DNA of 64,000 nt from the NCBI RefSeq assembly GCF_001425055.1, contig NZ_LMDK01000005.1:821-64820 (forward strand). Direction: 5' to 3'. The DNA comes from Pelomonas sp. Root1237. GTDB taxonomy: Bacteria; Pseudomonadota; Gammaproteobacteria; Burkholderiales; Burkholderiaceae_C. The first letter of the stretch is position 1, and every line of letters begins with the position of its first letter. Made by a program: the position numbers and the translations under genes. Under the pieces are notes generated by a model, which saw only the letters and a list, made by a program, of their open reading frames with translations, ran no database searches and was not told where the DNA came from. Positions 1 to 64,000 of this stretch are shown here, piece by piece.

Positions 1-2
1 TC

Positions 3-95
3 GCCGACCAGGTGCTCGCCGCCAACACCGACGTGGCGCCCGTGTCCGGCCGCCAGGAAGTCTTCGAGAACCTGGTCAACCGCTTCTGCGGCTGA
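3..95 (+). CDS. xylA: Xylose isomerase, C-terminal end (partial)
   Basis: Only the last 30 codons are inside the window; the gene enters from the left edge and stops at TGA 93-95. The visible end, with the block SGRQE, then LVN and a short tail, matches the conserved C-terminus of bacterial XylA (E. coli XylA has SGRQEQLENLVN near its end). The enzyme interconverts D-xylose and D-xylulose in the cytoplasm. Its position directly before a set of hemicellulose hydrolases supports the call, because xylose is an expected product of that locus. The identification rests on a short stretch, so it is good but not certain. Confidence 0.72.
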   Translation, partial: ADQVLAANTDVAPVSGRQEVFENLVNRFCG

Positions 96-270
96 CCGCC
101 GATCACCGATTCACCCCCGCCCAACACACCCGAGCCGACACGCTGCCCATGACGAACACCCTCGCTCAAAAGCCTTGCGCCTGTCGACCTGGGCGATGTT
201 GATTTCCTTGCTTCCCCGAACCAGCAGTACGACACGGGCCTAGAGCCCTACGACAACGAGAGGAGACAAA

Positions 271-3200
271 GTGACACATCACCATCCCCGCCGAACCGCT
301 GTATCCCTTGCCGCCGCCCAGGCCGCCCTGCTCTGCAGCGGCATGGCGATGGCGCAGACCGCGCCGGCCCCCGCCGCCGCCGCATCCGCACCCACCACCA
401 ACCTGGAAACCGTCGTCGTCAGCGGCCGCCGAGCGGCGCTCGAATCGGCACAGAAGATCAAACAGAATTCCGACGAGATCGTCGATTCGATCGTGGCCGA
501 CGACATCGGCAAGCTGCCCGACCGTTCCGTCACCGAAGTGCTGCAGCGCATCGTCGGCGTGACGATCGAGCGCACCATGGCTCGCAACGACCCCGAGCAC
601 TACTCGGTGGAAGGTTCCGGCGTCAACATCCGCGGCCTGTCCTACGTGCGTTCCGAAATGAACGGCCGGGACACCTTCTCCGCCAACGGCGGCCGCGCAC
701 TTAATTTCGAAGACGTGCCGCCCGAGCTGATGGCCGGCATCGACGTCTACAAAAACCCGTCGGCCGAACAGATCGAGGGCGCTGTCGGCGGCCTCGTCAA
801 CCTGCGCACGGCGCTGCCTTTCGACTACCAGGGCTTCAAGGGCTCGGTCACCGTGCAGGAGGCCTACACCAGCCTCAACCGCAAGAAGAAGCCGTCCGCC
901 AGCGGCCTGCTGGCCAACAGCTGGGACACCGACTTCGGCCGTTTCGGTGCATTGCTGAACGTCGCCAGCTCCAAGAGCGCGACACGCTCCGACTTCTTCC
1001 AGATCGAACCTTATTACCCCCGCACCGATGCCGTGGCCGGCCAGCCACCCGGCACCTATCTGTGGGTGCCCAAGGGCGCGCAATGGCGCACGCTGGAGTT
1101 CGAACGCAAGCGCGACGGCCTGTACGGCGCCTTGCAGTGGAAGAAGGGCGACATCGACAGCTCGTTCACGTACTTCCAGTCCAAGTACCGCATGCAGTGG
1201 GACGAGCAGGCCATCTTTGCAGGCACCGACCCCTACCTGATCGTCGTCAACAACGGCAAGTTCAATGACCAGGGCGCCCTGGTCTCGGGCACGCTGACCA
1301 ACAGGGACGGGTCGCTGCTGAACTTCAACGACGACACCCGCACGGCCACCCGCAACTCCAAGACGGAAGACTTCGGCTGGCGCGTGAACTGGAAGGCGAA
1401 TGACCGCTGGAGCTTCACGTCCGACCTGCAGTACGTGAAGGCTTCCACCCGCAGCCTGGACTCCACCGTCGCGACCGGCGTCGGCATGCAGAAGGAAGTC
1501 CTGGACCTGAGCGGCAGCACGCCCAGCCTGAGCTTCGACGCGGCCGACCGTGCCTACCTCGCGGACCCGAAGAACTACTACTGGAGCTTCACGATGGAGC
1601 ACCTGGACCGCGGCATCGGGACGCAGAAGAGCTGGAAGGGCGATGCCAAGTACCGCTTCGAACACCCGGTGCTACAGGACCTGCGCTTCGGCCTTCGCTT
1701 AACGGACCGCGTGGCCAAGAGCTCGACGAACCCGTCCGGCTACCACTGGCAGGCCATCTCCGCGCCCTGGACGACCGGTGGCCCGGCGTACCTGAGCGAC
1801 TACCCCGGCGGCACCACCACCAACACCTTCAACAACTTCTTCGGCGGCAAAGTACCAAATCCGCCGTCGGTCGTCTTCCCGTCGGTTGCCCAGGCCGCCG
1901 GCTTCCCGGCTTCCTACTCCGTGCTGCACAAGTACGGCGCCGACAATTGCGTGGCCAAGCAGACTGCGGCCGGCCTCAGCACCGACGCCTGCAGCCAGTG
2001 GCCGTTCGCCTTCACACCGGAAGGACTGGGCAGTGACCTCAACCAGGACATCAAGAACGGCAGCGGCAACCAGCAGGGCGAGAAGACCCAGGCTGCCTAC
2101 GGCCAGCTGCGCTTCGGTTTCGAGGAATGGAATGTGCCGGTCGACGGCAACGTGGGCGTACGGGTCGTGCGGACGCAGAACAGCGCCCTCGGCTACACCT
2201 CCTTTGCCGGTACCGAGCAGGCCAAGCTCGGCCTTGGCGGCGTGCCGGTGTCCAACATCCCGGCATACCAGAAGTTTGAGACCTTCAAGAACAGCTACAC
2301 GGACGTTCTGCCCAGCCTGAACCTGAAGTTGCAGGCCGCGCAGGATCTGCAGTTCCGTTTCGCCCTCGCCAAGGCCATTTCGCGCCCCGACTTCGACAGG
2401 CTGCAGGCGAGCACCACGCTGGGCCAGACGATCAACACCACCGGCACCACGGTCACCAGCGTCACGCAGACCGGCTCGGCCAAGGGCAATCCGATGTTGC
2501 TGCCGACCCGCTCGACGCAGGCCGACCTGACGGGCGAGTGGTACTTCAGCCGCGTGGGCTCGCTGACGGCGGCGGTCTTCCACAAGGACCTGAAGGACAT
2601 CGTCATCAACAAGACGTCGACCTTCCGCCTGCCCGATGTCAGCGGCAACCTGCAGGACTTCCAGGTCACGAGCCCGGTCAACGGCGCCAACGGCAAGATC
2701 AACGGCATCGAGCTGGCCTTCCAGACCTACTTCGACAAGCTGCCGGGCTGGCTCTCGGGCTTTGGCGTGCAGGGCAACGTGACCTACGTCGACAGCAAGA
2801 GCCGGTTGAACACCCCGGTCAGCTCGATGTATTGCAGCGGTGGCAACTCGGCGGACAACTTCGTCCTGAACCTGAACGGCTGCGACACCGACGGCCGCCA
2901 GTTCGGCAACCTGCCGTTGCAAGGCCTGTCGCGCAAGGCTTTCAACCTCCAGCTGATGTATGACCAAGGCCCGCTGTCCGCACGCCTGGCCTACAGCTGG
3001 CGCTCGCGCTACCTGCAGGCCGTCAACGTGAACGGCACGCAGGGCACGGACGGCCTGGTGACCGACCCGAGCAGCCCCAACCTCGGCCAGAGGAACGTGG
3101 CCTGGGGCCTGCCGGTCTGGGCTGAAAGCTATGGCCAGTTGGACGGCAGCGTGTCGTACAAGCTGCTCGACGACAAGCTGTCACTTGGCCTGGAGGCGCA

Positions 3201-3315
3201 GAACCTCAACTCCGCCCGCCAGCGCCAGCTGATGCAGCAGCATGTCGGCTACATGACCCGTGGGCTGTTCTACACCGGCCCTCGCTACGTGGTCACGGCG
3301 CGCTACACGTTCTGA
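271..3315 (+). CDS. TonB-dependent outer-membrane receptor for oligosaccharides
   Basis: A 1014-residue receptor that should import a ligand across the outer membrane using TonB energy. The start is GTG at 271, chosen for the purine-rich ribosome site (gagaggag) just upstream and the signal peptide, likely cut after AMA near residue 28. A TonB box (ETVVVSG, about residues 46-52) precedes a plug domain with the stretch DDIGKLPDRSVTEVLQR, typical of the large Xanthomonas/Caulobacter-type receptors used for plant sugars. The barrel ends in the usual aromatic-terminated strand (ARYTF). It is the first gene of the hydrolase run, 51 bp before the GH35 gene, so a saccharide released by those enzymes is the likely ligand; the exact ligand cannot be read from the sequence. 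Confidence 0.93.
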   Translation: MTHHHPRRTAVSLAAAQAALLCSGMAMAQTAPAPAAAASAPTTNLETVVVSGRRAALESAQKIKQNSDEIVDSIVADDIGKLPDRSVTEVLQRIVGVTIERTMARNDPEHYSVEGSGVNIRGLSYVRSEMNGRDTFSANGGRALNFEDVPPELMAGIDVYKNPSAEQIEGAVGGLVNLRTALPFDYQGFKGSVTVQEAYTSLNRKKKPSASGLLANSWDTDFGRFGALLNVASSKSATRSDFFQIEPYYPRTDAVAGQPPGTYLWVPKGAQWRTLEFERKRDGLYGALQWKKGDIDSSFTYFQSKYRMQWDEQAIFAGTDPYLIVVNNGKFNDQGALVSGTLTNRDGSLLNFNDDTRTATRNSKTEDFGWRVNWKANDRWSFTSDLQYVKASTRSLDSTVATGVGMQKEVLDLSGSTPSLSFDAADRAYLADPKNYYWSFTMEHLDRGIGTQKSWKGDAKYRFEHPVLQDLRFGLRLTDRVAKSSTNPSGYHWQAISAPWTTGGPAYLSDYPGGTTTNTFNNFFGGKVPNPPSVVFPSVAQAAGFPASYSVLHKYGADNCVAKQTAAGLSTDACSQWPFAFTPEGLGSDLNQDIKNGSGNQQGEKTQAAYGQLRFGFEEWNVPVDGNVGVRVVRTQNSALGYTSFAGTEQAKLGLGGVPVSNIPAYQKFETFKNSYTDVLPSLNLKLQAAQDLQFRFALAKAISRPDFDRLQASTTLGQTINTTGTTVTSVTQTGSAKGNPMLLPTRSTQADLTGEWYFSRVGSLTAAVFHKDLKDIVINKTSTFRLPDVSGNLQDFQVTSPVNGANGKINGIELAFQTYFDKLPGWLSGFGVQGNVTYVDSKSRLNTPVSSMYCSGGNSADNFVLNLNGCDTDGRQFGNLPLQGLSRKAFNLQLMYDQGPLSARLAYSWRSRYLQAVNVNGTQGTDGLVTDPSSPNLGQRNVAWGLPVWAESYGQLDGSVSYKLLDDKLSLGLEAQNLNSARQRQLMQQHVGYMTRGLFYTGPRYVVTARYTF

Positions 3316-3366
3316 CCTTGGTTTGCGCCCGGCGGTCCGCAGGATCACCGGGCGCCTGGAATCCCG

Positions 3367-5007
3367 ATGAAAAGAAACGCACTTCTCTCGGCGGTGCTGG
3401 CCGGCTTGCTCTCCCTGCAAGCCGCCGGTGCCGCCGAGGCGCCCCGCCTCGTCGAGCGCGACGGCCGCCACGCACTGCTGGTGGACGGCAAGCCCTTCCT
3501 GATGCTGGGCGCGCAGGCGCACAACTCCAGCAACTACCCCGGCGCGCTCAAGCCCGTCTGGGACGCGGCCAAGGACGTCAAGGCCAACACCGTGCTGATG
3601 CCGGTGGCCTGGGAGCAGGTCGAGCCCGAGGAAGGAAAATTCGACTTCAGCTTCGTCGACACCCTCGTCAAGGAGGCGCGCCAGCAGAAGCAGCGCCTGG
3701 TGATCCTGTGGTTCGCCACCTGGAAGAACACCAGCGCCCAGTACACGCCCGCCTGGGTCAAGCTCGACCCCAAGCGCTTCCCCTTCAACGTCGACCGCGA
3801 AGGCAAGTCCAACTACAGCCTCAGCCCCTTCGGCACCGAGACGCTCAAGGCCGACAAGCGCGCCTTCGTCGCGCTGATGGCGCATCTCAAGAAGATCGAC
3901 TCGGCCGAGCGCACCGTGCTGATGGTGCAGGTCGAGAATGAAGTCGGCACCTATGGCCTGGTGCGCGACTTCGGCAAGGCGGCCGAGGCGGCCTTTGCGC
4001 AGCCGGTGCCCGCCGCCGTGCTGGCACGCAAGAAGGCCGTCGTGCCGGGTGCTGCAAGCGGCAACTGGCGCGCCGTCTACGGCGACTACGCCGACGAATA
4101 TTTCCACGCCTGGGCCATCGCCCGCTACATCGGCGACATCGCCGCGGCCGGCAAAGCCGTCTACGACCTGCCGATGTACGTCAACAACGCGCTGCGCAAC
4201 CCGCTGGACCAGCCGCCCAAGCCCTGGAACAAGGACTTCGCCAGTGGCGGCCCGACCTGGGACGTCATCGACATCTACAAGGCCGCGGCACCCGCGCTCG
4301 ACATCGTCGCGCCCGACATCTATCGGCCCGAGTCCGAGCAGGTGAACGCCAACCTGCGCCTGTTCCAGCGCGTCGACAACGCGTTGTGGGTGCCCGAGAT
4401 CGGCAACGCGGCCGCTTACGGACGCTACCTCTACCCCGTCCTCGGGCACGGCGCCCTCGGCGTGGCGCCGTTCGGCATCGACTACTTCAACTACAGCAAC
4501 TTCCCGCTCGGCTCCACATCGACCGACCGCGAGATGGTCGAGCCCTTCGCTCGCGTCTTCAAGATGTTCGCCCCGATCCAGCGGCAATGGGCGCAATGGG
4601 CCTTTGATGGCCGCACGCGTGGCGCCGCCGAGAGCGATGACCGCAAGCCGCAGCTGCTGGAGTTCCCCGGCTGGGTCGCGAAGCTGAGCTATCGCGAATG
4701 GCAGTTCGGCGAGACCAGCTGGAAGATGACCGACAAGTTCCCCGCTGGCACCGAGCAACCCGGCGGCGGCGTCGCCATCGCGCAGATCGGCGACGACGAA
4801 TTCCTCGTCATCGGCCAACGCACCCGCGTGCGGATGGAGGCGGCGCCGGGCCAGAACGGCTTCATGCTGCGCACCGAGCAGGGCCGCTTCGACGACCAGG
4901 GGCGCTGGGTCATGGAGCGCGTCTGGAACGGCGACCAGGTCGACTACGGCCTGAACCTGCCCGCCGAGCCCGTCATGCTCAAGGTCAAGATGGGCCGCCC
5001 GCGCTGA
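3367..5007 (+). CDS. GH35-type beta-galactosidase (DUF5597-like C-terminus), exported
   Basis: A 546-residue glycoside hydrolase with a signal peptide (first 22 residues, ending AGAA). The N-terminal half is a clan-A TIM barrel: it opens with [18 protein letters not shown] and [12 protein letters not shown], and carries the acid/base glutamate E192 in QVENEVG and a probable nucleophile E344 in WVPEIGN. This layout matches GH35 enzymes such as Cellvibrio Bgl35A, which removes galactose from xyloglucan; that substrate is inferred from family and context. It lies 51 bp after the TonB receptor and 4 bp before the GH95 gene, so it is almost certainly in the same operon. It likely acts in the periplasm on imported oligosaccharides. 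Confidence 0.88.
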
Positions 5008-5011
5008 GTCC

Positions 5012-7330
5012 ATGAAGCAGAGCCTCCGATCACTGCGGGCCGCTGCAACGCTGCTCGCCTGCTGCCTCGCCCTGCCGCTGCAGGCGGGCGAGCTGGTGCT
5101 GCGCTACGACCGCCCCGCAGCCGACACGGCCCAGGGCTGGGAGCAGCAGGCCCTGCCGATCGGCAATGGCCGCATCGGCGCCATGCTGTTCGGCCAGGTC
5201 GCGCGCGACCGGCTGCAGTTCAACGACATCACGCTGTGGACGGGCGATGCCCAGGCGCTGGGCGCCTATCAGGCGTTCGGCGACGTGCTGCTCGAACTCG
5301 ACGGCGCTGACGCGCCCGTGTCTGACTACCGCCGCCAGCTCGACCTGCAGCACGCCCGGCACCGCCTGAGCTACCGCCAGGCCGGCGCCGGCTTCACGCG
5401 CGAAACCCTGGCCAGCCAGCCGGCCCAGGTCATCGCCTGGCGCCTCAGCGCCGACCAGCCGGGCCGCTACAACGGCCGCGTCACGCTGGCCGACCGGCAC
5501 GGCGCGGCGCTCACCGCGGTGGGCACCGCCCTCACCGCCACCGGCCGCCTGCCCAACGGCCTGGCCTACGCGAGCCAGCTGCGCGTCGTGCCGGAAGGCG
5601 GCTCGGTGACGGTGGACGGCAACGCCCTGGTGTTCCGCGGCTGCGATGCGCTGACCTTCATCCTCGGCGCCGGCACCAGCCATGCAGACGGCCGGGTTGA
5701 CGGCCCGGCACCGCTGCCACGCGTGCAGGCCCAGGTCGCCGCGGCCGCCGCCAGATCCTGGCCGGCGCTGCAGGCGGAGCACGAGGCCGACGTCAAGGGC
5801 CTGCTCGGCCGCGTGCAGTTGGACCTCGGCACCAGTCCGCCCGAGCGCCGGGCGTTGACGACCGACGCCCGCCTGGCCGCCTACACCCGGGACGGCGGCG
5901 ACCCCGAGCTGGAGGCGCTGTACTTCCAGTTCGGCCGCTATCTGCTGGTCTCCAGCTCGCGGGACTCCCTGCCCGCCAACCTGCAAGGCCTGTGGAACGA
6001 CAGCCTGACGCCGCCGTGGAATGCGGACTATCACAGCAACATCAACCTGCAGATGAACTACTGGCCGGCCGAGCCGACCAACCTGGCAGAGACGGCGCGG
6101 CCGTTGCACCGTTTCGTGCAGAACCTGATTCCCGCATGGCGCCGGCCCGTCGCCGAACGCGCCGCGCTGGCACTGAAAGACCCGAAGGCCCTGCCGGCCG
6201 AGACGCCCCCGTGGGACAACTCGGTGCAGCCGCCGATCGAGACCTTCCTGACGGCCGCGGGCAAGCCCATGCGCGGCTGGGCGCTGCGCACCGCGACCAA
6301 CCCCTTCGGCGCCCAGACCTACCTCTGGAACATGACGGGCAACGCCTGGTACGCCCGCCACTTCTGGGAGCACTACGCCTTCACGCAGGACAAGGCCTTC
6401 CTGCGCGACGTGGCCTGGCCGGTGCTGAAGGAAGTCGGCGAGTTCTGGGAAGACCGGCTGAAGGCAACGGCTGACGGCAAGCTGGTGGCACCCAACGGCT
6501 GGTCGCCCGAGCACGGCCCCATCCAGGACGGCGTCGCCTACGACCAGCAGATCCTGTGGGACCACTTCGACAACATGGTGCAGGCCGCCGACGCGCTCGG
6601 CGACCGTGCCGCGCGCGACCATGCCGCCTCGCTGCGCGACGGCCTCGCCGGCCCGCGTGTGGGCAGCTGGGGCCAGTTGCTGGAATGGCAGGCCGAGCTC
6701 AAGGACGCTGTGCTGGACACGCCCAAGGACACGCACCGCCACGTCTCGCACCTGTTCGCGCTCTTCCCCGGCCGGCAGATTTCTCCGGCGCGCACGCCCG
6801 AGCTGGCCGCAGCGGCGCGCAAGACGCTGGAGGCCCGCGGCGACGTCAGCACCGGCTGGTCCATGGCCTGGAAGATGGCCTATTGGGCGCGGTTGCGCGA
6901 CGGCGACCATGCGCACACGCTGCTGCGCGGCCTGCTGGCCACGCCGGGTGCCCGGGCCGCCCGCGCCGGTGGTGAGGTGAACCAGGGCGGCACCTACCCC
7001 AACCTCTTCGACACCCACCCGCCCTTCCAGATCGACGGCAATTTCGGCGCGACCGCCGCGATCGCCGAGATGCTGGTGCAATCGCAGGACGGCGTCATCG
7101 ACCTGCTGCCCGCGTTGCCTGCGACCTGGCCGCAAGGCTCGGTCAAGGGCCTGCGCGCCCGCGGCGGCTTCGAGGTCGACATCGCCTGGGCAAACGGTCG
7201 CATCAAGAGCGCCACCGTACGCTCGGTGGCCGGCGCGGGCGGCGGCCGCGTTCGCATCGGCGAGCGCGTCGTCGCACTGAAGCTCAAGCCCGGCCAGTCG
7301 CGCACGCTGTCGTCCCAAGACTTGCTCTGA
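5012..7330 (+). CDS. GH95 alpha-L-fucosidase, exported
   Basis: A 772-residue protein of the GH95 family, which removes terminal alpha-1,2-linked L-fucose (some members act on galactose) by inversion. The N-terminal domain carries [14 protein letters not shown]. The (alpha/alpha)6 barrel holds N343 and N345 in [13 protein letters not shown], matching the asparagines that activate water in Bifidobacterium AfcA, and the acid E500 in NGWSPEHGP. Length is normal for the family. A signal peptide spans about residues 1-25; an LLAC stretch inside it could be read as a lipobox, but cleavage after LQA looks more likely. It starts 4 bp after the GH35 stop. Together with GH35 it suggests removal of the Fuc-Gal side chains of xyloglucan. 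Confidence 0.92.
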
Positions 7331-8607
7331 TGATGAATCGCTTCCTGCTCGCTTTCGCTGCCCTGCTCCCAATGACAGCGCAGTCATTGGATCTGGACGT
7401 CGGCCGCCCCGCCAAGGGTTGGCAGATCGCCGTCACCGATTTCGAGGGCGAGGCCAAGCTCGTCGGCGACCGCGTCACCGTGCCAAAGCCCGCCAACCCA
7501 CGCGTGCCGGACAGCCACGTCGCGGCCCGCCGTAGCGCTGACGGTGCGCTGACGCTGCAGTTCAGCAACTCCTGGATCGCCCAGGCCCGCTGGCAGGACG
7601 GCCCGCCGCTGGACCTGCGGCCCTACCTGGCCGAAGGCACCGTCGAGTTCGACTTGAATGTCCTCGACCTTGCCCACGGCGGCATGAAGTTCAAGCTGGG
7701 TTGCGGTGAGGGCTGCGAACGCAAGGTTCCCTTCCTGTTCGCCGGCCGCGAGCTGGTCGGCAAAGGCCGCCACCACCTGTCCTTTGCGTTGAAGTGCTTC
7801 TGGCGCGAGGGCGACGATTTCAGCGCCGTCAGCGTGCCCTTCGCGCTGGAAGGCACGGGCAGCGGCGAGCTGCAGATTGCCCACCTGCGCATCAACAAAA
7901 ATGGCAAGGCGACCACCGCCTGCCCCGACTACCGCACCCAGTCCGTCACGCCCGAACGGCTGCAGGAATCCTGGGCCGCGGACTGGTGGCTGCCGCGCCA
8001 TGAACAGAAGCTCGCCGAGATCAAGGCTCATCGCGAAGCGGGCCGGCGCGTGGACCTCGTCTTCCTTGGCGACTCCATCACACAGGGTTGGGAGAACGAA
8101 GGCAAGACTGCGTGGGCAACGCATTTTGCGAAGCACAACGCCGTCGCCCTAGGCTTTGGCGGCGACCGCACCGAAAACCTGCTGTGGCGACTGCAGCATG
8201 GCGAGCTGGACGGCATGGCGCCCAAGGCCATCGTCATGATGATCGGCACCAACAACACCGGCGACCGGCTGGAAGACCCGGCCTTCACGGTGGCTGGTAT
8301 CCAGAAGAACCTCGACGAGATCCGCAAGCGCCAGCCCCAGGCCAAGGTGCTGCTGCTGGCCCTGTTCCCACGCGGCGAGAAGCCCGACGACCTGACCCGC
8401 AGGCACAACGACAGGATCAATGCGCTGCTGCCCGCGTTGGCCGATGGCCGCCGGATCGTCTTCCTGGACATCGGCCGCGCGCTCGCGAATCCGGACGGCA
8501 CACTCTCCAAAGACATCCTGCCCGACTGGCTGCACCTCAGCCCGCAAGGCTATGAAATATGGGCTCGCAGCCTGACAGCGACCCTGACCCCGTGGCTGAC
8601 GCCCTGA
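7330..8607 (+). CDS. SGNH/GDSL esterase with N-terminal galactose-binding-like domain
   Basis: A 425-residue exported protein whose ATG overlaps the GH95 stop by one base (TGATG). After a short signal peptide, residues about 25-195 look like the ExoP-type galactose-binding-like domain found at the end of GH3 exo-beta-glucosidases (GRPAKGWQ, then SNSWIAQARWQDG). Residues about 235-425 form an SGNH hydrolase of the PAF-acetylhydrolase-like kind: nucleophile S249 in FLGDSITQGW, the Gly and Asn blocks GFGGDRTENLLW and MIGTNNTG, and D399/H402 in DWLHLSPQGY. Such enzymes often remove acetyl groups from plant polysaccharides, so acetyl-xylan or acetyl-xyloglucan esterase is a reasonable inference. 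The domain pairing is unusual. Confidence 0.85.
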   Translation: MMNRFLLAFAALLPMTAQSLDLDVGRPAKGWQIAVTDFEGEAKLVGDRVTVPKPANPRVPDSHVAARRSADGALTLQFSNSWIAQARWQDGPPLDLRPYLAEGTVEFDLNVLDLAHGGMKFKLGCGEGCERKVPFLFAGRELVGKGRHHLSFALKCFWREGDDFSAVSVPFALEGTGSGELQIAHLRINKNGKATTACPDYRTQSVTPERLQESWAADWWLPRHEQKLAEIKAHREAGRRVDLVFLGDSITQGWENEGKTAWATHFAKHNAVALGFGGDRTENLLWRLQHGELDGMAPKAIVMMIGTNNTGDRLEDPAFTVAGIQKNLDEIRKRQPQAKVLLLALFPRGEKPDDLTRRHNDRINALLPALADGRRIVFLDIGRALANPDGTLSKDILPDWLHLSPQGYEIWARSLTATLTPWLTP

Positions 8608-8638
8608 CGGCCGAGCACTCTCCCTCTCCTGGATCGCT

Positions 8639-10078
8639 ATGACTGCCTCTAGCTCCTCCGATTTCATCCGCGGCATCGTCGCAACCGCCCCATTGCCGCA
8701 GGATGGCTCCTTGACAGACAACCTCACCTTGACCTACTCCAGCCCCTTCCCTGCCGACTTCCTCTTCGGCGTTGCCGCCGCCGCGCCGCAGATCGAGGGC
8801 GCGGCCTTCGAGGACGGCAAGGGCGAATCCATCTGGGACCGCTTCTGCCGCCAGCCCGGCAAGGTGCATGACGGCGACACCCTGGACGTCGCCTGCGACC
8901 ACTACCACCGCTTCGACGCGGACTTCGCGCTGATGGCGTCGCTGGGGCTCAAGCACTACCGCCTGTCCCTGGCCTGGCCGCGCATCTACCCGAACGGCGA
9001 CGGTGAGCTGAACCAGGCCGGCCTGGACTTCTATCACCGCCTCTTCGCCAGCATGAAGAAACACGGCATCGAGCCGTGGGTGACCCTCTTCCACTGGGAC
9101 CTGCCGCAGGCGCTGGAAGACCGCGGCGGCTGGACGTCGCGCGTGACGGTGGACGCCTTCGGTCGCTATGCCGACACGGTCGTCAAGGCCTTCGGCGGCG
9201 TCGTCAAGCACTGGATCACGATGAACGAGATCCGCTGCTTCACCGAACTGGCCTATCGCTGGGGCACCAAGGCGCCGGGCCGCACCGAGAGTGCCGCTGT
9301 CGTCAACCAGACCTTCCACCACGCGCTGCTGTGCCACGGCCATGGCGTGCGCGCGGTGCGCGAGTTCGGCGGCGCGGGTGCGGTCGTCGGCCTGACGGAC
9401 AACCTGGACGTCTGCATTCCCGTCACCGAGACGCCGGCCGACATCGCCGCGGCCAAGGCTTGGTTCCTGGAGAAGAACGCCCATGTGCTGGGCGCCATGC
9501 ATGCCGGCCATTACCCGGCCGACTACCTCGACCGCGTCGGCGCCGACGCCCCACAGGTCCAGCCCGGTGACTTCGACCTCATCAGCCTGCCGACCGACCA
9601 CCTGGGCCTGAACATCTACACCGGCACCTATGTGCGCGCCGGCAAGGACGGCGCCGCTTTCGAGGCCCTGCCCAACCCGGTCAACTACCCGCGCGCCGAC
9701 AGCCCCTGGCTGCGACTGGTGCCGCAGTCCATCTACTGGGCGACGCGCCTGGCCGCCGAGTGCTACGGCCACACCTCGCTCTACATCACCGAGAACGGCT
9801 GCGGCTACAACGACGAGCCGGTCGTGAACGGCGAGGTGCTGGACCTGCACCGCCGCGACTTCCTGCGCAGCCACCTGCGCGAAGCCCACCGCGCCATCGG
9901 CGACGGCGTGCCGCTGAAGGGCTACTTCCTGTGGAGCTTCATCGACAACTACGAGTGGGAGGACGGCTACCAGCGGCGCTTTGGCATCGTGCATTGCGAC
10001 TACGAGACGCAGGTGCGCACCCCGAAGCTGTCGGCGCTCTATTACGCCGATGTGATCCGCGAACGTCGCATCCTCTGA
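8639..10078 (+). CDS. GH1 beta-glucosidase-type enzyme (first of a tandem pair)
   Basis: A 479-residue GH1 retaining beta-glycosidase. It has FPADFLFGVAAAAPQIEGA at the barrel entrance, acid/base E197 in TMNEIRC, nucleophile E385 in YITENGCGY, and the C-terminal GH1 signature SFIDNYEWEDGY. The canonical TxNEP motif reads NEI here. There is no convincing signal peptide: the first 35 residues are polar and the domain begins near LTYSSPFPADF, so this copy is probably cytoplasmic. The start (ATG 8639) is uncertain, since the leader does not align with other GH1 proteins and a TTG at 8711 is an alternative. It lies 31 bp after the esterase gene and is closely similar along its whole length to the next gene. 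Confidence 0.9.
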   Translation: MTASSSSDFIRGIVATAPLPQDGSLTDNLTLTYSSPFPADFLFGVAAAAPQIEGAAFEDGKGESIWDRFCRQPGKVHDGDTLDVACDHYHRFDADFALMASLGLKHYRLSLAWPRIYPNGDGELNQAGLDFYHRLFASMKKHGIEPWVTLFHWDLPQALEDRGGWTSRVTVDAFGRYADTVVKAFGGVVKHWITMNEIRCFTELAYRWGTKAPGRTESAAVVNQTFHHALLCHGHGVRAVREFGGAGAVVGLTDNLDVCIPVTETPADIAAAKAWFLEKNAHVLGAMHAGHYPADYLDRVGADAPQVQPGDFDLISLPTDHLGLNIYTGTYVRAGKDGAAFEALPNPVNYPRADSPWLRLVPQSIYWATRLAAECYGHTSLYITENGCGYNDEPVVNGEVLDLHRRDFLRSHLREAHRAIGDGVPLKGYFLWSFIDNYEWEDGYQRRFGIVHCDYETQVRTPKLSALYYADVIRERRIL

Positions 10079-10153
10079 AATGAAGCGGGTCCTATATTCC
10101 CTCGCACCGCGGCGGGCCTTCGCCCCACGTGCGGTCTACCGAGGACCATCCAG

Positions 10154-11617
10154 ATGACTTCCTTTCGCCCCCTGCGCCGCCGCCAACTCTTCGCCGCCGC
10201 CGCGTTGCCCGCGCTGGCCACAGCTTCGCTGGCCGCCACGCCACAGCGCCGCAGCGCACCAGGCGTACTGACTTACGAAAGCCCCTTCCCCGCTGACTTC
10301 GTCTTCGGCGTCGCCGCGGCCTCCGCCCAGCTCGAGGGTGCGGCCTTCGAGGACGGCAAGGGCGAGTCGGTATGGGACCGCTTCAGCCGCATCCCCGGCA
10401 AGGTCCACAACGGCGACACGCCCGACGTCGCCTGCGACCACTACCACCGCTTCGACGAGGACTTCGCGCTGATGGCCTCGCTGGGGTTCAAGACCTACCG
10501 CCTGTCCATCGCCTGGCCACGCATCTACCCGAACGGCGATGGCGCGCTCAACCAGAAGGGGCTGGACTTCTATCACCGCCTCTTTGCCAGCATGAAGAAG
10601 CACGGCATCGAGCCGTGGGTGACGCTCTTCCACTGGGACCTGCCGCAAGCGCTGGAAGACCGCGGCGGCTGGACCTCCCGCGTCACCGTCGACGCCTTTG
10701 CCAAATATGCCGACACCGTCGTCAAGGCCTTCGCCGGGGAGGTGAAGCACTGGATCACGTTGAACGAGATCGTCTGCTTCACCTTGTTTGGCTACGGCAC
10801 CGGCGGCAAGGCGCCAGGCCGCAAGGAAAGCGCCAAGGTCGTCAACCAGACCTACCACCACGCGCTGCTCTGCCACGGTCATGGCGTGCGTGCCGTGCGC
10901 AAGTTCGGCGGCGCGGGCGCCGTCGTCGGCCTGACCGACAACTGCGGCGTGTCCGTGCCCGTGACGGAAACGCCGGCCGACATCGCCGCCGCCAAGGCCT
11001 GGTTCGTCGACCGGAACGCCCAGGTGCTGGGCGCCATCCATGCCGGCAAGTACACCGCGAACTTCCTGGCGCACGTCGGTGCGGATGCGCCCGACGTGCG
11101 GCCCGGCGACTTCGACCTCATCAGCCTGCCGACCGACTTCCTGGGCCTGAACATCTACAGCGGCACCTATGTGCGCGCCGGCAAGAACGGCGCCGCCTAC
11201 GAGGCGCTGCCCCACCCCGTCAACTACCCGCGCGCCGACAGCACCTGGCTGCGCCTGGTGCCGCAGTCCATCTACTGGGGCACGCGCTTCAGCCATGAGG
11301 TGTACGGCCACCAGGCGCTCTACATCACCGAGAACGGCTGCGGCTACGACGAGGAGCCGGTCGTCAACGGCGAGGTGCTGGACCTGCACCGCCGCGACTA
11401 CCTGCGCAGCCACCTGCGCGAGGCCCACCGCGTCATCGCCGCCGGCGTGCCGCTGAAGGGCTACTTCCTGTGGTCCTTCATCGACAACTACGAGTGGGAA
11501 GACGGCTACCAGCGCCGTTTCGGCATCGTGCATTGCGACTTCAAGACGCAGGTCCGCACGCCCAAGCTGTCGGCGCGCTATTACGCCGACGTCATCAAGA
11601 CAAGAAAAATCCTGTGA
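10154..11617 (+). CDS. GH1 beta-glucosidase-type enzyme with Tat signal (second of tandem pair)
   Basis: A 487-residue GH1 enzyme, paralogous to the preceding gene, with long identical blocks such as FYHRLFASMKKHGIEPWVTL. Acid/base is E205 (TLNEIVC) and nucleophile E393 (YITENGCGY). Unlike its neighbour it starts with a twin-arginine type leader (LRRRQLFAAAALPALA), so it should act in the periplasm. The ATG follows a clear ribosome site (gagga) by nine bases. The pair thus looks like a duplication with one copy on each side of the inner membrane. The leader closely resembles that of the GH39 gene at 16096. Substrate could be beta-glucosides, beta-xylosides or beta-galactosides; GH1 sequence alone does not decide. 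Confidence 0.9.
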   Translation: MTSFRPLRRRQLFAAAALPALATASLAATPQRRSAPGVLTYESPFPADFVFGVAAASAQLEGAAFEDGKGESVWDRFSRIPGKVHNGDTPDVACDHYHRFDEDFALMASLGFKTYRLSIAWPRIYPNGDGALNQKGLDFYHRLFASMKKHGIEPWVTLFHWDLPQALEDRGGWTSRVTVDAFAKYADTVVKAFAGEVKHWITLNEIVCFTLFGYGTGGKAPGRKESAKVVNQTYHHALLCHGHGVRAVRKFGGAGAVVGLTDNCGVSVPVTETPADIAAAKAWFVDRNAQVLGAIHAGKYTANFLAHVGADAPDVRPGDFDLISLPTDFLGLNIYSGTYVRAGKNGAAYEALPHPVNYPRADSTWLRLVPQSIYWGTRFSHEVYGHQALYITENGCGYDEEPVVNGEVLDLHRRDYLRSHLREAHRVIAAGVPLKGYFLWSFIDNYEWEDGYQRRFGIVHCDFKTQVRTPKLSARYYADVIKTRKIL

Positions 11618-11618
11618 G

Positions 11619-11823
11619 ATGGAGCCCCTCGTCCAAGGCGTACCTTGGCCGGTCTTGCAGACCGCGCTGCGCCTTGCGCCGCAGCCCTTCGGCAGGCACA
11701 TCCCGCCCACCGGGCGCGATGTGTCCGGCCTCAGCCCCCGCGGGGACGGCGATGCTCGCGGCGTTGAGCCGCGAGCACATCGCCAAACGCGGGCCGGCTT
11801 GGGAGCGGCCCGGCGCTCGGTCC
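11619..11823 (-). repeat. Multi-hairpin intergenic element, copy 1 (long form)
   Basis: Read on the - strand this region matches the elements at 48566 and 57859. It holds the same central stem (11748-11784) with a conserved TG bulge and a five-base loop, the GTCCCC/GGGG hairpin beside it, the GCCGGGCC...GGCCCG block, and the terminal ggacgagggg. It is longer than the other copies because of extra small hairpins, such as CCAAGG-CGTA-CCTTGG and CGGTCT-TGC-AGACCG. It starts directly after the GH1 stop and fills nearly the whole 225 bp gap before the symporter gene. No start codon depends on this copy in its orientation. Confidence 0.75.
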
Positions 11824-11842
11824 GCAAATTCTGGACACTGAA

Positions 11843-13291
11843 ATGAATCCGCAAACCCTGACTCTGAACGTGGCGCAAGCCGTACCGCCTGCCGACCGCC
11901 TGCCCATGCGGCAGAAGATCGGCTTCGGCCTGGGCTCCATCCTCGACATGTGGGGCCACTGGCTCTACCCGTCGCTGGCCTACCAAGTCTTCAACATATT
12001 CCTCGGCGTGGCCCCTGGCCTGATCTCGACGGTGCAGATGATCAAGATCTTCATCGACGCCGGCTCGGACGCGGTATTCGGCTGGATCTCGGACAACACG
12101 CGCACCCGCTACGGTAGGCGGCGGCCCTTCATCCTCGTCGGCGGCATCCTGGCCGGCATCGGCCTGCCGCTGATGTTCGCCGTCGGCAAGGGCTGGACCG
12201 ACACGCAGTACTTCATCTTCATGCTGGTCAGCATGGTGATCTACGTGCCGGTGATGAGCTGCTTCAACATGCCCTGGAGCAGCCTGGGTGCGGAGATGAC
12301 GCCGGACTACCACGAGCGCACCACCGTCATGGCCATCCGCAATGCCATTCAGAAGGGGCCGGAGCTGGCGATGTTCTTCGCCGCCCAGTTCACGACGCTG
12401 GCCATCTTCAATGACGCGAGCACCGGCAAGCCCGACCTCCTGCGCGGCGCCCAGACCTATTGCGCCATCCTCGGCGCCATCATGGTGGCGGTGTCCATCG
12501 CCATCTTCCTGCTGGTGCGCGAGCGCTACTACGAGAAGCTGGTGGCGCGCACGCAGACCCACATCCCCTTCGCCGACACGCTGTGGCGCACACTGCGCTG
12601 CAAGCCCTTCCGACGCATCCTGGGCATGATGCTGGCCTATGGCATGGGCACGGCCATGGTCGGCACCCTGGGCTACTACGCCACCATCTACTACGTCTGC
12701 CAGGGCGACATCGTGCAGGGCGCCAAGTGGAACACCGCCATGGGCCTGGCGGGCATGGCCTTCGGCTTTGCGGGCATCCCCTTCTTCGCGTGGATCGCGC
12801 GCCGCCACGGCAAGCGTGCCGGCCTGGCGACGGTGCTGCTGCTGGCCATGTGCGCCTTCATCGGCGACTGGTGGCTGTACAACCCCGCGCTGCCTTACCT
12901 GCAGCTGCTGGCCTGCGGCTTCGTCGCCTTCACGGGCGCGGGCTTCTGGACGCTCTACAACGCCACGCTCGGCGACGTGGTCGACTATGACGAGCTCCAG
13001 ACCGGCCAACGCCGCGAAGGTTCGTTCTCGGCCTGCCAGTCGTGGATCTCCAAGGTCGGCATGGCCATCGGCTGGGGCGCGTCGGGCTGGATCCTGCAGT
13101 TCACGGGCTTTGACGCCATGCTGGAGGGCGCACAAGACCCGAATGCCATCTTCATGATCCGCATCCTGCTGTCCAGCATCCCGGTCATCGGCCTGGTGCT
13201 GGCCCTGGTGTCGCTGCTGCGCTTCGAGCTGACCGAGCAGCGCATGGCCGAGATCCGCGTGCAGCTGGAAGCCACGCGGGGCCGCGTATGA
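11843..13291 (+). CDS. GPH-family (MelB/XynP-like) sugar:cation symporter
   Basis: A 482-residue inner-membrane transporter with about twelve hydrophobic segments. The loop after the second pair of helices, WISDNTRTRYGRRRPFIL, is the signature of the glycoside-pentoside-hexuronide:cation symporter family. Other family features are the LGDVVDYDELQTGQRREG motif near residue 380 and the short hydrophilic termini. Members carry melibiose, xylosides, isoprimeverose or glucuronides with H+ or Na+. Here it is the only inner-membrane carrier in the locus and would bring short oligosaccharides or xylosides into the cytoplasm, where the first GH1 enzyme could act. It lies after the hairpin element and overlaps the most upstream possible start of the GH62 gene (ATGA at 13288). 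Confidence 0.9.
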   Translation: MNPQTLTLNVAQAVPPADRLPMRQKIGFGLGSILDMWGHWLYPSLAYQVFNIFLGVAPGLISTVQMIKIFIDAGSDAVFGWISDNTRTRYGRRRPFILVGGILAGIGLPLMFAVGKGWTDTQYFIFMLVSMVIYVPVMSCFNMPWSSLGAEMTPDYHERTTVMAIRNAIQKGPELAMFFAAQFTTLAIFNDASTGKPDLLRGAQTYCAILGAIMVAVSIAIFLLVRERYYEKLVARTQTHIPFADTLWRTLRCKPFRRILGMMLAYGMGTAMVGTLGYYATIYYVCQGDIVQGAKWNTAMGLAGMAFGFAGIPFFAWIARRHGKRAGLATVLLLAMCAFIGDWWLYNPALPYLQLLACGFVAFTGAGFWTLYNATLGDVVDYDELQTGQRREGSFSACQSWISKVGMAIGWGASGWILQFTGFDAMLEGAQDPNAIFMIRILLSSIPVIGLVLALVSLLRFELTEQRMAEIRVQLEATRGRV

Positions 13292-13350
13292 CGCCGGCAC
13301 GCACCGATTCACTGAAAACATCAAGCCCGAAAACATCCATCGCTGAAGTC

Positions 13351-14424
13351 ATGCGCAATTACAAATCTCCCTTGAACGGTTTCAACGCACTCTGGTTCGC
13401 CTCCTGTCTGGCATTGAGCACCTTCGCTCACGCGGCGGAGCCCGCGAATCGGGCTCAGGATTTCGAATGGAAATCCAGCGAGCCGCTGGTCAGGCCGCCG
13501 GCCGACGCAAAGCACATCTTTGGCGTCAAGGACCCCTCCATCGTCTATCACGACGGCCGCTACCACGTCTTCATGACCACGGCGGGGACGAATGGCTGGG
13601 GCATGGCCTACGCGAGCTTTGCCCGCTGGGAGGACGCACCCAATGCGCCTCTGTTCATGCTCGACAAGTCCCCCATCGGGCCCGGCTACCGCGCCGCACC
13701 CCAGGTCTTCTACTTCGCGCCGCAGAAGCTCTGGTATCTGATCTACCAGGGCGGCGACCCGCTGTATTCCACGACCAAGGACATCAACGATCCCCGCTCA
13801 TGGACGGCACCGCAGCCCTTCTACAAGACCATTCCGGAGAGCGTGAAGGACGACAAGGGCCAGGCGACCTGGCTGGACTTCTGGAACATCTGCGACGACA
13901 AGAAGTGCCACCTCTTCTTCACCGGCGACAACGGCAGCTTCTACCGCGGCGAAACGACGATCGAGCGCTTCCCTCAGGGCTTCTCCGAGCCGGTCGTCGT
14001 CATGAAGGAAAAGCGCGACGACATGTTCGAGGCGAGCAACACCTACAAGATCGCCGGCACCAACCAGTACCTGACGCTGATCGAGGCCATGCGGCCAGGC
14101 GGCCGGTATTTCCGGGCCTGGACCGCTGATCGCCTGGACGGTAAGTGGCAGCCCATTCCCGGCGCCGAGATGAACAGGTTCGCCGGCGCAGACAACGTCA
14201 AGTTCAACGGCCGGATCTGGTCCGAAGGCGTATCCCATGGAGAAATGATCCGCGATGGGGCCGACCAGACGCTGACCATCGACCCCTGCAAGCCGCTGCA
14301 GTTCCTCTTCCAGGGCCTGGACATGGAAAAGGGCAAGAAGTACGAATACATCGAACTGCCCTATCGGCTGGGGCTGATCACCGCCACGGCCCCGAATGCC
14401 ATCAGCGCAATGTGCTCGAAGTGA
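13351..14424 (+). CDS. GH62 alpha-L-arabinofuranosidase, exported
   Basis: A GH62 enzyme, which releases single arabinofuranose side groups from arabinoxylan or arabinan by inversion. The five-bladed propeller is shown by the blocks VKDPSIVYHDGRYHVF, GYRAAPQVFYFAP, TWLDFWNICDD, FEASNTYK and SHGEMIR. Numbering from the upstream ATG at 13288, the likely base is D82 (VKDPS), the pKa-setting residue D197 (WLDFW) and the acid E319 (HGEM). I prefer the start at 13351 because it puts a signal peptide (hydrophobic core LWFASCLALSTFAHA) at the true N-terminus; the ATG at 13288, overlapping the symporter stop, would add 21 polar residues. GH62 is best known from fungi and actinobacteria and is less common in proteobacteria. 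Confidence 0.9.
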   Translation: MRNYKSPLNGFNALWFASCLALSTFAHAAEPANRAQDFEWKSSEPLVRPPADAKHIFGVKDPSIVYHDGRYHVFMTTAGTNGWGMAYASFARWEDAPNAPLFMLDKSPIGPGYRAAPQVFYFAPQKLWYLIYQGGDPLYSTTKDINDPRSWTAPQPFYKTIPESVKDDKGQATWLDFWNICDDKKCHLFFTGDNGSFYRGETTIERFPQGFSEPVVVMKEKRDDMFEASNTYKIAGTNQYLTLIEAMRPGGRYFRAWTADRLDGKWQPIPGAEMNRFAGADNVKFNGRIWSEGVSHGEMIRDGADQTLTIDPCKPLQFLFQGLDMEKGKKYEYIELPYRLGLITATAPNAISAMCSK

Positions 14425-14485
14425 ACGACCGCGTTGCCGCGCCCACCGCAAGCGCCTGATTCGAACAACATTCCTGGAGACATCG

Positions 14486-16099
14486 ATGTGGACTCGCCGT
14501 GCGTTTCCCGCCATCCTGGCCGGCACTGCGGCCGGCGCAAGCACGCTTGCCCGCGCGTCGACGACGGATGCCACGCCCGGATCTCGTAGTTTCGCCTTTG
14601 GCATCGAAGGTCAGCGCAAGGCCGACCTGGGCAATGGGACCTATCTGAATCCCATCGTGCCAGGCGACCACGCCGACCCGACGATCCTGAAGGACGGTGC
14701 CGATTACTACATGACGTTCTCGTCCTTCCAGTCCTATCCGGGCGCCGTCATCTGGCACTCGCAGGACCTGGTGAACTGGACGCCCGTCACCGCGGCCCTG
14801 CATCAGCCCATCGGCACCGTCTGGGCGATGGACCTGATCAAACACGCGGGCCGCTACTTCATCTACATCCCGGTGCTGCAAGACGCCGGCACGGGCGTCT
14901 ATGTCATCCACGCCGACGACATCCGCGGGCCATGGAGCGCGCCCATCGATCTGAAGATCCCCGGCTGCATCGACCCCGGCCATGTCGTGGGTGAGGACGG
15001 ACGGCGATACCTCTTCGTCAACGGCGGCCGCCGCGTGCGGCTCAAGGACGATGGCCTCGCCACCGACGGCGCGTTGGAGAACAACGCCTGGACACCTTGG
15101 CAATACCCCAAGGACTGGGTCGTCGAGATGTTCGCGCCCGAGGGGCCCAAGCTGCTCAGGCGTGGCGAGTGGTTCTATCTGATCTCCGCCGTCGGCGGCA
15201 CGGCGGGGCCGCCGACCAGCCACATGGTCACCGTGGCGCGCTCGCGCTCGGTCCACGGGCCCTGGGAGGACTGCCCGCAAAACCCTATCGTGCGCACGAA
15301 GAGCGCCGGCGAGCCCTGGTGGTCGCGCGGCCACGCCAGCCTCGTTGAAGGGCCGGCGGGAGACTGGTGGATGGTCTATCACGGCTACGAGAACGGCATG
15401 CGCACGCTGGGCCGCCAGGCGCTGCTGGAGCCCGTCGAGTGGACCCAGGACGGCTGGCCGCGCGCCAAGGGCGGCACGCTGGACAAGCCCCTGCCCAAGC
15501 CGCGCGGTGGCAAACGCGGCCCCGCGGGCTTCGCGCTGTCCGACGATTTCTCCAGCGGCAAGCTGGGCCTGCAATGGGCCTTCCATGCGCCGGGGCCCGA
15601 TGAAGGCAAGCGCCTGCGCTTCGAGAGCGGTGCGGATAAGGCCCTCGTCATCCGCGGCAAAGGCAAGGCCCTACCCGACTCCTCGCCGTTGACCTGTGCC
15701 TGCGGCGACCGCAGCTACGAGGTCAGTGTTGAGCTGGAGATCATCGGCGACGGCCATGGTGGCCTGGCGCTGTTCTACGAGGAGCGCGGCCACGTCGGCC
15801 TCGGCTTCAGCACCACGCAGATGCTGACCTATGGCTATGGCCAGGAGCACTCGTGGATGCGAGAGAACATGGCCACCCGCCGTGTGCACATCCGCCTCGT
15901 CAACCGCGAGAACGTCATCACTTGGCACACCTCGCACGACGCTGGCAAGAGCTGGAAACAGCATTCCTGGCAGATGGAGGTCTCCGGCCTGCATCACAAC
16001 GTGTTCGGCGGCTTCGTCAGCCTGCGGCCTGCGCTGTTCAGCGCCGGCGCCGGTGAGGTGCGCGCCCGCAACTTCGTCTACAGAGGACTCCCGACATGA
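14486..16099 (+). CDS. GH43 beta-xylosidase/arabinofuranosidase-type enzyme with Tat signal
   Basis: A 537-residue two-domain GH43 protein. The start at ATG 14486 is chosen because it follows a ribosome site (ctggaga) and gives a twin-arginine leader (MWTRRAFPAILAGTAAGAS). The N-terminal five-bladed propeller shows the catalytic triad: base D64 (HADPTIL), D116 (WAMDLIK) and acid E219 (FAPEGPK). The C-terminal domain, from about residue 350, is a beta-sandwich like those found in two-domain GH43 xylosidases. Activity is likely on xylo- or arabino-oligosaccharides in the periplasm; the exact linkage is not readable. Its stop overlaps the next start by four bases (ATGA). Confidence 0.88.
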   Translation: MWTRRAFPAILAGTAAGASTLARASTTDATPGSRSFAFGIEGQRKADLGNGTYLNPIVPGDHADPTILKDGADYYMTFSSFQSYPGAVIWHSQDLVNWTPVTAALHQPIGTVWAMDLIKHAGRYFIYIPVLQDAGTGVYVIHADDIRGPWSAPIDLKIPGCIDPGHVVGEDGRRYLFVNGGRRVRLKDDGLATDGALENNAWTPWQYPKDWVVEMFAPEGPKLLRRGEWFYLISAVGGTAGPPTSHMVTVARSRSVHGPWEDCPQNPIVRTKSAGEPWWSRGHASLVEGPAGDWWMVYHGYENGMRTLGRQALLEPVEWTQDGWPRAKGGTLDKPLPKPRGGKRGPAGFALSDDFSSGKLGLQWAFHAPGPDEGKRLRFESGADKALVIRGKGKALPDSSPLTCACGDRSYEVSVELEIIGDGHGGLALFYEERGHVGLGFSTTQMLTYGYGQEHSWMRENMATRRVHIRLVNRENVITWHTSHDAGKSWKQHSWQMEVSGLHHNVFGGFVSLRPALFSAGAGEVRARNFVYRGLPT

Positions 16100-17688
16100 C
16101 TTCACTCCGCTCCCTGCGCCGCCGCCAGTTGCTGGCCGCCACCGCCCTGCCCCTGGTTGCCCCCATGACGCTTGCCGCCCCGCAACAGCGCCGCATCGTG
16201 CTCGACGTGGCCCAGGCCAAGGAGCCGCTGGACCGCTTCTTCGACCACTGCGTCGGCGCCGACTACCCCGGCACGACCTACCGCCCTGATGCGCTCGCGC
16301 AGCTGAAGACCGCGGTCGACGAACTGGGATTCCGCTACCTGCGCTTCCACGCCATCTTCCACGACGTGTTCAAGACGGTGACGCGCGACGCCGCGGGCAA
16401 GCTGGTGTTCGATTTCACCGGCATCGACAAGCTCTACGACGCGATGCTGGCCCGGCGCATCAAGCCCTTCGTCGAGCTGGGCTTCACGCCGCTGGCGCTG
16501 AAGACCTCGGACAACAAGATCTTCTACTGGCAGGGCAACACCTCCCACCCCGAGCCCGCCGGTTGGGTGGCGCTCATCGACGCCTTCATCCGCCACCTGC
16601 TGGAGCGCTACGGCGCGGCTGAGGTGCACGACTGGTACTTCGAGGTCTGGAACGAACCCAACCTCGACGGCTTCTGGGAGAAGGCTGATCAGAAGGCCTA
16701 CTTCGACCTCTACACCCGCACCGCCAAGGCGATCAAGGCCGTCAGCCCGCTGCTGCGCGTGGGCGGCCCGTCCACGGCCGGCGCGGCCTGGGTGCCCGAG
16801 TTCCTGGCCCACGCCAAGGTCACCAACACGCCGGTGGACTTCATCACGACGCACACCTATGGCGTCGATGAAGGCTTCCTCGACGAGTTCGGCAAGGAAG
16901 ACCGGAAACTGTCAAAGTCGCCCGACGCCATCGTCGGTGACGTGCGGCGCGTGCGCAAGGAGATCGAAGCCTCGCACCTGCCGGGCCTGCCGCTGTTCTT
17001 CACCGAGTGGAGCACCAGCTACAACCCGCGCGACCTGGTGCACGACTCGTACATGAGCGCGCCCTATGTGCTGACCAAGCTGAAAGCTTCGCAAGGACTC
17101 GCCCAGCACATGAGCTACTGGGTCTACAGCGACCTGTTCGAGGAACCCGGCCCGCCGGACGCGCCCTTCCACGGCGGCTTCGGCCTGATGACGCGCGAGG
17201 GCATCCGCAAGCCGGTGTGGTTCGCCTACCGCTACCTGGCGGCCCTGTCGGCACTGCAGGGCAAGGAAGTGCCGACCAGTGACCCCTCCACCTGGGCCGC
17301 GACCGACGGCGACCAGCTGCAAGCCATCGTCTGGGACTGGCGCCAGCCCGACCAGACGGCCAGCAACCGCAGCTTCTTCGGCAAGCCGCAGCCGGCCCGG
17401 GACGCGGGCAGCGCGACCGTCGAGCTGCGCCATCTGGCACCCGGCCGCTACCAGCTCACGCAGCGCCGTACCGGTTTCGAGGTCAACGACGCCCACACCG
17501 CCTACCTGAAAATGGGCTCGCCGAAGAACCTCGACGCCAAGCAGCTCGCCACGCTGCAGGGGCTGACGACCGACAAGCCGGAAGTGCAGCGCGAACTCCA
17601 GGTCGGCGCCAATGGCTCGGCCACGGTGACGCTGAAACTCCGCAGCCACGACGTCGTGCTGCTGAGCCTGAGCAAGATGGCGCCATGA
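16096..17688 (+). CDS. GH39 beta-xylosidase-type enzyme with Tat signal
   Basis: A 530-residue clan-A glycosidase of family GH39. Acid/base E187 sits in FEVWNEPNL and nucleophile E304 in FFTEWSTSY, with the GH39 blocks GFRYLRFHAIFHD and SYWVYSDLFEE between and after them. After the barrel (about residues 30-400) a beta-sandwich completes the protein. The leader, LRRRQLLAATALPLVAP, is twin-arginine like, so periplasmic action is expected. It would release xylose from the non-reducing end of xylo-oligosaccharides, feeding XylA. Both ends overlap neighbours by four bases (ATGA), which implies coupled translation with the GH43 and GH5 genes. Confidence 0.9.
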   Translation: MTSLRSLRRRQLLAATALPLVAPMTLAAPQQRRIVLDVAQAKEPLDRFFDHCVGADYPGTTYRPDALAQLKTAVDELGFRYLRFHAIFHDVFKTVTRDAAGKLVFDFTGIDKLYDAMLARRIKPFVELGFTPLALKTSDNKIFYWQGNTSHPEPAGWVALIDAFIRHLLERYGAAEVHDWYFEVWNEPNLDGFWEKADQKAYFDLYTRTAKAIKAVSPLLRVGGPSTAGAAWVPEFLAHAKVTNTPVDFITTHTYGVDEGFLDEFGKEDRKLSKSPDAIVGDVRRVRKEIEASHLPGLPLFFTEWSTSYNPRDLVHDSYMSAPYVLTKLKASQGLAQHMSYWVYSDLFEEPGPPDAPFHGGFGLMTREGIRKPVWFAYRYLAALSALQGKEVPTSDPSTWAATDGDQLQAIVWDWRQPDQTASNRSFFGKPQPARDAGSATVELRHLAPGRYQLTQRRTGFEVNDAHTAYLKMGSPKNLDAKQLATLQGLTTDKPEVQRELQVGANGSATVTLKLRSHDVVLLSLSKMAP

Positions 17689-18917
17689 AGCGGCGCGAGG
17701 CCGTACTGGGCCTTGCGGCCGGCCTGGCGGGCTGCGGCGGAGGTGGCGGCGCAGCGGTGAGCGCGGCACCGTCACCCGCACCGTCACCCGCACCCGCGCC
17801 CGCGCCGGCCCCCGCCCCGGCCGGCTCGCCCTATCCCGACTACAACATCGCGCCCGCGGCGGCCGACACCACCGGCATGGCCGACTCGGCCGTGCAGGCC
17901 GCGCAGAAGATGCGCACCGGCCTGAACATCGGCAACACGCTGGAAGCGATGGGCGGCAAGAGCGAGACCTACTGGGGCAACCCAAAGATCACGCGCGACT
18001 TCGTGCAGTTCATCAAGACCAGCGGCTTCAACGCCGTCCGGCTGCCGACATCCTGGGATCAGTACGCCGATGCGACGACCGCCAGGATCGACCCTGCCTG
18101 GCTGGCCCGCGTCAAGGAGGTCGTCCAGTACTGCATCGACGCCGACCTCCACGTCATCGTCAACATCCACTGGGACGGCGGCTGGCTGGAGGAGCACTGC
18201 ACGCCCGACAGGCAGGTCGCCAACAACCACAAGCAGCGGGCCTTCTGGCAGCAGATCGCGACCCAACTGCGCGACTTCGACGGGCGGCTGCTGTTTGCCA
18301 GCGCCAACGAGCCCAACGTCAAGACGGCCGAACAGATGGCCGTGCTGATGAGCTACCACCAGACCTTCATCGACACCGTGCGCGCCACCGGCGGCCGCAA
18401 TGCCCGGCGCAACCTGGTCGTGCAAGGGCCGTCGACCGATGTGGAGCTCACCAAACAGCTGATGACGGGCTGGCCGATGGACACGACCAGCGGCCGGCTG
18501 ATGGCGGAGATCCACTACTACACACCGTGGAACTTCGCCGGCATGACCAAGGACGAAACCTGGGGCAACCAGTTCTTCTACTGGGGCCAGGGCAACCACT
18601 CCACCACCGATACCGCCCACAACCCCACCTGGGGCGAGGAGGACGCGGTGGACAGCCTGCTCGGCTCGATGAAGACGCGCTTCGTCGACAAGGGCATTCC
18701 CGTCATCGTCGGCGAGTTCGGCGCCCAGCACCGCACCACGCTGACCGGCGAGGCGCTGCGGCTGCACGAGGCCAGCCGCGCCTACTTTTGCAAGACCGTG
18801 GCGCAGAGGTCCCGCGCCTTCGGCCTGGTGCCGTTCTACTGGGACACGGGCTCGCTGCTGGATCGCAGCCGCAACGTCGTGCTGGACGCCAAGGTGCTGG
18901 ACGCGTTGACGGGGTGA
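17685..18917 (+). CDS. GH5 endo-beta-glucanase/xyloglucanase-like lipoprotein
   Basis: A 410-residue GH5 enzyme (subfamily 4-like) with NIGNTLEAMGG at barrel entry, acid/base E209 in ASANEPN and nucleophile E344 in IVGEFGAQ. The leader MKRREAVLGLAAGLAGC combines twin arginines with a lipobox; the cysteine at residue 17 would be lipidated, followed by a glycine run and a PAPAP linker (about residues 28-47). It is therefore probably anchored in a membrane, plausibly at the cell surface, as in other polysaccharide loci. As the only endo-acting enzyme visible here, it would cut the backbone first. Specificity for xyloglucan rather than cellulose or mixed-linkage glucan is inferred from neighbours. 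Confidence 0.87.
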   Translation: MKRREAVLGLAAGLAGCGGGGGAAVSAAPSPAPSPAPAPAPAPAPAGSPYPDYNIAPAAADTTGMADSAVQAAQKMRTGLNIGNTLEAMGGKSETYWGNPKITRDFVQFIKTSGFNAVRLPTSWDQYADATTARIDPAWLARVKEVVQYCIDADLHVIVNIHWDGGWLEEHCTPDRQVANNHKQRAFWQQIATQLRDFDGRLLFASANEPNVKTAEQMAVLMSYHQTFIDTVRATGGRNARRNLVVQGPSTDVELTKQLMTGWPMDTTSGRLMAEIHYYTPWNFAGMTKDETWGNQFFYWGQGNHSTTDTAHNPTWGEEDAVDSLLGSMKTRFVDKGIPVIVGEFGAQHRTTLTGEALRLHEASRAYFCKTVAQRSRAFGLVPFYWDTGSLLDRSRNVVLDAKVLDALTG

Positions 18918-18947
18918 CCCCATGACCCTGCCCGTCACGGGACGCCG

Positions 18948-18973
18948 GCGCCGCCATCCCGTGAGGGCGGCGC
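18948..18973 (+). terminator. Possible hairpin after the GH5 gene
   Basis: A perfect 8-bp stem (GCGCCGCC / GGCGGCGC) with a 10-base loop lies about 30 bp after the GH5 stop. It could end the saccharide operon, but it is followed by TTCAG and no T-run, so it is a weak candidate for an intrinsic terminator. The next gene begins 105 bp further on. Confidence 0.3.
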
Positions 18974-19077
18974 TTCAGCTCAAGGTGTAAACGGGCGTCA
19001 CCCGTCGCGCGAGCCGCCACGCAGTTCGACTATCCTGTTAGCAAGCCCGGCAGCCTCGGGCGCCTCAGGGAGCCGAC

Positions 19078-21590
<2,513 letters not shown>

Positions 21591-21594
<4 letters not shown>

Positions 21595-22079
21595 GAGGGA
21601 TCGGGCACGCGCTCGAAGTCCATCTCCCAGTTGACCTCCCAGGTCTGGCCTCCATCAGCCGAGAAGGCCTGCTGCCAGTGCGGCCGGCCCGTGGTGGTGT
21701 TCGTCCAGCGATAGCGCACGCGGATAGGCTGGCCACGCAGCTCGTCGTCGCACTGGAACTCGCCGACACCGTCGGCAAAGCCGCCCACCACCGGCGGATC
21801 CAGGCGATGCGGATTGCGGCCGTCCACCCACCAGATGGCCCATTGGCTCGTGGCCGGGTCAAAGGTGCGCATGGACAGGGCGCGGTAGGGGCCGGTGGGC
21901 AGCTCCAGCACGTTGTCGTCGATGTTGCCGCTGCCTTCAAGCAGCGTCCACATGCGGCAGCTTCCCTCGAAGTTTTCCCAGTCCTCGCAGCCGAGCAGGC
22001 GTTCCTTGAGGCGGCGGTGGCTGACCTTCCAGTGGCCGATGAAGAAGTCGAAGTCCTGCGGGGTCGAAGTCGTGATCAT
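21591..22079 (-). CDS. DUF1579-like small protein
   Basis: A 162-residue soluble protein with the pattern [42 protein letters not shown] and WNWEMDF-type ending (WEVNWEMDF), which recalls DUF1579-type proteins of lipocalin-like fold. Function is unknown. It starts 5 bp after the NIPSNAP gene, so the two are probably co-transcribed, and it ends in a 4-base convergent overlap with the kinase gene, leaving no room for a terminator. A second member of the same family, with a signal peptide, lies at 38753-39358. Confidence 0.75.
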
Positions 22080-22084
22080 GATGT

Positions 22085-22813
22085 TCAGGTGTGAAGGGCG
22101 GAACGGGCCGTGGGCGCCAGGCGCAGGGTCTGAGTGGGCTTGGCCAGCCAGGGCTGAAGTGATGCGGCGAAGTCCCGCGACAGGGCTGCCCTGGCGTCAT
22201 CGAACAAAGCCAGAGAGACCAGCACGTGTTCGCCTTCGCGCACCGGCAGGCGCGGGAAGTTGTTGGGCGTGGCCTCGGTGACATACCAGGCCAGCTGTCG
22301 GGCACCGGCGGCGCGCAGCGCATCGCTGAGCGGGCCGCGGGCAAGGCCCAGCAGTTCAGGGCCGGCCGGCGCTTTCAGGTGGAAGGCCGTCGCCAGCACA
22401 AGCCCGGGCGGCAGCGCCGTCGCGCCGCGTTCGGCGCGGGGCAGCGCCGGCTCAGGCAGCGCGGCGCCATTCCAGGCCGGGCGCAGCAGCAACACGTTGT
22501 CGGAATCGATCATGGTCGCGTTGGCCGTGTTGCGGTGCTGTGTCCAGACCGGCCCGCCATAGAAGGCAGGCAGGCTGTCGCCGCGCGCGGCCATGTCGGC
22601 GAAGCCGCGCAGCCAGACAAAGCGGTCGGGCCCGTCCAGGTCGCGGAACTGGCCCAGCACGCGGATGCCGACGGCCTCCTGCGCGGCGACGAACTCGCGG
22701 TCGAAGAGCTCGATCAGCGTGTCGCGTTTGCCCGGGTGCAGGGTGTACTGGCGCAGTTCGACGACCTGACAGTCCGGCGCGACGGGCGGTGTGGTTTCGA
22801 GAGGCAGAGGCAT
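22085..22813 (-). CDS. NIPSNAP family protein
   Basis: A 242-residue protein with two ferredoxin-like NIPSNAP-type halves: VVELRQYTLHPGKRDTLIELFDREF in the first and LVLATAFHLKAP onward in the second. The first half includes the conserved arginine-tyrosine stretch and GIRVLGQFRDLDGPDRFVWLRGF. NIPSNAP proteins are of poorly known role; some are dimeric alpha/beta-barrel enzymes or binding proteins. There is no signal peptide. It lies 5 bp before the DUF1579-like gene and 111 bp after the Lrp/AsnC gene on the same strand, which may regulate it. Confidence 0.83.
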   Translation of the reverse strand: MPLPLETTPPVAPDCQVVELRQYTLHPGKRDTLIELFDREFVAAQEAVGIRVLGQFRDLDGPDRFVWLRGFADMAARGDSLPAFYGGPVWTQHRNTANATMIDSDNVLLLRPAWNGAALPEPALPRAERGATALPPGLVLATAFHLKAPAGPELLGLARGPLSDALRAAGARQLAWYVTEATPNNFPRLPVREGEHVLVSLALFDDARAALSRDFAASLQPWLAKPTQTLRLAPTARSALHT

Positions 22814-22924
22814 GGTTCAGAGTCCACGGAGTTCAAGGTCCGTGCAGTCTGCGCCGCTATACCTGTCAATGCGTGGCGTGTTTTACGACGTGCCGACGTC
22901 AGCGCTCGAAAACCGCGGGCCGGG

Positions 22925-23398
22925 TCATTCGGGCACCGGCAAGCTGAGGCCGCGCTTGAGCACGCCCATGGCAACCTGGGTCGTGTAGCGGCGCACGGGC
23001 GGGTTGTCGGCCAGCAGCCGCGCCATCAGCGCTTCATAGGCGGTCGTGTCGGGGGCGGTGACGACAAGCACGAAGTCGTTCTCGCCGGTCACATAGAAGG
23101 CCTGCTGCACGGCGGCCTCGGCATCCAGCCAGGCGCGCAACCGCGCCATCGGCTCGGGGCGCTCGCTGTCGACCTGCAGGGCGGTGATGAAGGTCGTCGG
23201 CCGGCCGATCTGGGCGGCGTCCAGCACGGCGACCTGGCGCTGGATGACGCCCTGCTCGCGCAGCCGCTTCAGCCGCCGCTGGATGGCCGAGGCCGACAGG
23301 CTGACATGCTCGGCCAGCTGCTCGGCGGTCAGCGCGGCGTCCTGCTGCACCAGGGTCAGCAACTGGCGGTCAAAGCGGTCCAGGTCCAGCTCGGGCAT
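22925..23398 (-). CDS. Lrp/AsnC family transcriptional regulator
   Basis: A 157-residue regulator starting at ATG 23398 (MPELDLDRFDRQLL); an upstream ATG at 23437 would add 13 residues that do not fit the family. The N-terminal winged helix-turn-helix reads LTLVQQDAALTAEQLAEHV then SASAIQRRLKRLREQGVI. The C-terminal ligand-binding domain shows the usual AFYVTGENDFVLVV and NPPVRRYTTQVAMGVLKRG. Such proteins sense amino acids or related small molecules. It is divergent from the VOC gene, with a 103-bp gap that should hold both promoters, and lies upstream of the NIPSNAP pair. Confidence 0.9.
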   Translation of the reverse strand: MPELDLDRFDRQLLTLVQQDAALTAEQLAEHVSLSASAIQRRLKRLREQGVIQRQVAVLDAAQIGRPTTFITALQVDSERPEPMARLRAWLDAEAAVQQAFYVTGENDFVLVVTAPDTTAYEALMARLLADNPPVRRYTTQVAMGVLKRGLSLPVPE

Positions 23399-23501
23399 GT
23401 TCTGAAATTGCGGCCAAACGGCAAGGGAGCCGCGCATCTTGCCGGATTTCGCCGCGACACCCTTTCTAGGATGACAGGCGTCCCCACAGGAGTTCTTCTC
23501 G

Positions 23502-23876
23502 ATGATCGATCACGTGTCCCTGGGCACCCGCCGCTACGCCGAGTCGGTGGCCTTCTACAGCCGCGTGCTGGCGCCGCTGGGCCTGGCGCTGCTGCGCGAC
23601 ACCGGCAGCGAAGCCGCCTTCGGCACGCCCGAGCGCTGGTGCTTCTTCCTCTACCCGGTGCCCGAAGACGAGCCGGTAACGGCGCGCGGTGCCCACATCG
23701 CTCTCGGCGCTCCGGACCGCATCGTCGTTGCAGCCATACATGAGGTGGCGCTGGCCTCGGCGGCTCGCGACATCTTCACGCCACGCCCCCGGCCCGACAT
23801 CAGCGAGACCTACTTCGGCGCGATGTTCCATGACCTCGACGGCCATCGCATCGAGGTGCTGACGAACGCGACCTAA
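23502..23876 (+). CDS. VOC (glyoxalase/dioxygenase superfamily) protein
   Basis: A 124-residue single-domain VOC protein: it begins MIDHVSLGTRRYAESVAFYSRVLAPLG, the typical first beta-alpha unit, and ends with FHDLDGHRIEVL, where the late glutamate often binds metal. An aggag ribosome site precedes the ATG. Members include glyoxalases, resistance proteins and dioxygenases; the reaction here is unknown. It is divergent from the AsnC gene and overlaps the CoA-transferase gene tail-to-tail by four bases. Confidence 0.85.
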   Translation: MIDHVSLGTRRYAESVAFYSRVLAPLGLALLRDTGSEAAFGTPERWCFFLYPVPEDEPVTARGAHIALGAPDRIVVAAIHEVALASAARDIFTPRPRPDISETYFGAMFHDLDGHRIEVLTNAT

Positions 23877-25027
23877 GGCTTGAGCTCGTCGTCGTGCTGG
23901 CCGAGGGTCGGCGCGGCGAAAGGTTCCGGCCCGGGGGTCCTGCCAAAGACGATGGATCGCGTGACGCCGCGGTAGCTGCCAACGGTCGCATGCGCCAGGT
24001 CACCGACGATGCCCTCGGCCAGCACCTGCGGGTGCTGGAACATGTCCTCGACCTGGCGGGCCGCCGCGCAAGGCACCTCGTCGCCGAACAAGGCCTCCCA
24101 CTCCAGCGCCGTGCGCGTAGCCAGGGCCGCATGCAGCCTCGTCAGCAGCCCGGCGGCGTTGGCGGCGCGCTTCTTGACGGTGTCGAAGCGCTCGTCGGCC
24201 GCGAGATCGTCCAGGCCCGTGATGCGGCACAGCGCCGCCCAGAAATGCGCTGTGTTGGCCGAGATGTAGATATGCCCCTCACGCGCCGGGTGGATGCCGG
24301 TGACGCCGCCCGAGCGCATGTCGCGGCCGATGTCCAGCGGCTCATCGCCGGCCCAGACCAGGCGAGCCGACTGCATCGTCAACGCGCTGCGCAGCAGCGA
24401 CACACCGACGTACTGGCCGCGCCCGCTGCGCTCGCGCTCGAACAGCGCCGACGCGACACCTGAAGCGACCAGGGCCGCCGCGTAGTAGTCGACCACCGAG
24501 CCGTAGAGGATCTCCGGTGGCCCGCCGCGCTTGCCCTGCAGCGCGCACATGCCGGTCAGCGTCTGCAGCACCTGGTCGTAGCCGGCCTTGTCCTTCAGCG
24601 GCCCGGTCTCGCCGTAGCCGGTCACGGCGCAGTAGATGAGGCGCGGGTTCAGCAGCTCCAGCTGCTCGTGCGCAATGCCCAGGCGCCTGGGAACGCCGGG
24701 GCGGAAGTTGTGCACCAGCACGTCGGCCTCGCGCACCAGGCGCAGCAGGGCGGCGAGGTCGGCGGGCTGCTTCAGGTCCAGCACGACGCCGCGCTTGCTG
24801 CGGTTCACGCCGATGAAGGCACGGCTCTCGGCAGCCAGCGTGGACGGGTAGTTGCGCAGGTTGTCGCCGGCCGGCGGCTCGACCTTGAGCACGTCGGCGC
24901 CCTGGTCGGCCAGCAGCGTGCAGCCATAGGGCCCGGCGATGTAGGCACTCAGGTCGAGCACGCGCACGCCGCTCAGTGGCCCCGGTGGGCCGGGTCGGGT
25001 GGAGGGAGGGAAGGCAGCGGCGTTCAC
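23873..25027 (-). CDS. Class III CoA-transferase (CaiB/BaiF family)
   Basis: A 384-residue cytoplasmic enzyme that moves CoA between carboxylic acids. Family marks are GVRVLDLSAYIAGPYGCTLLADQGADVLKVEPP at the start, NRSKRGVVLDLK, VLVHNFRPGVPRRLG and the probable catalytic aspartate D180 in LYGSVVDYYAA. The C-terminal part has FQHPQVLAEGIV and ends LGQHDDEL, as usual. It lies 79 bp after the GH127-like gene and may be the last member of that operon, which would link the sugar genes to an organic acid; this is inference. The CitE/HpcH-type lyase at 36814 could work on the same CoA ester pathway. Confidence 0.9.
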   Translation of the reverse strand: MNAAAFPPSTRPGPPGPLSGVRVLDLSAYIAGPYGCTLLADQGADVLKVEPPAGDNLRNYPSTLAAESRAFIGVNRSKRGVVLDLKQPADLAALLRLVREADVLVHNFRPGVPRRLGIAHEQLELLNPRLIYCAVTGYGETGPLKDKAGYDQVLQTLTGMCALQGKRGGPPEILYGSVVDYYAAALVASGVASALFERERSGRGQYVGVSLLRSALTMQSARLVWAGDEPLDIGRDMRSGGVTGIHPAREGHIYISANTAHFWAALCRITGLDDLAADERFDTVKKRAANAAGLLTRLHAALATRTALEWEALFGDEVPCAAARQVEDMFQHPQVLAEGIVGDLAHATVGSYRGVTRSIVFGRTPGPEPFAAPTLGQHDDELKP

Positions 25028-25106
25028 GGCGGGGGGCTCGTCAGGATGGCAGCCAGTCTGGGCCAGAAGCCCGGCGCAACCAAGGGCGCCGACGTTCGCT
25101 CAGGCA

Positions 25107-26936
25107 TTACGGAATCTTGGTTGTCGTGGTTGTCGTGGTCACCGGCGCAGTCGACAGCCAGGTCAGCCGCCAGGCGCCGTCCTCGCGGCCACCGGCGAGG
25201 AAATAGGGCTGGAAGTCCAGCGGCGCGCGGTAGCCCAGGCTCATGCGCAGCGTCGGCACTTCGGCGCCGGCCACCTCGCTGACCCAGTGTTCGAGCGGCA
25301 CCTCGGGCAGCTTCACGGTCTCCGCCGTCTTGAAGCCGTCGATCAGCGGCGTCGAGAAGACCAGCGGGCCTCGCGTCAACGCCACATAGCCCAGATCGAG
25401 CACCGTCTGGTGAACGGCGCTGCCGTCGGGCGCGCGCGACTCCTGCACATTGCGGTTGCGGCGCTCGTGCAGTTCAGCCTTCATCGGCAGGCATAGCCTG
25501 ACGGTATCGCCGGGCTGCCAGATGCGGTCAATGGCGAGATAGCTCCCCGGCGTGCCGGAAAACCGCTCGCCGCCGACCTCCGCATGGGCGCCCTCGGCCC
25601 AGGATGGGCAACGCAGCTTCAGCGTGAAGCGGCTCGGTGCATCAAGGTCGAGGGCCAGCGCCACATCGCCGTCGTAGGGGTAGCCCGTCTCGATGCGCAG
25701 GCCCACGCCGCCGACGCGCGCCGTCAGCGGGCCATAGAGATGCACGGCCACCTCGCTGTCACCGCCGCTGATCGCCAGCGCCGGCAGTTCCTCCAGCGCC
25801 ATCGCGCCGCTGCTCTTGCAGCAGCGCCAATACGTCGTGTGCACACGCCGGCCGTTGGGGAAGCTGTAGTAGCACCAGTCCTCGCCATTGGGCGCGATGG
25901 CGCCCAAGAGATCGTTGTAGGCCGCGCGCTCGATCTCCTCGGCATAGCGCGCATCACCGCTAAGCTGCAGCAGCTCGCGGTTGAGCTGCAGCCAGGCCAG
26001 CGTCGAGCAGGTCTCGACATAGGCCTCGGGCACAAAGCTGCCCGGCGCATTGAAGACCTCGCGCGAGCGGTGGGCCACGCCACCCCATGGGCCGCCACCC
26101 AGGCTCAGGTGCTTGTCGCGGATACCGGCCCACAGCGCATGCACGGCAGCCAGCAGCTCGGGCCGACCGGTCGCACGGTGCAGCTTGGCCAGGCCGACGA
26201 GGTTCCACAGCAACTGATAGGCCTTGCCGGTGGCGATGTCGGCCGCGTCGGCGCCGGCCAGCGCGCGGCTCAGCAGGGCCAGCGGCGCGTGGCGGTCGGC
26301 CTGCGCCAGGATGCGCTCGGCCAGGTCCAGGTAGCGGCGCTCGCCGGTTGCGAAGTAAAGCTCGCAGGCTGGGTCCATCAGCACCGTGGCCGACATGCCG
26401 TGGTGATTGCCGAGGTCGGTGATGTCGATCTCCGCCAGCGTGCTCGCGCAGAGGTCGCCGATGCGGCGCGCCGCTGCCAACCAGGCCGGCTCCCCGAAAT
26501 GGCGGTGCGCTTCGAGCAGCCCCAGGATCAGATAGCTGTGCGTCCAGATGTCCCAGGTGCGCAGGCTCGGCGCGCCGTCCCAGGTCAGCGGCTTGGGTGC
26601 CTGCTTGACCATGAAGCGGCGCGACGCGGCATAGGTGCCGAGATAGCCGTCGGCTTCCTGCTGGGCGCAGAGGAAGTCGGCGACGACGCGCACGTTCTCT
26701 GCGAGCTCCGCGTCGCCGCTGCGGGCCGCGGCGCGCGAGGCAGCGACCAGCCATTTGCCGGCGTGCTCGCCGTACCAGTCGCCCTCCAGGTTCTTGTCCG
26801 CCACGGCGCGCAGGAACAGCGCAATGGCCGGGCTCTCGGGCCCGGCGATGAAGCGGTGCAGCCGGCCGCGGCGGCTGGCTTCGACGGCCTCGCCGAGCAC
26901 GCCGCCGAGCTGGACCTCAGCGCGCATCGACGACAC
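25107..26936 (-). CDS. GH127-like beta-L-arabinofuranosidase family enzyme, cytoplasmic
   Basis: A 609-residue protein of the GH127 (DUF1680) type. The zinc/thiolate site of Bifidobacterium HypBA1 is preserved: E308 and C310 in YVETCSTLAW and C372-C373 in YWRCCKSSG, where the first cysteine of the pair is the expected nucleophile. The barrel is the (alpha/alpha)6 kind (DGYLGTYAASRRF, TWDIWTHSYLILGLLEAHRHFG, GNHHGMSATVLM), followed by beta-sandwich domains. No signal peptide is present. The gene overlaps the preceding fusion gene by 20 bp, so the two are translationally linked. The C-terminus ends in a threonine run encoded by a 9-bp tandem repeat (25119-25136). Substrate is probably a beta-linked L-arabinofuranoside, but related families have other specificities. 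Confidence 0.87.
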   Translation of the reverse strand: MSSMRAEVQLGGVLGEAVEASRRGRLHRFIAGPESPAIALFLRAVADKNLEGDWYGEHAGKWLVAASRAAARSGDAELAENVRVVADFLCAQQEADGYLGTYAASRRFMVKQAPKPLTWDGAPSLRTWDIWTHSYLILGLLEAHRHFGEPAWLAAARRIGDLCASTLAEIDITDLGNHHGMSATVLMDPACELYFATGERRYLDLAERILAQADRHAPLALLSRALAGADAADIATGKAYQLLWNLVGLAKLHRATGRPELLAAVHALWAGIRDKHLSLGGGPWGGVAHRSREVFNAPGSFVPEAYVETCSTLAWLQLNRELLQLSGDARYAEEIERAAYNDLLGAIAPNGEDWCYYSFPNGRRVHTTYWRCCKSSGAMALEELPALAISGGDSEVAVHLYGPLTARVGGVGLRIETGYPYDGDVALALDLDAPSRFTLKLRCPSWAEGAHAEVGGERFSGTPGSYLAIDRIWQPGDTVRLCLPMKAELHERRNRNVQESRAPDGSAVHQTVLDLGYVALTRGPLVFSTPLIDGFKTAETVKLPEVPLEHWVSEVAGAEVPTLRMSLGYRAPLDFQPYFLAGGREDGAWRLTWLSTAPVTTTTTTTKIP

Positions 26937-29034
26937 AGCGGAAACCCAGCATGCCGGAACGGTCCTTGCACGGCGCCATCAGCAGGTATTTGCCGTGCTG
27001 GTCGAGCCGGTAGGCCTGCGGGAAGTACCAGTGCGAAGTCTGCGGCTGGTAGCTGCTGCCGCCGCGCAGCACGGCCGCGCGGGTGTGGTTGTCGGCGTAT
27101 TCATCGGTCCACTGCCAGACATTGCCGACCAGGTCCAGCACGCCAAACGGGCTGGCGCCGCGCAGGTGGGCGTCGACGTCGGCCGGTGCAGCCAGTGTGC
27201 GGCCGGTATTAGGCGGCGGCACGGCGCTCGCGTCCCAGGCCTCGCCCCAGGGATAGGCGCGGCCGTCGCCGCCTTGGGCGGCGTATTGCCACTCCCATTC
27301 ATGCGGCAGGCGCTTGCCCGCCCAGGCGGCATAGGCGCGGGCATCCTCGATGCCGACCCAGGTCACCGGCTTGTTGGCCCAGCCTGCGGGCGGCTCACCG
27401 TTCACCCAATGGCGCAGGAAGTTGTGCGCGTCCGCCGGTTGATAGCGCGCGGCCAGCACGAAGGCATGGAACTGCGCGTTGGTCACCGGCGTGCGGTCCA
27501 TGAAGAAGCGCGGCATGTCCATGCGACGGCGATGCTGGCGGCGCGGGCTGTTTTCCCATGGGTATTGCACGTCCAGGCCCGCCCAGGTCTGGCCCTCGAC
27601 CTCGACGCCGCCGACGGCGAAGTCGAACTCACCGGCAGGGATCTCGACCATGCCCTCAGGTGCCTTTTCGACGCACGGTGTGGGTGCAATGGCGACGAGC
27701 TGCTGCGTCAGCGGCCGCCAGGTCTTGTCCAGCGACTGCAGCGGCGTGCGCGCCAGCTCGGCCATGCGAGCCAGCAAAGACCCGTCCACCGACTCACCAG
27801 CCGCAACGGCCAGCAGCGCGCCAAAGCCCCGCGCCTCCAGCGCCACCGAGAAGACCGCCTGAGCACCGTCCACGCGCGGCTGCACCTCCACGCCGTTCCA
27901 CATGTCGAAGTAGCGCGTGCCCTCGGCATGCTCGACGGCGAGCTGCTCGCCATCGACCGCGTACTCGTTGCGGTTCACGATCGTCCACAGCCGCCGCGCG
28001 TCAAGGGGAAAGGCGCTGGCAAAGACGCCGGCCTGCAGCGTCGGCGCATAGGGCCGCCAGTCGCGGCTGACCAGCAGCGGTGCCAGCCCGCGGTAGAGCG
28101 TCGCGATGCGCTTGAGCGTGGCGGCATCCCGGCCGGTGAAGCCATTCCAGATGCCCCACACGTTCTCCCAGGCGTTGTAGCCCACACCGTTGAAGAAGCA
28201 GTACTGGAAGTCGTTGTTGCGGTCGCGGCTCCAGCGGTTCTCGAGGTTGATCATGTGGCGCGGTTCCAGCCACTTGAACTTGGCGACGACGGGCACGACG
28301 TCCTGCGGCACCTTCTTGCCCCAGCTCTGCACATTCCAGATCAGCTGCTCCTCGCAGGAGATCGTCGACTCGGGCTGCAGCACGACGTAGCGCCCGCGCC
28401 GCTCGCAGGCGTCGAAGAAGGCCCGCGGCACGCCGTTGTAGGTGTCGCCGTTGATGCCGTCGGCACCGACGGCCTGCACGATGCCGGCGATGGCCTCCCA
28501 GTCGCTCTCGGCGTGCTCGCGGGTGCCGTGATCCCAGGGCTTGGTGGGCAGGAAGACGCGCACGCCGCGGCGGTGGAAGGCGTCCACTGCGCGCTTCAGG
28601 CCTTCCAGACCACCGGGCAGGTCGTGGGCCAGGTCGGTCTGGTTGCGGTCGTCGATGCCGATGTTGGGATAGACGTACCAGATCAGCACGCTGTCCAGGC
28701 CACCAAAGCGCTGCTCGAGGTCGTCGAGGTAGCGGTCCACCGTGTACTCGCCGGTGGCCGCGTCGAAGAAGAAGCGGTCCTCGACCATCATCTGCGCGTG
28801 CACGAAATTGCGCTGCGCCCATTGCAGCTCGGGGCGGCGGTAGTTGGCGTCGTCATAGCCGATGCGCACCAGGTGCTCGCGCCGCCAGTCGCGCAGGTCG
28901 CGCAGCCAGTCGTCGGCGGTGCCGTTGACGTCCATCTGCCAGTGGCCGATCTCGGCGAACGGCCAGCCCGGTGCCTTGCCCGGCGTGGGCAGGTAGCGCT
29001 GTGTCGTGACGTGGGAGAACTTGTACTCGGCCAT
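26917..29034 (-). CDS. Two-domain protein: TIM-barrel-like N-terminus and formylglycine-enzyme-like (SUMF1/EgtB/PvdO) C-terminus
   Basis: A 705-residue protein starting at ATG 29034 (MAEYKFSH), 4 bp after the ribokinase stop. Residues about 1-450 look like a glycosidase-type barrel with a trailing beta domain: DSVLIWYVYPNIG, VFLPTKPWDHGTR, GADGINGDTYNGVP, YVVLQPES and NVWGIWNGFTGRD. Residues about 470-705 are a formylglycine-generating-enzyme-like domain: MVEIPAGEF, FFMDRTPVTNAQFHAFV, LPHEWEWQYAAQGG, GNVWQWTDEYAD, VLRGGSSY and MLGFRCV. The C-terminal domain may be catalytic or only a binding fold. No signal peptide is visible. It overlaps the GH127-like gene, suggesting joint action in the cytoplasm. 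The reaction is unknown. Confidence 0.8.
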   Translation of the reverse strand: MAEYKFSHVTTQRYLPTPGKAPGWPFAEIGHWQMDVNGTADDWLRDLRDWRREHLVRIGYDDANYRRPELQWAQRNFVHAQMMVEDRFFFDAATGEYTVDRYLDDLEQRFGGLDSVLIWYVYPNIGIDDRNQTDLAHDLPGGLEGLKRAVDAFHRRGVRVFLPTKPWDHGTREHAESDWEAIAGIVQAVGADGINGDTYNGVPRAFFDACERRGRYVVLQPESTISCEEQLIWNVQSWGKKVPQDVVPVVAKFKWLEPRHMINLENRWSRDRNNDFQYCFFNGVGYNAWENVWGIWNGFTGRDAATLKRIATLYRGLAPLLVSRDWRPYAPTLQAGVFASAFPLDARRLWTIVNRNEYAVDGEQLAVEHAEGTRYFDMWNGVEVQPRVDGAQAVFSVALEARGFGALLAVAAGESVDGSLLARMAELARTPLQSLDKTWRPLTQQLVAIAPTPCVEKAPEGMVEIPAGEFDFAVGGVEVEGQTWAGLDVQYPWENSPRRQHRRRMDMPRFFMDRTPVTNAQFHAFVLAARYQPADAHNFLRHWVNGEPPAGWANKPVTWVGIEDARAYAAWAGKRLPHEWEWQYAAQGGDGRAYPWGEAWDASAVPPPNTGRTLAAPADVDAHLRGASPFGVLDLVGNVWQWTDEYADNHTRAAVLRGGSSYQPQTSHWYFPQAYRLDQHGKYLLMAPCKDRSGMLGFRCVVDAR

Positions 29035-29038
29035 GGAT

Positions 29039-29929
29039 TTATCGGGACTGCAGAAAGGACTCGACCTCGGCACGCGCGGGGATGCTGCTCTGCGCGCCTG
29101 GCCGCGTGCAGGCCAGGGCCGCAGCGGCGCAGGCCAAGCGCAGCGCCTCGGGCCAGCGGGCGCCATTCGCCAGCTCGGCCACCAGGGCACCGCAGAAAGT
29201 GTCACCGGCCGCGGTCGTGTCGACAACCTCGACCGTAAAGCCGGGCTGCTCGAACCAGGCCGCGCCGCAGCGTGCCCGCACGCCGCGTGCGCCCAGCGTG
29301 ACGACGACGCAGGGCACGTCCAGCGAGGCAATGGCCGCGTCGATGTCATGCTGGATGCCGCTGATGGCGGCCAGCTCGCCCTCATTGACGACGAGCAGGT
29401 CCAGCGCACCCAGCAGCGCGCGCGGCAGGGGTTGGGCAGGCGCGCCGTTCAGCGTCACGTTGAGCCCGGCGGCATGGGCGACGCGCGCGCAGGCCGTGAC
29501 GGTGGCCAGTGGCGTCTCCAGTTGCAGCAGCAGGTGGCTGTAGTGGCTCAGCGGCGGCAGGTGTTCGGGGGCCAGGCCGGCATTGGCGCCGGGCGCGACG
29601 GTGATGGCGTTCTCGGCGTCGTCGGACACGCAGATGAAGGCGGTGCCCGTGGCCAGGCCCTCGGGGCGGACGATGTGGGGCGTCACGCCAGCGGCGCGCA
29701 GCGAAGCTTCGAGCTCTGCGGCGTAGGCGTCCTGGCCGAGGGCGACGAGCATGTCCGTCGCCACGCCACCGGCGCGCGCGCAGGCCACGGCCTGGTTGGC
29801 GCCCTTGCCGCCGGGGAAGGTCTGGAAGCCGCGGCCCAGCACGGTCTCGCCGGGCACCGGGATGCGCGGCGCGCGCACGACGAAATCAAGATTGGCCGAG
29901 CCGGCGACCAGGATGGCGGGAGACTTCAT
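29039..29929 (-). CDS. rbsK: Ribokinase (PfkB family)
   Basis: A 296-residue PfkB-family sugar kinase. It has the N-terminal FPGGKGANQAVACARAGG motif (PfkB signature 1), an ATP-binding region VVVTLGARGV and the C-terminal DTTAAGDTFCGAL motif with the catalytic aspartate. The overall pattern, including GSANLDFVVRAPRIPVPGETV, is close to ribokinase, which makes ribose 5-phosphate from ribose; other pentofuranoses are possible. Its ATG overlaps the serine hydrolase stop (ATGA). In this operon it would phosphorylate a pentose freed by the neighbouring hydrolases. Confidence 0.88.
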   Translation of the reverse strand: MKSPAILVAGSANLDFVVRAPRIPVPGETVLGRGFQTFPGGKGANQAVACARAGGVATDMLVALGQDAYAAELEASLRAAGVTPHIVRPEGLATGTAFICVSDDAENAITVAPGANAGLAPEHLPPLSHYSHLLLQLETPLATVTACARVAHAAGLNVTLNGAPAQPLPRALLGALDLLVVNEGELAAISGIQHDIDAAIASLDVPCVVVTLGARGVRARCGAAWFEQPGFTVEVVDTTAAGDTFCGALVAELANGARWPEALRLACAAAALACTRPGAQSSIPARAEVESFLQSR

Positions 29930-31104
29930 CGCTCGAGGGCCTGGTAGACGAGGTTGTGGAAGGCGGCCGTCGGCCGCGGCGGGTCAGTGGCGACGCCGCG
30001 CGGCACATGCTGCATCAGCAGGATGGCGACGAGGCGCTCGCGCGGGTCGACAGTGAAATAGGTGGTGGCCGCACCCGGCCAGCCGAAGGCGCCCTCGGAC
30101 CCCAGCCGGCCGCGGCGGGCGACGTCCAGCACCATGGACACGCCCAGGCCAAAACCCTCGCCCGGGCCGAGGTCGTTGCCGACGTCCAGGTGGCCGACCT
30201 GGTTCATGCGCATCAGCGCCACGGTCTTGGGCGACAGCAGCTGGCGGCCGCGCCACCAGCCCTCGTCGAGCAGCATCTGGGCGAAGCGCAGATAGTCATT
30301 CGCCGTTGAATAGAGGCCGCCGGCACCGCTGTCGTAGTCGCGCAGCGCCACGCCCGGCGCGTCGGCCGAGCGGGCGTTGGCGAGCACGAGGCGGCCGTCG
30401 TCGGCGACGCTCGTGATGTCGGCGATGCGGTGGCGCTGCGCGGCGGGCACCGTGAAGCCGGTATCGCCCATGCCCAGGGGTTCGAACAGGCGTTCACGCA
30501 GGAATTGCGCAAAGGGCCGACCCGACACGACTTCGACAACGCGGCAGAGCACGTCGGTGTTGGTGCCGTCGTAGCGAAAGCGGCTGCCCGGCTCGACGGC
30601 CAGCGGCACGGCGGCGACGCGGCGTGCGAAGGTCGCCAGGTCGGGCGCGGCCTGCGGGTCGGCCGCCGCGCCGTCGGTGTCAAAACCCGAGGTGTGCGTC
30701 AGCAGATGACGCAGGGTGACCGGCTTGCGCGGCCTGCTGCCTTCGCGCAGGCGCTGGCCCGCGAACTCGGGCAGGTGGCGCTCGACGAGGTCGTCCAGCG
30801 TCAGCCCGCCCTCCTCCATCAGCATCAGCACGGCCACCGACGCGATCGGCTTGGTCATCGAGTAGATGCGGAAGATCGCGTCCAGCGGCATGGCCTCGCG
30901 GCGTGCGAGGTCGCGGTGGCCGTGGGCCTGGTGATGCAGCACGCAACCATCGCGCGCCAGCAGCACGACGGCGCCGAGATGGCCGGGGCCGCGTGCGCTG
31001 GCACGCGTGTCGCCTTCGAGGAAAGCGTTCAAGCGCCGCAGGCGCTCGACCGAGAAGCCGGCCGAGGCCGGCGTGCAGGCCGGCAGCGCCGGCTCGGCCC
31101 GCAC
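29926..31104 (-). CDS. Serine hydrolase of the beta-lactamase/penicillin-binding fold, probably periplasmic
   Basis: A class C beta-lactamase-type serine hydrolase. The active-site motif is SMTK (S82 counted from the GTG at 31104), with RYDGTN as the Tyr-x-Asn-like motif and GFGLGVSMVLD and FGWPGAATTYF towards the end, as in esterases of family VIII and related peptidases. The GTG at 31104 is the first standard start, but the frame continues upstream through a convincing signal peptide (RRLLLAAAAAIAWPVRA) to a CTG at 31176 that overlaps the receptor stop. Translation probably starts there, giving 416 residues. The substrate could be an ester or amide on the imported compound. Confidence 0.87.
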   Translation of the reverse strand: MRAEPALPACTPASAGFSVERLRRLNAFLEGDTRASARGPGHLGAVVLLARDGCVLHHQAHGHRDLARREAMPLDAIFRIYSMTKPIASVAVLMLMEEGGLTLDDLVERHLPEFAGQRLREGSRPRKPVTLRHLLTHTSGFDTDGAAADPQAAPDLATFARRVAAVPLAVEPGSRFRYDGTNTDVLCRVVEVVSGRPFAQFLRERLFEPLGMGDTGFTVPAAQRHRIADITSVADDGRLVLANARSADAPGVALRDYDSGAGGLYSTANDYLRFAQMLLDEGWWRGRQLLSPKTVALMRMNQVGHLDVGNDLGPGEGFGLGVSMVLDVARRGRLGSEGAFGWPGAATTYFTVDPRERLVAILLMQHVPRGVATDPPRPTAAFHNLVYQALER

Positions 31105-31172
31105 CGGCCAGGCGATCGCGGCGGCAGCGGCCAGCAGCAGGCGCCGTGTCGGTTCGGGTCGGGAGACAGGGG

Positions 31173-33365
31173 TCAGAAGGTCACCGTATGCGTCAACGAC
31201 ACGACGCGGCCGCGGCCCGAGGTGTAGTTGCGGAAGCCCACCACCTGCGACCAGCTCAGCACGTAGAACTTGTTGGTCAGGTTCTCGATGCCCAGCGAAC
31301 TCTTGCCGCCATGGCCCCAGTCCCAGTTGGCGCTGAAGTCGAACAGCGTGTAGCCCTTGGTGTGCTCCTCGGCGCTGGTGCCGACATTGAGATCACGCGA
31401 GCTCAGCTTGGTCGCGCCCAGCGTCACATCGGCCTGGGGCAGGAAGCGCCAGGTGGCCGAAGCGCCGAGCTTGTCGGGGTTGATGTCGAGCACGCCCATC
31501 TGCTTGGTCAGCGGGCCGCCGCTGGTGAACCAGGTCTTGCCTGACGTGTGCGAATACAGCGCCGTGAACTTGAGGTCGCGCGTGGCGCGCAGCTCGCCGG
31601 TCAGCTCGTAGCCGCTGATGTTGACGGGCTGGCGCGACAGCAGGAAGTCGTTGGTGACCGGGTCGATGGACAGCGACTGGCCGAAGTCAGACTTGCTCTT
31701 GTAGTAGGAGCCGCCGAAGGAGCCCATGGCGCCACGCCAGTTGAAGCCGATCTCGTTGTTCTTCACGATGACGGCCTGCAGGTCCAGGATGCCCGCGACG
31801 GACTGGCCGGGGTAGCTGATGTTGCGCAGCGGGATGCCGACATTGGGCAGCGTGAAGCCCTTGCCGCTGGAGACGAAGGCCGACCAGCCGTTGCCGATCT
31901 TCCAGACCGCGCCGATATTGGGCAGGTTGGCCTTGTAGTTCAGCGTGCCGCCCTTGACGTCCACGCGGTTGCGGAAATAGGTGGTCTTGTAGTCGGCCAC
32001 CTCCAGCTCGCCATCCTCGCGGCGGAAACCGCCAGAGATCGTCACTGGCCCGATGTCGTAGGAGGCCTGGAACCACGGCGCGACGCTGCTGTAGTTCATC
32101 GGCGGCACCCACAGGCGATCGGTCAGCGCCAGCCACTGCCTGGCGGTATCGTGCGTCAGGTCGACGCCCCCGCGCACCTCCAGCCCTTCGACGCCGAAGA
32201 CATCGCCATGGCTGTAGGCATTGCGCAGGCCGTATTTGCGTGTGCGCACCTCGGACTGGTCCACCAGCGTGCCCAGCGGCGCGATCAGCGGGTCCTGGCG
32301 GTCGGCACCGTTCTCGGCCGGGTAGCGCATCTTCTGGTCGGCGTAGTAGGCGTCCAGCGACAGCGAGCCGCCCCACAGGTCGTTGTGCTTGTAGGAAAGC
32401 GTGCTCTGCGAGAAGTCGTTGATCTCGCTGAGGGTGCCGAACAGGCCGGGCCGCTCGGAGGTGTTGGTGGAGCCGGCCGTGCGATCGCCGTCGACGAGGT
32501 GGTAGTTGCCCTTGCCCTCGATCTTGAACTTGGAGAACGATGCCTGGATGCGTTGTTCGCGGTTGGCGCCGAAGTTGTAGCCGGCCTTGGCGTAGACATT
32601 GTTTGCCGTCGAGTCGGCGACCGAGCCGCTGGTGTTCAAGCCGATGCGCCGGCCGTGGCCGTCGTAGGTCATGCCGCGGTCGATGCGCGAAACGGCACCC
32701 ATGAAGTCCCAGTCGTCCGCCTTGAAGGCGTAGTTGGCGCCAAGCTTCCAAGCGGCGCTGTCGTCCTCGAAGCCCGTCGAGTAGCGCGCCGTCAGCGTGA
32801 CCTCGCTGCCCATCTTGGTGGGCGTCTTGGACAGGTAGTTGATGATGCCGCCCGCCGCGCCGATGCCTTCGGACGCCGAGGGGCCGTTGATGACCTCGAT
32901 GCGGCCGACCAGGCCCATGTCGGTGAAGCTGGCGTTGCGCGTGCCCTCGCGCAGCGGCGAGCCCTGGGGCACGCCGTCGAACAGGCGCAGCGCGATGCGG
33001 CCGCGCAGGTTCTCGCCGGTGTTGCTCATGGCCTGAGATGACTCCGCATAGCCCGGCACCGTGCGCGACAGCACGGCCGTCATGTCGTCGGTCATGTTCA
33101 GCGTGTGGGCGATCTCTTCCTTGGTGATCAGCGTGACGGCACCCGGGATCTTGTCGACGGCCTTGGGCACGCGCGTGCCGGTGACGATGACGCGCTGGAG
33201 CTCGCTGCCGTCCGCGTTGGTGTCGGCATCGGTCGCGGCCTGCTGGGCCTGGGCGCCAGCCGCAGCCAGCGCGGCAACAGCGGCCAACGCGATGGCGCGG
33301 CGGGGGAAACGGGTGGTGTGGCCCTGGCCGGCCGGTGCTTGTCTCGTCATCTTTGTGCTTTCCAT
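31173..33365 (-). CDS. TonB-dependent receptor (siderophore-receptor-like)
   Basis: A 730-residue outer-membrane receptor. The signal peptide ends in AAAGAQAQ; the start may be ATG 33365 or ATG 33350, and the second has the better ribosome site (ggaaag). The TonB box region is ELQRVIVTGTR, followed by a plug domain with DKIPGAVTLITKEEI, ENLRGRIALRLFDGVPQG and VEVINGPSA-like IEVINGPSASEGIGAAGGIINYLSKTP. The barrel ends SLTHTVTF. The size and plug resemble siderophore receptors, yet the downstream genes encode a hydrolase, a sugar kinase and glycosidase-like enzymes, so a glycosylated ligand is plausible. It heads the - strand operon that runs to at least 25107. Confidence 0.92.
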   Translation of the reverse strand: MESTKMTRQAPAGQGHTTRFPRRAIALAAVAALAAAGAQAQQAATDADTNADGSELQRVIVTGTRVPKAVDKIPGAVTLITKEEIAHTLNMTDDMTAVLSRTVPGYAESSQAMSNTGENLRGRIALRLFDGVPQGSPLREGTRNASFTDMGLVGRIEVINGPSASEGIGAAGGIINYLSKTPTKMGSEVTLTARYSTGFEDDSAAWKLGANYAFKADDWDFMGAVSRIDRGMTYDGHGRRIGLNTSGSVADSTANNVYAKAGYNFGANREQRIQASFSKFKIEGKGNYHLVDGDRTAGSTNTSERPGLFGTLSEINDFSQSTLSYKHNDLWGGSLSLDAYYADQKMRYPAENGADRQDPLIAPLGTLVDQSEVRTRKYGLRNAYSHGDVFGVEGLEVRGGVDLTHDTARQWLALTDRLWVPPMNYSSVAPWFQASYDIGPVTISGGFRREDGELEVADYKTTYFRNRVDVKGGTLNYKANLPNIGAVWKIGNGWSAFVSSGKGFTLPNVGIPLRNISYPGQSVAGILDLQAVIVKNNEIGFNWRGAMGSFGGSYYKSKSDFGQSLSIDPVTNDFLLSRQPVNISGYELTGELRATRDLKFTALYSHTSGKTWFTSGGPLTKQMGVLDINPDKLGASATWRFLPQADVTLGATKLSSRDLNVGTSAEEHTKGYTLFDFSANWDWGHGGKSSLGIENLTNKFYVLSWSQVVGFRNYTSGRGRVVSLTHTVTF

Positions 33366-33512
33366 CGATCTGTGGGCGCGCCTTCTGCACTGACGCCGGT
33401 GGGCGTGGCGTGGCGGGCGCTGTGGCCGCAGTCTCAGCCAGTGCGTGACAAGCTCACACCCTCGCCACCTATGTTCAAGCCCAAGAATTTGTTGTGTGCC
33501 GATGCGGCCGGC

Positions 33513-34388
33513 TCAGGCCAGGCCGGACACCGCACGCGCTTCGCGCAGAAAGGCCGTGACCAGGCGGTGGCGCACCGTCGCGCGCGACCACACGACGCCG
33601 ATGCGGCGTGGCTCGCTGGGCAGGGGCAGCGGCAGGCAGACGACATCCAGCCCTTCCGGCCAGGGGCGCAACCAGTCCGGCACCAGCGACACACCCAGGC
33701 CCCGGTCCACCATGACGGCGATGGCGTTGAGCGCATTCAGCTCGAAGCGCTCCTGCGGCACGATGCCGGCGCGCTGCAGGTATTGGTCGGCGACGCGGCC
33801 GCCCCATTGCGTGCGGTCGTAGCGCACCAGCGGCTCGCTCGCCAGCAGCTCGTGCGGGTCGCGGCCGGCCCATTTGCGGGGCGCGAGCACGACGAGCTCC
33901 TCCTCGCGCAGCAGCTCCCAGCCGCAGGTCTTGGGCAGCGGGAAGGGCGCCTCCAGCACGACAGCGGCGTCCAGGTCGCCCGCCTCGACGGCGCGGTAGA
34001 GCTCGGGCGAATAGCCTGGCCGGATGAAGACCTTCAGCCTGGGATGCAGTTCGACCAGACGGGCCAGGATGTCGGGCACCAGGCCGGTCAGCGCATTGGT
34101 GCCGGCACCCAGGCGCAACTCGCCGGCCGGCGTCTCATCGGTGGCGATGGTGCTCAGGTCGGCCACGCCGCGCAGCAGTTCGCGCGTGCGCTCGAGGATG
34201 CGCGAACCCGGCTCGGTGACGTGCACCGAGCGGCCGGCGCGGGCGATCAGCGGCGCGCCGATCTCGCGCTCCAGCGTGCGGATCTGCTGGGCCACCGCCG
34301 CTGGCGTGATGTTGAGCACGCGCGCGGCGGCGGCCATCGAGCCGTGGTCGACGACAGCCACGAAGGTGTGCAGGAACTGGGTCTCCAA
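33513..34388 (-). CDS. LysR-type transcriptional regulator
   Basis: A 291-residue LysR regulator. The start is a TTG at 34388, giving (M)ETQFLHTFVAVVDHGSMAAAARVLNIT, which fits the family exactly; an AGGA site lies upstream. The winged helix continues PAAVAQQIRTLEREIGAPLIAR. The substrate-binding domain has GELRLGAGTNALTGLVPDILARLVELHP. It lies between the symporter gene (47-bp gap) and the TonB receptor gene (147-bp gap) on the same strand and could control either. Confidence 0.9.
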   Translation of the reverse strand: METQFLHTFVAVVDHGSMAAAARVLNITPAAVAQQIRTLEREIGAPLIARAGRSVHVTEPGSRILERTRELLRGVADLSTIATDETPAGELRLGAGTNALTGLVPDILARLVELHPRLKVFIRPGYSPELYRAVEAGDLDAAVVLEAPFPLPKTCGWELLREEELVVLAPRKWAGRDPHELLASEPLVRYDRTQWGGRVADQYLQRAGIVPQERFELNALNAIAVMVDRGLGVSLVPDWLRPWPEGLDVVCLPLPLPSEPRRIGVVWSRATVRHRLVTAFLREARAVSGLA

Positions 34389-34435
34389 CGTGCGTGTCCT
34401 GATGCAGCTCTGGGCGGCTGCCTGTGGCTGGGAGG

Positions 34436-36817
34436 TTACTCCACGGCGTCCTGCCGGTAGATCGTCAGCCCGCGCAGCGAACGCGTCGGCACCGGGAAGA
34501 ACAGGCTGGCCAGATAGCCCACGACGATGCACAGCATGATGGACATGCCGAGATACAGGTAGGGGTGCAGCAGCTTGAAATACCAGGCCACCGTCGTCAG
34601 CACGATGGCCGCCGCGACGCCGATGGCTACGCCGGGCGAGTTGGCGCGGCGCGTGAACATGCCCAGCGTGTAGGCGCCCGCGAAGCCACCACCGAGCAGG
34701 CCGGCCAGCTCGATGGAAACGTCGAACAGCGAGTGGATGTCGTAGCGCGACAGGGCCAGCGCGAAGGCGATGCCCAACAGGCCCGCGGCCACCGTCATCC
34801 ACTCCGCGAAGCGCACGCTGCGGGCCGGGTCGGGGTTCTTCACGAGCTTCTCGTAGAAGTCCACCGAGGCCAGCGTCGACACGCTGTTGATGATGCTGGA
34901 CAGCGTCGCCATCGCCGCGGCAAAGATGCCGGCAATGATGAGGCCGGTCAGGCCCGTGGGCAGCTCAGCGGCAATGAACAGGGGGAAGGTCGCGTCGATG
35001 CTGAGCAGCGGGTTCATGCGCTCGGGGTGGGCCTTGTAGAAGACGAACAGCGCCGTGCCGATGGTGTAGAAGACGATGCCGCCGGGGATCATGATGGCCG
35101 CGAAGGCCCAGATCGAGCGGCCGGCCTCCTTGGCGTTGGCGGTGGACAGCGTGCGCTGCATCAGCACCTGGTCCTTGGGGAAGGTCAGCACGACGTCGAA
35201 CAGCACCAGGAAGAGGAAGCCCCAGACGGTGGCCTTGCTGAGGTCGAAGCTGAAGTCGAAGACGCGGGTCTTGTTCTCGGCCGCTGCCGTGCGCATGAAC
35301 TCGGCCATGCCGCCGTCCAGCGACCAGACGATGAAGGCGATGGCGAACAGGGCGCCGCCCATCTTGACGACGAGCTGCACGACGTCGGTCCACACCACCG
35401 CCTTCATGCCGCCCAGCGCCGTGTAGCAGATGGTGAACAGGCCCATCATCAGGATGCTCCACGTCACCGGGACGCCGGTGATGGTGGCGATGGCCAGCGA
35501 CGGCAGGTAGAGGATGACGCTCATGCGGCTGCCGAGCTGGGTCAGCATGAACAGGCCGCTGGCCAGCATGCGGATGGCGGGGTGGAAGCGCGTCTCCAGG
35601 TAGGAGAACACGCTCATCAGGTCCAGCCGGCGCAGCAGCGGCACGATCCACACCGCGACGAACATCAGGCCGAGCACGGCGATGAGGTTGTTCGTCATGT
35701 ACTGCCAGTTGGTCTCGAAGGCCTTGGCGGGGATGGCGATGTAGCTGATCGAACTCGTGTTGGCCGCGTAGAGGCTGACGCCCGCGGCCCAGAACGGGAT
35801 CTTGCGGCCACCGACGAAGAACTCGGTCGTCGACTGGCGTTTCTCGCGCAGATAGAAGTACAGGCCCATGCCGAGCATGGCGGCGAGGTAGACGACGATG
35901 ACGGCCCAGTCCAGCGGCTTGAGCAGCAGCTTGCCGGACTCGACCTCCAGCGTCGCTGCCTTGCCGGTGCCGTCCAGCCACAGCCAGCCGTCTTGCCAGG
36001 GCAACGCCTGGGCCACGCCGCTCAAGGCGCTGTCCGGCAGCTCGGCCCAGGACTGGGTGATGGTCTGCCAGCTCATCAGCCGCGGCGCGCCGCCAGCCAG
36101 CGGCTGGATGACGAACAGACTGTGTGCCTGGCCGGTTGCGCGCACCCAGGGGCCAGCCAGGCGGCCGGGCAGCACCCCGCGCGCCTCCCAGCCGGCCTCA
36201 GGCGTCCAGCGCCACAGGCTGTCGGGCGCCGCGGGTGTGGCGCCCTCCTCCACGACGAAGACGGCGCGCGTCTGCGCGAACATGGCGTGCGCTGGGCTGG
36301 CGCCAGGCCGGGCGGCATGGATCTGCCAGCGCGCATCGGCGGCTTGCAGGGGCAGTTGCAGCAGCACCGGGCGACCCTTGCCGTCCAGGCCGGTCAGCCA
36401 GAGCTCGTCGGCCGTCAGCGCCGTGCGGGCTGCGCGCAGGGGAGTTGGCAGCGCCGGCAAGGCTTGCGGCACCAGGCGCTGCTGCTGCAGCGTCAGCCGG
36501 GCCACGCCGGTGGTCTGGCCTTCTGTGCCCAGCAGCAGCACGGACTGGCCTGCCGCCGTCGCCGCGCCCAGTACCGGTTGCGTCCAGGCCTGCGGCCGCC
36601 AGCGTGCCGCGTCCACGTCCAGCAGCCAGGCGGCATCACCGCTGAAGGCGACGGCGCGGCCATCGACGGCGGCCAGCACCTGGGCGGTCGCAGGCAAGGC
36701 TGGCAGCGCCGAGCGGCGCAGATTGACGAGGCTGTCGGCGCGCGCCGCGCCGGCCAGCAGGGCGAGCAGCAGCAACACGAAGAACGGCCGGCCCCAGGCC
36801 AGGAATCGGTCGGTCAA
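34436..36817 (-). CDS. Sodium:solute symporter (SSS) with N-terminal extracytoplasmic beta-propeller
   Basis: A 793-residue fusion. A signal peptide (residues 1-27) leads into about 270 residues of repeated beta-strand units with tryptophan/glycine spacing (ARWRPQAWTQPVLGAATAAGQSVLLLG, DELWLTGLDGKGR, DSLWRWTPEAGW), like the kelch/NanM-type propellers. From about residue 302 the SLC5/SSS transporter follows, with the family motif GGRKIPFWAAGVSLYAANTSS and the late GLIIAGIFAAAMATLSSIINS region. The propeller would face the periplasm and may bind or isomerise (mutarotate) the sugar before Na+-coupled uptake. Its ATG overlaps the stop of the lyase gene upstream (ATGA), so they form one operon. 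Confidence 0.87.
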   Translation of the reverse strand: MTDRFLAWGRPFFVLLLLALLAGAARADSLVNLRRSALPALPATAQVLAAVDGRAVAFSGDAAWLLDVDAARWRPQAWTQPVLGAATAAGQSVLLLGTEGQTTGVARLTLQQQRLVPQALPALPTPLRAARTALTADELWLTGLDGKGRPVLLQLPLQAADARWQIHAARPGASPAHAMFAQTRAVFVVEEGATPAAPDSLWRWTPEAGWEARGVLPGRLAGPWVRATGQAHSLFVIQPLAGGAPRLMSWQTITQSWAELPDSALSGVAQALPWQDGWLWLDGTGKAATLEVESGKLLLKPLDWAVIVVYLAAMLGMGLYFYLREKRQSTTEFFVGGRKIPFWAAGVSLYAANTSSISYIAIPAKAFETNWQYMTNNLIAVLGLMFVAVWIVPLLRRLDLMSVFSYLETRFHPAIRMLASGLFMLTQLGSRMSVILYLPSLAIATITGVPVTWSILMMGLFTICYTALGGMKAVVWTDVVQLVVKMGGALFAIAFIVWSLDGGMAEFMRTAAAENKTRVFDFSFDLSKATVWGFLFLVLFDVVLTFPKDQVLMQRTLSTANAKEAGRSIWAFAAIMIPGGIVFYTIGTALFVFYKAHPERMNPLLSIDATFPLFIAAELPTGLTGLIIAGIFAAAMATLSSIINSVSTLASVDFYEKLVKNPDPARSVRFAEWMTVAAGLLGIAFALALSRYDIHSLFDVSIELAGLLGGGFAGAYTLGMFTRRANSPGVAIGVAAAIVLTTVAWYFKLLHPYLYLGMSIMLCIVVGYLASLFFPVPTRSLRGLTIYRQDAVE

Positions 36818-37710
36818 GGGGTCACTCCGCGGGAAGCTTGCAGCAGATGGCGCGCACGCTGGACAAAAGGAGCATCGATCATGCGGCCATCCAGCACGAC
36901 GACGCCACGACCCTCGGCCGCGGCCTGGCCGGCCGCGGCGACGACGCGCTCGGCCCAGGCCAGCTCATCGGCGCTGGCACCGAAGACCTCGTTGGCCAGC
37001 GCGACCTGGCGCGGATGGACGCAGCTCTTGCCGGCAAAGCCCAGGCGCCGCGCCATCTGTGCCTCGGCGCGAAAGCCGTCGAGGTCGGCGATGTCCGGAT
37101 AGGCGCCGTCATAGGCCGGCACGCCGGCAGCGGCCGCCGCCATGCGCAGCGCATGCAGCGTGGCATGCACATTGGCGCCATCGTGACGGGCGATGCCCAG
37201 GGGTTCGTAGAGGTCGGCCAGGCCGAGTTGCAGGCCGGTGACGCGGGGATGGGCGGCGCCGATGTCGCCGGCACGCGTCAGCGCGGCGGCGCTTTCGATG
37301 TTGACGAGCAGGCCGACCGGCGTGGCGCGGTTCGCGGCAGCCTCCAGGTCGCCGAGCAGCTTGGCGGCATGCAGCACGTCGGCGGCCGACCCGGCCTTGG
37401 GCAGGTTGATCCAGTCCAGGCCCGGCTGCATCAGCGCACGCAGGTCGTCCTCGAACCAGGGCGTGCCCGGCGCGTTGACGCGCACGATGACGAGAGGCCG
37501 TTGCCGCAGGGCCGCGGCGCGCGCCAGGGCCGCAGCGACGTCGGAGCGCGCACGCTGCTTGGCTTCAGGCAGCACGGCATCTTCCAGGTCGAAGGAGAGG
37601 GCATCGGCCGCGCCGGCCAAGGCCTTGTCGAACAGCTCCGGGCGCGCACCGGGCACGAAGAGCTTGCTGCGAAAGCCGCGCAGGGTAGCGGCGGGAGGCG
37701 GGCTGAACAT
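36814..37710 (-). CDS. HpcH/HpaI aldolase or citrate-lyase-beta (CitE) family CoA-ester lyase
   Basis: A 298-residue TIM-barrel enzyme: RSKLFVPGARPELFDKALAGAADALSFDLEDAV is the CitE/malyl-CoA lyase opening with the DLEDAV metal site, and VIVRVNAPGTPWFEDDL, INLPKAGSA, IESAAALTRAG and GKSCVHPRQV follow in order. Members cleave CoA esters of 3-hydroxy acids such as malyl- or citramalyl-CoA. It precedes the symporter by a 4-base overlap. Together with the CoA-transferase at 23873 it hints at breakdown of an organic acid linked to the imported solute, though this is inference. Confidence 0.9.
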   Translation of the reverse strand: MFSPPPAATLRGFRSKLFVPGARPELFDKALAGAADALSFDLEDAVLPEAKQRARSDVAAALARAAALRQRPLVIVRVNAPGTPWFEDDLRALMQPGLDWINLPKAGSAADVLHAAKLLGDLEAAANRATPVGLLVNIESAAALTRAGDIGAAHPRVTGLQLGLADLYEPLGIARHDGANVHATLHALRMAAAAAGVPAYDGAYPDIADLDGFRAEAQMARRLGFAGKSCVHPRQVALANEVFGASADELAWAERVVAAAGQAAAEGRGVVVLDGRMIDAPFVQRARHLLQASRGVTP

Positions 37711-37762
37711 GGCCGGCAGTGTGGGCTAACAGACCCCCAACCAAACCTGCTGTCCGGCATCT

Positions 37763-38656
37763 TCAAACGATAGTTTTGCTTGCGCCCGGCGGCGGCGCGG
37801 CGGCGGCGAGCTGGGTCGCCAGCCACTGCTCGAAATGCGACGGCGGCGCCTCGGCGGGCGCCAGCAGCCAATAGCTGTCGGGGCCCTGAACCACCGTGGC
37901 AAAGGGCGCGAGCAGCTCGCCGCGCTCACACAGATCGCCGAACAGCACGGGCGACAGCAGGGCCACGCCCAGGCCCTGTACGGCGGCCCGCGCCTCCAGC
38001 TCATAGTTCGGAAAGCGCGTTGCGACAAAGGTCGGCCGGGCGCCTGGCCTGCCTGCCGCCTGGAACCAGGCCGGCCAGCGCGGGTCGGGGATCAGTGGCA
38101 GGCCGAGCAGGTCGTCCACCGTCCAGCTCTTGTTCTGCCCTGCCAGCCGCGGGCTGAGCATGGGCGTGCCCTGCTCGGGCAGCAGCTGGGTCGCACGGTA
38201 ACCGGGCCAGGGTCCGCTGCCGCTGCGGATGGCGACGTCAAAGCTGCCGGCCGGTGACAGGCCCTGGCCGGCGTCCAGCTCGATCGCGTCCGCTCCGGCC
38301 AGCGCCTGGTAGCTGGCCAGGCGCGGCACCAGCCAGCAGGCAGCGAAGGTGGGCGCGCAAGTCACGCGCAGCGGCGGCCGCGCGCGGCGGCAGGCGTCGA
38401 CAGCCGTGCGCATCAGCGCCAGCGCCTGCTCGACACCGGCCGCCAGCGCCGCGGCGCGCGCCGTCACGATGAGCCTGGGGCCGTGGCGGCCGAAGAGCTT
38501 GACACCCAGCTGAACTTCGAGCGCGCGCATGCGCTGGCTGACCGCAGTCGGCGTGATCGCCAGCTCGTCGGCCGCGCGCGAGAAATTGCCGTGTCGCACG
38601 CAGGCCGCAAGCACGCGCAGCGACTCAAGCGGCAGCGCGGGCGAGTTCATGGCCAT
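37763..38656 (-). CDS. LysR-type transcriptional regulator (GcvA-like)
   Basis: A 297-residue LysR protein. The helix-turn-helix is LESLRVLAACVRHGNFSRAADELAITPTAVSQRMRALEVQLGVKLFGR. The effector domain resembles the GcvA group (PPLRVTCAPTFAACWLVPRLASY, FPNYELEARAAVQGLGVALL). ATG at 38656 or 38650 could be used. It is divergent from the DUF1579-like gene across 96 bp and is followed, 52 bp downstream, by the lyase-symporter pair, so either could be its target. Confidence 0.9.
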   Translation of the reverse strand: MAMNSPALPLESLRVLAACVRHGNFSRAADELAITPTAVSQRMRALEVQLGVKLFGRHGPRLIVTARAAALAAGVEQALALMRTAVDACRRARPPLRVTCAPTFAACWLVPRLASYQALAGADAIELDAGQGLSPAGSFDVAIRSGSGPWPGYRATQLLPEQGTPMLSPRLAGQNKSWTVDDLLGLPLIPDPRWPAWFQAAGRPGARPTFVATRFPNYELEARAAVQGLGVALLSPVLFGDLCERGELLAPFATVVQGPDSYWLLAPAEAPPSHFEQWLATQLAAAAPPPGASKTIV

Positions 38657-38752
38657 TTGAAGAGCGGCTTCACATCAAGCGCAGCAATCATCGTTTTGAG
38701 CGGCACGGGAGAGATTCCTAGACTGGGTTTCCAACCAGCAAGAGACCGCCAC

Positions 38753-39358
38753 ATGCCCACATCATCGACTCAAAACCTCGCCGCCTTTGCGATGCTCACC
38801 GCGCTGGCATGCACTCCCGCTGCCGCCGCCGAACCGCCCGGCTACACGCTGGCGCGCCAGGGCGACATGCACGACTTCGACTTCCTCGGCGGCGCCTGGA
38901 CCACGGTGCAGCGCCGCCTGAAGGCGCGCAACACCGGCAGCCGCGATTGGGAGGAGTTCCCGGCCATTCTGTGCCTGACCCAATACCTGGACGGCATCGC
39001 CAACGTCGACGAACTCCACATGCCCACGCTGGGCCGCCGTGGCCTGACGCTGCGGGCCTTCGACACGCAAAAGCGCCAGTGGTCCATCTACTGGGTCAGC
39101 AGCCCGTCGGGTCGGCTCGATCCCATCCCCGTCGTCGGCGGCTTTCAGGGCGGCCGCGGTGAGTTCTATGGCGAAGACAAGGACGGCGACAAACCGGTCA
39201 AGGTGCGCTTCATCTGGGAGAGCCTGGACCGCGACCATGCCCGCTGGGCGCAGGCTTTCTCCTACGACGACAAGACCTGGGAGACCAACTGGACCGCCGA
39301 GTTCACGCGCGCAGATCCGGCCCGACTCTGCGACCAGGGACGGCCGCGGCGGTCCTGA
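38753..39358 (+). CDS. DUF1579-like protein with signal peptide
   Basis: A 201-residue exported protein. ATG 38753 is chosen because it opens a signal peptide (LAAFAMLTALACTPAAAAEP); longer open reading upstream runs through the divergent promoter region. The mature part, HDFDFLGGAWTTVQRRLKAR, RDWEEFPA, FDTQKRQWSIYWVSSPSGRLDPIPVVGGFQGG and TWETNWTAEF, aligns with the cytoplasmic protein at 21591-22079, so the two are paralogs. Function unknown. It is divergent from a LysR gene, which may control it. Confidence 0.77.
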   Translation: MPTSSTQNLAAFAMLTALACTPAAAAEPPGYTLARQGDMHDFDFLGGAWTTVQRRLKARNTGSRDWEEFPAILCLTQYLDGIANVDELHMPTLGRRGLTLRAFDTQKRQWSIYWVSSPSGRLDPIPVVGGFQGGRGEFYGEDKDGDKPVKVRFIWESLDRDHARWAQAFSYDDKTWETNWTAEFTRADPARLCDQGRPRRS

Positions 39359-39482
39359 ATTTCCCGGAGGACAAAGCCTTTATCGAATGCGGGGGTAGCC
39401 GGGTGGTGCGACCCTGCTCAAGCCTACGCCGCAAAGGCCCACCGTTTGCCGGCACACTGGCGTCCGACATATCAGGATCCAG

Positions 39483-40982
39483 ATGCATCGCTTCGGTTTC
39501 ACCCATACCTACGCCCGCGAACTGCCCGGCGCCGCCGTGGCCTGGAAGCCAGCCGTGGTGCCAGAGCCGCGCCTGCTGTTCGCCAATGCTGAATTGGCCG
39601 AGGAGTTGGGCCTGCCGGCCGAAGTGTTGAGCGGCCCGGACGCTGCAGCACTCTTCGCCGGCAATCTGCTGCCAGACGATGCCGAGCCCATCGCGCAAGC
39701 CTATGCGGGTCATCAGTTCGGCGGGTTCTCACCGCAACTCGGCGACGGCCGCGCGCTGCTGCTCGGCGAGGTGGTCGACACGTCGGGCCGGCGCCGCGAC
39801 ATCGCCTTCAAAGGCTCGGGCCGCACACCATTTTCGCGCGGCGGCGACGGCAAGGCGGCCGTCGGCCCGATGCTGCGCGAGGTACTGATCGGCGAGGCCA
39901 TGCATGCGTTGGGCATCCCCACCACGCGCGCCCTTGCCGTGGTGGCGACCGGCGAGCCGGTGTACCGCGAGACGCCGTTGCCCGGCGCGGTGCTGACCCG
40001 CGTGGCCGCCAGCCATCTGCGCGTCGGCACCTTCCAGTTCTTCGCGTCGCGTGGCGATCTGGACACCTTGCGCCGTCTGGCCGACTACACCATTGCCCGC
40101 CATGACCCCGCGCTCGCCGGAGCGCCCGACCGCCACCTCGGGCTGCTGCGCGCTGTCGCCGAGCGCCAGGCGAAGCTGGTGGCGAAATGGCTGAACGTGG
40201 GCTTCATCCACGGCGTGATGAATACCGACAACATGGCACTGTCCGGCGAGACCATCGACTACGGCCCTTGCGCCTTCATGGAGGCCTATGACCCGCAAGC
40301 CGTCTTCAGCAGCATTGACCACGCCGGCCGCTACGCCTATGGCAACCAGCCCGGCATTGCCCGCTGGAACTTGGCGCGCTTCGCGGAAACCTTGCTGCCG
40401 CTGATGGCGGACGCCGACGACGAGCCGGCCATCGAGGCCGCTGTGGCCGAAGCGACGGCCGTCATCGACGCCTTTCCCGCGGTGCTAGCCGGCGAACTGC
40501 TTGGGGGCCAGCGGCAAAAGCTGGGCTTGCTCGCAGCCACACCGGCGGACGACGAGGCCGATGCCGCGCTGGTGGACGACTGGCTGAAGTTGCTGCACAT
40601 GCAAGCGGTCGACTTCACGCTCGCCTGGCGCCATCTGGCCTCGGCAGCCGAAGGCCGCCCCGAGCCGCTGCGCGACCTCTTCGCCGACCGCGCGGCGCTG
40701 GACGTGTGGCTGTCCCGCTGGCGCGAGCGTTGCGCCCGTGATGGCGCGGTCGACGGCACGGCGCGCGTCGCGCGCATGCGCCGCGCCAGCCCTGCGGTCA
40801 TTCCGCGCAACCACCTCGTCGAAGAAGCTCTGGCCGCCGCGACCGAGGGCGATCTGCAGCCCTTCAATGCGCTGCTGGATGCGCTGCTCGATCCCTGGCA
40901 AGAGGCCGCGCTGCTGACGCGCTATGCGGTGCCGGCGCCCACCGAGGTGACTGCGCGATTCCGCACTTTTTGCGGCACGTGA
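39483..40982 (+). CDS. selO: Protein adenylyltransferase SelO (YdiU)
   Basis: A 499-residue pseudokinase-fold enzyme that transfers AMP from ATP to Ser, Thr or Tyr of target proteins. The conserved block [45 protein letters not shown], the metal-binding [26 protein letters not shown] (N247, D249, D259) and the C-terminal FCGT are typical. The cysteine near the end lies where eukaryotic SelO has selenocysteine. The ATG follows an AGGA site. It is monocistronic here, ending at a hairpin shared with the initiator tRNA gene. SelO modifies proteins in redox stress in E. coli; the same role is assumed. Confidence 0.95.
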
Positions 40983-41112
40983 ACCGCGCCCGCCAGCGCG
41001 GCCGAGAGGGGCGTCCCGCTGCACCTGCGATGCCGACGAGACCAACGGTCAGTTCGACCGAATCCCCCATTTGGGGACGCCACAAGACCCGTCAAAAGCC
41101 AGCCAGAAACGA
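40983..41112. other. Intergenic stretch after selO
   Basis: This is the gene-free start of a 370-bp region that also holds the terminator, tRNA and tRNA promoter listed separately. It contains only a short palindrome (CCCCATTTGGGG) and an 8-bp inverted repeat (GGCGTCCC and GGGACGCC about 60 bp apart). I see no open reading frame or RNA motif that I can support. Confidence 0.5.
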
Positions 41113-41137
41113 CAAAGCCCGCACTTGGCGGGCTTTG
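41113..41137 (-). terminator. Intrinsic terminator of the initiator tRNA gene (possibly bidirectional)
   Basis: A perfect 10-bp stem, CAAAGCCCGC / GCGGGCTTTG, closes a 5-base loop. It lies 30 bp beyond the tRNA 3' end. On the - strand it is followed by a T-rich stretch (TCGTTTC). From the other side it could also stop selO transcription, 130 bp after that gene. Confidence 0.7.
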
Positions 41138-41166
41138 CTAAGTCCTTCACAGGACTCTTAATTTCT

Positions 41167-41243
<77 letters not shown>

Positions 41244-41255
41244 ACTGAAGCTAGC

Positions 41256-41285
41256 AGTATATACGAGATTCGGCCGTTGAGGCAA
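41256..41285 (-). promoter_or_regulatory. Sigma-70 promoter of the initiator tRNA
   Basis: On the - strand TTGCCT, an 18-bp spacer and TATACT (with an overlapping TATATA) lie just upstream of the tRNA 5' end, leaving about 12 bases to the mature end. The spacer is bounded by a 7-bp inverted repeat (CGAGATT / AATCTCG). This is the clearest -35/-10 pair in the window. Confidence 0.6.
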
Positions 41286-41352
41286 ATCTCGTGGCGGTGC
41301 TTCCAGCGAACCGCAGCGGCACGTCACCCGCGATCGATGAAATGACCCGCAA

Positions 41353-41916
41353 TCAGAAGGGCAGCTGGGCGCCGCGGGCCTGCAGCCGGGTGCGCAGGTG
41401 CGAGCGGGCGCGCGACACGCGGCTGCGCACGGTGCCGATGGGCACGGACAGCAGCGCGGCGGCGTCTTCGTAGCTCATGTCGTCCATGGCGACGAGCAGC
41501 AATACCTCGCGCATCTCGGGCATGAGGCCGTCTAGTTCGATCTGCAGCAAGGCCATCAACTGGTTCAGATGGCATTGCTGCTCCGGGTTGGCGTGCAGGC
41601 AGGCCGTGGCCTCCAACGCTGACTCGTCCTCAAAGCGGTAGAGCCGCGACGGCGCACGAGACAGGTGGTTGCGCACCAGGTTCATCGCAATGCCGTAGAG
41701 CCAGGTCGACAACTGCGACTCGCCGCGGAAGTGCTCGTAGGTGCGCGCCGCCTCGACAAACGCCTGCTGGGCCAGTTCCTCGGCTTCGGTGCTGTCACCG
41801 ATATGGCGCAGCACGAAGCGGTAGAGGCGGTCACGGTGTTCGCCGAACAGCTCCGAGAAGATGACGTTGGGGTCGGCTGCTGCGGGGTGGCGAATCGGTT
41901 GACACTGGGGCTGCAT
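41353..41916 (-). CDS. ECF-type RNA polymerase sigma factor
   Basis: A 187-residue extracytoplasmic-function sigma factor. ATG 41916 (MQPQCQPIRH) is preferred over an upstream ATG at 42027 because GGAG lies nine bases before it and the extra residues look non-coding. Region 2 is FSELFGEHRDRLYRFVLRHIGDSTEAEELAQQAFVEAARTYEHFRGESQLSTWLYGIAMN, shown here by its ends FSELFGEHRD and STWLYGIAMN; region 4 is MREVLLLVAMDDMSYEDAA with SVPIGTVRSRVSRAR. There is no anti-sigma gene of the usual kind. It is transcribed behind a Ser/Thr kinase and an unknown gene that are divergent from tssA, so it may switch on the secretion cluster. Confidence 0.9.
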   Translation of the reverse strand: MQPQCQPIRHPAAADPNVIFSELFGEHRDRLYRFVLRHIGDSTEAEELAQQAFVEAARTYEHFRGESQLSTWLYGIAMNLVRNHLSRAPSRLYRFEDESALEATACLHANPEQQCHLNQLMALLQIELDGLMPEMREVLLLVAMDDMSYEDAAALLSVPIGTVRSRVSRARSHLRTRLQARGAQLPF

Positions 41917-41957
41917 GACGGGCTCCGAGCGGATGAAGCGGCCGAAGTGGCCGCCCT

Positions 41958-41969
41958 GTCTGATCAGAC
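41958..41969. promoter_or_regulatory. 12-bp palindrome upstream of the ECF sigma gene
   Basis: GTCTGATCAGAC is a perfect palindrome about 40 bp before the sigma factor start, in a 147-bp gap. A second palindrome, GGGTTAACCC, lies at 42028-42037. Either may be an operator or part of the leader; no protein can be assigned. Confidence 0.3.
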
Positions 41970-42063
41970 GCCGTCGCGGCAAAGCTTGCGACAAGGCAGA
42001 CCCGCCCCACCCCACATTTATGGGCATGGGTTAACCCCCGAGGCCGTGAACTACATCACGAAG

Positions 42064-42711
42064 TCAATGCGAAAGCTGGTTGAGCAGCGTTCGCAGCCGC
42101 GCGGCGAGCGCCTCGGCATCGGCGGGTGGCGGCAGGCTGAAGTCGGGGGCCAGGGCCTGGTCCAAAGCTCGCCGGCGCTCGATGGCGAGACTGGCCGGAT
42201 CCAGGCCCAGGCCGTCGGCGACGCGACGAAAGCGCCAGCCCAGCATGACGGCCGAGAACTCGATCTGCAAAAGATAGGACTGGGCCATCAGCAGGCCCAG
42301 GGCTGACTCCGCGCAAGCCACGGCCCGTTTGACGGTGCGCGCCGGCAGCAGGCGGCGTGATCGCTGGCTGAGGCGCCATTCGCGCTCAGCGATGGCGCTG
42401 GCCGCGTCGCCGAAATGCTCGCGCAGCGCGGCGACGAAGAGGCGGCCGATGTCAGCGCAAACCGCGCCCGCCGGCGTGGCGCCACTGCAGACTTCGAGCC
42501 GGCCTTCCACCGGGCTGGCCCAAAGCAGTTGCCCGGCAGCCGCAGCGCTCACGAACGCGCCCAACTGGGGGGCTTGAGGCGTCGCCAGCAGCTGGGCGAC
42601 CTGGGCTTGGGTGGGGTTCAGAACACGGTCCGGAGGTCGACGAAGGGCGTCGGCAGCAGAAGCGGCCGGCATGCTATAGGTAACCGCGAGCGCGGCCGGG
42701 TTCCGCAACAT
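42064..42711 (-). CDS. Unknown protein between kinase and ECF sigma genes
   Basis: A 215-residue protein that I do not recognise. It is alanine- and leucine-rich, with few charged runs except RRLLPARTVKRAV and AIERRRAL, and is predicted largely helical from about residue 70 to the end (LFVAALREHFGD, ESALGLLMAQSYLLQIEFSAVMLGWRFRRVADGLGL). No clear signal peptide or membrane anchor. It starts 3 bp after the kinase stop, so it is co-translated with it, and the ECF gene follows after 147 bp. Its place suggests a link in signalling from the kinase to the sigma factor, for example as an anti-sigma factor or partner; this is inference from position only. Confidence 0.7.
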   Translation of the reverse strand: MLRNPAALAVTYSMPAASAADALRRPPDRVLNPTQAQVAQLLATPQAPQLGAFVSAAAAGQLLWASPVEGRLEVCSGATPAGAVCADIGRLFVAALREHFGDAASAIAEREWRLSQRSRRLLPARTVKRAVACAESALGLLMAQSYLLQIEFSAVMLGWRFRRVADGLGLDPASLAIERRRALDQALAPDFSLPPPADAEALAARLRTLLNQLSH

Positions 42712-42714
42712 CGG

Positions 42715-44535
42715 CTACTTGACGGCTTCCACGCTGAACACCGCGGCGCCGTACTCAGCTGCGCAATTCGGGTGGCCGCAATCCGGCTGGCCCAGCAGCC
42801 AGCTCGACGTGCCCGGCGCCGTGCCACCGGCCGGACCCTGGGCCGGCAATGTCAGGAAGCCGTAGCTCGGCTCCTTCTCGGTGGACCAGGGCGCGAAGCT
42901 GCGCGGCTCGGCGGCAACGAGGACGAAGAAGTGCTCCGGGCCCGGCGGGTCGCTGGCCTTGAGCGGCCAACTGGCACCGGGCAGGCGCAGCGTCTCGCCA
43001 GCACCGATGTGGTTGTTCTTGGCCTTGTCATTCGGGTAGAGCTGGACGAGGCTGCCGTCGGGGCCGGCAAGCAGCACATAGACATAGCCCTCGCGCGAGG
43101 CACTGACGCTGAAGCGCAGCTCGTCGCGGTCGATGCGCAGGCTGGCGCGCTCGGCCTGCGCCTGCACGTCGAAGCCGTCGCTGTGCCGCGCCACGAGGGA
43201 CCGGAACTGGCTGGGCAGATCTCGCGCAACGGGTTCGGCCTGCGCAGGCGCGGGAGCCGGAGCGACTGCCGGGACCGACACCGGCGCCGCGGCAACCGGT
43301 TCGGCCGGCCCTGCAGGCCGCGTCGCGAACCAGGCCGCTGCACCGGCAGCCGCCAGGCCGGCCAAGCCCAGGCCAAGCCACAGCGGCCCGCGGCTCGCGG
43401 CCCGCTTGACGGCGGCTGGAGCCGGCGCCGCTGCAGCGGGCGCCTGGATCAGCGTCGCCATCTGGCCCGGCTTGGGCGCGTAGTGGCCTGCCAGGCCCAG
43501 GTCCTCACGGAACTCGGCCATGGACTGGGTGCGCTGGTCGGGCAACACCTGCAAGGCGCGGTCCACGGCCTTGACGAGGCGCTCGCTGTAGCGGCCCTTC
43601 GTGAGTTCACCCTGCCGGGCCAGCGGCACGTAGTCGTCCTTGACGATGCGGCCGACGCTGGGCGGCGGCGTGCGGCCGGTGATGGCGCAGTAGACGACGG
43701 CGGCCAGGGCGTAGACGTCGGTCCACGGCCCCTGCTTCATGCTGGGCACCTCGGCATACTGCTCGATGGGCGCATAGCCGGGCTTGAGGATGACGGTCAG
43801 CGCCTGCGTCATGTCGCCGATGACGCGGCGCGCGGCACCGAAGTCCAGCAACAGGGGGCGGCCGCTGCCGGCCACCAGGATGATGTTGTCGGGTGCGATG
43901 TCGCGGTGGTAGCAATGCTCGCCGTGCAGCACCAGCAGGGCCTCTGTCAGCGAGGCCAGCATGTCCATCAGCCAGGCTTCGCCGGGTGGCTCGGGCATTT
44001 CCTTCAGCGTCTCCTTCAGTGTCTTGCCTTCGATGAAGGGCATGACCATGAAGGCGGTGCCGTTGGCCTCCCAGAAACGGTAAACCTTGACGAGGGACGG
44101 ATGGTCGAACTGCGCCAGCAGCTTCGCCTCGTTGATGAAGCTCTTCAGGCCGGCCTCGAAGGTGTCGCGGTGGCGTTCCGAGCGCACCCGCACCTGGGAG
44201 CTGTCGCCGCGCAGGGCCAGGGCGGCGGGCATGTATTCCTTGAGCGCCACCGTGCGCTCCAGCGCGTGGTCGCGGGCCAGGTAGACGATGCCGAAGCCGC
44301 CCTCGCCGAGCACGCGGATGACCTCGAACTCGCCCTGGCGGCTGCCGACGGGCAAGGCGTTGCCGCCGTCCAGCCGGTCGAGGCTCGCAGGTGGTGCCCC
44401 GGGCGTAGCCGGGCCGCTTGCCATCACGGCGGGCACGGCTTCGTCAGGAGCAGGCGCCGCGGCGACGGGGCCGGTGGCGGCACTGGGCCGGATGATGGTC
44501 GCGTCGTTGTCTTCCGGGTCGCTGGAGGAGTTCAT
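42715..44535 (-). CDS. Transmembrane Ser/Thr protein kinase (T6SS-associated) with DUF4384-like C-terminus
   Basis: A 606-residue Hanks-type kinase. The catalytic domain (about residues 65-350) shows VLGEGGFGIVYLARD, VALKEYMP, HRDIAPDNI with catalytic D212, LLDFGAAR and TDVYALAAVVYCAITG. The usual lysine after HRD is alanine, as in many bacterial kinases of this type. A Pro/Ala linker leads to one membrane helix near residues 400-420 (GPLWLGLGLAGLAAAGAAAWFA), then a periplasmic domain resembling DUF4384 (LRFSVSASREGYVYVLLAGPDGSLVQLYPN). It is divergent from tssA. Kinases of this kind control T6SS assembly through FHA proteins (PpkA-Fha) or through ECF factors (PknS-EcfK in Xanthomonas); both partner types are encoded here. 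Confidence 0.9.
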   Translation of the reverse strand: MNSSSDPEDNDATIIRPSAATGPVAAAPAPDEAVPAVMASGPATPGAPPASLDRLDGGNALPVGSRQGEFEVIRVLGEGGFGIVYLARDHALERTVALKEYMPAALALRGDSSQVRVRSERHRDTFEAGLKSFINEAKLLAQFDHPSLVKVYRFWEANGTAFMVMPFIEGKTLKETLKEMPEPPGEAWLMDMLASLTEALLVLHGEHCYHRDIAPDNIILVAGSGRPLLLDFGAARRVIGDMTQALTVILKPGYAPIEQYAEVPSMKQGPWTDVYALAAVVYCAITGRTPPPSVGRIVKDDYVPLARQGELTKGRYSERLVKAVDRALQVLPDQRTQSMAEFREDLGLAGHYAPKPGQMATLIQAPAAAAPAPAAVKRAASRGPLWLGLGLAGLAAAGAAAWFATRPAGPAEPVAAAPVSVPAVAPAPAPAQAEPVARDLPSQFRSLVARHSDGFDVQAQAERASLRIDRDELRFSVSASREGYVYVLLAGPDGSLVQLYPNDKAKNNHIGAGETLRLPGASWPLKASDPPGPEHFFVLVAAEPRSFAPWSTEKEPSYGFLTLPAQGPAGGTAPGTSSWLLGQPDCGHPNCAAEYGAAVFSVEAVK

Positions 44536-44616
44536 CGTTCAGGCGGGACGTCCAACCTGCTGAGTGACGCCACACGCCATTCCGTTCCCCTTGCCGGCAG
44601 ACAGAGCTGCCGCAGG

Positions 44617-44640
44617 GAACTAAGCGGCGGCCCCAGTTAC
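44617..44640 (+). promoter_or_regulatory. Possible ECF-type promoter before tssA
   Basis: GGAAC, 15 bases, then GTTA lies 52 bp before the tssA start, in the 156-bp gap between the divergent kinase and tssA genes. GGAAC is a typical -35 element of ECF sigma factors and the spacing is close to the usual 16-17. The match is short and may be chance, but an ECF gene lies in the same cluster. Confidence 0.3.
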
Positions 44641-44691
44641 TTACCGCCCGAACTCCTGCCTGCCCTGATCGGCAAGCTCACCCGGACCACC

Positions 44692-45798
44692 ATGGACAGC
44701 AATCCCTTCGACCCGTCGCCCGACACCGCACCGTCGCTCAGCAGCGACCCCGCGCTGGCGCCGTGGCTGCAGCCCGTGTCCGAGGATGAGGTCTGCGGCC
44801 CCGACCTGGAATACGACAACGACTTCCTGGCACTGACCCAGGCGGCTGCGGGCAAACCCGAAACCCAGTTCGCGTCCGCCGAGCCGCCCGACTGGCGCAC
44901 CGTGCGCAGCCTGGCCGACGACATCAACGCCCGCACCCGCGACCTGCGCGTGGCCAACCTGCTGCTGCGCGCCCGGCTGCGCCTGGAAGGCTTCGCGGTG
45001 CTGGCCCCGGGCCTGCGCCTGTTCGAAGAGCTGCTGACGCGCTGGTGGGACGAACTCCATCCCCGCCCCGAGGATGGCGACGCGTTTGCGCGGGTCAATG
45101 TCCTCAACGAGCTGGCCAGCCTGGACACCACGCTGGGCGACGTCCGTGCCAGCCTGGTGCTGAACGACCGCGGCATCGGCCAGATCAGCGTGCGCGACAT
45201 CGAGATCGCCATGGGTGACCTGGCGGCGCGCGACGATGAATCGACACCCTCGCGCGGCCAGATCGAGAACATGCTGGCAGACGCCGTGGCCGGCTATCCG
45301 CTGCTCGCCACCCAGGCGCCCGCCGCCGTTGCGGCGCTGGATTCACTGGTGGCCTGCCTGTCCGTGCGCCTCAACTATGGCGACGTGCCCGACTTCTCGG
45401 CGCTGCGCGCGATGCTGGACGCCGTCATCGCCGTCTCGCCGCGCCCGGTCAGCATCGACGCTTCGGCGGACGACCTCGCCGGCATGCTCAACGACCTGGG
45501 CATCGCCCAGGGCCAGGACGGCGGTGGCGACTCGCCCGCGCCCGCCCGCCGCGGCCGCAGCGGCGGCGGTGGTGGCGGCCTGGGCGCGATCGAGAGCCGC
45601 GCCGATGCCGTGCGTGCCATTGACCTGGTCTGCGCCTACCTCGAGAAGAACGAGCCCACCAACCCCGCGGCCGACCTGCTGCGCCGTGCGCAACGTCTCA
45701 TCGACCGCAACTTCCTGCAGCTGGTACGAGAGTTTGCCCCCGAGGCCGTCGGCGAGGTGGCCCGTATGCTGGGCGTGGACCCTGAAAGCCTGCAGTAG
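44692..45798 (+). CDS. tssA: Type VI secretion protein TssA (ImpA family)
   Basis: A 368-residue T6SS protein. The N-terminal ImpA domain is shown by WLQPVSEDEVCGPDLEYDNDFLAL, PDWRTVRSLADDINARTRDLRVANLLLRA and WWDELHPRPEDGD. A Gly-rich linker (about residues 285-300) separates it from a C-terminal helical part (SRADAVRAIDLVCAYLEKNEPTNPAADLLRRA) of the kind that stacks into rings. ATG 44692 is the start giving a normal family length; open reading upstream runs through the divergent kinase gene. TssA guides baseplate docking and sheath polymerisation. It is the first gene of the secretion operon. Confidence 0.92.
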   Translation: MDSNPFDPSPDTAPSLSSDPALAPWLQPVSEDEVCGPDLEYDNDFLALTQAAAGKPETQFASAEPPDWRTVRSLADDINARTRDLRVANLLLRARLRLEGFAVLAPGLRLFEELLTRWWDELHPRPEDGDAFARVNVLNELASLDTTLGDVRASLVLNDRGIGQISVRDIEIAMGDLAARDDESTPSRGQIENMLADAVAGYPLLATQAPAAVAALDSLVACLSVRLNYGDVPDFSALRAMLDAVIAVSPRPVSIDASADDLAGMLNDLGIAQGQDGGGDSPAPARRGRSGGGGGGLGAIESRADAVRAIDLVCAYLEKNEPTNPAADLLRRAQRLIDRNFLQLVREFAPEAVGEVARMLGVDPESLQ

Positions 45799-45902
45799 TC
45801 GCAAGGAACGCCGCGATGTCGTCTTCATCAAAGCCCCTCCTGCAGTCCGTCGTGGCGCACCGCCTTTTGAATCCCTGAATCCCATCCGCAAGGAGCAATG
45901 AC

Positions 45903-46397
45903 ATGAGCAAGAGCAGCCAGAAATTCATCGCCCGCAACCGGGCCCCGCGGGTGCAGATCGAGTATGACGTCGAGCTCTACGGCGCCGAGAAGAAGGTGCA
46001 GCTGCCCTTCGTGATGGGCGTGATGGCCGACCTGTCCGGCAAGCCCGAGGACCCGCTGCCGCCGGTGGCCGACCGCAAGTTCCTCGAGATCGATGTCGAC
46101 AACTTCGACTCGCGCATGAAGTCCATGAAGCCGCGCGTCGCCTTCCAGGTCGAGAACACGCTGACCGGCGAGGGCAACCTGCCGGTGGACATCACCTTCG
46201 AGAGCATGGACGACTTCTCGCCCGCCGCCGTGGCGCGCAAGGTCGAAGGCCTGAACAAGCTGCTCGAGGCCCGCCAGCAACTGTCCAACCTGATCACCTA
46301 CATGGACGGCAAGAGCGGCGCCGGCGACCTGATCGCCAAGGTGCTGGCCGACCCGACGCTGCTCAAGACGCTGACCGACGCGCCCAAGTCGGAATAA
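45903..46397 (+). CDS. tssB: Type VI secretion sheath subunit TssB (VipA/ImpB)
   Basis: A 164-residue sheath protein that pairs with TssC to form the contractile tube. Family marks are SSQKFIARNRAPRVQIEYDVE, LPFVMGVMADLSG, LPPVADRKFLEIDVDNFDSRMKSMKPRVAF and LLEARQQLSNL. A strong ribosome site (aaggag) precedes the ATG. The 104-bp gap after tssA carries a 20-codon open frame of doubtful value (45816-45878). TagJ, encoded further on, is known to bind the TssB N-terminus in systems that have it. Confidence 0.96.
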   Translation: MSKSSQKFIARNRAPRVQIEYDVELYGAEKKVQLPFVMGVMADLSGKPEDPLPPVADRKFLEIDVDNFDSRMKSMKPRVAFQVENTLTGEGNLPVDITFESMDDFSPAAVARKVEGLNKLLEARQQLSNLITYMDGKSGAGDLIAKVLADPTLLKTLTDAPKSE

Positions 46398-46441
46398 GCC
46401 GCAGTTCATCCCAAGACACTGAAACGACCGGAGTTTCAAAC

Positions 46442-47935
46442 ATGACCCAAGCGGAACAGTCAGCATCGGCCCTGGCGGGCGTGACCTTCGAAGGCAATGA
46501 CTTCGCGGCACTGCTGAACAAGGAATTCAAGCCCAAGACCGAGGAGGCGCGCGGCGCCGTGGCGCAGGCCGTGCAGACGCTGGCCCAGCAGGCGCTGAGC
46601 AACACCACGCTGCTCAGCGACGACGCCGTCAAGACCATCGAGGCCATGATCGCGGCCATCGATAGCAAGCTCACCGAGCAGATCAACAAGATCATGCACC
46701 ACGAGGACTTCCAGAAGCTGGAATCCGCCTGGCGCGGCCTGCACTACCTCGTCAACAACACCGAGACCGACGAGCAGCTCAAGATCCGCGTGATGAATGT
46801 CTCCAAGACCGACCTTGGCAAGACGCTCAAGCGCTTCAAGGGCACGGCCTGGGACCAGTCGCCGCTGTTCAAGCGCCTGTACGAAGAGGAATACGGCCAG
46901 TTCGGCGGCGAGCCCTATGGCTGCCTGGTGGGCGACTACCACTTCGACCACACGCCCCCCGACGTCGAGCTGCTCGGCGAACTGTCCAAGATCGCCGCCG
47001 CCGCCCACGCGCCGCTGGTGACCGGTGCCGCGCCGAGCGTCATGCAGATGGAAAGCTGGCAGGAACTCGCCAACCCGCGCGATCTGACCAAGATCTTCAC
47101 GACGCCGGAGTACGCCGCCTGGCGGTCCCTGCGCGAGTCCGACGACGCCCGCTACCTGGCCCTGTGCATGCCGCGCTTCCTGTCGCGCGTGCCCTATGGC
47201 GCCAAGACCAGCCCCGTCGACGAGTTTGCCTTCGAGGAAGACACCGAGGGCGCCGACCACAGCAAGTACACCTGGTCCAACGCCGCCTATGCGATGGCGG
47301 TGAACATCAACAGTTCGTTCAAGCAGTACGGCTGGTGCTCGCGCATCCGCGGCATCGAATCCGGCGGCGCGGTGACCGGCCTGCCCACGCACACCTTCCC
47401 GACCGACGACGGCGGCGTGGACATGAAGTGCCCGACCGAGATCGCCATCTCCGACCGCCGCGAGGCCGAGCTGAGCAAGAACGGCTTCCTGTCGATGGTG
47501 CACCGCAAGAACAGTGACTTCGCGGCCTTCATCAGCGGCCAGTCGCTGCAAAAGCCCGCCGAGTACGACGACGCCGACGCGACCGCCAACGCCGCACTCG
47601 CGGCCCGCCTGCCCTATCTGTTCGCCTGCAATCGCTTCGCCCACTACCTGAAGTGCATCGTGCGCGACAAGGTCGGCTCCTTCAAGTCGCGCGACGCGAT
47701 GGAAGACTGGCTCAACAGCTGGATCCTGAACTACGTCGACGGTGACCCGATGAACTCGTCGGAAGAGACCAAGGCCAGCCGCCCGCTCGCGGCCGCCCAG
47801 GTCGAGGTCTCGGAAGTGGAAGGCGCACCGGGCTACTACCAGTCCAAGTTCTACCTGAAGCCGCACTACCAGCTCGAAGGCCTGACCGTGTCGCTGCGGC
47901 TGGTGTCCAAGCTGCCGTCCGAGAAGTCCGCCTAA
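46442..47935 (+). CDS. tssC: Type VI secretion sheath subunit TssC (VipB/ImpC)
   Basis: A 497-residue large sheath subunit. It carries the family blocks EAMIAAIDSKLTEQINKIMHHEDFQKLESAWRGLHYLV, PYGCLVGDYHFDHTPPDVELL, PRFLSRVPYG, FAHYLKCIVRDKVGS and the C-terminal HYQLEGLTVSLRLVSKLP, with normal length. TssB and TssC wrap the Hcp tube, and ClpV (tssH, 55154) recycles the contracted sheath. It starts 44 bp after tssB, with GGAG in front, and is followed by the canonical hcp gene. Confidence 0.97.
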   Translation: MTQAEQSASALAGVTFEGNDFAALLNKEFKPKTEEARGAVAQAVQTLAQQALSNTTLLSDDAVKTIEAMIAAIDSKLTEQINKIMHHEDFQKLESAWRGLHYLVNNTETDEQLKIRVMNVSKTDLGKTLKRFKGTAWDQSPLFKRLYEEEYGQFGGEPYGCLVGDYHFDHTPPDVELLGELSKIAAAAHAPLVTGAAPSVMQMESWQELANPRDLTKIFTTPEYAAWRSLRESDDARYLALCMPRFLSRVPYGAKTSPVDEFAFEEDTEGADHSKYTWSNAAYAMAVNINSSFKQYGWCSRIRGIESGGAVTGLPTHTFPTDDGGVDMKCPTEIAISDRREAELSKNGFLSMVHRKNSDFAAFISGQSLQKPAEYDDADATANAALAARLPYLFACNRFAHYLKCIVRDKVGSFKSRDAMEDWLNSWILNYVDGDPMNSSEETKASRPLAAAQVEVSEVEGAPGYYQSKFYLKPHYQLEGLTVSLRLVSKLPSEKSA

Positions 47936-48030
47936 GACAGTTGGGAGAACTCGCCGGCGCGGGAGCAGGACGGGTCATCTCTCACCACCACCACAACACC
48001 CGCGCTTTGAACCCCTAAGGAGATATCAAC

Positions 48031-48531
48031 ATGGCAGTCAATGCATTCCTCACCTTCTTCGACAAGGCCGATGGCGAGTCCATCCAGAAGGGCAAGGAAA
48101 AGTGGATCGAGATCCAGGGCTGGGACTGGGAAGTCGAAGCCGAGACCAGCTGGACCAAGGGCGGCGGCGCTTCCGTCGGCAAGCCCAACCCCGGCAAGAT
48201 GAACTGGGAGCACTACTTCGACACCTCGTCGACCGTGATCCTGGGCTATATCTGCACCGGCAAGGCCTTCCCCAAGGTCGAGCTGCAGATGATGAAGACC
48301 ACGGGCAGTGCCACGCCCGAGACCTACTTCACGATGACGATGGAAGGTTGCTTCATCACCAAGGTCAACCAGAGCGGCACCGAGGAAGGCAACGTCACGC
48401 AGAAGGTCGAAATGGTCTTCAAGACCGTCAAGATCGAATACAAGCCGCAGGACAACAAGACCGGCAAGCTGGGCGCGCCCAAGACGTACAACTGGGACAT
48501 TCCGGCTGGTACGGCTTCGCCGTCGGCATAA
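48031..48531 (+). CDS. hcp: Type VI secretion tube protein Hcp (TssD)
   Basis: A 166-residue Hcp, the subunit of the hexameric inner tube. MAVNAFLTFFDKADGESI, KWIEIQGWDWEVEAETS, NWEHYFDTSSTVILGYICTGKAFPKVELQMMKT, TMTMEGCFITKV and VEMVFKTVKIEYKPQD are the standard Hcp1 blocks. The ribosome site (aaggag, 9 bases before ATG) is among the strongest in the window, as expected for a highly made protein. The 95-bp gap before it may hold an extra promoter. It is followed by a hairpin element and then two divergent Hcp-like genes. Confidence 0.95.
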   Translation: MAVNAFLTFFDKADGESIQKGKEKWIEIQGWDWEVEAETSWTKGGGASVGKPNPGKMNWEHYFDTSSTVILGYICTGKAFPKVELQMMKTTGSATPETYFTMTMEGCFITKVNQSGTEEGNVTQKVEMVFKTVKIEYKPQDNKTGKLGAPKTYNWDIPAGTASPSA

Positions 48532-48565
48532 CGCGCTTGGTGGACGTCTTGTTCGTGTTCGCATT

Positions 48566-48688
48566 CCGGGCCGAACGCCGGGCCGCCCCAAGCCGGCCCG
48601 CGCAGGCGATGTGCCTGCGGGTCGAGCCCGCAGGCATCGCCGTCCCCTCGGGGGACCGGCCGGCGTACTCGGCGGACGAGGGGTCCAC
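48566..48688 (+). repeat. Multi-hairpin intergenic element, copy 2
   Basis: This copy fills most of the gap between hcp and the next gene. It has the GCCGGGCCG...CGGCCCG block, the central stem at 48605-48641 (GGCGATG, TG bulge, CCTGCGGG, loop, complement), the GTCCCC-TCG-GGGGAC hairpin and ends with ggacgaggggtccac directly at the ATG of the next gene. The last part therefore acts as its Shine-Dalgarno sequence. The hairpins may also reduce read-through or stabilise hcp mRNA. Confidence 0.8.
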
Positions 48689-49237
48689 ATGAGTCGTTCG
48701 AACATCTTCATGCAACTCATCACCGGCGCCGGGCCGGTGGTGGGCGAGGGCCTGCTCGAAGGTTGGGAAGGCTCGATCGAGCTGCTGGAGTTCGGCTGGG
48801 GCATGCAGGCCCTCAAGGACCCCAAGAGCAAAGCCAGCGGCCTGGCCGCAGCGGCTGCCTCCGCTGCAGCCTCGATGGCAGGGCTGGGTACGCCCGTCAG
48901 CATCAAGATGCAGCCGCTGACCTTCAAGAAGCGGTTTGACGTCGGCTCCTCGCAGATGCATTTCTGCCTGGACAACCACCTGCCCGTGCTCAGCGCGTCC
49001 ATCACGGTGCTGCACATCAAGCAGCAAGGCCGGGCCATCCATCAACCTGGCTTCACCGTCGTCTGTACCCAGGGCTACTTTGCCGACTGCACCCTGGAGG
49101 TGTCAGACGATGGCCTGTCCAAGGAGGTGAGGGAAAGCTGGACCCTCAACTTCAAGAACATCAAGATGATGTATCTGAAGACCCTCGGCAAGGACAACCT
49201 GCCCACGGCCCCCTTCTTCCACCCATTGGCCCTCTGA
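48689..49237 (+). CDS. Divergent Hcp-like protein 1
   Basis: A 182-residue protein with the Hcp layout rather than a close match: NIFMQLITGAGPVVGEGL, GSIELLEFGWGM, then FKKRFDVGSSQMHFCLDN, LPVLSASITVLH and WTLNFKNIKMMYLK. These correspond to the first strands, the FxF/D-AS helix region and the late strands of canonical Hcp. An alanine-rich insert (about residues 48-66) interrupts the first loop. The ATG is supplied by the hairpin element. It is joined by a TGATG overlap to the next Hcp-like gene. It may be a tube variant, tube cap or effector adaptor; this cannot be settled from sequence. Confidence 0.75.
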   Translation: MSRSNIFMQLITGAGPVVGEGLLEGWEGSIELLEFGWGMQALKDPKSKASGLAAAAASAAASMAGLGTPVSIKMQPLTFKKRFDVGSSQMHFCLDNHLPVLSASITVLHIKQQGRAIHQPGFTVVCTQGYFADCTLEVSDDGLSKEVRESWTLNFKNIKMMYLKTLGKDNLPTAPFFHPLAL

Positions 49238-50106
49238 TGTCCAACAACGGCGCCGACATCTTCCTGGTTCTGCTGCGCCCCACCCGCGTGCCGGTCGTGG
49301 GCGAAGCAGCGTCCGAAGGCTTCCAGGGGCAGATCCTGGTGGAGACGCTCAACTGGAAGCTGCACAACGAGGACGAGCGCAAGAACGCCAGCAAGGCGGC
49401 AGCGGCCTTCACCCTCGCGAGCGGCAGAGCAGACAAGCAAGGCAGCAACGAGTTGCGTGCGATGCATGCGGCCAGCGACGATTACCAGAAGCGGGACAAG
49501 AGGCTGCAGGAGTCTTTCGCGAAAGCCCAGCGTGGCGGCAATTTTTCCGAGGCAGACTGGAAAGCCCACCAGGACCAGCGCGATGCCCTCGGCGCGGCCT
49601 TCAACAAGAAGCTCGAAAGCATCGCCAGGGATCCGAACGCCTTCGCGCCTGCCGACCCGCAAAAAGCCGAAAAGGCGGCCACGCTGCAAGGCGAACGGGA
49701 GAAGCAGTACGCGGACCTCGAACGCAACCGCAATTTCGAGTTCACGTTCACCAAGCGGGTCGACATCGCCAGCACCCAGATGCTGAACTCGATGAAGGCG
49801 GGCAACATCTTCCCCTCGGGCACGCTCACCATCCACAGGCGCTCGGCGACGTTTCTGGACGGCACTTCGCTGATCTTCACCATCCAGAAGATCCGCCTGC
49901 TGGAATACGAGCTGGACGTGGTCGTGAACGAGACCATGACGGAGATGATGGAGAAGTGGACCTGCGAGTTCGGCTCGCTCGCCTACATCTACAAGAACCC
50001 GCCGTCGCACTACTCGCACAGCAACACCGGCCAGGCCGTCGCCAAGACGGCGTCGCAGAACACGACGCGCGCCTTCACGATGAAGAACATCGGCTCACCC
50101 ATCTAG
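49237..50106 (+). CDS. Divergent Hcp-like protein 2 with long helical insert
   Basis: A 289-residue protein beginning DIFLVLLRPTRVPVVGEA and GQILVETLNWKL, and continuing after an insert with FEFTFTKRVDIASTQMLNSMKAGNIFPSGTLTIHRR, FTIQKIRLLEYELDVV and EKWTCEFGSLAYIYK. The flanking parts fit the Hcp fold. The insert, about residues 50-163, is rich in Lys, Glu, Ala and Gln and probably forms a helical hairpin or coiled coil. The ATG overlaps the previous stop by one base (TGATG), so the two Hcp-like proteins are made together. No known name can be given. Confidence 0.75.
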   Translation: MSNNGADIFLVLLRPTRVPVVGEAASEGFQGQILVETLNWKLHNEDERKNASKAAAAFTLASGRADKQGSNELRAMHAASDDYQKRDKRLQESFAKAQRGGNFSEADWKAHQDQRDALGAAFNKKLESIARDPNAFAPADPQKAEKAATLQGEREKQYADLERNRNFEFTFTKRVDIASTQMLNSMKAGNIFPSGTLTIHRRSATFLDGTSLIFTIQKIRLLEYELDVVVNETMTEMMEKWTCEFGSLAYIYKNPPSHYSHSNTGQAVAKTASQNTTRAFTMKNIGSPI

Positions 50107-50112
50107 CTTCCC

Positions 50113-50682
50113 ATGGCCCTGACCAACTACCGGGACGTCAGCACCTCGATGAGCGACGTGTCGGCCGGCTTCCAGTTCGAGTTCTTCTGCGAGAAATGTG
50201 GCGAGAGCTCGCGCTCGGCCTTCAGGCCCTATCGCAAGGGCCAGATCACGGGCTGGCTGAGCCGTTTCGCCTTCATGTTCTACGACCTGAACAAGGCCAG
50301 CCGGGCCACCGGCGCGTTTGCCGAAGCCGGTGGCGGCAGCGCCAAGGCCGAGGCCCTGGCCGAAGCCATGGCCGCCGCGGCACCGCTGTACGAGAAATGC
50401 ACCGGCTGCCGCAAATGGGTAGGCCGCGAATGCTGGAACAGCAGCAGCAACAGCTGCCGCGACTGCGCCGCCCGTTCCGCGCTGGATGCGGGTTCGGCCA
50501 GCCAGGGCGCCGCCAGCGGGGGTGGCTCGGCCTGCCCCAACTGCCAGACGCCCAGCCAGGGCGGGCGCTTCTGCCATGAATGCGGCTTCGACATGGCCAG
50601 CACGCACAAGAGCTGCCCGGCCTGCGGCATCACCCTCTCGCGGCAAGCCCGCTTCTGCACGGACTGCGGCCATGGCTTCTGA
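50113..50682 (+). CDS. Multi-zinc-ribbon protein in the T6SS cluster
   Basis: A 189-residue protein with several CxxC pairs: C26/C29, C96/C99, C107, C115/C118, C141/C144, C154/C157, C168/C171 and C182/C185. The last four pairs form two typical short zinc ribbons (CPNCQ...FCHECG and CPACG...FCTDCG), like double-zinc-ribbon proteins. The N-terminal third contains an aromatic helix region (WLSRFAFMFYDLN). It starts 6 bp after the Hcp-like gene 2 and overlaps tagJ by 11 bp, so it is locked into the operon. It is not one of the standard Tss proteins; binding of protein partners or nucleic acid is possible but unproven. Confidence 0.8.
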   Translation: MALTNYRDVSTSMSDVSAGFQFEFFCEKCGESSRSAFRPYRKGQITGWLSRFAFMFYDLNKASRATGAFAEAGGGSAKAEALAEAMAAAAPLYEKCTGCRKWVGRECWNSSSNSCRDCAARSALDAGSASQGAASGGGSACPNCQTPSQGGRFCHECGFDMASTHKSCPACGITLSRQARFCTDCGHGF

Positions 50683-51514
50683 TCTCTCTCCCCAACAAGC
50701 CGCCGAAGAGCTACTCCGCGCCGGCGACCCGCGCGCCGCACTCGCCAAGCTGACCGAGGCCGTGCGCGCCAAGCCGGCCGATCCCAAGCTGCGCACCTTC
50801 ATGTCCCAGCTGCTCAGCGTGCTCGGCCAGTGGGAACGCGCCCACACCCAGCTCAATGTCGTCGCCGACATGGACAAGCTGGCCATCCCGATGCGCGAGA
50901 CCGTCGGCCACGCCATCCGCTGCGAGCTGCTGCGCGCCCAGGTGTTTTCCGGCAAGCGCACGCCGGTTGTCTTCGGCCAGCCCGAGGCCTGGGTGGCCCA
51001 GTTGATCGAATCTCTCAAGCAGCAGGCCGAGGGCAACCACCAGCTTGCGGCCGACCTCGCCACCAAGGCCTTCGAGGCCGCGCCAACGAGTGCGGGCAGC
51101 ATCGACGGCCAGCGCTTCGAGTGGCTGGCCGACGCCGATTCGCGCCTGGGCCCGGTGCTCGAGGTCTGCCTCAACGGCCACTACACCTGGGTGCCCTTCC
51201 AGCACCTGGCCAAGATTCATTTCGACGCGCCCGAGGACCTGCGCGACTGCGTCTGGATGCCGGCGCAGCTGAGCTTCACCAACGGCGGCAACAGCGTCGC
51301 CCTGGTGCCCACGCGCTACCCGGGCTCCGAGAAGAGCGAGGATGGCCTCATCAACCTGGCGCGCAAGACCGAATGGCAAGCACTGCCAGGCGAGGACCGC
51401 TATGCCGGCCTGGGCCAGCGCGTGCTGACCAGCGACATCGGCGACCACGACCTGATGGCCGTCAGAGAAATTCTCTTCGACGCCAGCGAGGCCACGCAGA
51501 CCGAAGGCAACTGA
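50672..51514 (+). CDS. tagJ: Type VI secretion accessory protein TagJ (ImpE/HsiE)
   Basis: A 280-residue protein with an N-terminal TPR-like part (SPQQAAEELLRAGDPRAALAKLTEAVRAKPADPKLRTFMSQLLSVLGQWERAHTQL; shown by AEELLRAGDPRAALAKL and LLSVLGQWERAHTQL) and the ImpE C-terminal domain (FEWLADADSRLGPVLEVCLNGHYTWVPF, VWMPAQLSFTNGG, ALVPTRYPGSE). The start ATG 50672 lies inside the end of the zinc-ribbon gene. TagJ/HsiE binds the N-terminal helix of TssB and is thought to tune ClpV-mediated sheath recycling. It overlaps tssE by one base (TGATG). Confidence 0.93.
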   Translation: MASDLSPQQAAEELLRAGDPRAALAKLTEAVRAKPADPKLRTFMSQLLSVLGQWERAHTQLNVVADMDKLAIPMRETVGHAIRCELLRAQVFSGKRTPVVFGQPEAWVAQLIESLKQQAEGNHQLAADLATKAFEAAPTSAGSIDGQRFEWLADADSRLGPVLEVCLNGHYTWVPFQHLAKIHFDAPEDLRDCVWMPAQLSFTNGGNSVALVPTRYPGSEKSEDGLINLARKTEWQALPGEDRYAGLGQRVLTSDIGDHDLMAVREILFDASEATQTEGN

Positions 51515-52050
51515 TGGCCAGCTTCGGTGCCCAGGACCGCCTCCAACCCTCGCTGCTGGACCGGCTCACCGACAACGATGCCAGCTCCAAGGTCGAGGCC
51601 CTCGAGGCCCGCGTACTGAGCCGCAAGCAGCTGCGTGAGGCCGTGCTGCGCGACCTCTCCTGGCTGTTCAACGCGGTGTGTGAAGAGCCGGACATCGGCA
51701 ACCGCAACGACCCCGAACGCACGGCGCTATGGAAGAGCCTGCCGCATGCCCGCGACTCGGTGCTGAATTTCGGCATCCTGCCCCTGACCGGGCAGACCAT
51801 GACCATCCACCAGTTCCCCCTCATCGAGGCCCAGGTGCGCCAGGCCATCATCCGCTTCGAGCCGCGACTGGACCCGGACACGGTGGAGGTGCGCATCGCC
51901 AACGACATGAGCACCGGCCTGCGCCCCACCAGCCTGCGCCTGACCATCAAGGGCCAGATGTGGAACCAGCCAGTGCCGCTGGAGTTGCTGCTCAGCGCTG
52001 ACGTAGACGTGGATACTGGTCAAGCCGCCGTGCGTGATATGCGCGGCTGA
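51514..52050 (+). CDS. tssE: Type VI secretion baseplate protein TssE (gp25-like)
   Basis: A 178-residue baseplate wedge protein. QPSLLDRLTDND, LREAVLRDLSWLFNAV, VLNFGILPLTGQT and the late FEPRLDPDTVEVRI are the gp25/TssE blocks that seed the sheath. The ATG overlaps the tagJ stop. It is followed by an inverted repeat before tssF rather than by the usual tight junction. Confidence 0.94.
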   Translation: MASFGAQDRLQPSLLDRLTDNDASSKVEALEARVLSRKQLREAVLRDLSWLFNAVCEEPDIGNRNDPERTALWKSLPHARDSVLNFGILPLTGQTMTIHQFPLIEAQVRQAIIRFEPRLDPDTVEVRIANDMSTGLRPTSLRLTIKGQMWNQPVPLELLLSADVDVDTGQAAVRDMRG

Positions 52051-52063
52051 AACAATGAACATG

Positions 52064-52138
52064 GCCACAGAGACACAGAGGCACAGAGAAACTGAAGGAA
52101 GAGTCTCGTATTCCTCCGTGCCTCTGTGCCTCTGTGGC
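52064..52138. repeat. Inverted-repeat element between tssE and tssF
   Basis: Two 25-bp arms (52064-52088 and 52114-52138) built from CACAGAG units are complementary with only two mismatches and enclose a 25-base loop. The composition, CACAGAGACACAGAGGCACAGAG on one side, differs sharply from the GC-rich surroundings. Similar CACAGAG palindromes are scattered in many bacterial genomes, so this is probably a small non-coding mobile or REP-like repeat. It ends 29 bp before the tssF start and can form a strong RNA hairpin within the operon mRNA. Confidence 0.8.
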
Positions 52139-52167
52139 TGTGTTTCCCGGCTGCGTCGGAACCCCTG

Positions 52168-54039
52168 ATGGACCCCCGCCTCCTTCGCTACTACAACCAG
52201 GAACTGCGCTATCTCCGCGAGATGGGCGGCGAGTTCGCGCGCGAGTTCCCCAAGATCGCTGGCCGCCTGGGCATGGAAGGCCTGGAAGTCGCCGACCCCT
52301 ATGTCGAGCGCCTGCTCGAAGGCACGGCCTTCCTCGCAGCCCGCGTGCAGCTCAAGCAGGACGCCGAATTCCCCCAGCTTGCCCAGGCGCTGCTGGACAT
52401 GGTCTGCCCCAACCTCGGCGCGCCGATCCCGTCCATGCTGGTGGCCCAGCTCGAGCCGGCTCAGGACCCCAACCTGATTGCCGGCTTCACGCTGCCGCGC
52501 GGCAGCGCGCTGATGGGCGCGCGCACGCCGCTGGGGCCAACGCGCTGCGAGTTCCGCACCGCCCAGCCGGTCACGCTGACGCCCATCCGGGTCAGCCAGG
52601 TCGAGTACTTCCTCAGCGCCACCGACATCAATTTCAGCGGCCTGCCGCTGCGCGAGCGACCCAAGAGCGGCGTGCGTGTGCGCATGGAGCTGCCCAGCGG
52701 CATGAGCTTCTCGCGGCTGCCGCTGGACAGCCTGCGCTTCTTCATGGGCGGGCTGCAGGACGTGGCGCTGAAGCTGCACGAGCTCGCCACCTGCCGCTGC
52801 GTGGGCGTGCTGGCCGGGCCTGGTGGCAAGGAGGCTGCGGCCAAGCGCCAGTTCATCCCGGCCAGCCGCGTGCACCACGTCGGCCTGGCCGATGACGAGG
52901 CCATGCTGCCGGTGACGCTGCGCGGCCTGTCCGGCACGCGGCTGATGCAGGAGTACTTCGCCTTCCCGCAGCGCTTCCTGTTCATCGACGTGGCCGGCCT
53001 CAAGCCCAGCTTCGCCGCCTGCACGGGCAACAGCTTCGAGCTGGTGCTGCTGTTCGACCGCTACGAAGCCAGCCTGGAGGGTGGCGGCGAACCGGCCAAC
53101 TTCAGCCTGAATTGCGTGCCGGCCATCAACCTCTTCGAGCGCCGCGCCGAGCGCATCACGGTCGACGACAGCGCCACCGCCTTCCAGGTCATCCCCGACC
53201 GGCTGGCCGGCGCCGACTTCGAGGTGTTCGACGTCGCCTCGGTCACCGGCTTCTCCAGCGACACCGACGAGCTGCAGTTCCTGCCGCTGTTCGACGTGCC
53301 CCACGCCGACCCGGCCGGCGCCTCCGGCTATTTCAGCCTGCTGCGCGAGCCGCGTCTGGCCAGCGACCGCGCCAAGCGCGAGGGGCCGCGCTCGGCCTAT
53401 GTCGGCAGCGAGGTCTTTTTGTCCCTGGTCGACCTGCAGCGCGCGCCCTACCGGGCCGACCTGCGCCAGCTTGCCGCCAAGATCCGCTGCACCAACCGCG
53501 ACCTGCCGCTCTTCATGCCCGCCGGCCGCGATCATGGTGGCCTGACGCTGGAGACCCGTGCGCCCGTCGACCATGTCGCCGTCGTGGCCGGCCCGTCGCG
53601 GCCCGGCAGCGCGGCGCGCGAAGGCGCACTGGCCTGGCGGCTGCTGTCCCTGCTATCGCTGAACTACCTGTCCCTTGTCGACGAGGACCCCGAACGCGGT
53701 GCGCTGGCCCTGCGCGAACTGCTCGGCCTGTTCGGCCAAAGCTCCGGCGCCGGCCTGCTGCGGCAGATCGAAGGCGTGCGCTCCGTCACCACGCTGCCCA
53801 TCGTGCGCCGCCATCCGGCGCCAGGCCCCATCGCCTTCGGCCGCGGGTTGGAGGTGCAGCTGACGGTGGACGAACTCTCCTTCGAAGGTGGCAGCGCGAC
53901 GCTGCTGGGCGCCGTGCTGCACCACTACTTCAGCCGCCACGTGTCGATGAACAGCTTTGTCCAGACGCTGCTGGTCTCGCGCACCCGCGGCGAGTTGAAG
54001 CGCTGGCAACCGCTGCCGGGCGCCAGGGCAGTGTTGTGA
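52168..54039 (+). CDS. tssF: Type VI secretion baseplate protein TssF (ImpG/VasA)
   Basis: A 623-residue baseplate subunit. ATG 52168 gives the family start MDPRLLRYYNQELRYLREMGGEFAREFPKIAGRLGM; an upstream ATG at 52126 lies inside the inverted repeat and is unlikely. Other blocks are DPYVERLLEGTAFLAARVQLKLD-like (VERLLEGTAFLAARVQLKQD), FPQLAQALLDMV, PCLSM-like PIPSMLVAQLEP, and the end HHYFSRHVSMNSFVQTLLVS. TssF, TssG, TssE and TssK build the baseplate wedge. The stop overlaps the tssG GTG start. Confidence 0.95.
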   Translation: MDPRLLRYYNQELRYLREMGGEFAREFPKIAGRLGMEGLEVADPYVERLLEGTAFLAARVQLKQDAEFPQLAQALLDMVCPNLGAPIPSMLVAQLEPAQDPNLIAGFTLPRGSALMGARTPLGPTRCEFRTAQPVTLTPIRVSQVEYFLSATDINFSGLPLRERPKSGVRVRMELPSGMSFSRLPLDSLRFFMGGLQDVALKLHELATCRCVGVLAGPGGKEAAAKRQFIPASRVHHVGLADDEAMLPVTLRGLSGTRLMQEYFAFPQRFLFIDVAGLKPSFAACTGNSFELVLLFDRYEASLEGGGEPANFSLNCVPAINLFERRAERITVDDSATAFQVIPDRLAGADFEVFDVASVTGFSSDTDELQFLPLFDVPHADPAGASGYFSLLREPRLASDRAKREGPRSAYVGSEVFLSLVDLQRAPYRADLRQLAAKIRCTNRDLPLFMPAGRDHGGLTLETRAPVDHVAVVAGPSRPGSAAREGALAWRLLSLLSLNYLSLVDEDPERGALALRELLGLFGQSSGAGLLRQIEGVRSVTTLPIVRRHPAPGPIAFGRGLEVQLTVDELSFEGGSATLLGAVLHHYFSRHVSMNSFVQTLLVSRTRGELKRWQPLPGARAVL

Positions 54040-55094
54040 GCGCAAAGCCTGAGCCATCGATCTTCGACGCGCTGGCCGCGCGCCCGGGCCGCTTCGACCT
54101 CTTCCAGGCGCTGCGCCGCATCGAGGCCGCCCACACCGACAAACCGCGCCTGGGCGACGCGCTGCGCCCGGGCGACGAGCCGGTCCGCTTCGCCAGCGAA
54201 CCGGCGCTGAACTTCGCGCCGACGGCCATCACCAAGCTGGCACCCAACGACCACGGCCCGCCACGCCTGGTGCAGCGGGTGCTGAGCCTGTTCGGCCCCA
54301 ATGGTGCCCTGCCCACGCACCTGACCGAATACGCCCGCGAGCGGGCCATGCACCACGGCGACCGCACCTTCGCGGCCTTTGCCGACATGCTGCTGCATCG
54401 CTTCGGCCTGCTCTTCTACCGGGCCTGGGCGCGCGCCAACCCGGTGGTGGGCATGGATCGCAGCCGCGACGCGCCCATCGTGCGCCATGTGGGCGCCCTC
54501 GTCGGCCTGGCCGAGCCGTCGCTGCGCGAGCGCGACGCCCTGGGCGACTTCCCCAAGCTCTATTTCGCCGGCCGCCTGGCTCGCTCGGCGCGCGACGCCG
54601 ATGGCCTGCAGAGCTGGATCGCGCTGCGCTTTCGCGTGCCGGCCCTGGTGCAGCAGTTCAGCGGCCACTGGATGCCGCTGGGGCTCGAGGAGCGCACCCG
54701 TCTCGTCAAGCACGACGGCGTGGCCCTGGGTCGCGGTGCCGTGCTGGGCCGCCAGGTCTGGGATGTGCAGCACAAGTTCCGCATCGAGATCGGCCCCCTG
54801 GGCTGGGAGGCATTCCAGGCCTTCCTGCCGTCGGGCCCGCATCTGCCGGCCCTGCAGGCCATGGTGAGGCAATACGTCGGCCAGGAGTTCGCTTGGGATG
54901 TGCGCCTGCGCCTCAAACCCGCCGAGGTGCCGGCCTGGTCGCTGGGCAAAAAACCCGGCGTCGGCATGCTGGGGCGCAGCGCCTGGCTCAACAGCCAGCG
55001 CCCGCGCAAGCGGGCCGACCAGCTGCTGATGAACGTCGAGAGCATCTGCCGGGGGGCGCTGAAACCCTCGCTTGCCCCCAAGCATCAGATGTAG
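54036..55094 (+). CDS. tssG: Type VI secretion baseplate protein TssG (ImpH/VasB)
   Basis: A 352-residue baseplate subunit starting at GTG 54036, which overlaps the tssF stop (GTGA) and gives a normal family length. The blocks FDLFQALRRIEAAH, PVRFASEPALNFAPTAI, FGPNGALPTHLTEYARER, FADMLLHRFGLLFYRAW and GRQVWDVQHKFRIEIGPL are typical. It ends 59 bp before tssH. Confidence 0.94.
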   Translation: MSAKPEPSIFDALAARPGRFDLFQALRRIEAAHTDKPRLGDALRPGDEPVRFASEPALNFAPTAITKLAPNDHGPPRLVQRVLSLFGPNGALPTHLTEYARERAMHHGDRTFAAFADMLLHRFGLLFYRAWARANPVVGMDRSRDAPIVRHVGALVGLAEPSLRERDALGDFPKLYFAGRLARSARDADGLQSWIALRFRVPALVQQFSGHWMPLGLEERTRLVKHDGVALGRGAVLGRQVWDVQHKFRIEIGPLGWEAFQAFLPSGPHLPALQAMVRQYVGQEFAWDVRLRLKPAEVPAWSLGKKPGVGMLGRSAWLNSQRPRKRADQLLMNVESICRGALKPSLAPKHQM

Positions 55095-55153
55095 CGCGCT
55101 CAGAGCGGAACCGAACGGCGCCCTTGGTCACTTAGCACCGAGGAGAACTGGAA

Positions 55154-57829
55154 ATGACTGACATCAGCCGCCAAGCCCTGTTCGGCAAGCTCAACCCGCT
55201 GGCCTACAAATCCATCGAAGGCGCCACCGTCTTCTGCAAGCTCAGGGGCAACCCTTATGTCGAGCTGGTGCACTGGATCACCCAGCTGCTGGAGAACAAC
55301 GAGTCCGACGTCAGCGCCATCGTGCGCCACTACGGTCTGGACGCCGCCGCGCTTGCGCGTGACGTGACGACGGCGCTGGACCGCCTGCCGCGCGGGTCGA
55401 CGGCCATCAGCGACTTCTCCGAGCACATCACCCACGCCATCCAGCAGGGCTGGGTCTATGCCACGCTGATGTACGGCGATGCCCAGGTGCGCAGCGGCCA
55501 CCTGCTGCTGGCGCTGCTCTCCACGCGCACGCTGCGTGAAGCGCTGTTCGGCATCTCGCGCCAGTTCGAGAAGATCAAGGCCGATGACCTGGCCGACAAG
55601 CTGCAAAGCCTGATCGGCAAGACCGGCGAAGCGGGCCTGGGCGCCACCGACGGCAGCGCGTTGAACAGCGCGCAACCCGGCCAAGCCGAGGGCGCGATGG
55701 CGCCCGCCGCCATGGGCCGCCAGGAGGCACTGAAGAAGTTCACCGTCGACCTGACCGAGAAGGCGCGCAAGGGCGAGATCGATCCGGTGACCGGTCGCGA
55801 CGACGAGATCCGCCAGATCGTCGACATCCTGATGCGCCGCCGCCAGAACAACCCGCTGCTGACCGGCGAGGCCGGCGTCGGCAAGACGGCCGTGGTGGAA
55901 GGCTTTGCGCTGCGCCTGGCGCGCGGCGACGTGCCGCCGCCCATGCAGGGCGTGACACTGCTGACGCTGGACATCGGCCTGCTGCAGGCCGGCGCGTCGA
56001 TGAAGGGCGAGTTCGAGCAGCGCCTGCGCCAGGTCATCGACGAGGTGCAGGGCAGCCCCACGCCCATCATCCTGTTCATCGACGAGATCCACACGCTGGT
56101 GGGCGCGGGCGGCGCCGCCGGCACCGGCGACGCCGCCAACCTGCTCAAGCCGGCGCTCGCGCGCGGCAACCTGCGCACGGTCGGCGCCACCACCTGGGCC
56201 GAGTACAAGAAGTACATCGAGAAGGACCCGGCCCTGACCCGCCGCTTCCAAACCGTGCAGGTCGAGGAGCCCGACGAGAAGAAGGCCATCCTGATGCTGC
56301 GCGGCGTGGCCACGGTGCTGGAGAAGCACCACAAGGTCCAGTTGCTCGACGAGGCCATCGAGGCGGCGGTCAAGCTGTCGCACCGCTACATCCCGGCCCG
56401 CCAACTGCCCGACAAGGCCGTCAGCCTGCTCGACACCGCCTGCGCCCGCGTCGCCGTCAGCCAGCACGCGATGCCGGCCGAGGTCGAGGACTGCAAACGC
56501 CGCATCGAGTCGCTGGAGATCGAGCAGGGCATCATCGGTCGCGAGGCCCAGGTGGGCGTGCATATCGGCGACCGCGGCGTGTCGGTGGAAGAGAAGCTGG
56601 CCAACGAGCGCGCGCGCCTCGCGACGCTGGAAGTGCGCTGGCAGCAGGAGAAGGATGTCGTCGCCAAGATACTGGAGCTGCGCGCCAAGTTGCGCGGTGA
56701 TGGCCAGCCGGTCGATGAAGCCGCCTCTGCGGCACCCGACCGCGACGCGCTGCTCGTCGAGATGCACGCCGCCCAGGCCCAGCTAGCCGAGCTGCAAGGC
56801 GACCACCCGCTGATCCTGCCCTCGGTCGACGCGCAGGCCGTGGCCAGCGTCGTCGCTGACTGGACCGGCATCCCCGTCGGCCGCATGGTCAAGAACGAGC
56901 TGGAAGCCGTGCTGCGCCTGGGCGCCACGCTGGGCCAGCGCGTCATCGGCCAGCAGCACGGCCTGGACATGATCGCCCGGCGCATCCAGACCTCGCGCGC
57001 CAAGCTCGACAACCCCAACAAGCCCATCGGCGTGTTCATGCTGTGCGGCACCTCGGGCGTGGGCAAGACCGAGACGGCCCTGGCGCTGGCCGAGTCGCTG
57101 TACGGCGGCGAGCAGAACGTCATCACCATCAACATGAGCGAGTACCAGGAGTCGCACACCGTCTCCACGCTCAAGGGCGCGCCTCCGGGCTATGTGGGCT
57201 ACGGCGAGGGCGGCGTGCTGACCGAGGCCGTGCGCCGCCGGCCCTACAGCGTCGTGCTGCTGGACGAGGTCGAGAAGGCCCACCCCGACGTGCACGAGCT
57301 GTTCTTCCAGGTCTTCGACAAGGGCTGGATGGAGGACGGCGAAGGCCGCATGATCGACTTCAAGAACACCATCATCCTGCTGACCAGCAACGTGGGTTCC
57401 GAGCTCATCATGAACATGTGCCGCGACCCCGAGCTGCTGCCCGACCCCGAGTCGCTGGCCACAGCGCTGACCGAGCCGCTGCAGAAGGTCTTCCCGCCGG
57501 CGCTGCTGGGCCGCATCGTCACGATTCCCTACTACCCGCTGAGCGATGAGATGCTGGCCCGCATCGTGCGTCTGCAGCTCGGCCGCATCGTCAAGCGCGT
57601 CGCCGAGAACCACCGCATCCCGTTCGAGTACAGCGACGCAGCGGTGGAGCTCATCGTCAAGCGCTGCAACAACGCGGAGTCGGGCGGCCGCATCATCGAC
57701 GCCATCCTGACCAACACGGTGCTGCCCAAGGTGTCGATTGAATACCTGTCGCGCACGGCGTCGGGCCAGCCGCTGCAGAAGGTCAGCCTCGGCGTGGCCG
57801 ATGGCGACTTCTCCTACGCCTTTGATTGA
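55154..57829 (+). CDS. tssH: Type VI secretion AAA+ ATPase TssH (ClpV)
   Basis: An 891-residue ClpV unfoldase that disassembles contracted TssB-TssC sheath. Order of parts: N-domain (about residues 1-155, FGKLNPLAYKSIEGATVFCKLRGNPYVELVHW), first AAA domain with Walker A GEAGVGKT (238-245) and Walker B LFIDEIHTL, a ClpB-like middle coiled coil (about 440-540), and a second AAA domain with Walker A GTSGVGKT (632-639) and Walker B VVLLDEVEKAH. Arginine finger and sensor regions look intact. GAGGAG lies before the ATG. It is followed by the third hairpin element and vgrG. Confidence 0.97.
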   Translation: MTDISRQALFGKLNPLAYKSIEGATVFCKLRGNPYVELVHWITQLLENNESDVSAIVRHYGLDAAALARDVTTALDRLPRGSTAISDFSEHITHAIQQGWVYATLMYGDAQVRSGHLLLALLSTRTLREALFGISRQFEKIKADDLADKLQSLIGKTGEAGLGATDGSALNSAQPGQAEGAMAPAAMGRQEALKKFTVDLTEKARKGEIDPVTGRDDEIRQIVDILMRRRQNNPLLTGEAGVGKTAVVEGFALRLARGDVPPPMQGVTLLTLDIGLLQAGASMKGEFEQRLRQVIDEVQGSPTPIILFIDEIHTLVGAGGAAGTGDAANLLKPALARGNLRTVGATTWAEYKKYIEKDPALTRRFQTVQVEEPDEKKAILMLRGVATVLEKHHKVQLLDEAIEAAVKLSHRYIPARQLPDKAVSLLDTACARVAVSQHAMPAEVEDCKRRIESLEIEQGIIGREAQVGVHIGDRGVSVEEKLANERARLATLEVRWQQEKDVVAKILELRAKLRGDGQPVDEAASAAPDRDALLVEMHAAQAQLAELQGDHPLILPSVDAQAVASVVADWTGIPVGRMVKNELEAVLRLGATLGQRVIGQQHGLDMIARRIQTSRAKLDNPNKPIGVFMLCGTSGVGKTETALALAESLYGGEQNVITINMSEYQESHTVSTLKGAPPGYVGYGEGGVLTEAVRRRPYSVVLLDEVEKAHPDVHELFFQVFDKGWMEDGEGRMIDFKNTIILLTSNVGSELIMNMCRDPELLPDPESLATALTEPLQKVFPPALLGRIVTIPYYPLSDEMLARIVRLQLGRIVKRVAENHRIPFEYSDAAVELIVKRCNNAESGGRIIDAILTNTVLPKVSIEYLSRTASGQPLQKVSLGVADGDFSYAFD

Positions 57830-57858
57830 GACGAGCAGATGGTGGCCGTAGTGACTTC

Positions 57859-57983
57859 CCGGGCCGAGCGCCGGGCCGCTCCCAAGCCGGCCCGCCAGGC
57901 GATGTGCTTGTGGCTCAATGCCGCAAGCATCGCCGTCCCCTCGGGGGACCGGTCGATGTACTCATCGGACGAGGGGCCGACAC
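57859..57983 (+). repeat. Multi-hairpin intergenic element, copy 3
   Basis: This copy lies between tssH and vgrG. It shows the CGGGCCG blocks, the GAGCG-CGCTC hairpin, the central stem at 57898-57934 (GGCGATG, TG bulge, CTTGTGGC, loop TCAAT, complement), the GTCCCC-TCG-GGGGAC hairpin, a CGATG-TACT-CATCG hairpin and the terminal ggacgagggg that serves as the vgrG ribosome site. It is about 80% identical by eye to copy 2. Confidence 0.8.
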
Positions 57984-60548
57984 ATGTCTAGTGTGATGTC
58001 CATCACCACCAAGCTCGGTGGTGACAAGTTGCTGGTGCTGCGCATGGAGGGCCGGGAGCAACTGGGAGCGCTGCCCGAGTGGCAGGTCGACCTGGTCGGC
58101 AATGTCAGCCTGCTGGGCGTGCGCGAGTCCATCGACCTGCACGCCCTGCTGGGCTCGCGTGCCAATGTCAGCATCGAGCATGGCGCCAAGCGTCACTTCA
58201 ATGGTTTCATCACCGAAGTCCAGCGCGGTGAACGCCATGGCCGCTTTGACTCCTTCCGCATCACCATGCGGCCCTGGACCTGGTTCGCCACGCGCACGCG
58301 CAACTCCAAGGTGTTCCAGAACAAGAGCGTGAAGGACATCGTCACCGCCGTCCTCACGCCCTACAGCGCCGACTTCGCCTGGCGGCTGCAGGACGCCGCG
58401 GTCTACAAGCCGCTCGAGTACTGCGTGCAGTACCAGGAATCGGACTTCGACTTCGTCAGCCGTTTGCTGGAAGAGTTCGGCATCTACTATTTCTTCGAGC
58501 ACACCAGCACCACCCACACCCTGGTGCTGATCGACTCGATGGGCAAGCACAAGGCCAAGACGGGCGACAAGACCGTCAAATGGTCCCACAAGCTCGATGC
58601 CACCAAGCCCACCCTCGTCGACTGGAAGATGGTCGAGGAGGTGCATTCGGTCAAGGCCGTTGTGCGCGACTACGACTACCTCGCGACGGCGTCTGCCATC
58701 CAGCAGGAGCACAGCGCGCTGCCCACGGCGGCGACCGCCAAGCTCGGTGACGCCGAGGTCTATGAGTTCCCGGCGCGTGCGGTGCAAAACCAGGTCAAGC
58801 CCGACGCGCAGCCGACCGCAGCGGCCGCCATTCGCGTCGCCAAGATGCGGCTGGAAGAGCTGCAGTCGCTGCAGCAGATCTACACCGGCACCACCAACTG
58901 CAACGACATCACGGTGGGCGCCACCTTCGATCTCGAAGACGCCCTCAATGCGGCCGACGACGACAGCTACCTGATCGTCGGCATGAATTTCCACGCCGAG
59001 TTCGCCGACCACGAGGCCATCGACGATCTCAGGTCCCTGCCGCGCCGCCGCGACGGCGTGATCGCCAATCTCATGTGCATCAGCACGGGCGGCAATGCCT
59101 TCCGCCCGCAGCGCCGCACGCCGCGGCCCATCATGTACGGGCCGCAGACGGCCATCGTCGTCGGCGCCTCGGGCAACGAGGTGGAGACCGACAAGCACGG
59201 CCGCATCAAGGTGCAGTTCCACTGGGACCGCCTGGGCGAGAACAACGAAAACAGCTCCTGCTTCGTGCGCCTGTCCCAGCCCTGGGCGGGCAAGGGCATG
59301 GGGCTGTGGATGATCCCGCGCGTCGGCCACGAGGTGGTCGTCAGCTTCATCGGCGGCGACCCCGACCGACCCCTCATCACGGGCTCGGTGCACAACGACA
59401 TCAACACGCCCATCTATCCCCTGCCCGCCAATTCCGACATCAGCGGCTGGCGCACCCACTCGACCAAGAACGGCGCGGCCGACGCCCGCCACGAACTGCG
59501 TTTCGACGACAAGACGGGCAAGGAATACGTCTGGCTGCAGTCGCAGAAGAACTTCCATCGCCACGTGAAGGAAGACGCCTTCGACTGGATCGAGATGAAC
59601 GAGACCAAGAAGGTCAAGCTCACGCGCAAGGAGGTCGTCGGCGAGAACTGGTATGTCAACGTCGGCAAGGACGTCATGCACGACCTCGGCAAGGACTTGC
59701 ACACCAAGGTCGCCGGTGACATCTTCACCACGGGTGCGGCCACCTACCAGCTCAAGCTTGAGAAAGACTTCAACGCCAAGGTCGGTGCCGACTACGGGCT
59801 TGACGTCACCGGCAAGACGGCCGTCAAGGCCGGCGGCGACATCAACCTGCAAAGCGGCGGCGCGGGCAACTTCAAGACGACCGGCAACCTGGTCGGCGAG
59901 GCCGGTGCCAAGCTGTCGCTGAAGGCCACAGCCGACCTGTTGATGCAAGCCGTCAACATCAAGGCCAAGGGCAGCGCCGAGATCGTGCTGGAGGCCACGG
60001 CCGGCATCAAGATCGTCTGCGGCGGCTCGGTCATCACGCTGGGCCCGGCGGGCGTCACCATCGACGGCCCCCTCGTCAAGGTCAACTGTGGCGGTGGCGG
60101 CGGCTCCGCCGGCGCAGCCGAGAGCGCGGCCGCGGCCGAGCCCAAGGCGCCGGAAGACGCCATGAACCAGGAACTGCTGACGTCCGCCAAGGCCACGGAC
60201 TACGACAAGCTTTTTGAAGACCCCTTGACCGTCGGCCAAGAGGCGCCAAACACCGCCGCCGCGGCCAATGCGAGCGCGGACGCCGCAGCAGCGGCCAAGG
60301 CCGCCGCTGAAGCCGCCGCGGCCGCCGCCGCCGCTGCGGCCCGTGCGGCCAAGATCCGCGCTGCCGCCCTCGCCGGCGCTGCCGCCGCCCTCGCCGCAGG
60401 AGGCGCCGCAGCGGCTGCCTTGGCCGCGGCCGCGGCCGGCGGCGGAGGCGGGGCGGAGGACAACGAGGACGACGCGAAAAACGCCGACGCAGCCGCGCCA
60501 CCTCCCGACGACGCCGCAGGTCCCGAGGGCGGCGGAGGGCCGGCTTGA
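57984..60548 (+). CDS. vgrG: Type VI secretion spike protein VgrG (TssI) with Ala/Gly-rich tail
   Basis: An 854-residue spike protein. The gp27-like part includes YCVQYQESDFDFVSRLLEEFGIYYFFEH, the central gp5 OB-like part RPIMYGPQTAIVVGASGNEVETDKHGRIKVQFHWDR (ends RPIMYGPQTAIV and GRIKVQFHWDR) and SQPWAGKGMGLWMIPRVGHEVVVSF, then the beta-helix/DUF2345 region up to about residue 700. Beyond it lies a 150-residue low-complexity tail, almost pure alanine near residues 755-826 with glycine and acidic runs at the end. The tail may bind a PAAR protein or effector. ATG 57984 is set by the hairpin element's ggacgagggg. It overlaps the DUF4123 gene. Confidence 0.93.
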   Translation: MSSVMSITTKLGGDKLLVLRMEGREQLGALPEWQVDLVGNVSLLGVRESIDLHALLGSRANVSIEHGAKRHFNGFITEVQRGERHGRFDSFRITMRPWTWFATRTRNSKVFQNKSVKDIVTAVLTPYSADFAWRLQDAAVYKPLEYCVQYQESDFDFVSRLLEEFGIYYFFEHTSTTHTLVLIDSMGKHKAKTGDKTVKWSHKLDATKPTLVDWKMVEEVHSVKAVVRDYDYLATASAIQQEHSALPTAATAKLGDAEVYEFPARAVQNQVKPDAQPTAAAAIRVAKMRLEELQSLQQIYTGTTNCNDITVGATFDLEDALNAADDDSYLIVGMNFHAEFADHEAIDDLRSLPRRRDGVIANLMCISTGGNAFRPQRRTPRPIMYGPQTAIVVGASGNEVETDKHGRIKVQFHWDRLGENNENSSCFVRLSQPWAGKGMGLWMIPRVGHEVVVSFIGGDPDRPLITGSVHNDINTPIYPLPANSDISGWRTHSTKNGAADARHELRFDDKTGKEYVWLQSQKNFHRHVKEDAFDWIEMNETKKVKLTRKEVVGENWYVNVGKDVMHDLGKDLHTKVAGDIFTTGAATYQLKLEKDFNAKVGADYGLDVTGKTAVKAGGDINLQSGGAGNFKTTGNLVGEAGAKLSLKATADLLMQAVNIKAKGSAEIVLEATAGIKIVCGGSVITLGPAGVTIDGPLVKVNCGGGGGSAGAAESAAAAEPKAPEDAMNQELLTSAKATDYDKLFEDPLTVGQEAPNTAAAANASADAAAAAKAAAEAAAAAAAAAARAAKIRAAALAGAAAALAAGGAAAAALAAAAAGGGGGAEDNEDDAKNADAAAPPPDDAAGPEGGGGPA

Positions 60549-61087
60549 ACGCTGCCGCTCTGGCCACGGCCCAGATCCGATCAGCACTGTGGGACCGGCC
60601 GGACGGGCGCGTGCATGCCGTCGTCGACGGTGGTGTCATCCCCGGCCTGCTGGAACGGCTGCAGGCCGGGCAGTCCGTCGGCTGGGACTGCCTGCAGCGC
60701 GGCGCCCTCAAGCCCGAGGCCGCCGCGCAGGCGGCCTACATCGTCGAGCTGCAACCCGAGGCCGATCTCACCCGTTGGTTGCTCGGTGAAGCCTGCACCG
60801 CCTTCGAGGGATGGGGTGTGCTGATGACGTCCAACCGGCCGCTGCTCGCCATGCGCGAGCACAGCCGTGACCTCGCGGAGGTGCGCACGCCCGAGGGCCG
60901 CCGCCGGCCCTGGCGCTGGTGGGACCCCGAGCTGCTGGCCCTGCTGCTGCCCGGCCTCGCGCCGTCGCAGCTCGACGCCTTCTTCGCGGCCGGGCAGCAG
61001 CTTGTCTGCCCGGCCGCGAAGCGCTGGACCTGGTGGCAGCGCCTGAACGGCGTGCTGGACAGCCAAGCCCGGGAGCGGGTGAACTGA
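60545..61087 (+). CDS. DUF4123 T6SS effector adaptor/chaperone
   Basis: A 180-residue protein starting at TTG 60545, which overlaps the vgrG stop (TTGA); a GGCGGAGGG ribosome site precedes it. The pattern VHAVVDGGVIPGLLERL, YIVELQPEADLTRWLLGEAC, GWGVLMTSNRPLLAMREHSRDL and RRRPWRWWDPELLALLLPGL is that of DUF4123 (Tap/TEC) proteins, which load effectors onto VgrG. Its place right after vgrG is standard for the family and implies that a cognate effector is encoded just downstream. Confidence 0.88.
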   Translation: MNAAALATAQIRSALWDRPDGRVHAVVDGGVIPGLLERLQAGQSVGWDCLQRGALKPEAAAQAAYIVELQPEADLTRWLLGEACTAFEGWGVLMTSNRPLLAMREHSRDLAEVRTPEGRRRPWRWWDPELLALLLPGLAPSQLDAFFAAGQQLVCPAAKRWTWWQRLNGVLDSQARERVN

Positions 61088-62826
61088 TGCTCCAACTCAA
61101 CGCGGATCAGCTGGAAAAAGTCGAGGCCCTGCAGCTCAAGCGCGACTCGCGCGAGCTGCTGCAACTGCTGGGCAGCGCCTGGCCCGAGGTCGCCGAACAG
61201 CTCCAGGCCCGCTGGCCAGCCTTCATCGACGTGGCGCTGGAGCACGGACAGCAAATCGGCTTGCGCCATGTCGCTGAGCTGGCCCGTTATGCCTCGCTGT
61301 GCTGCCTGTGGGGCGCGGGCTTCGAGGCCAAGCCGCGCTTCGAATGGGCAGCGGCCATTGCTGCCGACGCCACGCTGAGCCCGACGCTGCGCCTTCACCA
61401 GCTCACCCATCGCTCCCGCGAGGAACTGGTGCGCCGCGCCGCCAAGGCCGCCCCAACCGGCGACGCGATGACACCCGCCGGCTACGACAAGGCCCTGGCC
61501 GCCGTTGAAGCGGGGCTCGGCCGTGCAGCGCGCGGCCGAGCCATCTTTCTCGACCAGCCGCCGCCGCCCCGGCCCAAGGCCTGCGATCTCGCCGCCATCA
61601 CCTTCGCCGTCGCCGAGCCCAAACCGCTGCAGGCCTACCAGGGCCAGGACGGCAGCTGGCGGCGCGTCGACCTGGCGCCCTGGGCGCCGCAGCCAGAAAC
61701 CTTGTCCACACCGCTGGAAGAACCCCGCCTGCTGCCGGTGCTCAGCCGCGCCGTGGGCGCAGGCGCGAGCGCGCGGCTGCAGCTCGCGGTCAGCACCGAA
61801 GCCACCTGTGACACCCATCATCCCGACGTGCTGCATGCAACCGGCGCCGGCCGCCTGACCTGGCGCGGCGCCGACACTGCTCGCCTGAGCTTGACGCTGC
61901 ATGCGCCGCCCAGCCCGCCGCCCGACCCCAAGCTCGGCCCCGCCGGCATCGCCCACGGCGAGCCGCCCGATGTGCAGAGCGTCAGCATCAGCAGCTGCGG
62001 CATCCGCAACGCGGGCGCGCCACTGGGCCGCATCGAGCTCGGCCTGCAGGTGCATGCCGCCACGCAGCGCCTTGTCGAAGTCAGGCATGGCGCACTGCCC
62101 GCCCAGGCCTGGCCCGTCGAAGGCGAAGCCCCGCTGCTGAACGCGGCCGGTACCGCCTGCCATCTCGAAGCCGATGGCCATACCGAACCCGCACCGGCCT
62201 GGCTGAAGGCCTGGCAGACGCTCCAGCCGTTGAGCCGCGCCGGGCTCGAAAAACTCTTCATCGCCTGGTCTCGCCACATGGCCGGCAGCAGCGGCCGCAT
62301 GGAGGCCGAATTGGCGCCCCTCGTCGGCCAGGCCGGCATCACCTGGGGTTGGCAACACGAAAAAGGCGGCGCCGTCGCGCTGCGCGTGCAGGGCGCCATC
62401 GACTTTGCCGCCCTGGTGCTGGACCTGCGCCTGAGCGGCGAACTCGACTGGCTCGGCAGCCGAGCCCGTGTCAGCCTGCGCGCCCAGGGCCGCAGCGAGT
62501 GGCGCATGAGCCTCGCTGACGGCGCCGCGTTGGAGCAAGCCAAGGCGTCCTGGCGCCACCCCTTCACGCTGAGCCTCGACGCGATTGCCAACGGCCAGCC
62601 GGCCCTGCTGTCGGCCGGCCCGCTGGCCGAGCCGCTGCGCGGCGCCGTCGTCGGCGAATGCGGCCTGCGCCCGCGCCCGGACGGCCGCGGCCAGCAATGG
62701 TTCTACCGCCTGGCGATCGAGCCGGTGAATGTCTGCCTGCTGCGCCAGGATCCGCTCGGCGGCACTCAGCGCCAGCAGCGCGAGCTGCTGCCCGCTATCA
62801 CGCTCATCGACTGGAGCGCCGGCTGA
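61087..62826 (+). CDS. Unknown two-domain protein in the vgrG operon
   Basis: A 579-residue protein joined by TGATG overlaps to both neighbours. I do not recognise a named family. The first 125 residues are helical (ADQLEKVEALQLKRDSRELLQLLG, WPAFIDVALEHGQQIGLRHVAELARYASLCCLWGAGFE). The middle and C-terminal parts are rich in beta strands and proline loops (RLTWRGADTARLSLTLHAP, ALRVQGAIDFAALVLDLRLSGELDW). There is no signal peptide or long membrane helix. Position after the DUF4123 adaptor makes it a candidate effector or structural partner of the spike. No immunity gene is obvious next to it, which argues for a structural role. Confidence 0.75.
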   Translation: MLQLNADQLEKVEALQLKRDSRELLQLLGSAWPEVAEQLQARWPAFIDVALEHGQQIGLRHVAELARYASLCCLWGAGFEAKPRFEWAAAIAADATLSPTLRLHQLTHRSREELVRRAAKAAPTGDAMTPAGYDKALAAVEAGLGRAARGRAIFLDQPPPPRPKACDLAAITFAVAEPKPLQAYQGQDGSWRRVDLAPWAPQPETLSTPLEEPRLLPVLSRAVGAGASARLQLAVSTEATCDTHHPDVLHATGAGRLTWRGADTARLSLTLHAPPSPPPDPKLGPAGIAHGEPPDVQSVSISSCGIRNAGAPLGRIELGLQVHAATQRLVEVRHGALPAQAWPVEGEAPLLNAAGTACHLEADGHTEPAPAWLKAWQTLQPLSRAGLEKLFIAWSRHMAGSSGRMEAELAPLVGQAGITWGWQHEKGGAVALRVQGAIDFAALVLDLRLSGELDWLGSRARVSLRAQGRSEWRMSLADGAALEQAKASWRHPFTLSLDAIANGQPALLSAGPLAEPLRGAVVGECGLRPRPDGRGQQWFYRLAIEPVNVCLLRQDPLGGTQRQQRELLPAITLIDWSAG

Positions 62827-63644
62827 TGGACCGCCTGATGTGCCTCCACGTCCAGACCAGCGGCGAGCCCGTCGAGGTGCAGGTCAACGGCGTGCCCGTG
62901 CTCAGCCTGCCGGCCGGCGCGGGCAGTCAGTCGGTGACGGTGCACGAATACCTGCAGAACGGCAGCAACCGCATCACGCTGGTCGTCGCGCCGCCGCCCA
63001 TCGCGCAGGCCGTGGCCGCGCCGAACGCACCCGCCCAACCCCGCATGGCCGCGCGCGCCGCCCAGGCGCGTGCCCGCCTCGTGCTGTTGCGCCAGGGCAA
63101 GAGCCTGGCCGACGAGGCCGTGCGCGTGCTGGCCGAGGTGGCCTGGGGCATCGAGGAGGGTCAGGGCTTCGAGGCGCCCACCGTCGTGCACCAGGACCTG
63201 GAGCTGCCGGTTGGCTTCCCGCGCTGGCGCTGGCTGGACGCCCCCGTGCTCAACCCCGGCCCGCAGGACCGCCAGACCGTGCTCGCCGCCGTGCAGCGCC
63301 TCGCTTTCGACCTTTCACGCGGCAACCCCGACAGCTTTCTCGCCGCCTGCCGCCTCAAGCTGGAGGAGGTCGACCAGGCCTACCAGCGCCCTGCCGGCCA
63401 AGGCGTCACCGCCTTGCGCGAGCAGGTGCAGCAGCTTTGGCAGGCTGGAGCTCTGGCGACGCTGCAGCCGCCCACGACGGAGAACCTGCTGCTGCGCGTG
63501 GTGGCCGGCGGGCGCCTGCTGGAATGCCTCAATCCCCTGGGCGCCCCGGTGCTCAGCAGCCAGAACGACGATGCAACGCTCGGCAACATCGCATGGCCGC
63601 TGCGGCTGACCCTGATCGAAGGCAAGGTTTATGTGCTCAGATGA
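62826..63644 (+). CDS. Unknown protein in the vgrG operon
   Basis: A 272-residue protein whose ATG overlaps the previous stop (TGATG). Residues 1-60 form a small beta-sandwich-like unit (VQVNGVPVLSLPAGAGSQSVTVHEYLQNGSNRITLVV). The middle is helical (MAARAAQARARLVLLRQGKSLADEAVRVLAEVAWG), and the C-terminal 55 residues return to beta strands (ENLLLRVVAGGRLLECLNPLG, NIAWPLRLTLIEGKVYVLR). No signal peptide. I do not recognise it. It is co-translated with the 579-residue gene and is followed after 61 bp by an FHA-domain gene. It may be a T6SS accessory protein or the partner of the preceding gene. Confidence 0.72.
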   Translation: MDRLMCLHVQTSGEPVEVQVNGVPVLSLPAGAGSQSVTVHEYLQNGSNRITLVVAPPPIAQAVAAPNAPAQPRMAARAAQARARLVLLRQGKSLADEAVRVLAEVAWGIEEGQGFEAPTVVHQDLELPVGFPRWRWLDAPVLNPGPQDRQTVLAAVQRLAFDLSRGNPDSFLAACRLKLEEVDQAYQRPAGQGVTALREQVQQLWQAGALATLQPPTTENLLLRVVAGGRLLECLNPLGAPVLSSQNDDATLGNIAWPLRLTLIEGKVYVLR

Positions 63645-63705
63645 GCATCCATACCCGCTTTGCAGGGGTCGTCGCAGACCCATGCCGCGCTGAGAATCGC
63701 TCACC

Positions 63706-64000
63706 ATGATTCGCCTCAACGTCACCACCTTCAACGGGCTGCCCGTGAGCCAGCCGCTGTCCGCCCAGTTCGACGAACTCGGCGGCGACATCGGCCGCGC
63801 GGACACCAACCAGCTGGTGCTGCCCGACCCCGAGCGCACGATCTCGCGCGTGCACGCCCGCGTGCTGTTCCGCGCCAGCAGCGGTTTCGGCATCGTCGAC
63901 CAGGGCAGCAATGCCATCAGCGTGAACGGCATCCAGCTCGGCAAGGGCCGCGAGGCAGCCATCAAGCCGGGCGACCAGATCCAGATCGGCGGCTATGTCC
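63706..64000 (+). CDS. FHA-domain protein, start (partial), TagH/Fha-like
   Basis: The first 98 residues of a protein that leaves the window at the right edge. They form an FHA domain: LGGDIGRADTNQLVLPDPERTISRVHARVLFRASSGFGIVDQGSNAISVNG, with the phosphothreonine-binding GR, the S-RVHA loop and the N-ISVNG turn (key parts GRADTNQL, SRVHARV, SNAISVNG). FHA proteins of T6SS clusters (Fha1/TagH) read threonine phosphorylation by the cluster kinase, here the gene at 42715. The full length and any C-terminal domain cannot be seen. Confidence 0.88.
   Translation, partial: MIRLNVTTFNGLPVSQPLSAQFDELGGDIGRADTNQLVLPDPERTISRVHARVLFRASSGFGIVDQGSNAISVNGIQLGKGREAAIKPGDQIQIGGYV

Follow-up and report, generated by a model that had tools for sequence, protein, structure and literature searches.

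The T6SS gene cluster of Pelomonas sp. Root1237 carries, between tssC and tagJ, a block in which a canonical hcp gene (product HcpA) is followed by two divergent hcp paralogues (HcpB and HcpC) and by a gene for a zinc-ribbon protein, designated Zn. The window, that is, the whole stretch of 64,000 nucleotides that was analyzed, contains a near-complete T6SS around this block. On the best reading, HcpB and HcpC are specialized paralogues rather than redundant versions of the subunit that builds the main tube. The explanation tentatively preferred here, at well short of even probability, is that they make up a low-copy minor ring or rings, located at the end of the HcpA tube nearest VgrG and probably of mixed composition, with Zn acting as a helper.

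In an earlier note on this DNA, a canonical hcp, two divergent Hcp-like genes and a zinc-ribbon gene were placed between tssC and tagJ, partly on the strength of the motifs GSIELLEFGWGM and TKRVDIASTQMLNSM; the four genes have been confirmed at the positions listed in Table 1, and the motifs are present in HcpB and HcpC, respectively. The hcpC start codon overlaps the hcpB stop (TGATG), and hcpB and hcpC are the closest gene pair, with a median gap of 9 bases in 25 loci vs 95 for hcpA and hcpB. The hcpA-hcpB gap of the window folds with a minimum free energy of -95.7 kcal/mol; relative to 200 dinucleotide shuffles its z is -3.39, and z is at or below -2.0 in 12 of the 25 loci (mononucleotide shuffles). 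In five of the 25 this gap comprises only 22-24 bases without strong hairpin structure, which counts against the low-copy component of the preferred reading. An Rfam scan of positions 46000-52000 returned zero matches.

Table 1. Features of the T6SS region in the window, with supporting profile matches.
Feature	Position	Strand	Description
tssB (VipA)	45903..46397	+	PF05591 6.6e-59
tssC (VipB)	46442..47935	+	PF05943 3.3e-135, PF18945 5e-43
hcpA	48031..48531	+	canonical Hcp tube protein, 166 aa; PF05638 1.5e-26
hcpA-hcpB gap	48532..48688	+	strong hairpins on folding; possible attenuator
hcpB	48689..49237	+	divergent Hcp paralogue, 182 aa; PF05638 24.4 bits
hcpC	49237..50106	+	divergent Hcp paralogue, 289 aa; four-helix insert at residues 45-161
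Zn	50113..50682	+	zinc-ribbon protein, 189 aa; DZR 4e-8, conserved cysteines, synteny
tagJ (ImpE)	50672..51514	+	PF07024 1.2e-42
frame containing tssE (gp25)	50830..52050	+	PF04965 at residues 267-381, 1.5e-17; true start internal to frame
tssF	52126..54039	+	PF05947 1.2e-199
frame containing tssG in 3' half	53112..55094	+	PF06996 at residues 325-626
tssH (ClpV-like ATPase)	55154..57829	+	AAA_2, AAA_lid_9, ClpB_D2-small; name from domains and position
vgrG	57918..60548	+	Phage_GPD 1.9e-75, Gp5_trimer_C, Phage_base_V

The Pfam profile T6SS_HCP (PF05638) matches HcpB at 4e-5 and HcpC at 1.7e-6 (28.8 bits), both above its curated cut-off of 23.5 bits, and at E<=0.01 it recognizes 22 of 23 HcpB relatives and all 23 HcpC relatives. 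Single-sequence searches of the PDB with HcpB and HcpC yielded no relevant match, but profile searches did match Hcp: the HcpB profile matches the solved Hcp 1y12 at 9e-16, and the HcpC profile a solved Hcp structure at 2.5e-17. The AlphaFold2 model of HcpC comprises an Hcp beta-barrel whose loop from strand 2 to strand 3 accommodates an insert of four helices. HcpC is accordingly modelled, and HcpB predicted from profile matches, to have the Hcp fold, so that the folds unrelated to Hcp that had been envisaged as a counterargument were not found. The NCBIfam family TIGR03344, which requires 58.9 bits, has no match in HcpB and scores 14.6 for HcpC and only 50.2 for HcpA itself. Among the PHROGs, HcpB and HcpC have no match, HcpA matches one uncharacterized family and Zn gives weak matches; PADLOC has no match for three block proteins, and plasmid searches with HcpC and Zn gave zero matches. 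The closest relatives by hhalign are HcpB and HcpC (99.8%, 3.8e-28), with 98.5% and 97.9% to HcpA. The three proteins form separate groups on a quickly built tree with several long branches, from which L017, L019, L020, L022, L026 and L031 were left out; HcpB and HcpC are orthologous groups separate from HcpA.

In total, 27 Zn loci were collected, three of which (L034, L042 and L043) start at or inside Zn. The 24 with upstream sequence come mostly from named Burkholderiales, and all of them share the order tssC-hcpA(1-2)-hcpB-hcpC-Zn-tagJ, with two hcpA genes in six Zn loci. This recurrence confirms that the block is more than chance and bears out the co-occurrence with T6SS that the earlier note had proposed to look for. 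A search with HcpC alone found six of 120 family genomes, the window's own included; the other five are three true blocks, one two-hcp locus and G059, in which the match covers a helical linker only and was taken as chance. The phylum-wide HcpC search returned one of 398 genomes, the window's own. With the Zn profile, 43 of 299 family genomes are matched at E<=0.001, mostly by short zinc-ribbon matches, and the 16 loci at E<=2.7e-28 were kept: hcpC and hcpB lie upstream in 14, own included, one is cut by the contig, and the last (G659) holds a remote relative adjoining an AsmA gene, where the 14 kb read contain neither a tssC nor a tagJ match. The phylum-wide Zn profile search at E<=1e-10 found one of 299 genomes, again the window's own. 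Family-genome and locus counts overlap (G062 is L036, G068 is L027, G084 is L029 and G116 is L032) and are not additive.

The order in the H1-T6SS of P. aeruginosa is tssB-tssC-hcp1-tagJ-tssE. The order tssC-hcp-tagJ-tssE of such one-hcp tagJ-type T6SS is seen in nine loci of the class; the window adds HcpB, HcpC and Zn between hcp and tagJ. The assertion of a single hcp at this site in standard clusters is true across the class, where nine of the 10 tagJ loci with resolvable hcp genes between tssC and tagJ have one and the tenth has two, but fails within the window's own family: among 20 tagJ genomes from a draw of 120, one hcp is found in two, two in eight, three or more together with Zn in six (own included), and another layout in four. 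The same-family two-hcp clusters resemble the block in having a second divergent Hcp before tagJ; unlike the block, they have one extra Hcp rather than two, lack Zn and group separately on the tree, with a support of 89.

Zn itself contains a double zinc ribbon (PF12773, DZR; 33.7 bits, cut-off 27.3), and its cysteines 141, 144, 154, 157, 168, 171, 182 and 185 are invariant across 24 rows. Its AF2 model is poor (mean pLDDT 68.1), and a Foldseek search with this poor model gave zero matches at E<=0.001.

The three Hcp groups differ in the loop that connects strand 2 to strand 3. In HcpA it has 30 residues with GxG[AS][SA]VG in all 23 rows, as read by eye; in HcpB it spans 23-72 and in HcpC 20-174 residues, and by eye neither carries this main-tube motif. 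In the window's clade, the HcpB loop holds an Ala/Gly-rich hydrophobic segment. Long inserts are absent from 12 of 23 rows. The corresponding loop of B. pseudomallei Hcp1 is reported to mediate ring stacking (PMC4650826). Co-variation was assessed in 20 loci on tree distances corrected by regression for core genes and clade (300 permutations; 13 pairs, two ways), and its signal is weak overall. HcpB-VgrG (0.40) and HcpC-VgrG (0.36), like HcpA-HcpB (0.47), Zn-TssG (0.37) and Zn-TssE (0.36), are each reached in 0/300 permutations, and HcpA-VgrG is 0.15 (31/300). Zn gives 0.28 with HcpB and 0.25 with HcpC (each 1/300), and co-variation of Zn with VgrG is absent (0.12, 41/300; within clades -0.05, 200/300).

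The earlier note had proposed a modified tube or tip, or a new effector-loading device; the Hcp fold and the co-occurrence with T6SS stand, and the function itself we infer. HcpB and HcpC would build a dedicated ring or ring pair, probably containing both, where the HcpA tube starts next to VgrG. One ring face would fit the HcpA stack; the face with the altered loops (the HcpC helical insert and, in the window's clade, the HcpB hydrophobic segment) would point to the VgrG/baseplate side, where it would be free to vary between species. Zn may be a dedicated helper that assembles the ring or docks it on the baseplate. A ring at the tube start is favored because of the Hcp homology and fold, the fixed order in 24/24 loci, the nearness of HcpB and HcpC in both sequence and genes, the altered loop, and the co-variation of HcpB and HcpC with VgrG, which exceeds that of HcpA, together with that of HcpA with HcpB and of Zn with TssG, TssE, HcpB and HcpC. 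Against it stand the rows without long inserts, the weakness of the co-variation and its absence between Zn and VgrG. Moreover, VgrG is regarded as initiating the Hcp tube without help (PMC8262886), and therefore an extra start ring would be unneeded in general.

In comparisons of the window with L018, L019, L021, L022 and L023, pN/pS lies at 0.26-0.32 in HcpB, at 0.13-0.33 in Zn and at 0.28-0.41 in the HcpC core; because these values are low, hcpB, Zn and the hcpC core are constrained coding sequence. In the HcpC insert, pN is 0.51-0.61 vs 0.11-0.14 in the core; its pN/pS of 0.79-1.23 is blurred by saturation and gapped alignment, and positive selection is not claimed. HcpB (0.32) and HcpC (0.28) have the lowest identity among 12 genes compared, in a table that excludes the fragments L026, L034, L042 and L043 and the near-copies L017 (of the window; HcpC 286/289 identical) and L020 (of L021; HcpC 273/277 identical). 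Such low identities and a fast insert are expected of a surface with changing partners, as would be the case if HcpB and HcpC were a hetero-oligomeric ring, not tied to any one position along the tube, for the recruitment of particular effectors, with Zn as loading chaperone. This possibility, rather doubtful on the whole, has a precedent in Bacteroides fragilis, where there are likewise several Hcp paralogues per T6SS and where, going by the entry titles (9vnd, 9vne) and PMC13323088, an Hcp2-Hcp3 heterohexamer has been solved with and without the effector Bte1; for HcpB and HcpC, nearness in sequence and gene position is what has been established. APEC Hcp1, Hcp2A and Hcp2B, as described in PMC5874247, differ in the same loop as the block paralogues and serve different effectors; they are divided between two T6SS clusters within a single strain, whereas the block paralogues are neighbors in one core operon with Zn. 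On the other hand, a big helical insert in the stacking loop should upset mid-tube packing, sheath assembly in P. aeruginosa was arrested when a 30-kDa protein was added to the cargo (PMC8262886), and an effector gene is absent inside the block.

The common two-hcp loci of the family and the doubled hcpA genes imply that duplication is frequent here, and HcpB and HcpC could accordingly be diverging duplicates that are incorporated at random along the tube or come into use when conditions differ, with Zn as a regulator. This is improbable: hcpB and hcpC are kept, ordered and constrained in 24/24 loci, and their stacking loop is not conserved. It is very improbable that HcpB and/or HcpC are specialized Hcp effectors, in which the insert or hydrophobic segment would be a toxic domain that travels with the tube. 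Some Hcp proteins do carry additional effector domains (PMC10433429), the HcpB segment is hydrophobic and Ala/Gly-rich, and one of 23 HcpB rows has a C19orf12-like match at 0.0028, but no Pfam toxin family is found in HcpB or HcpC of the window or in 23 relatives of each (a novel toxin type being possible), the added part is internal to the protein, the genes are tightly packed, without an additional frame in between that is annotated as immunity, and both occur in all 24 loci.

In eCIS particles (PVC, AFP), the tube-like proteins at the baseplate end are Pvc5 and Afp5. Among the fold matches, Hcp chains take ranks 1-17 with scores of 14.7-18.2, against 9.5-10.0 for eCIS main-tube chains; two PVC baseplate rows have an rmsd over 8 A and differ little in score from the main-tube chains of the same particles, and the scores of eCIS and phage tube proteins are too close together to discriminate. 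Full-text literature searches, with subscription papers largely outside their coverage, did not find a description of the block, and no search showed HcpB or HcpC as T6SS subunits with names of their own.

As a rule, the tube of the T6SS is regarded as a repeat of a single protein. That two specialized Hcp paralogues and a zinc-ribbon protein have stayed together within the core operon in several genera implies a segmented tube, and the blanket label "Hcp" for such genes hides a likely division of labor. It is conceivable, though unlikely, that this T6SS lineage has evolved a genuine initiator of its tube in the form of a ring of HcpB and HcpC together, situated between VgrG and HcpA; the fast-changing helical domain of this ring would fit the spike or cargo, and a dedicated zinc-ribbon protein would place the ring. 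A defined first ring is a feature of eCIS particles and phage tails, and T6SS tubes would then have one as well. The Hcp pair and Zn, shared by related bacteria, suggest a specialized tube segment and provide a naturally occurring case in which to study the formation of the first ring on VgrG and the choice of cargo.

The block that the earlier note had described, a canonical hcp (hcpA), two divergent hcp-like genes (hcpB and hcpC) and a zinc-ribbon gene (Zn), tightly packed in one direction between tssC and tagJ, was borne out by reading the sequence: the hcpB start codon is the ATG at 48689, the end of hcpB and the beginning of hcpC overlap, and Zn overlaps tagJ by 11 bases. All three Hcp proteins exceed the Pfam cut-off. 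The block is flanked in the window by Pfam matches to a TssA-like frame, TssB, TssC, TssE, TssF, TssG and TssH, the cluster likewise includes VgrG and a DUF4123 protein, and past the window end the same genome encodes Fha, a PP2C phosphatase, TssK, TssL-OmpA, TssM and TagF. TssJ had no Pfam match among the frames scanned, so completeness of the T6SS is not fully shown. The true tssA start is probably near 44680, since ImpA_N falls at residues 30-146 when the 1127-aa frame is read from there. DUF4123 is an effector adaptor family; neither frame following this protein was matched by Pfam, and the region is likely an effector/immunity place.

Features of the cluster and of related loci (positions without a locus name follow window numbering)
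Feature	Position	Strand	Match
tssA reading frame	42415-45798		ImpA_N, residues 785-901
hcpA	48031..48531	+	T6SS_HCP, 1.5e-26
hcpB	48689..49237	+	T6SS_HCP, 4e-5
hcpC	49237..50106	+	T6SS_HCP, 1.7e-6
Zn	50113..50682	+	double zinc ribbon (Pfam)
tagJ	50672..51514	+	ImpE/TagJ (Pfam)
DUF4123 protein and two frames, 3' of vgrG	60545-63709
First following frame	60919-62826
Second following frame	62729-63709
637-aa frame after tagF, own genome	L009:15341-17254 (~74521-76434)		VipA, residues 51-144, 1.4e-5; VipB, residues 228-496, 1.1e-32
Second Hcp-domain match of own genome (L002)	C1:628081-628461	-	Hcp, 1.8e-22
hcpB of a related locus	L041:8506-9204
Remote Zn relative	L110:7311-7973	-	Zn, 100 bits; Prok-RING_2, 2e-5

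Precedents exist for more than one Hcp protein per strain or system, for fusions of Hcp to toxins and for Hcp heterohexamers, and the HcpB-HcpC-Zn trio inside a core operon was not found in full-text literature searches. Searched for in other genomes, as the earlier note had proposed, the order tssC-hcpA-hcpB-hcpC-Zn-tagJ recurred in all 24 loci whose sequence extends upstream of Zn, six of which have two hcpA copies. A single Zn-profile scan of genome contigs found at least 27 Zn loci, a lower bound because the scan depends on the two peptide patterns on which it was built. The hosts are Roseateles/Pelomonas, Aquabacterium, Piscinibacter, Rubrivivax, Rhizobacter, Pseudorhodoferax, MAGs labelled Burkholderiales or Burkholderiaceae, one "Proteobacteria" MAG (L040) and one "Methylotenera" MAG (L020), the last probably mis-binned; it is almost a copy of the Roseateles puraquae locus L021 (HcpC identical at 273 of 277 positions). 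In a draw of 120 genomes of the window's family, 20 carry tagJ: six have the full block (own included), eight have two hcp without Zn (in one, a frame of no known identity separates the two; another sits at the end of its contig), two have a single hcp, and the remaining four show nothing stronger than faint similarity to Hcp (up to 21 bits) in front of tagJ. In the family loci L097, L099, L103 and L104, the frame before tagJ scores just 9-21 bits against Hcp profiles and is possibly an even more divergent Hcp-like gene; the sequence examined at these loci gave no match to tssC. Class-wide, tagJ was present in 19 of 321 genomes, one being the window's own; the other 18 loci comprise nine with tssC-hcp-tagJ and a single hcp, one with two hcp, six where tssC adjoins tagJ without hcp, and two that could not be resolved within 3.4 kb of sequence. 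The Zn family itself may be of non-T6SS origin, because the remote relative in L110 adjoins an AsmA-family gene, lacks matches to tssC or tagJ in its vicinity and additionally matches Prok-RING_2.

In a quick unrooted tree of 81 rows, HcpA, HcpB and HcpC are each split off by a single branch (SH-aLRT 100, 98 and 92), and the second Hcp of two-hcp loci groups separately (support 89), placed between HcpB/HcpC and the genes of HcpA type; hhalign agrees in placing HcpB and HcpC nearest to each other. This fits, without proving, an ancestral arrangement in which HcpA was accompanied by a single further Hcp, the latter dividing later into HcpB and HcpC in loci that have Zn. The own genome's second Hcp-domain match, on contig C1, belongs to a frame of 341 residues; a stretch resembling a signal peptide stands N-terminal of the domain, and at the C-terminus is VPEPASALLLLGGLAALAALRPRRRA, which we take to resemble a PEP-CTERM sorting signal.

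The paralogues depart from HcpA in the loop that connects strands 2 and 3: it is 30 residues long with GxG[AS][SA]VG in 23/23 HcpA rows (sequences from related Zn loci), against 23-72 residues for HcpB and 20-174 for HcpC. This loop mediates ring stacking of B. pseudomallei Hcp1 (PMC4650826), and differences in it go with different functions among the Hcp homologues of APEC (PMC5874247). The rows of the window's clade (11/23) show both a hydrophobic segment rich in Ala/Gly in HcpB (best 19-residue hydropathy 0.86-1.54) and a long insert in HcpC (loop 107-174); for the remaining 12, HcpB hydropathy reaches at most 0.22 and the HcpC loop is 20-53. This pairing may reflect a single evolutionary event. 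In L041, the 72-residue HcpB loop holds a long Gly/Ala hydrophobic run (19-residue hydropathy 1.54), which suggests that this Hcp paralogue carries a membrane-active segment; among the 23 HcpB rows, one matched C19orf12-like at 0.0028. Mean pairwise identity over 22 loci (21 for TssF; 20 for TssG, TssH and VgrG) is 0.86 for TssC, 0.85 for TssB, 0.82 for TssH, 0.68 for TagJ, 0.63 for TssF, 0.61 for HcpA, 0.60 for TssG, 0.58 for TssE, 0.53 for Zn, 0.45 for VgrG, 0.32 for HcpB and 0.28 for HcpC. Against five close relatives, HcpC pN is 0.11-0.14 in the core and 0.51-0.61 in the insert.

The hcpA-hcpB gap is the widest of the block (medians over 25 loci: 95 bases, versus 9 for hcpB-hcpC, 24 for hcpC-Zn and 39 for Zn-tagJ), and in the window it folds into strong hairpins (z -3.39). 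Such a gap would fit lower HcpB/HcpC expression; z is at or below -2.0 in just 12 of 25 loci, and in five loci (L018-L022) the gap is 22-24 bases and the structure is absent. Past the window, the 637-aa frame shares 30% identity over 291 residues with TssC of the same cluster and is, judged by its sequence, a divergent TssB-TssC-like sheath paralogue in a single reading frame; this specialised sheath and the neighbouring specialised Hcp could belong together.

Co-variation was computed for 13 pairs, each tried two ways, across 20 loci after regressing out clade and the distances of core genes; values had been higher in a previous version that did not correct for clade. HcpB co-varies with HcpA (0.47), VgrG (0.40) and HcpC (0.30), and HcpC with VgrG (0.36); HcpA values are low with VgrG (0.15) and HcpC (0.09). 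Zn co-varies with TssG (0.37), TssE (0.36), HcpB (0.28) and HcpC (0.25), hardly with HcpA (0.14) or VgrG (0.12), and not with TagJ (-0.03 over these loci). Within clades, the values are 0.61 for both HcpB-HcpC and HcpA-HcpB, 0.45 for HcpB-VgrG, 0.35 for HcpA-HcpC, 0.34 for HcpC-VgrG and 0.27 for HcpA-VgrG; those of Zn are 0.42 with TssG, 0.38 with TssE, 0.33 with HcpC, 0.30 with HcpB and -0.05 with VgrG. These values are a weak guide to the position and partners of HcpB, HcpC and Zn, a lead rather than proof.

The best explanation, which we put forward tentatively, is that the tube would carry, where it meets VgrG, a specialised, non-repeating ring of HcpB and HcpC, for which Zn would act as assembly factor. 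This reading is argued for by the altered stacking loop, the fast divergence beside a conserved HcpA, the co-occurrence with Zn and the co-variation with both VgrG and HcpA. The main rival, a mixed HcpB/HcpC ring that loads cargo, has a precedent in the solved B. fragilis Hcp2-Hcp3 and is only a little less probable. The VgrG-end and cargo readings agree in their central claim, which is that HcpB and HcpC are specialised forms of Hcp.
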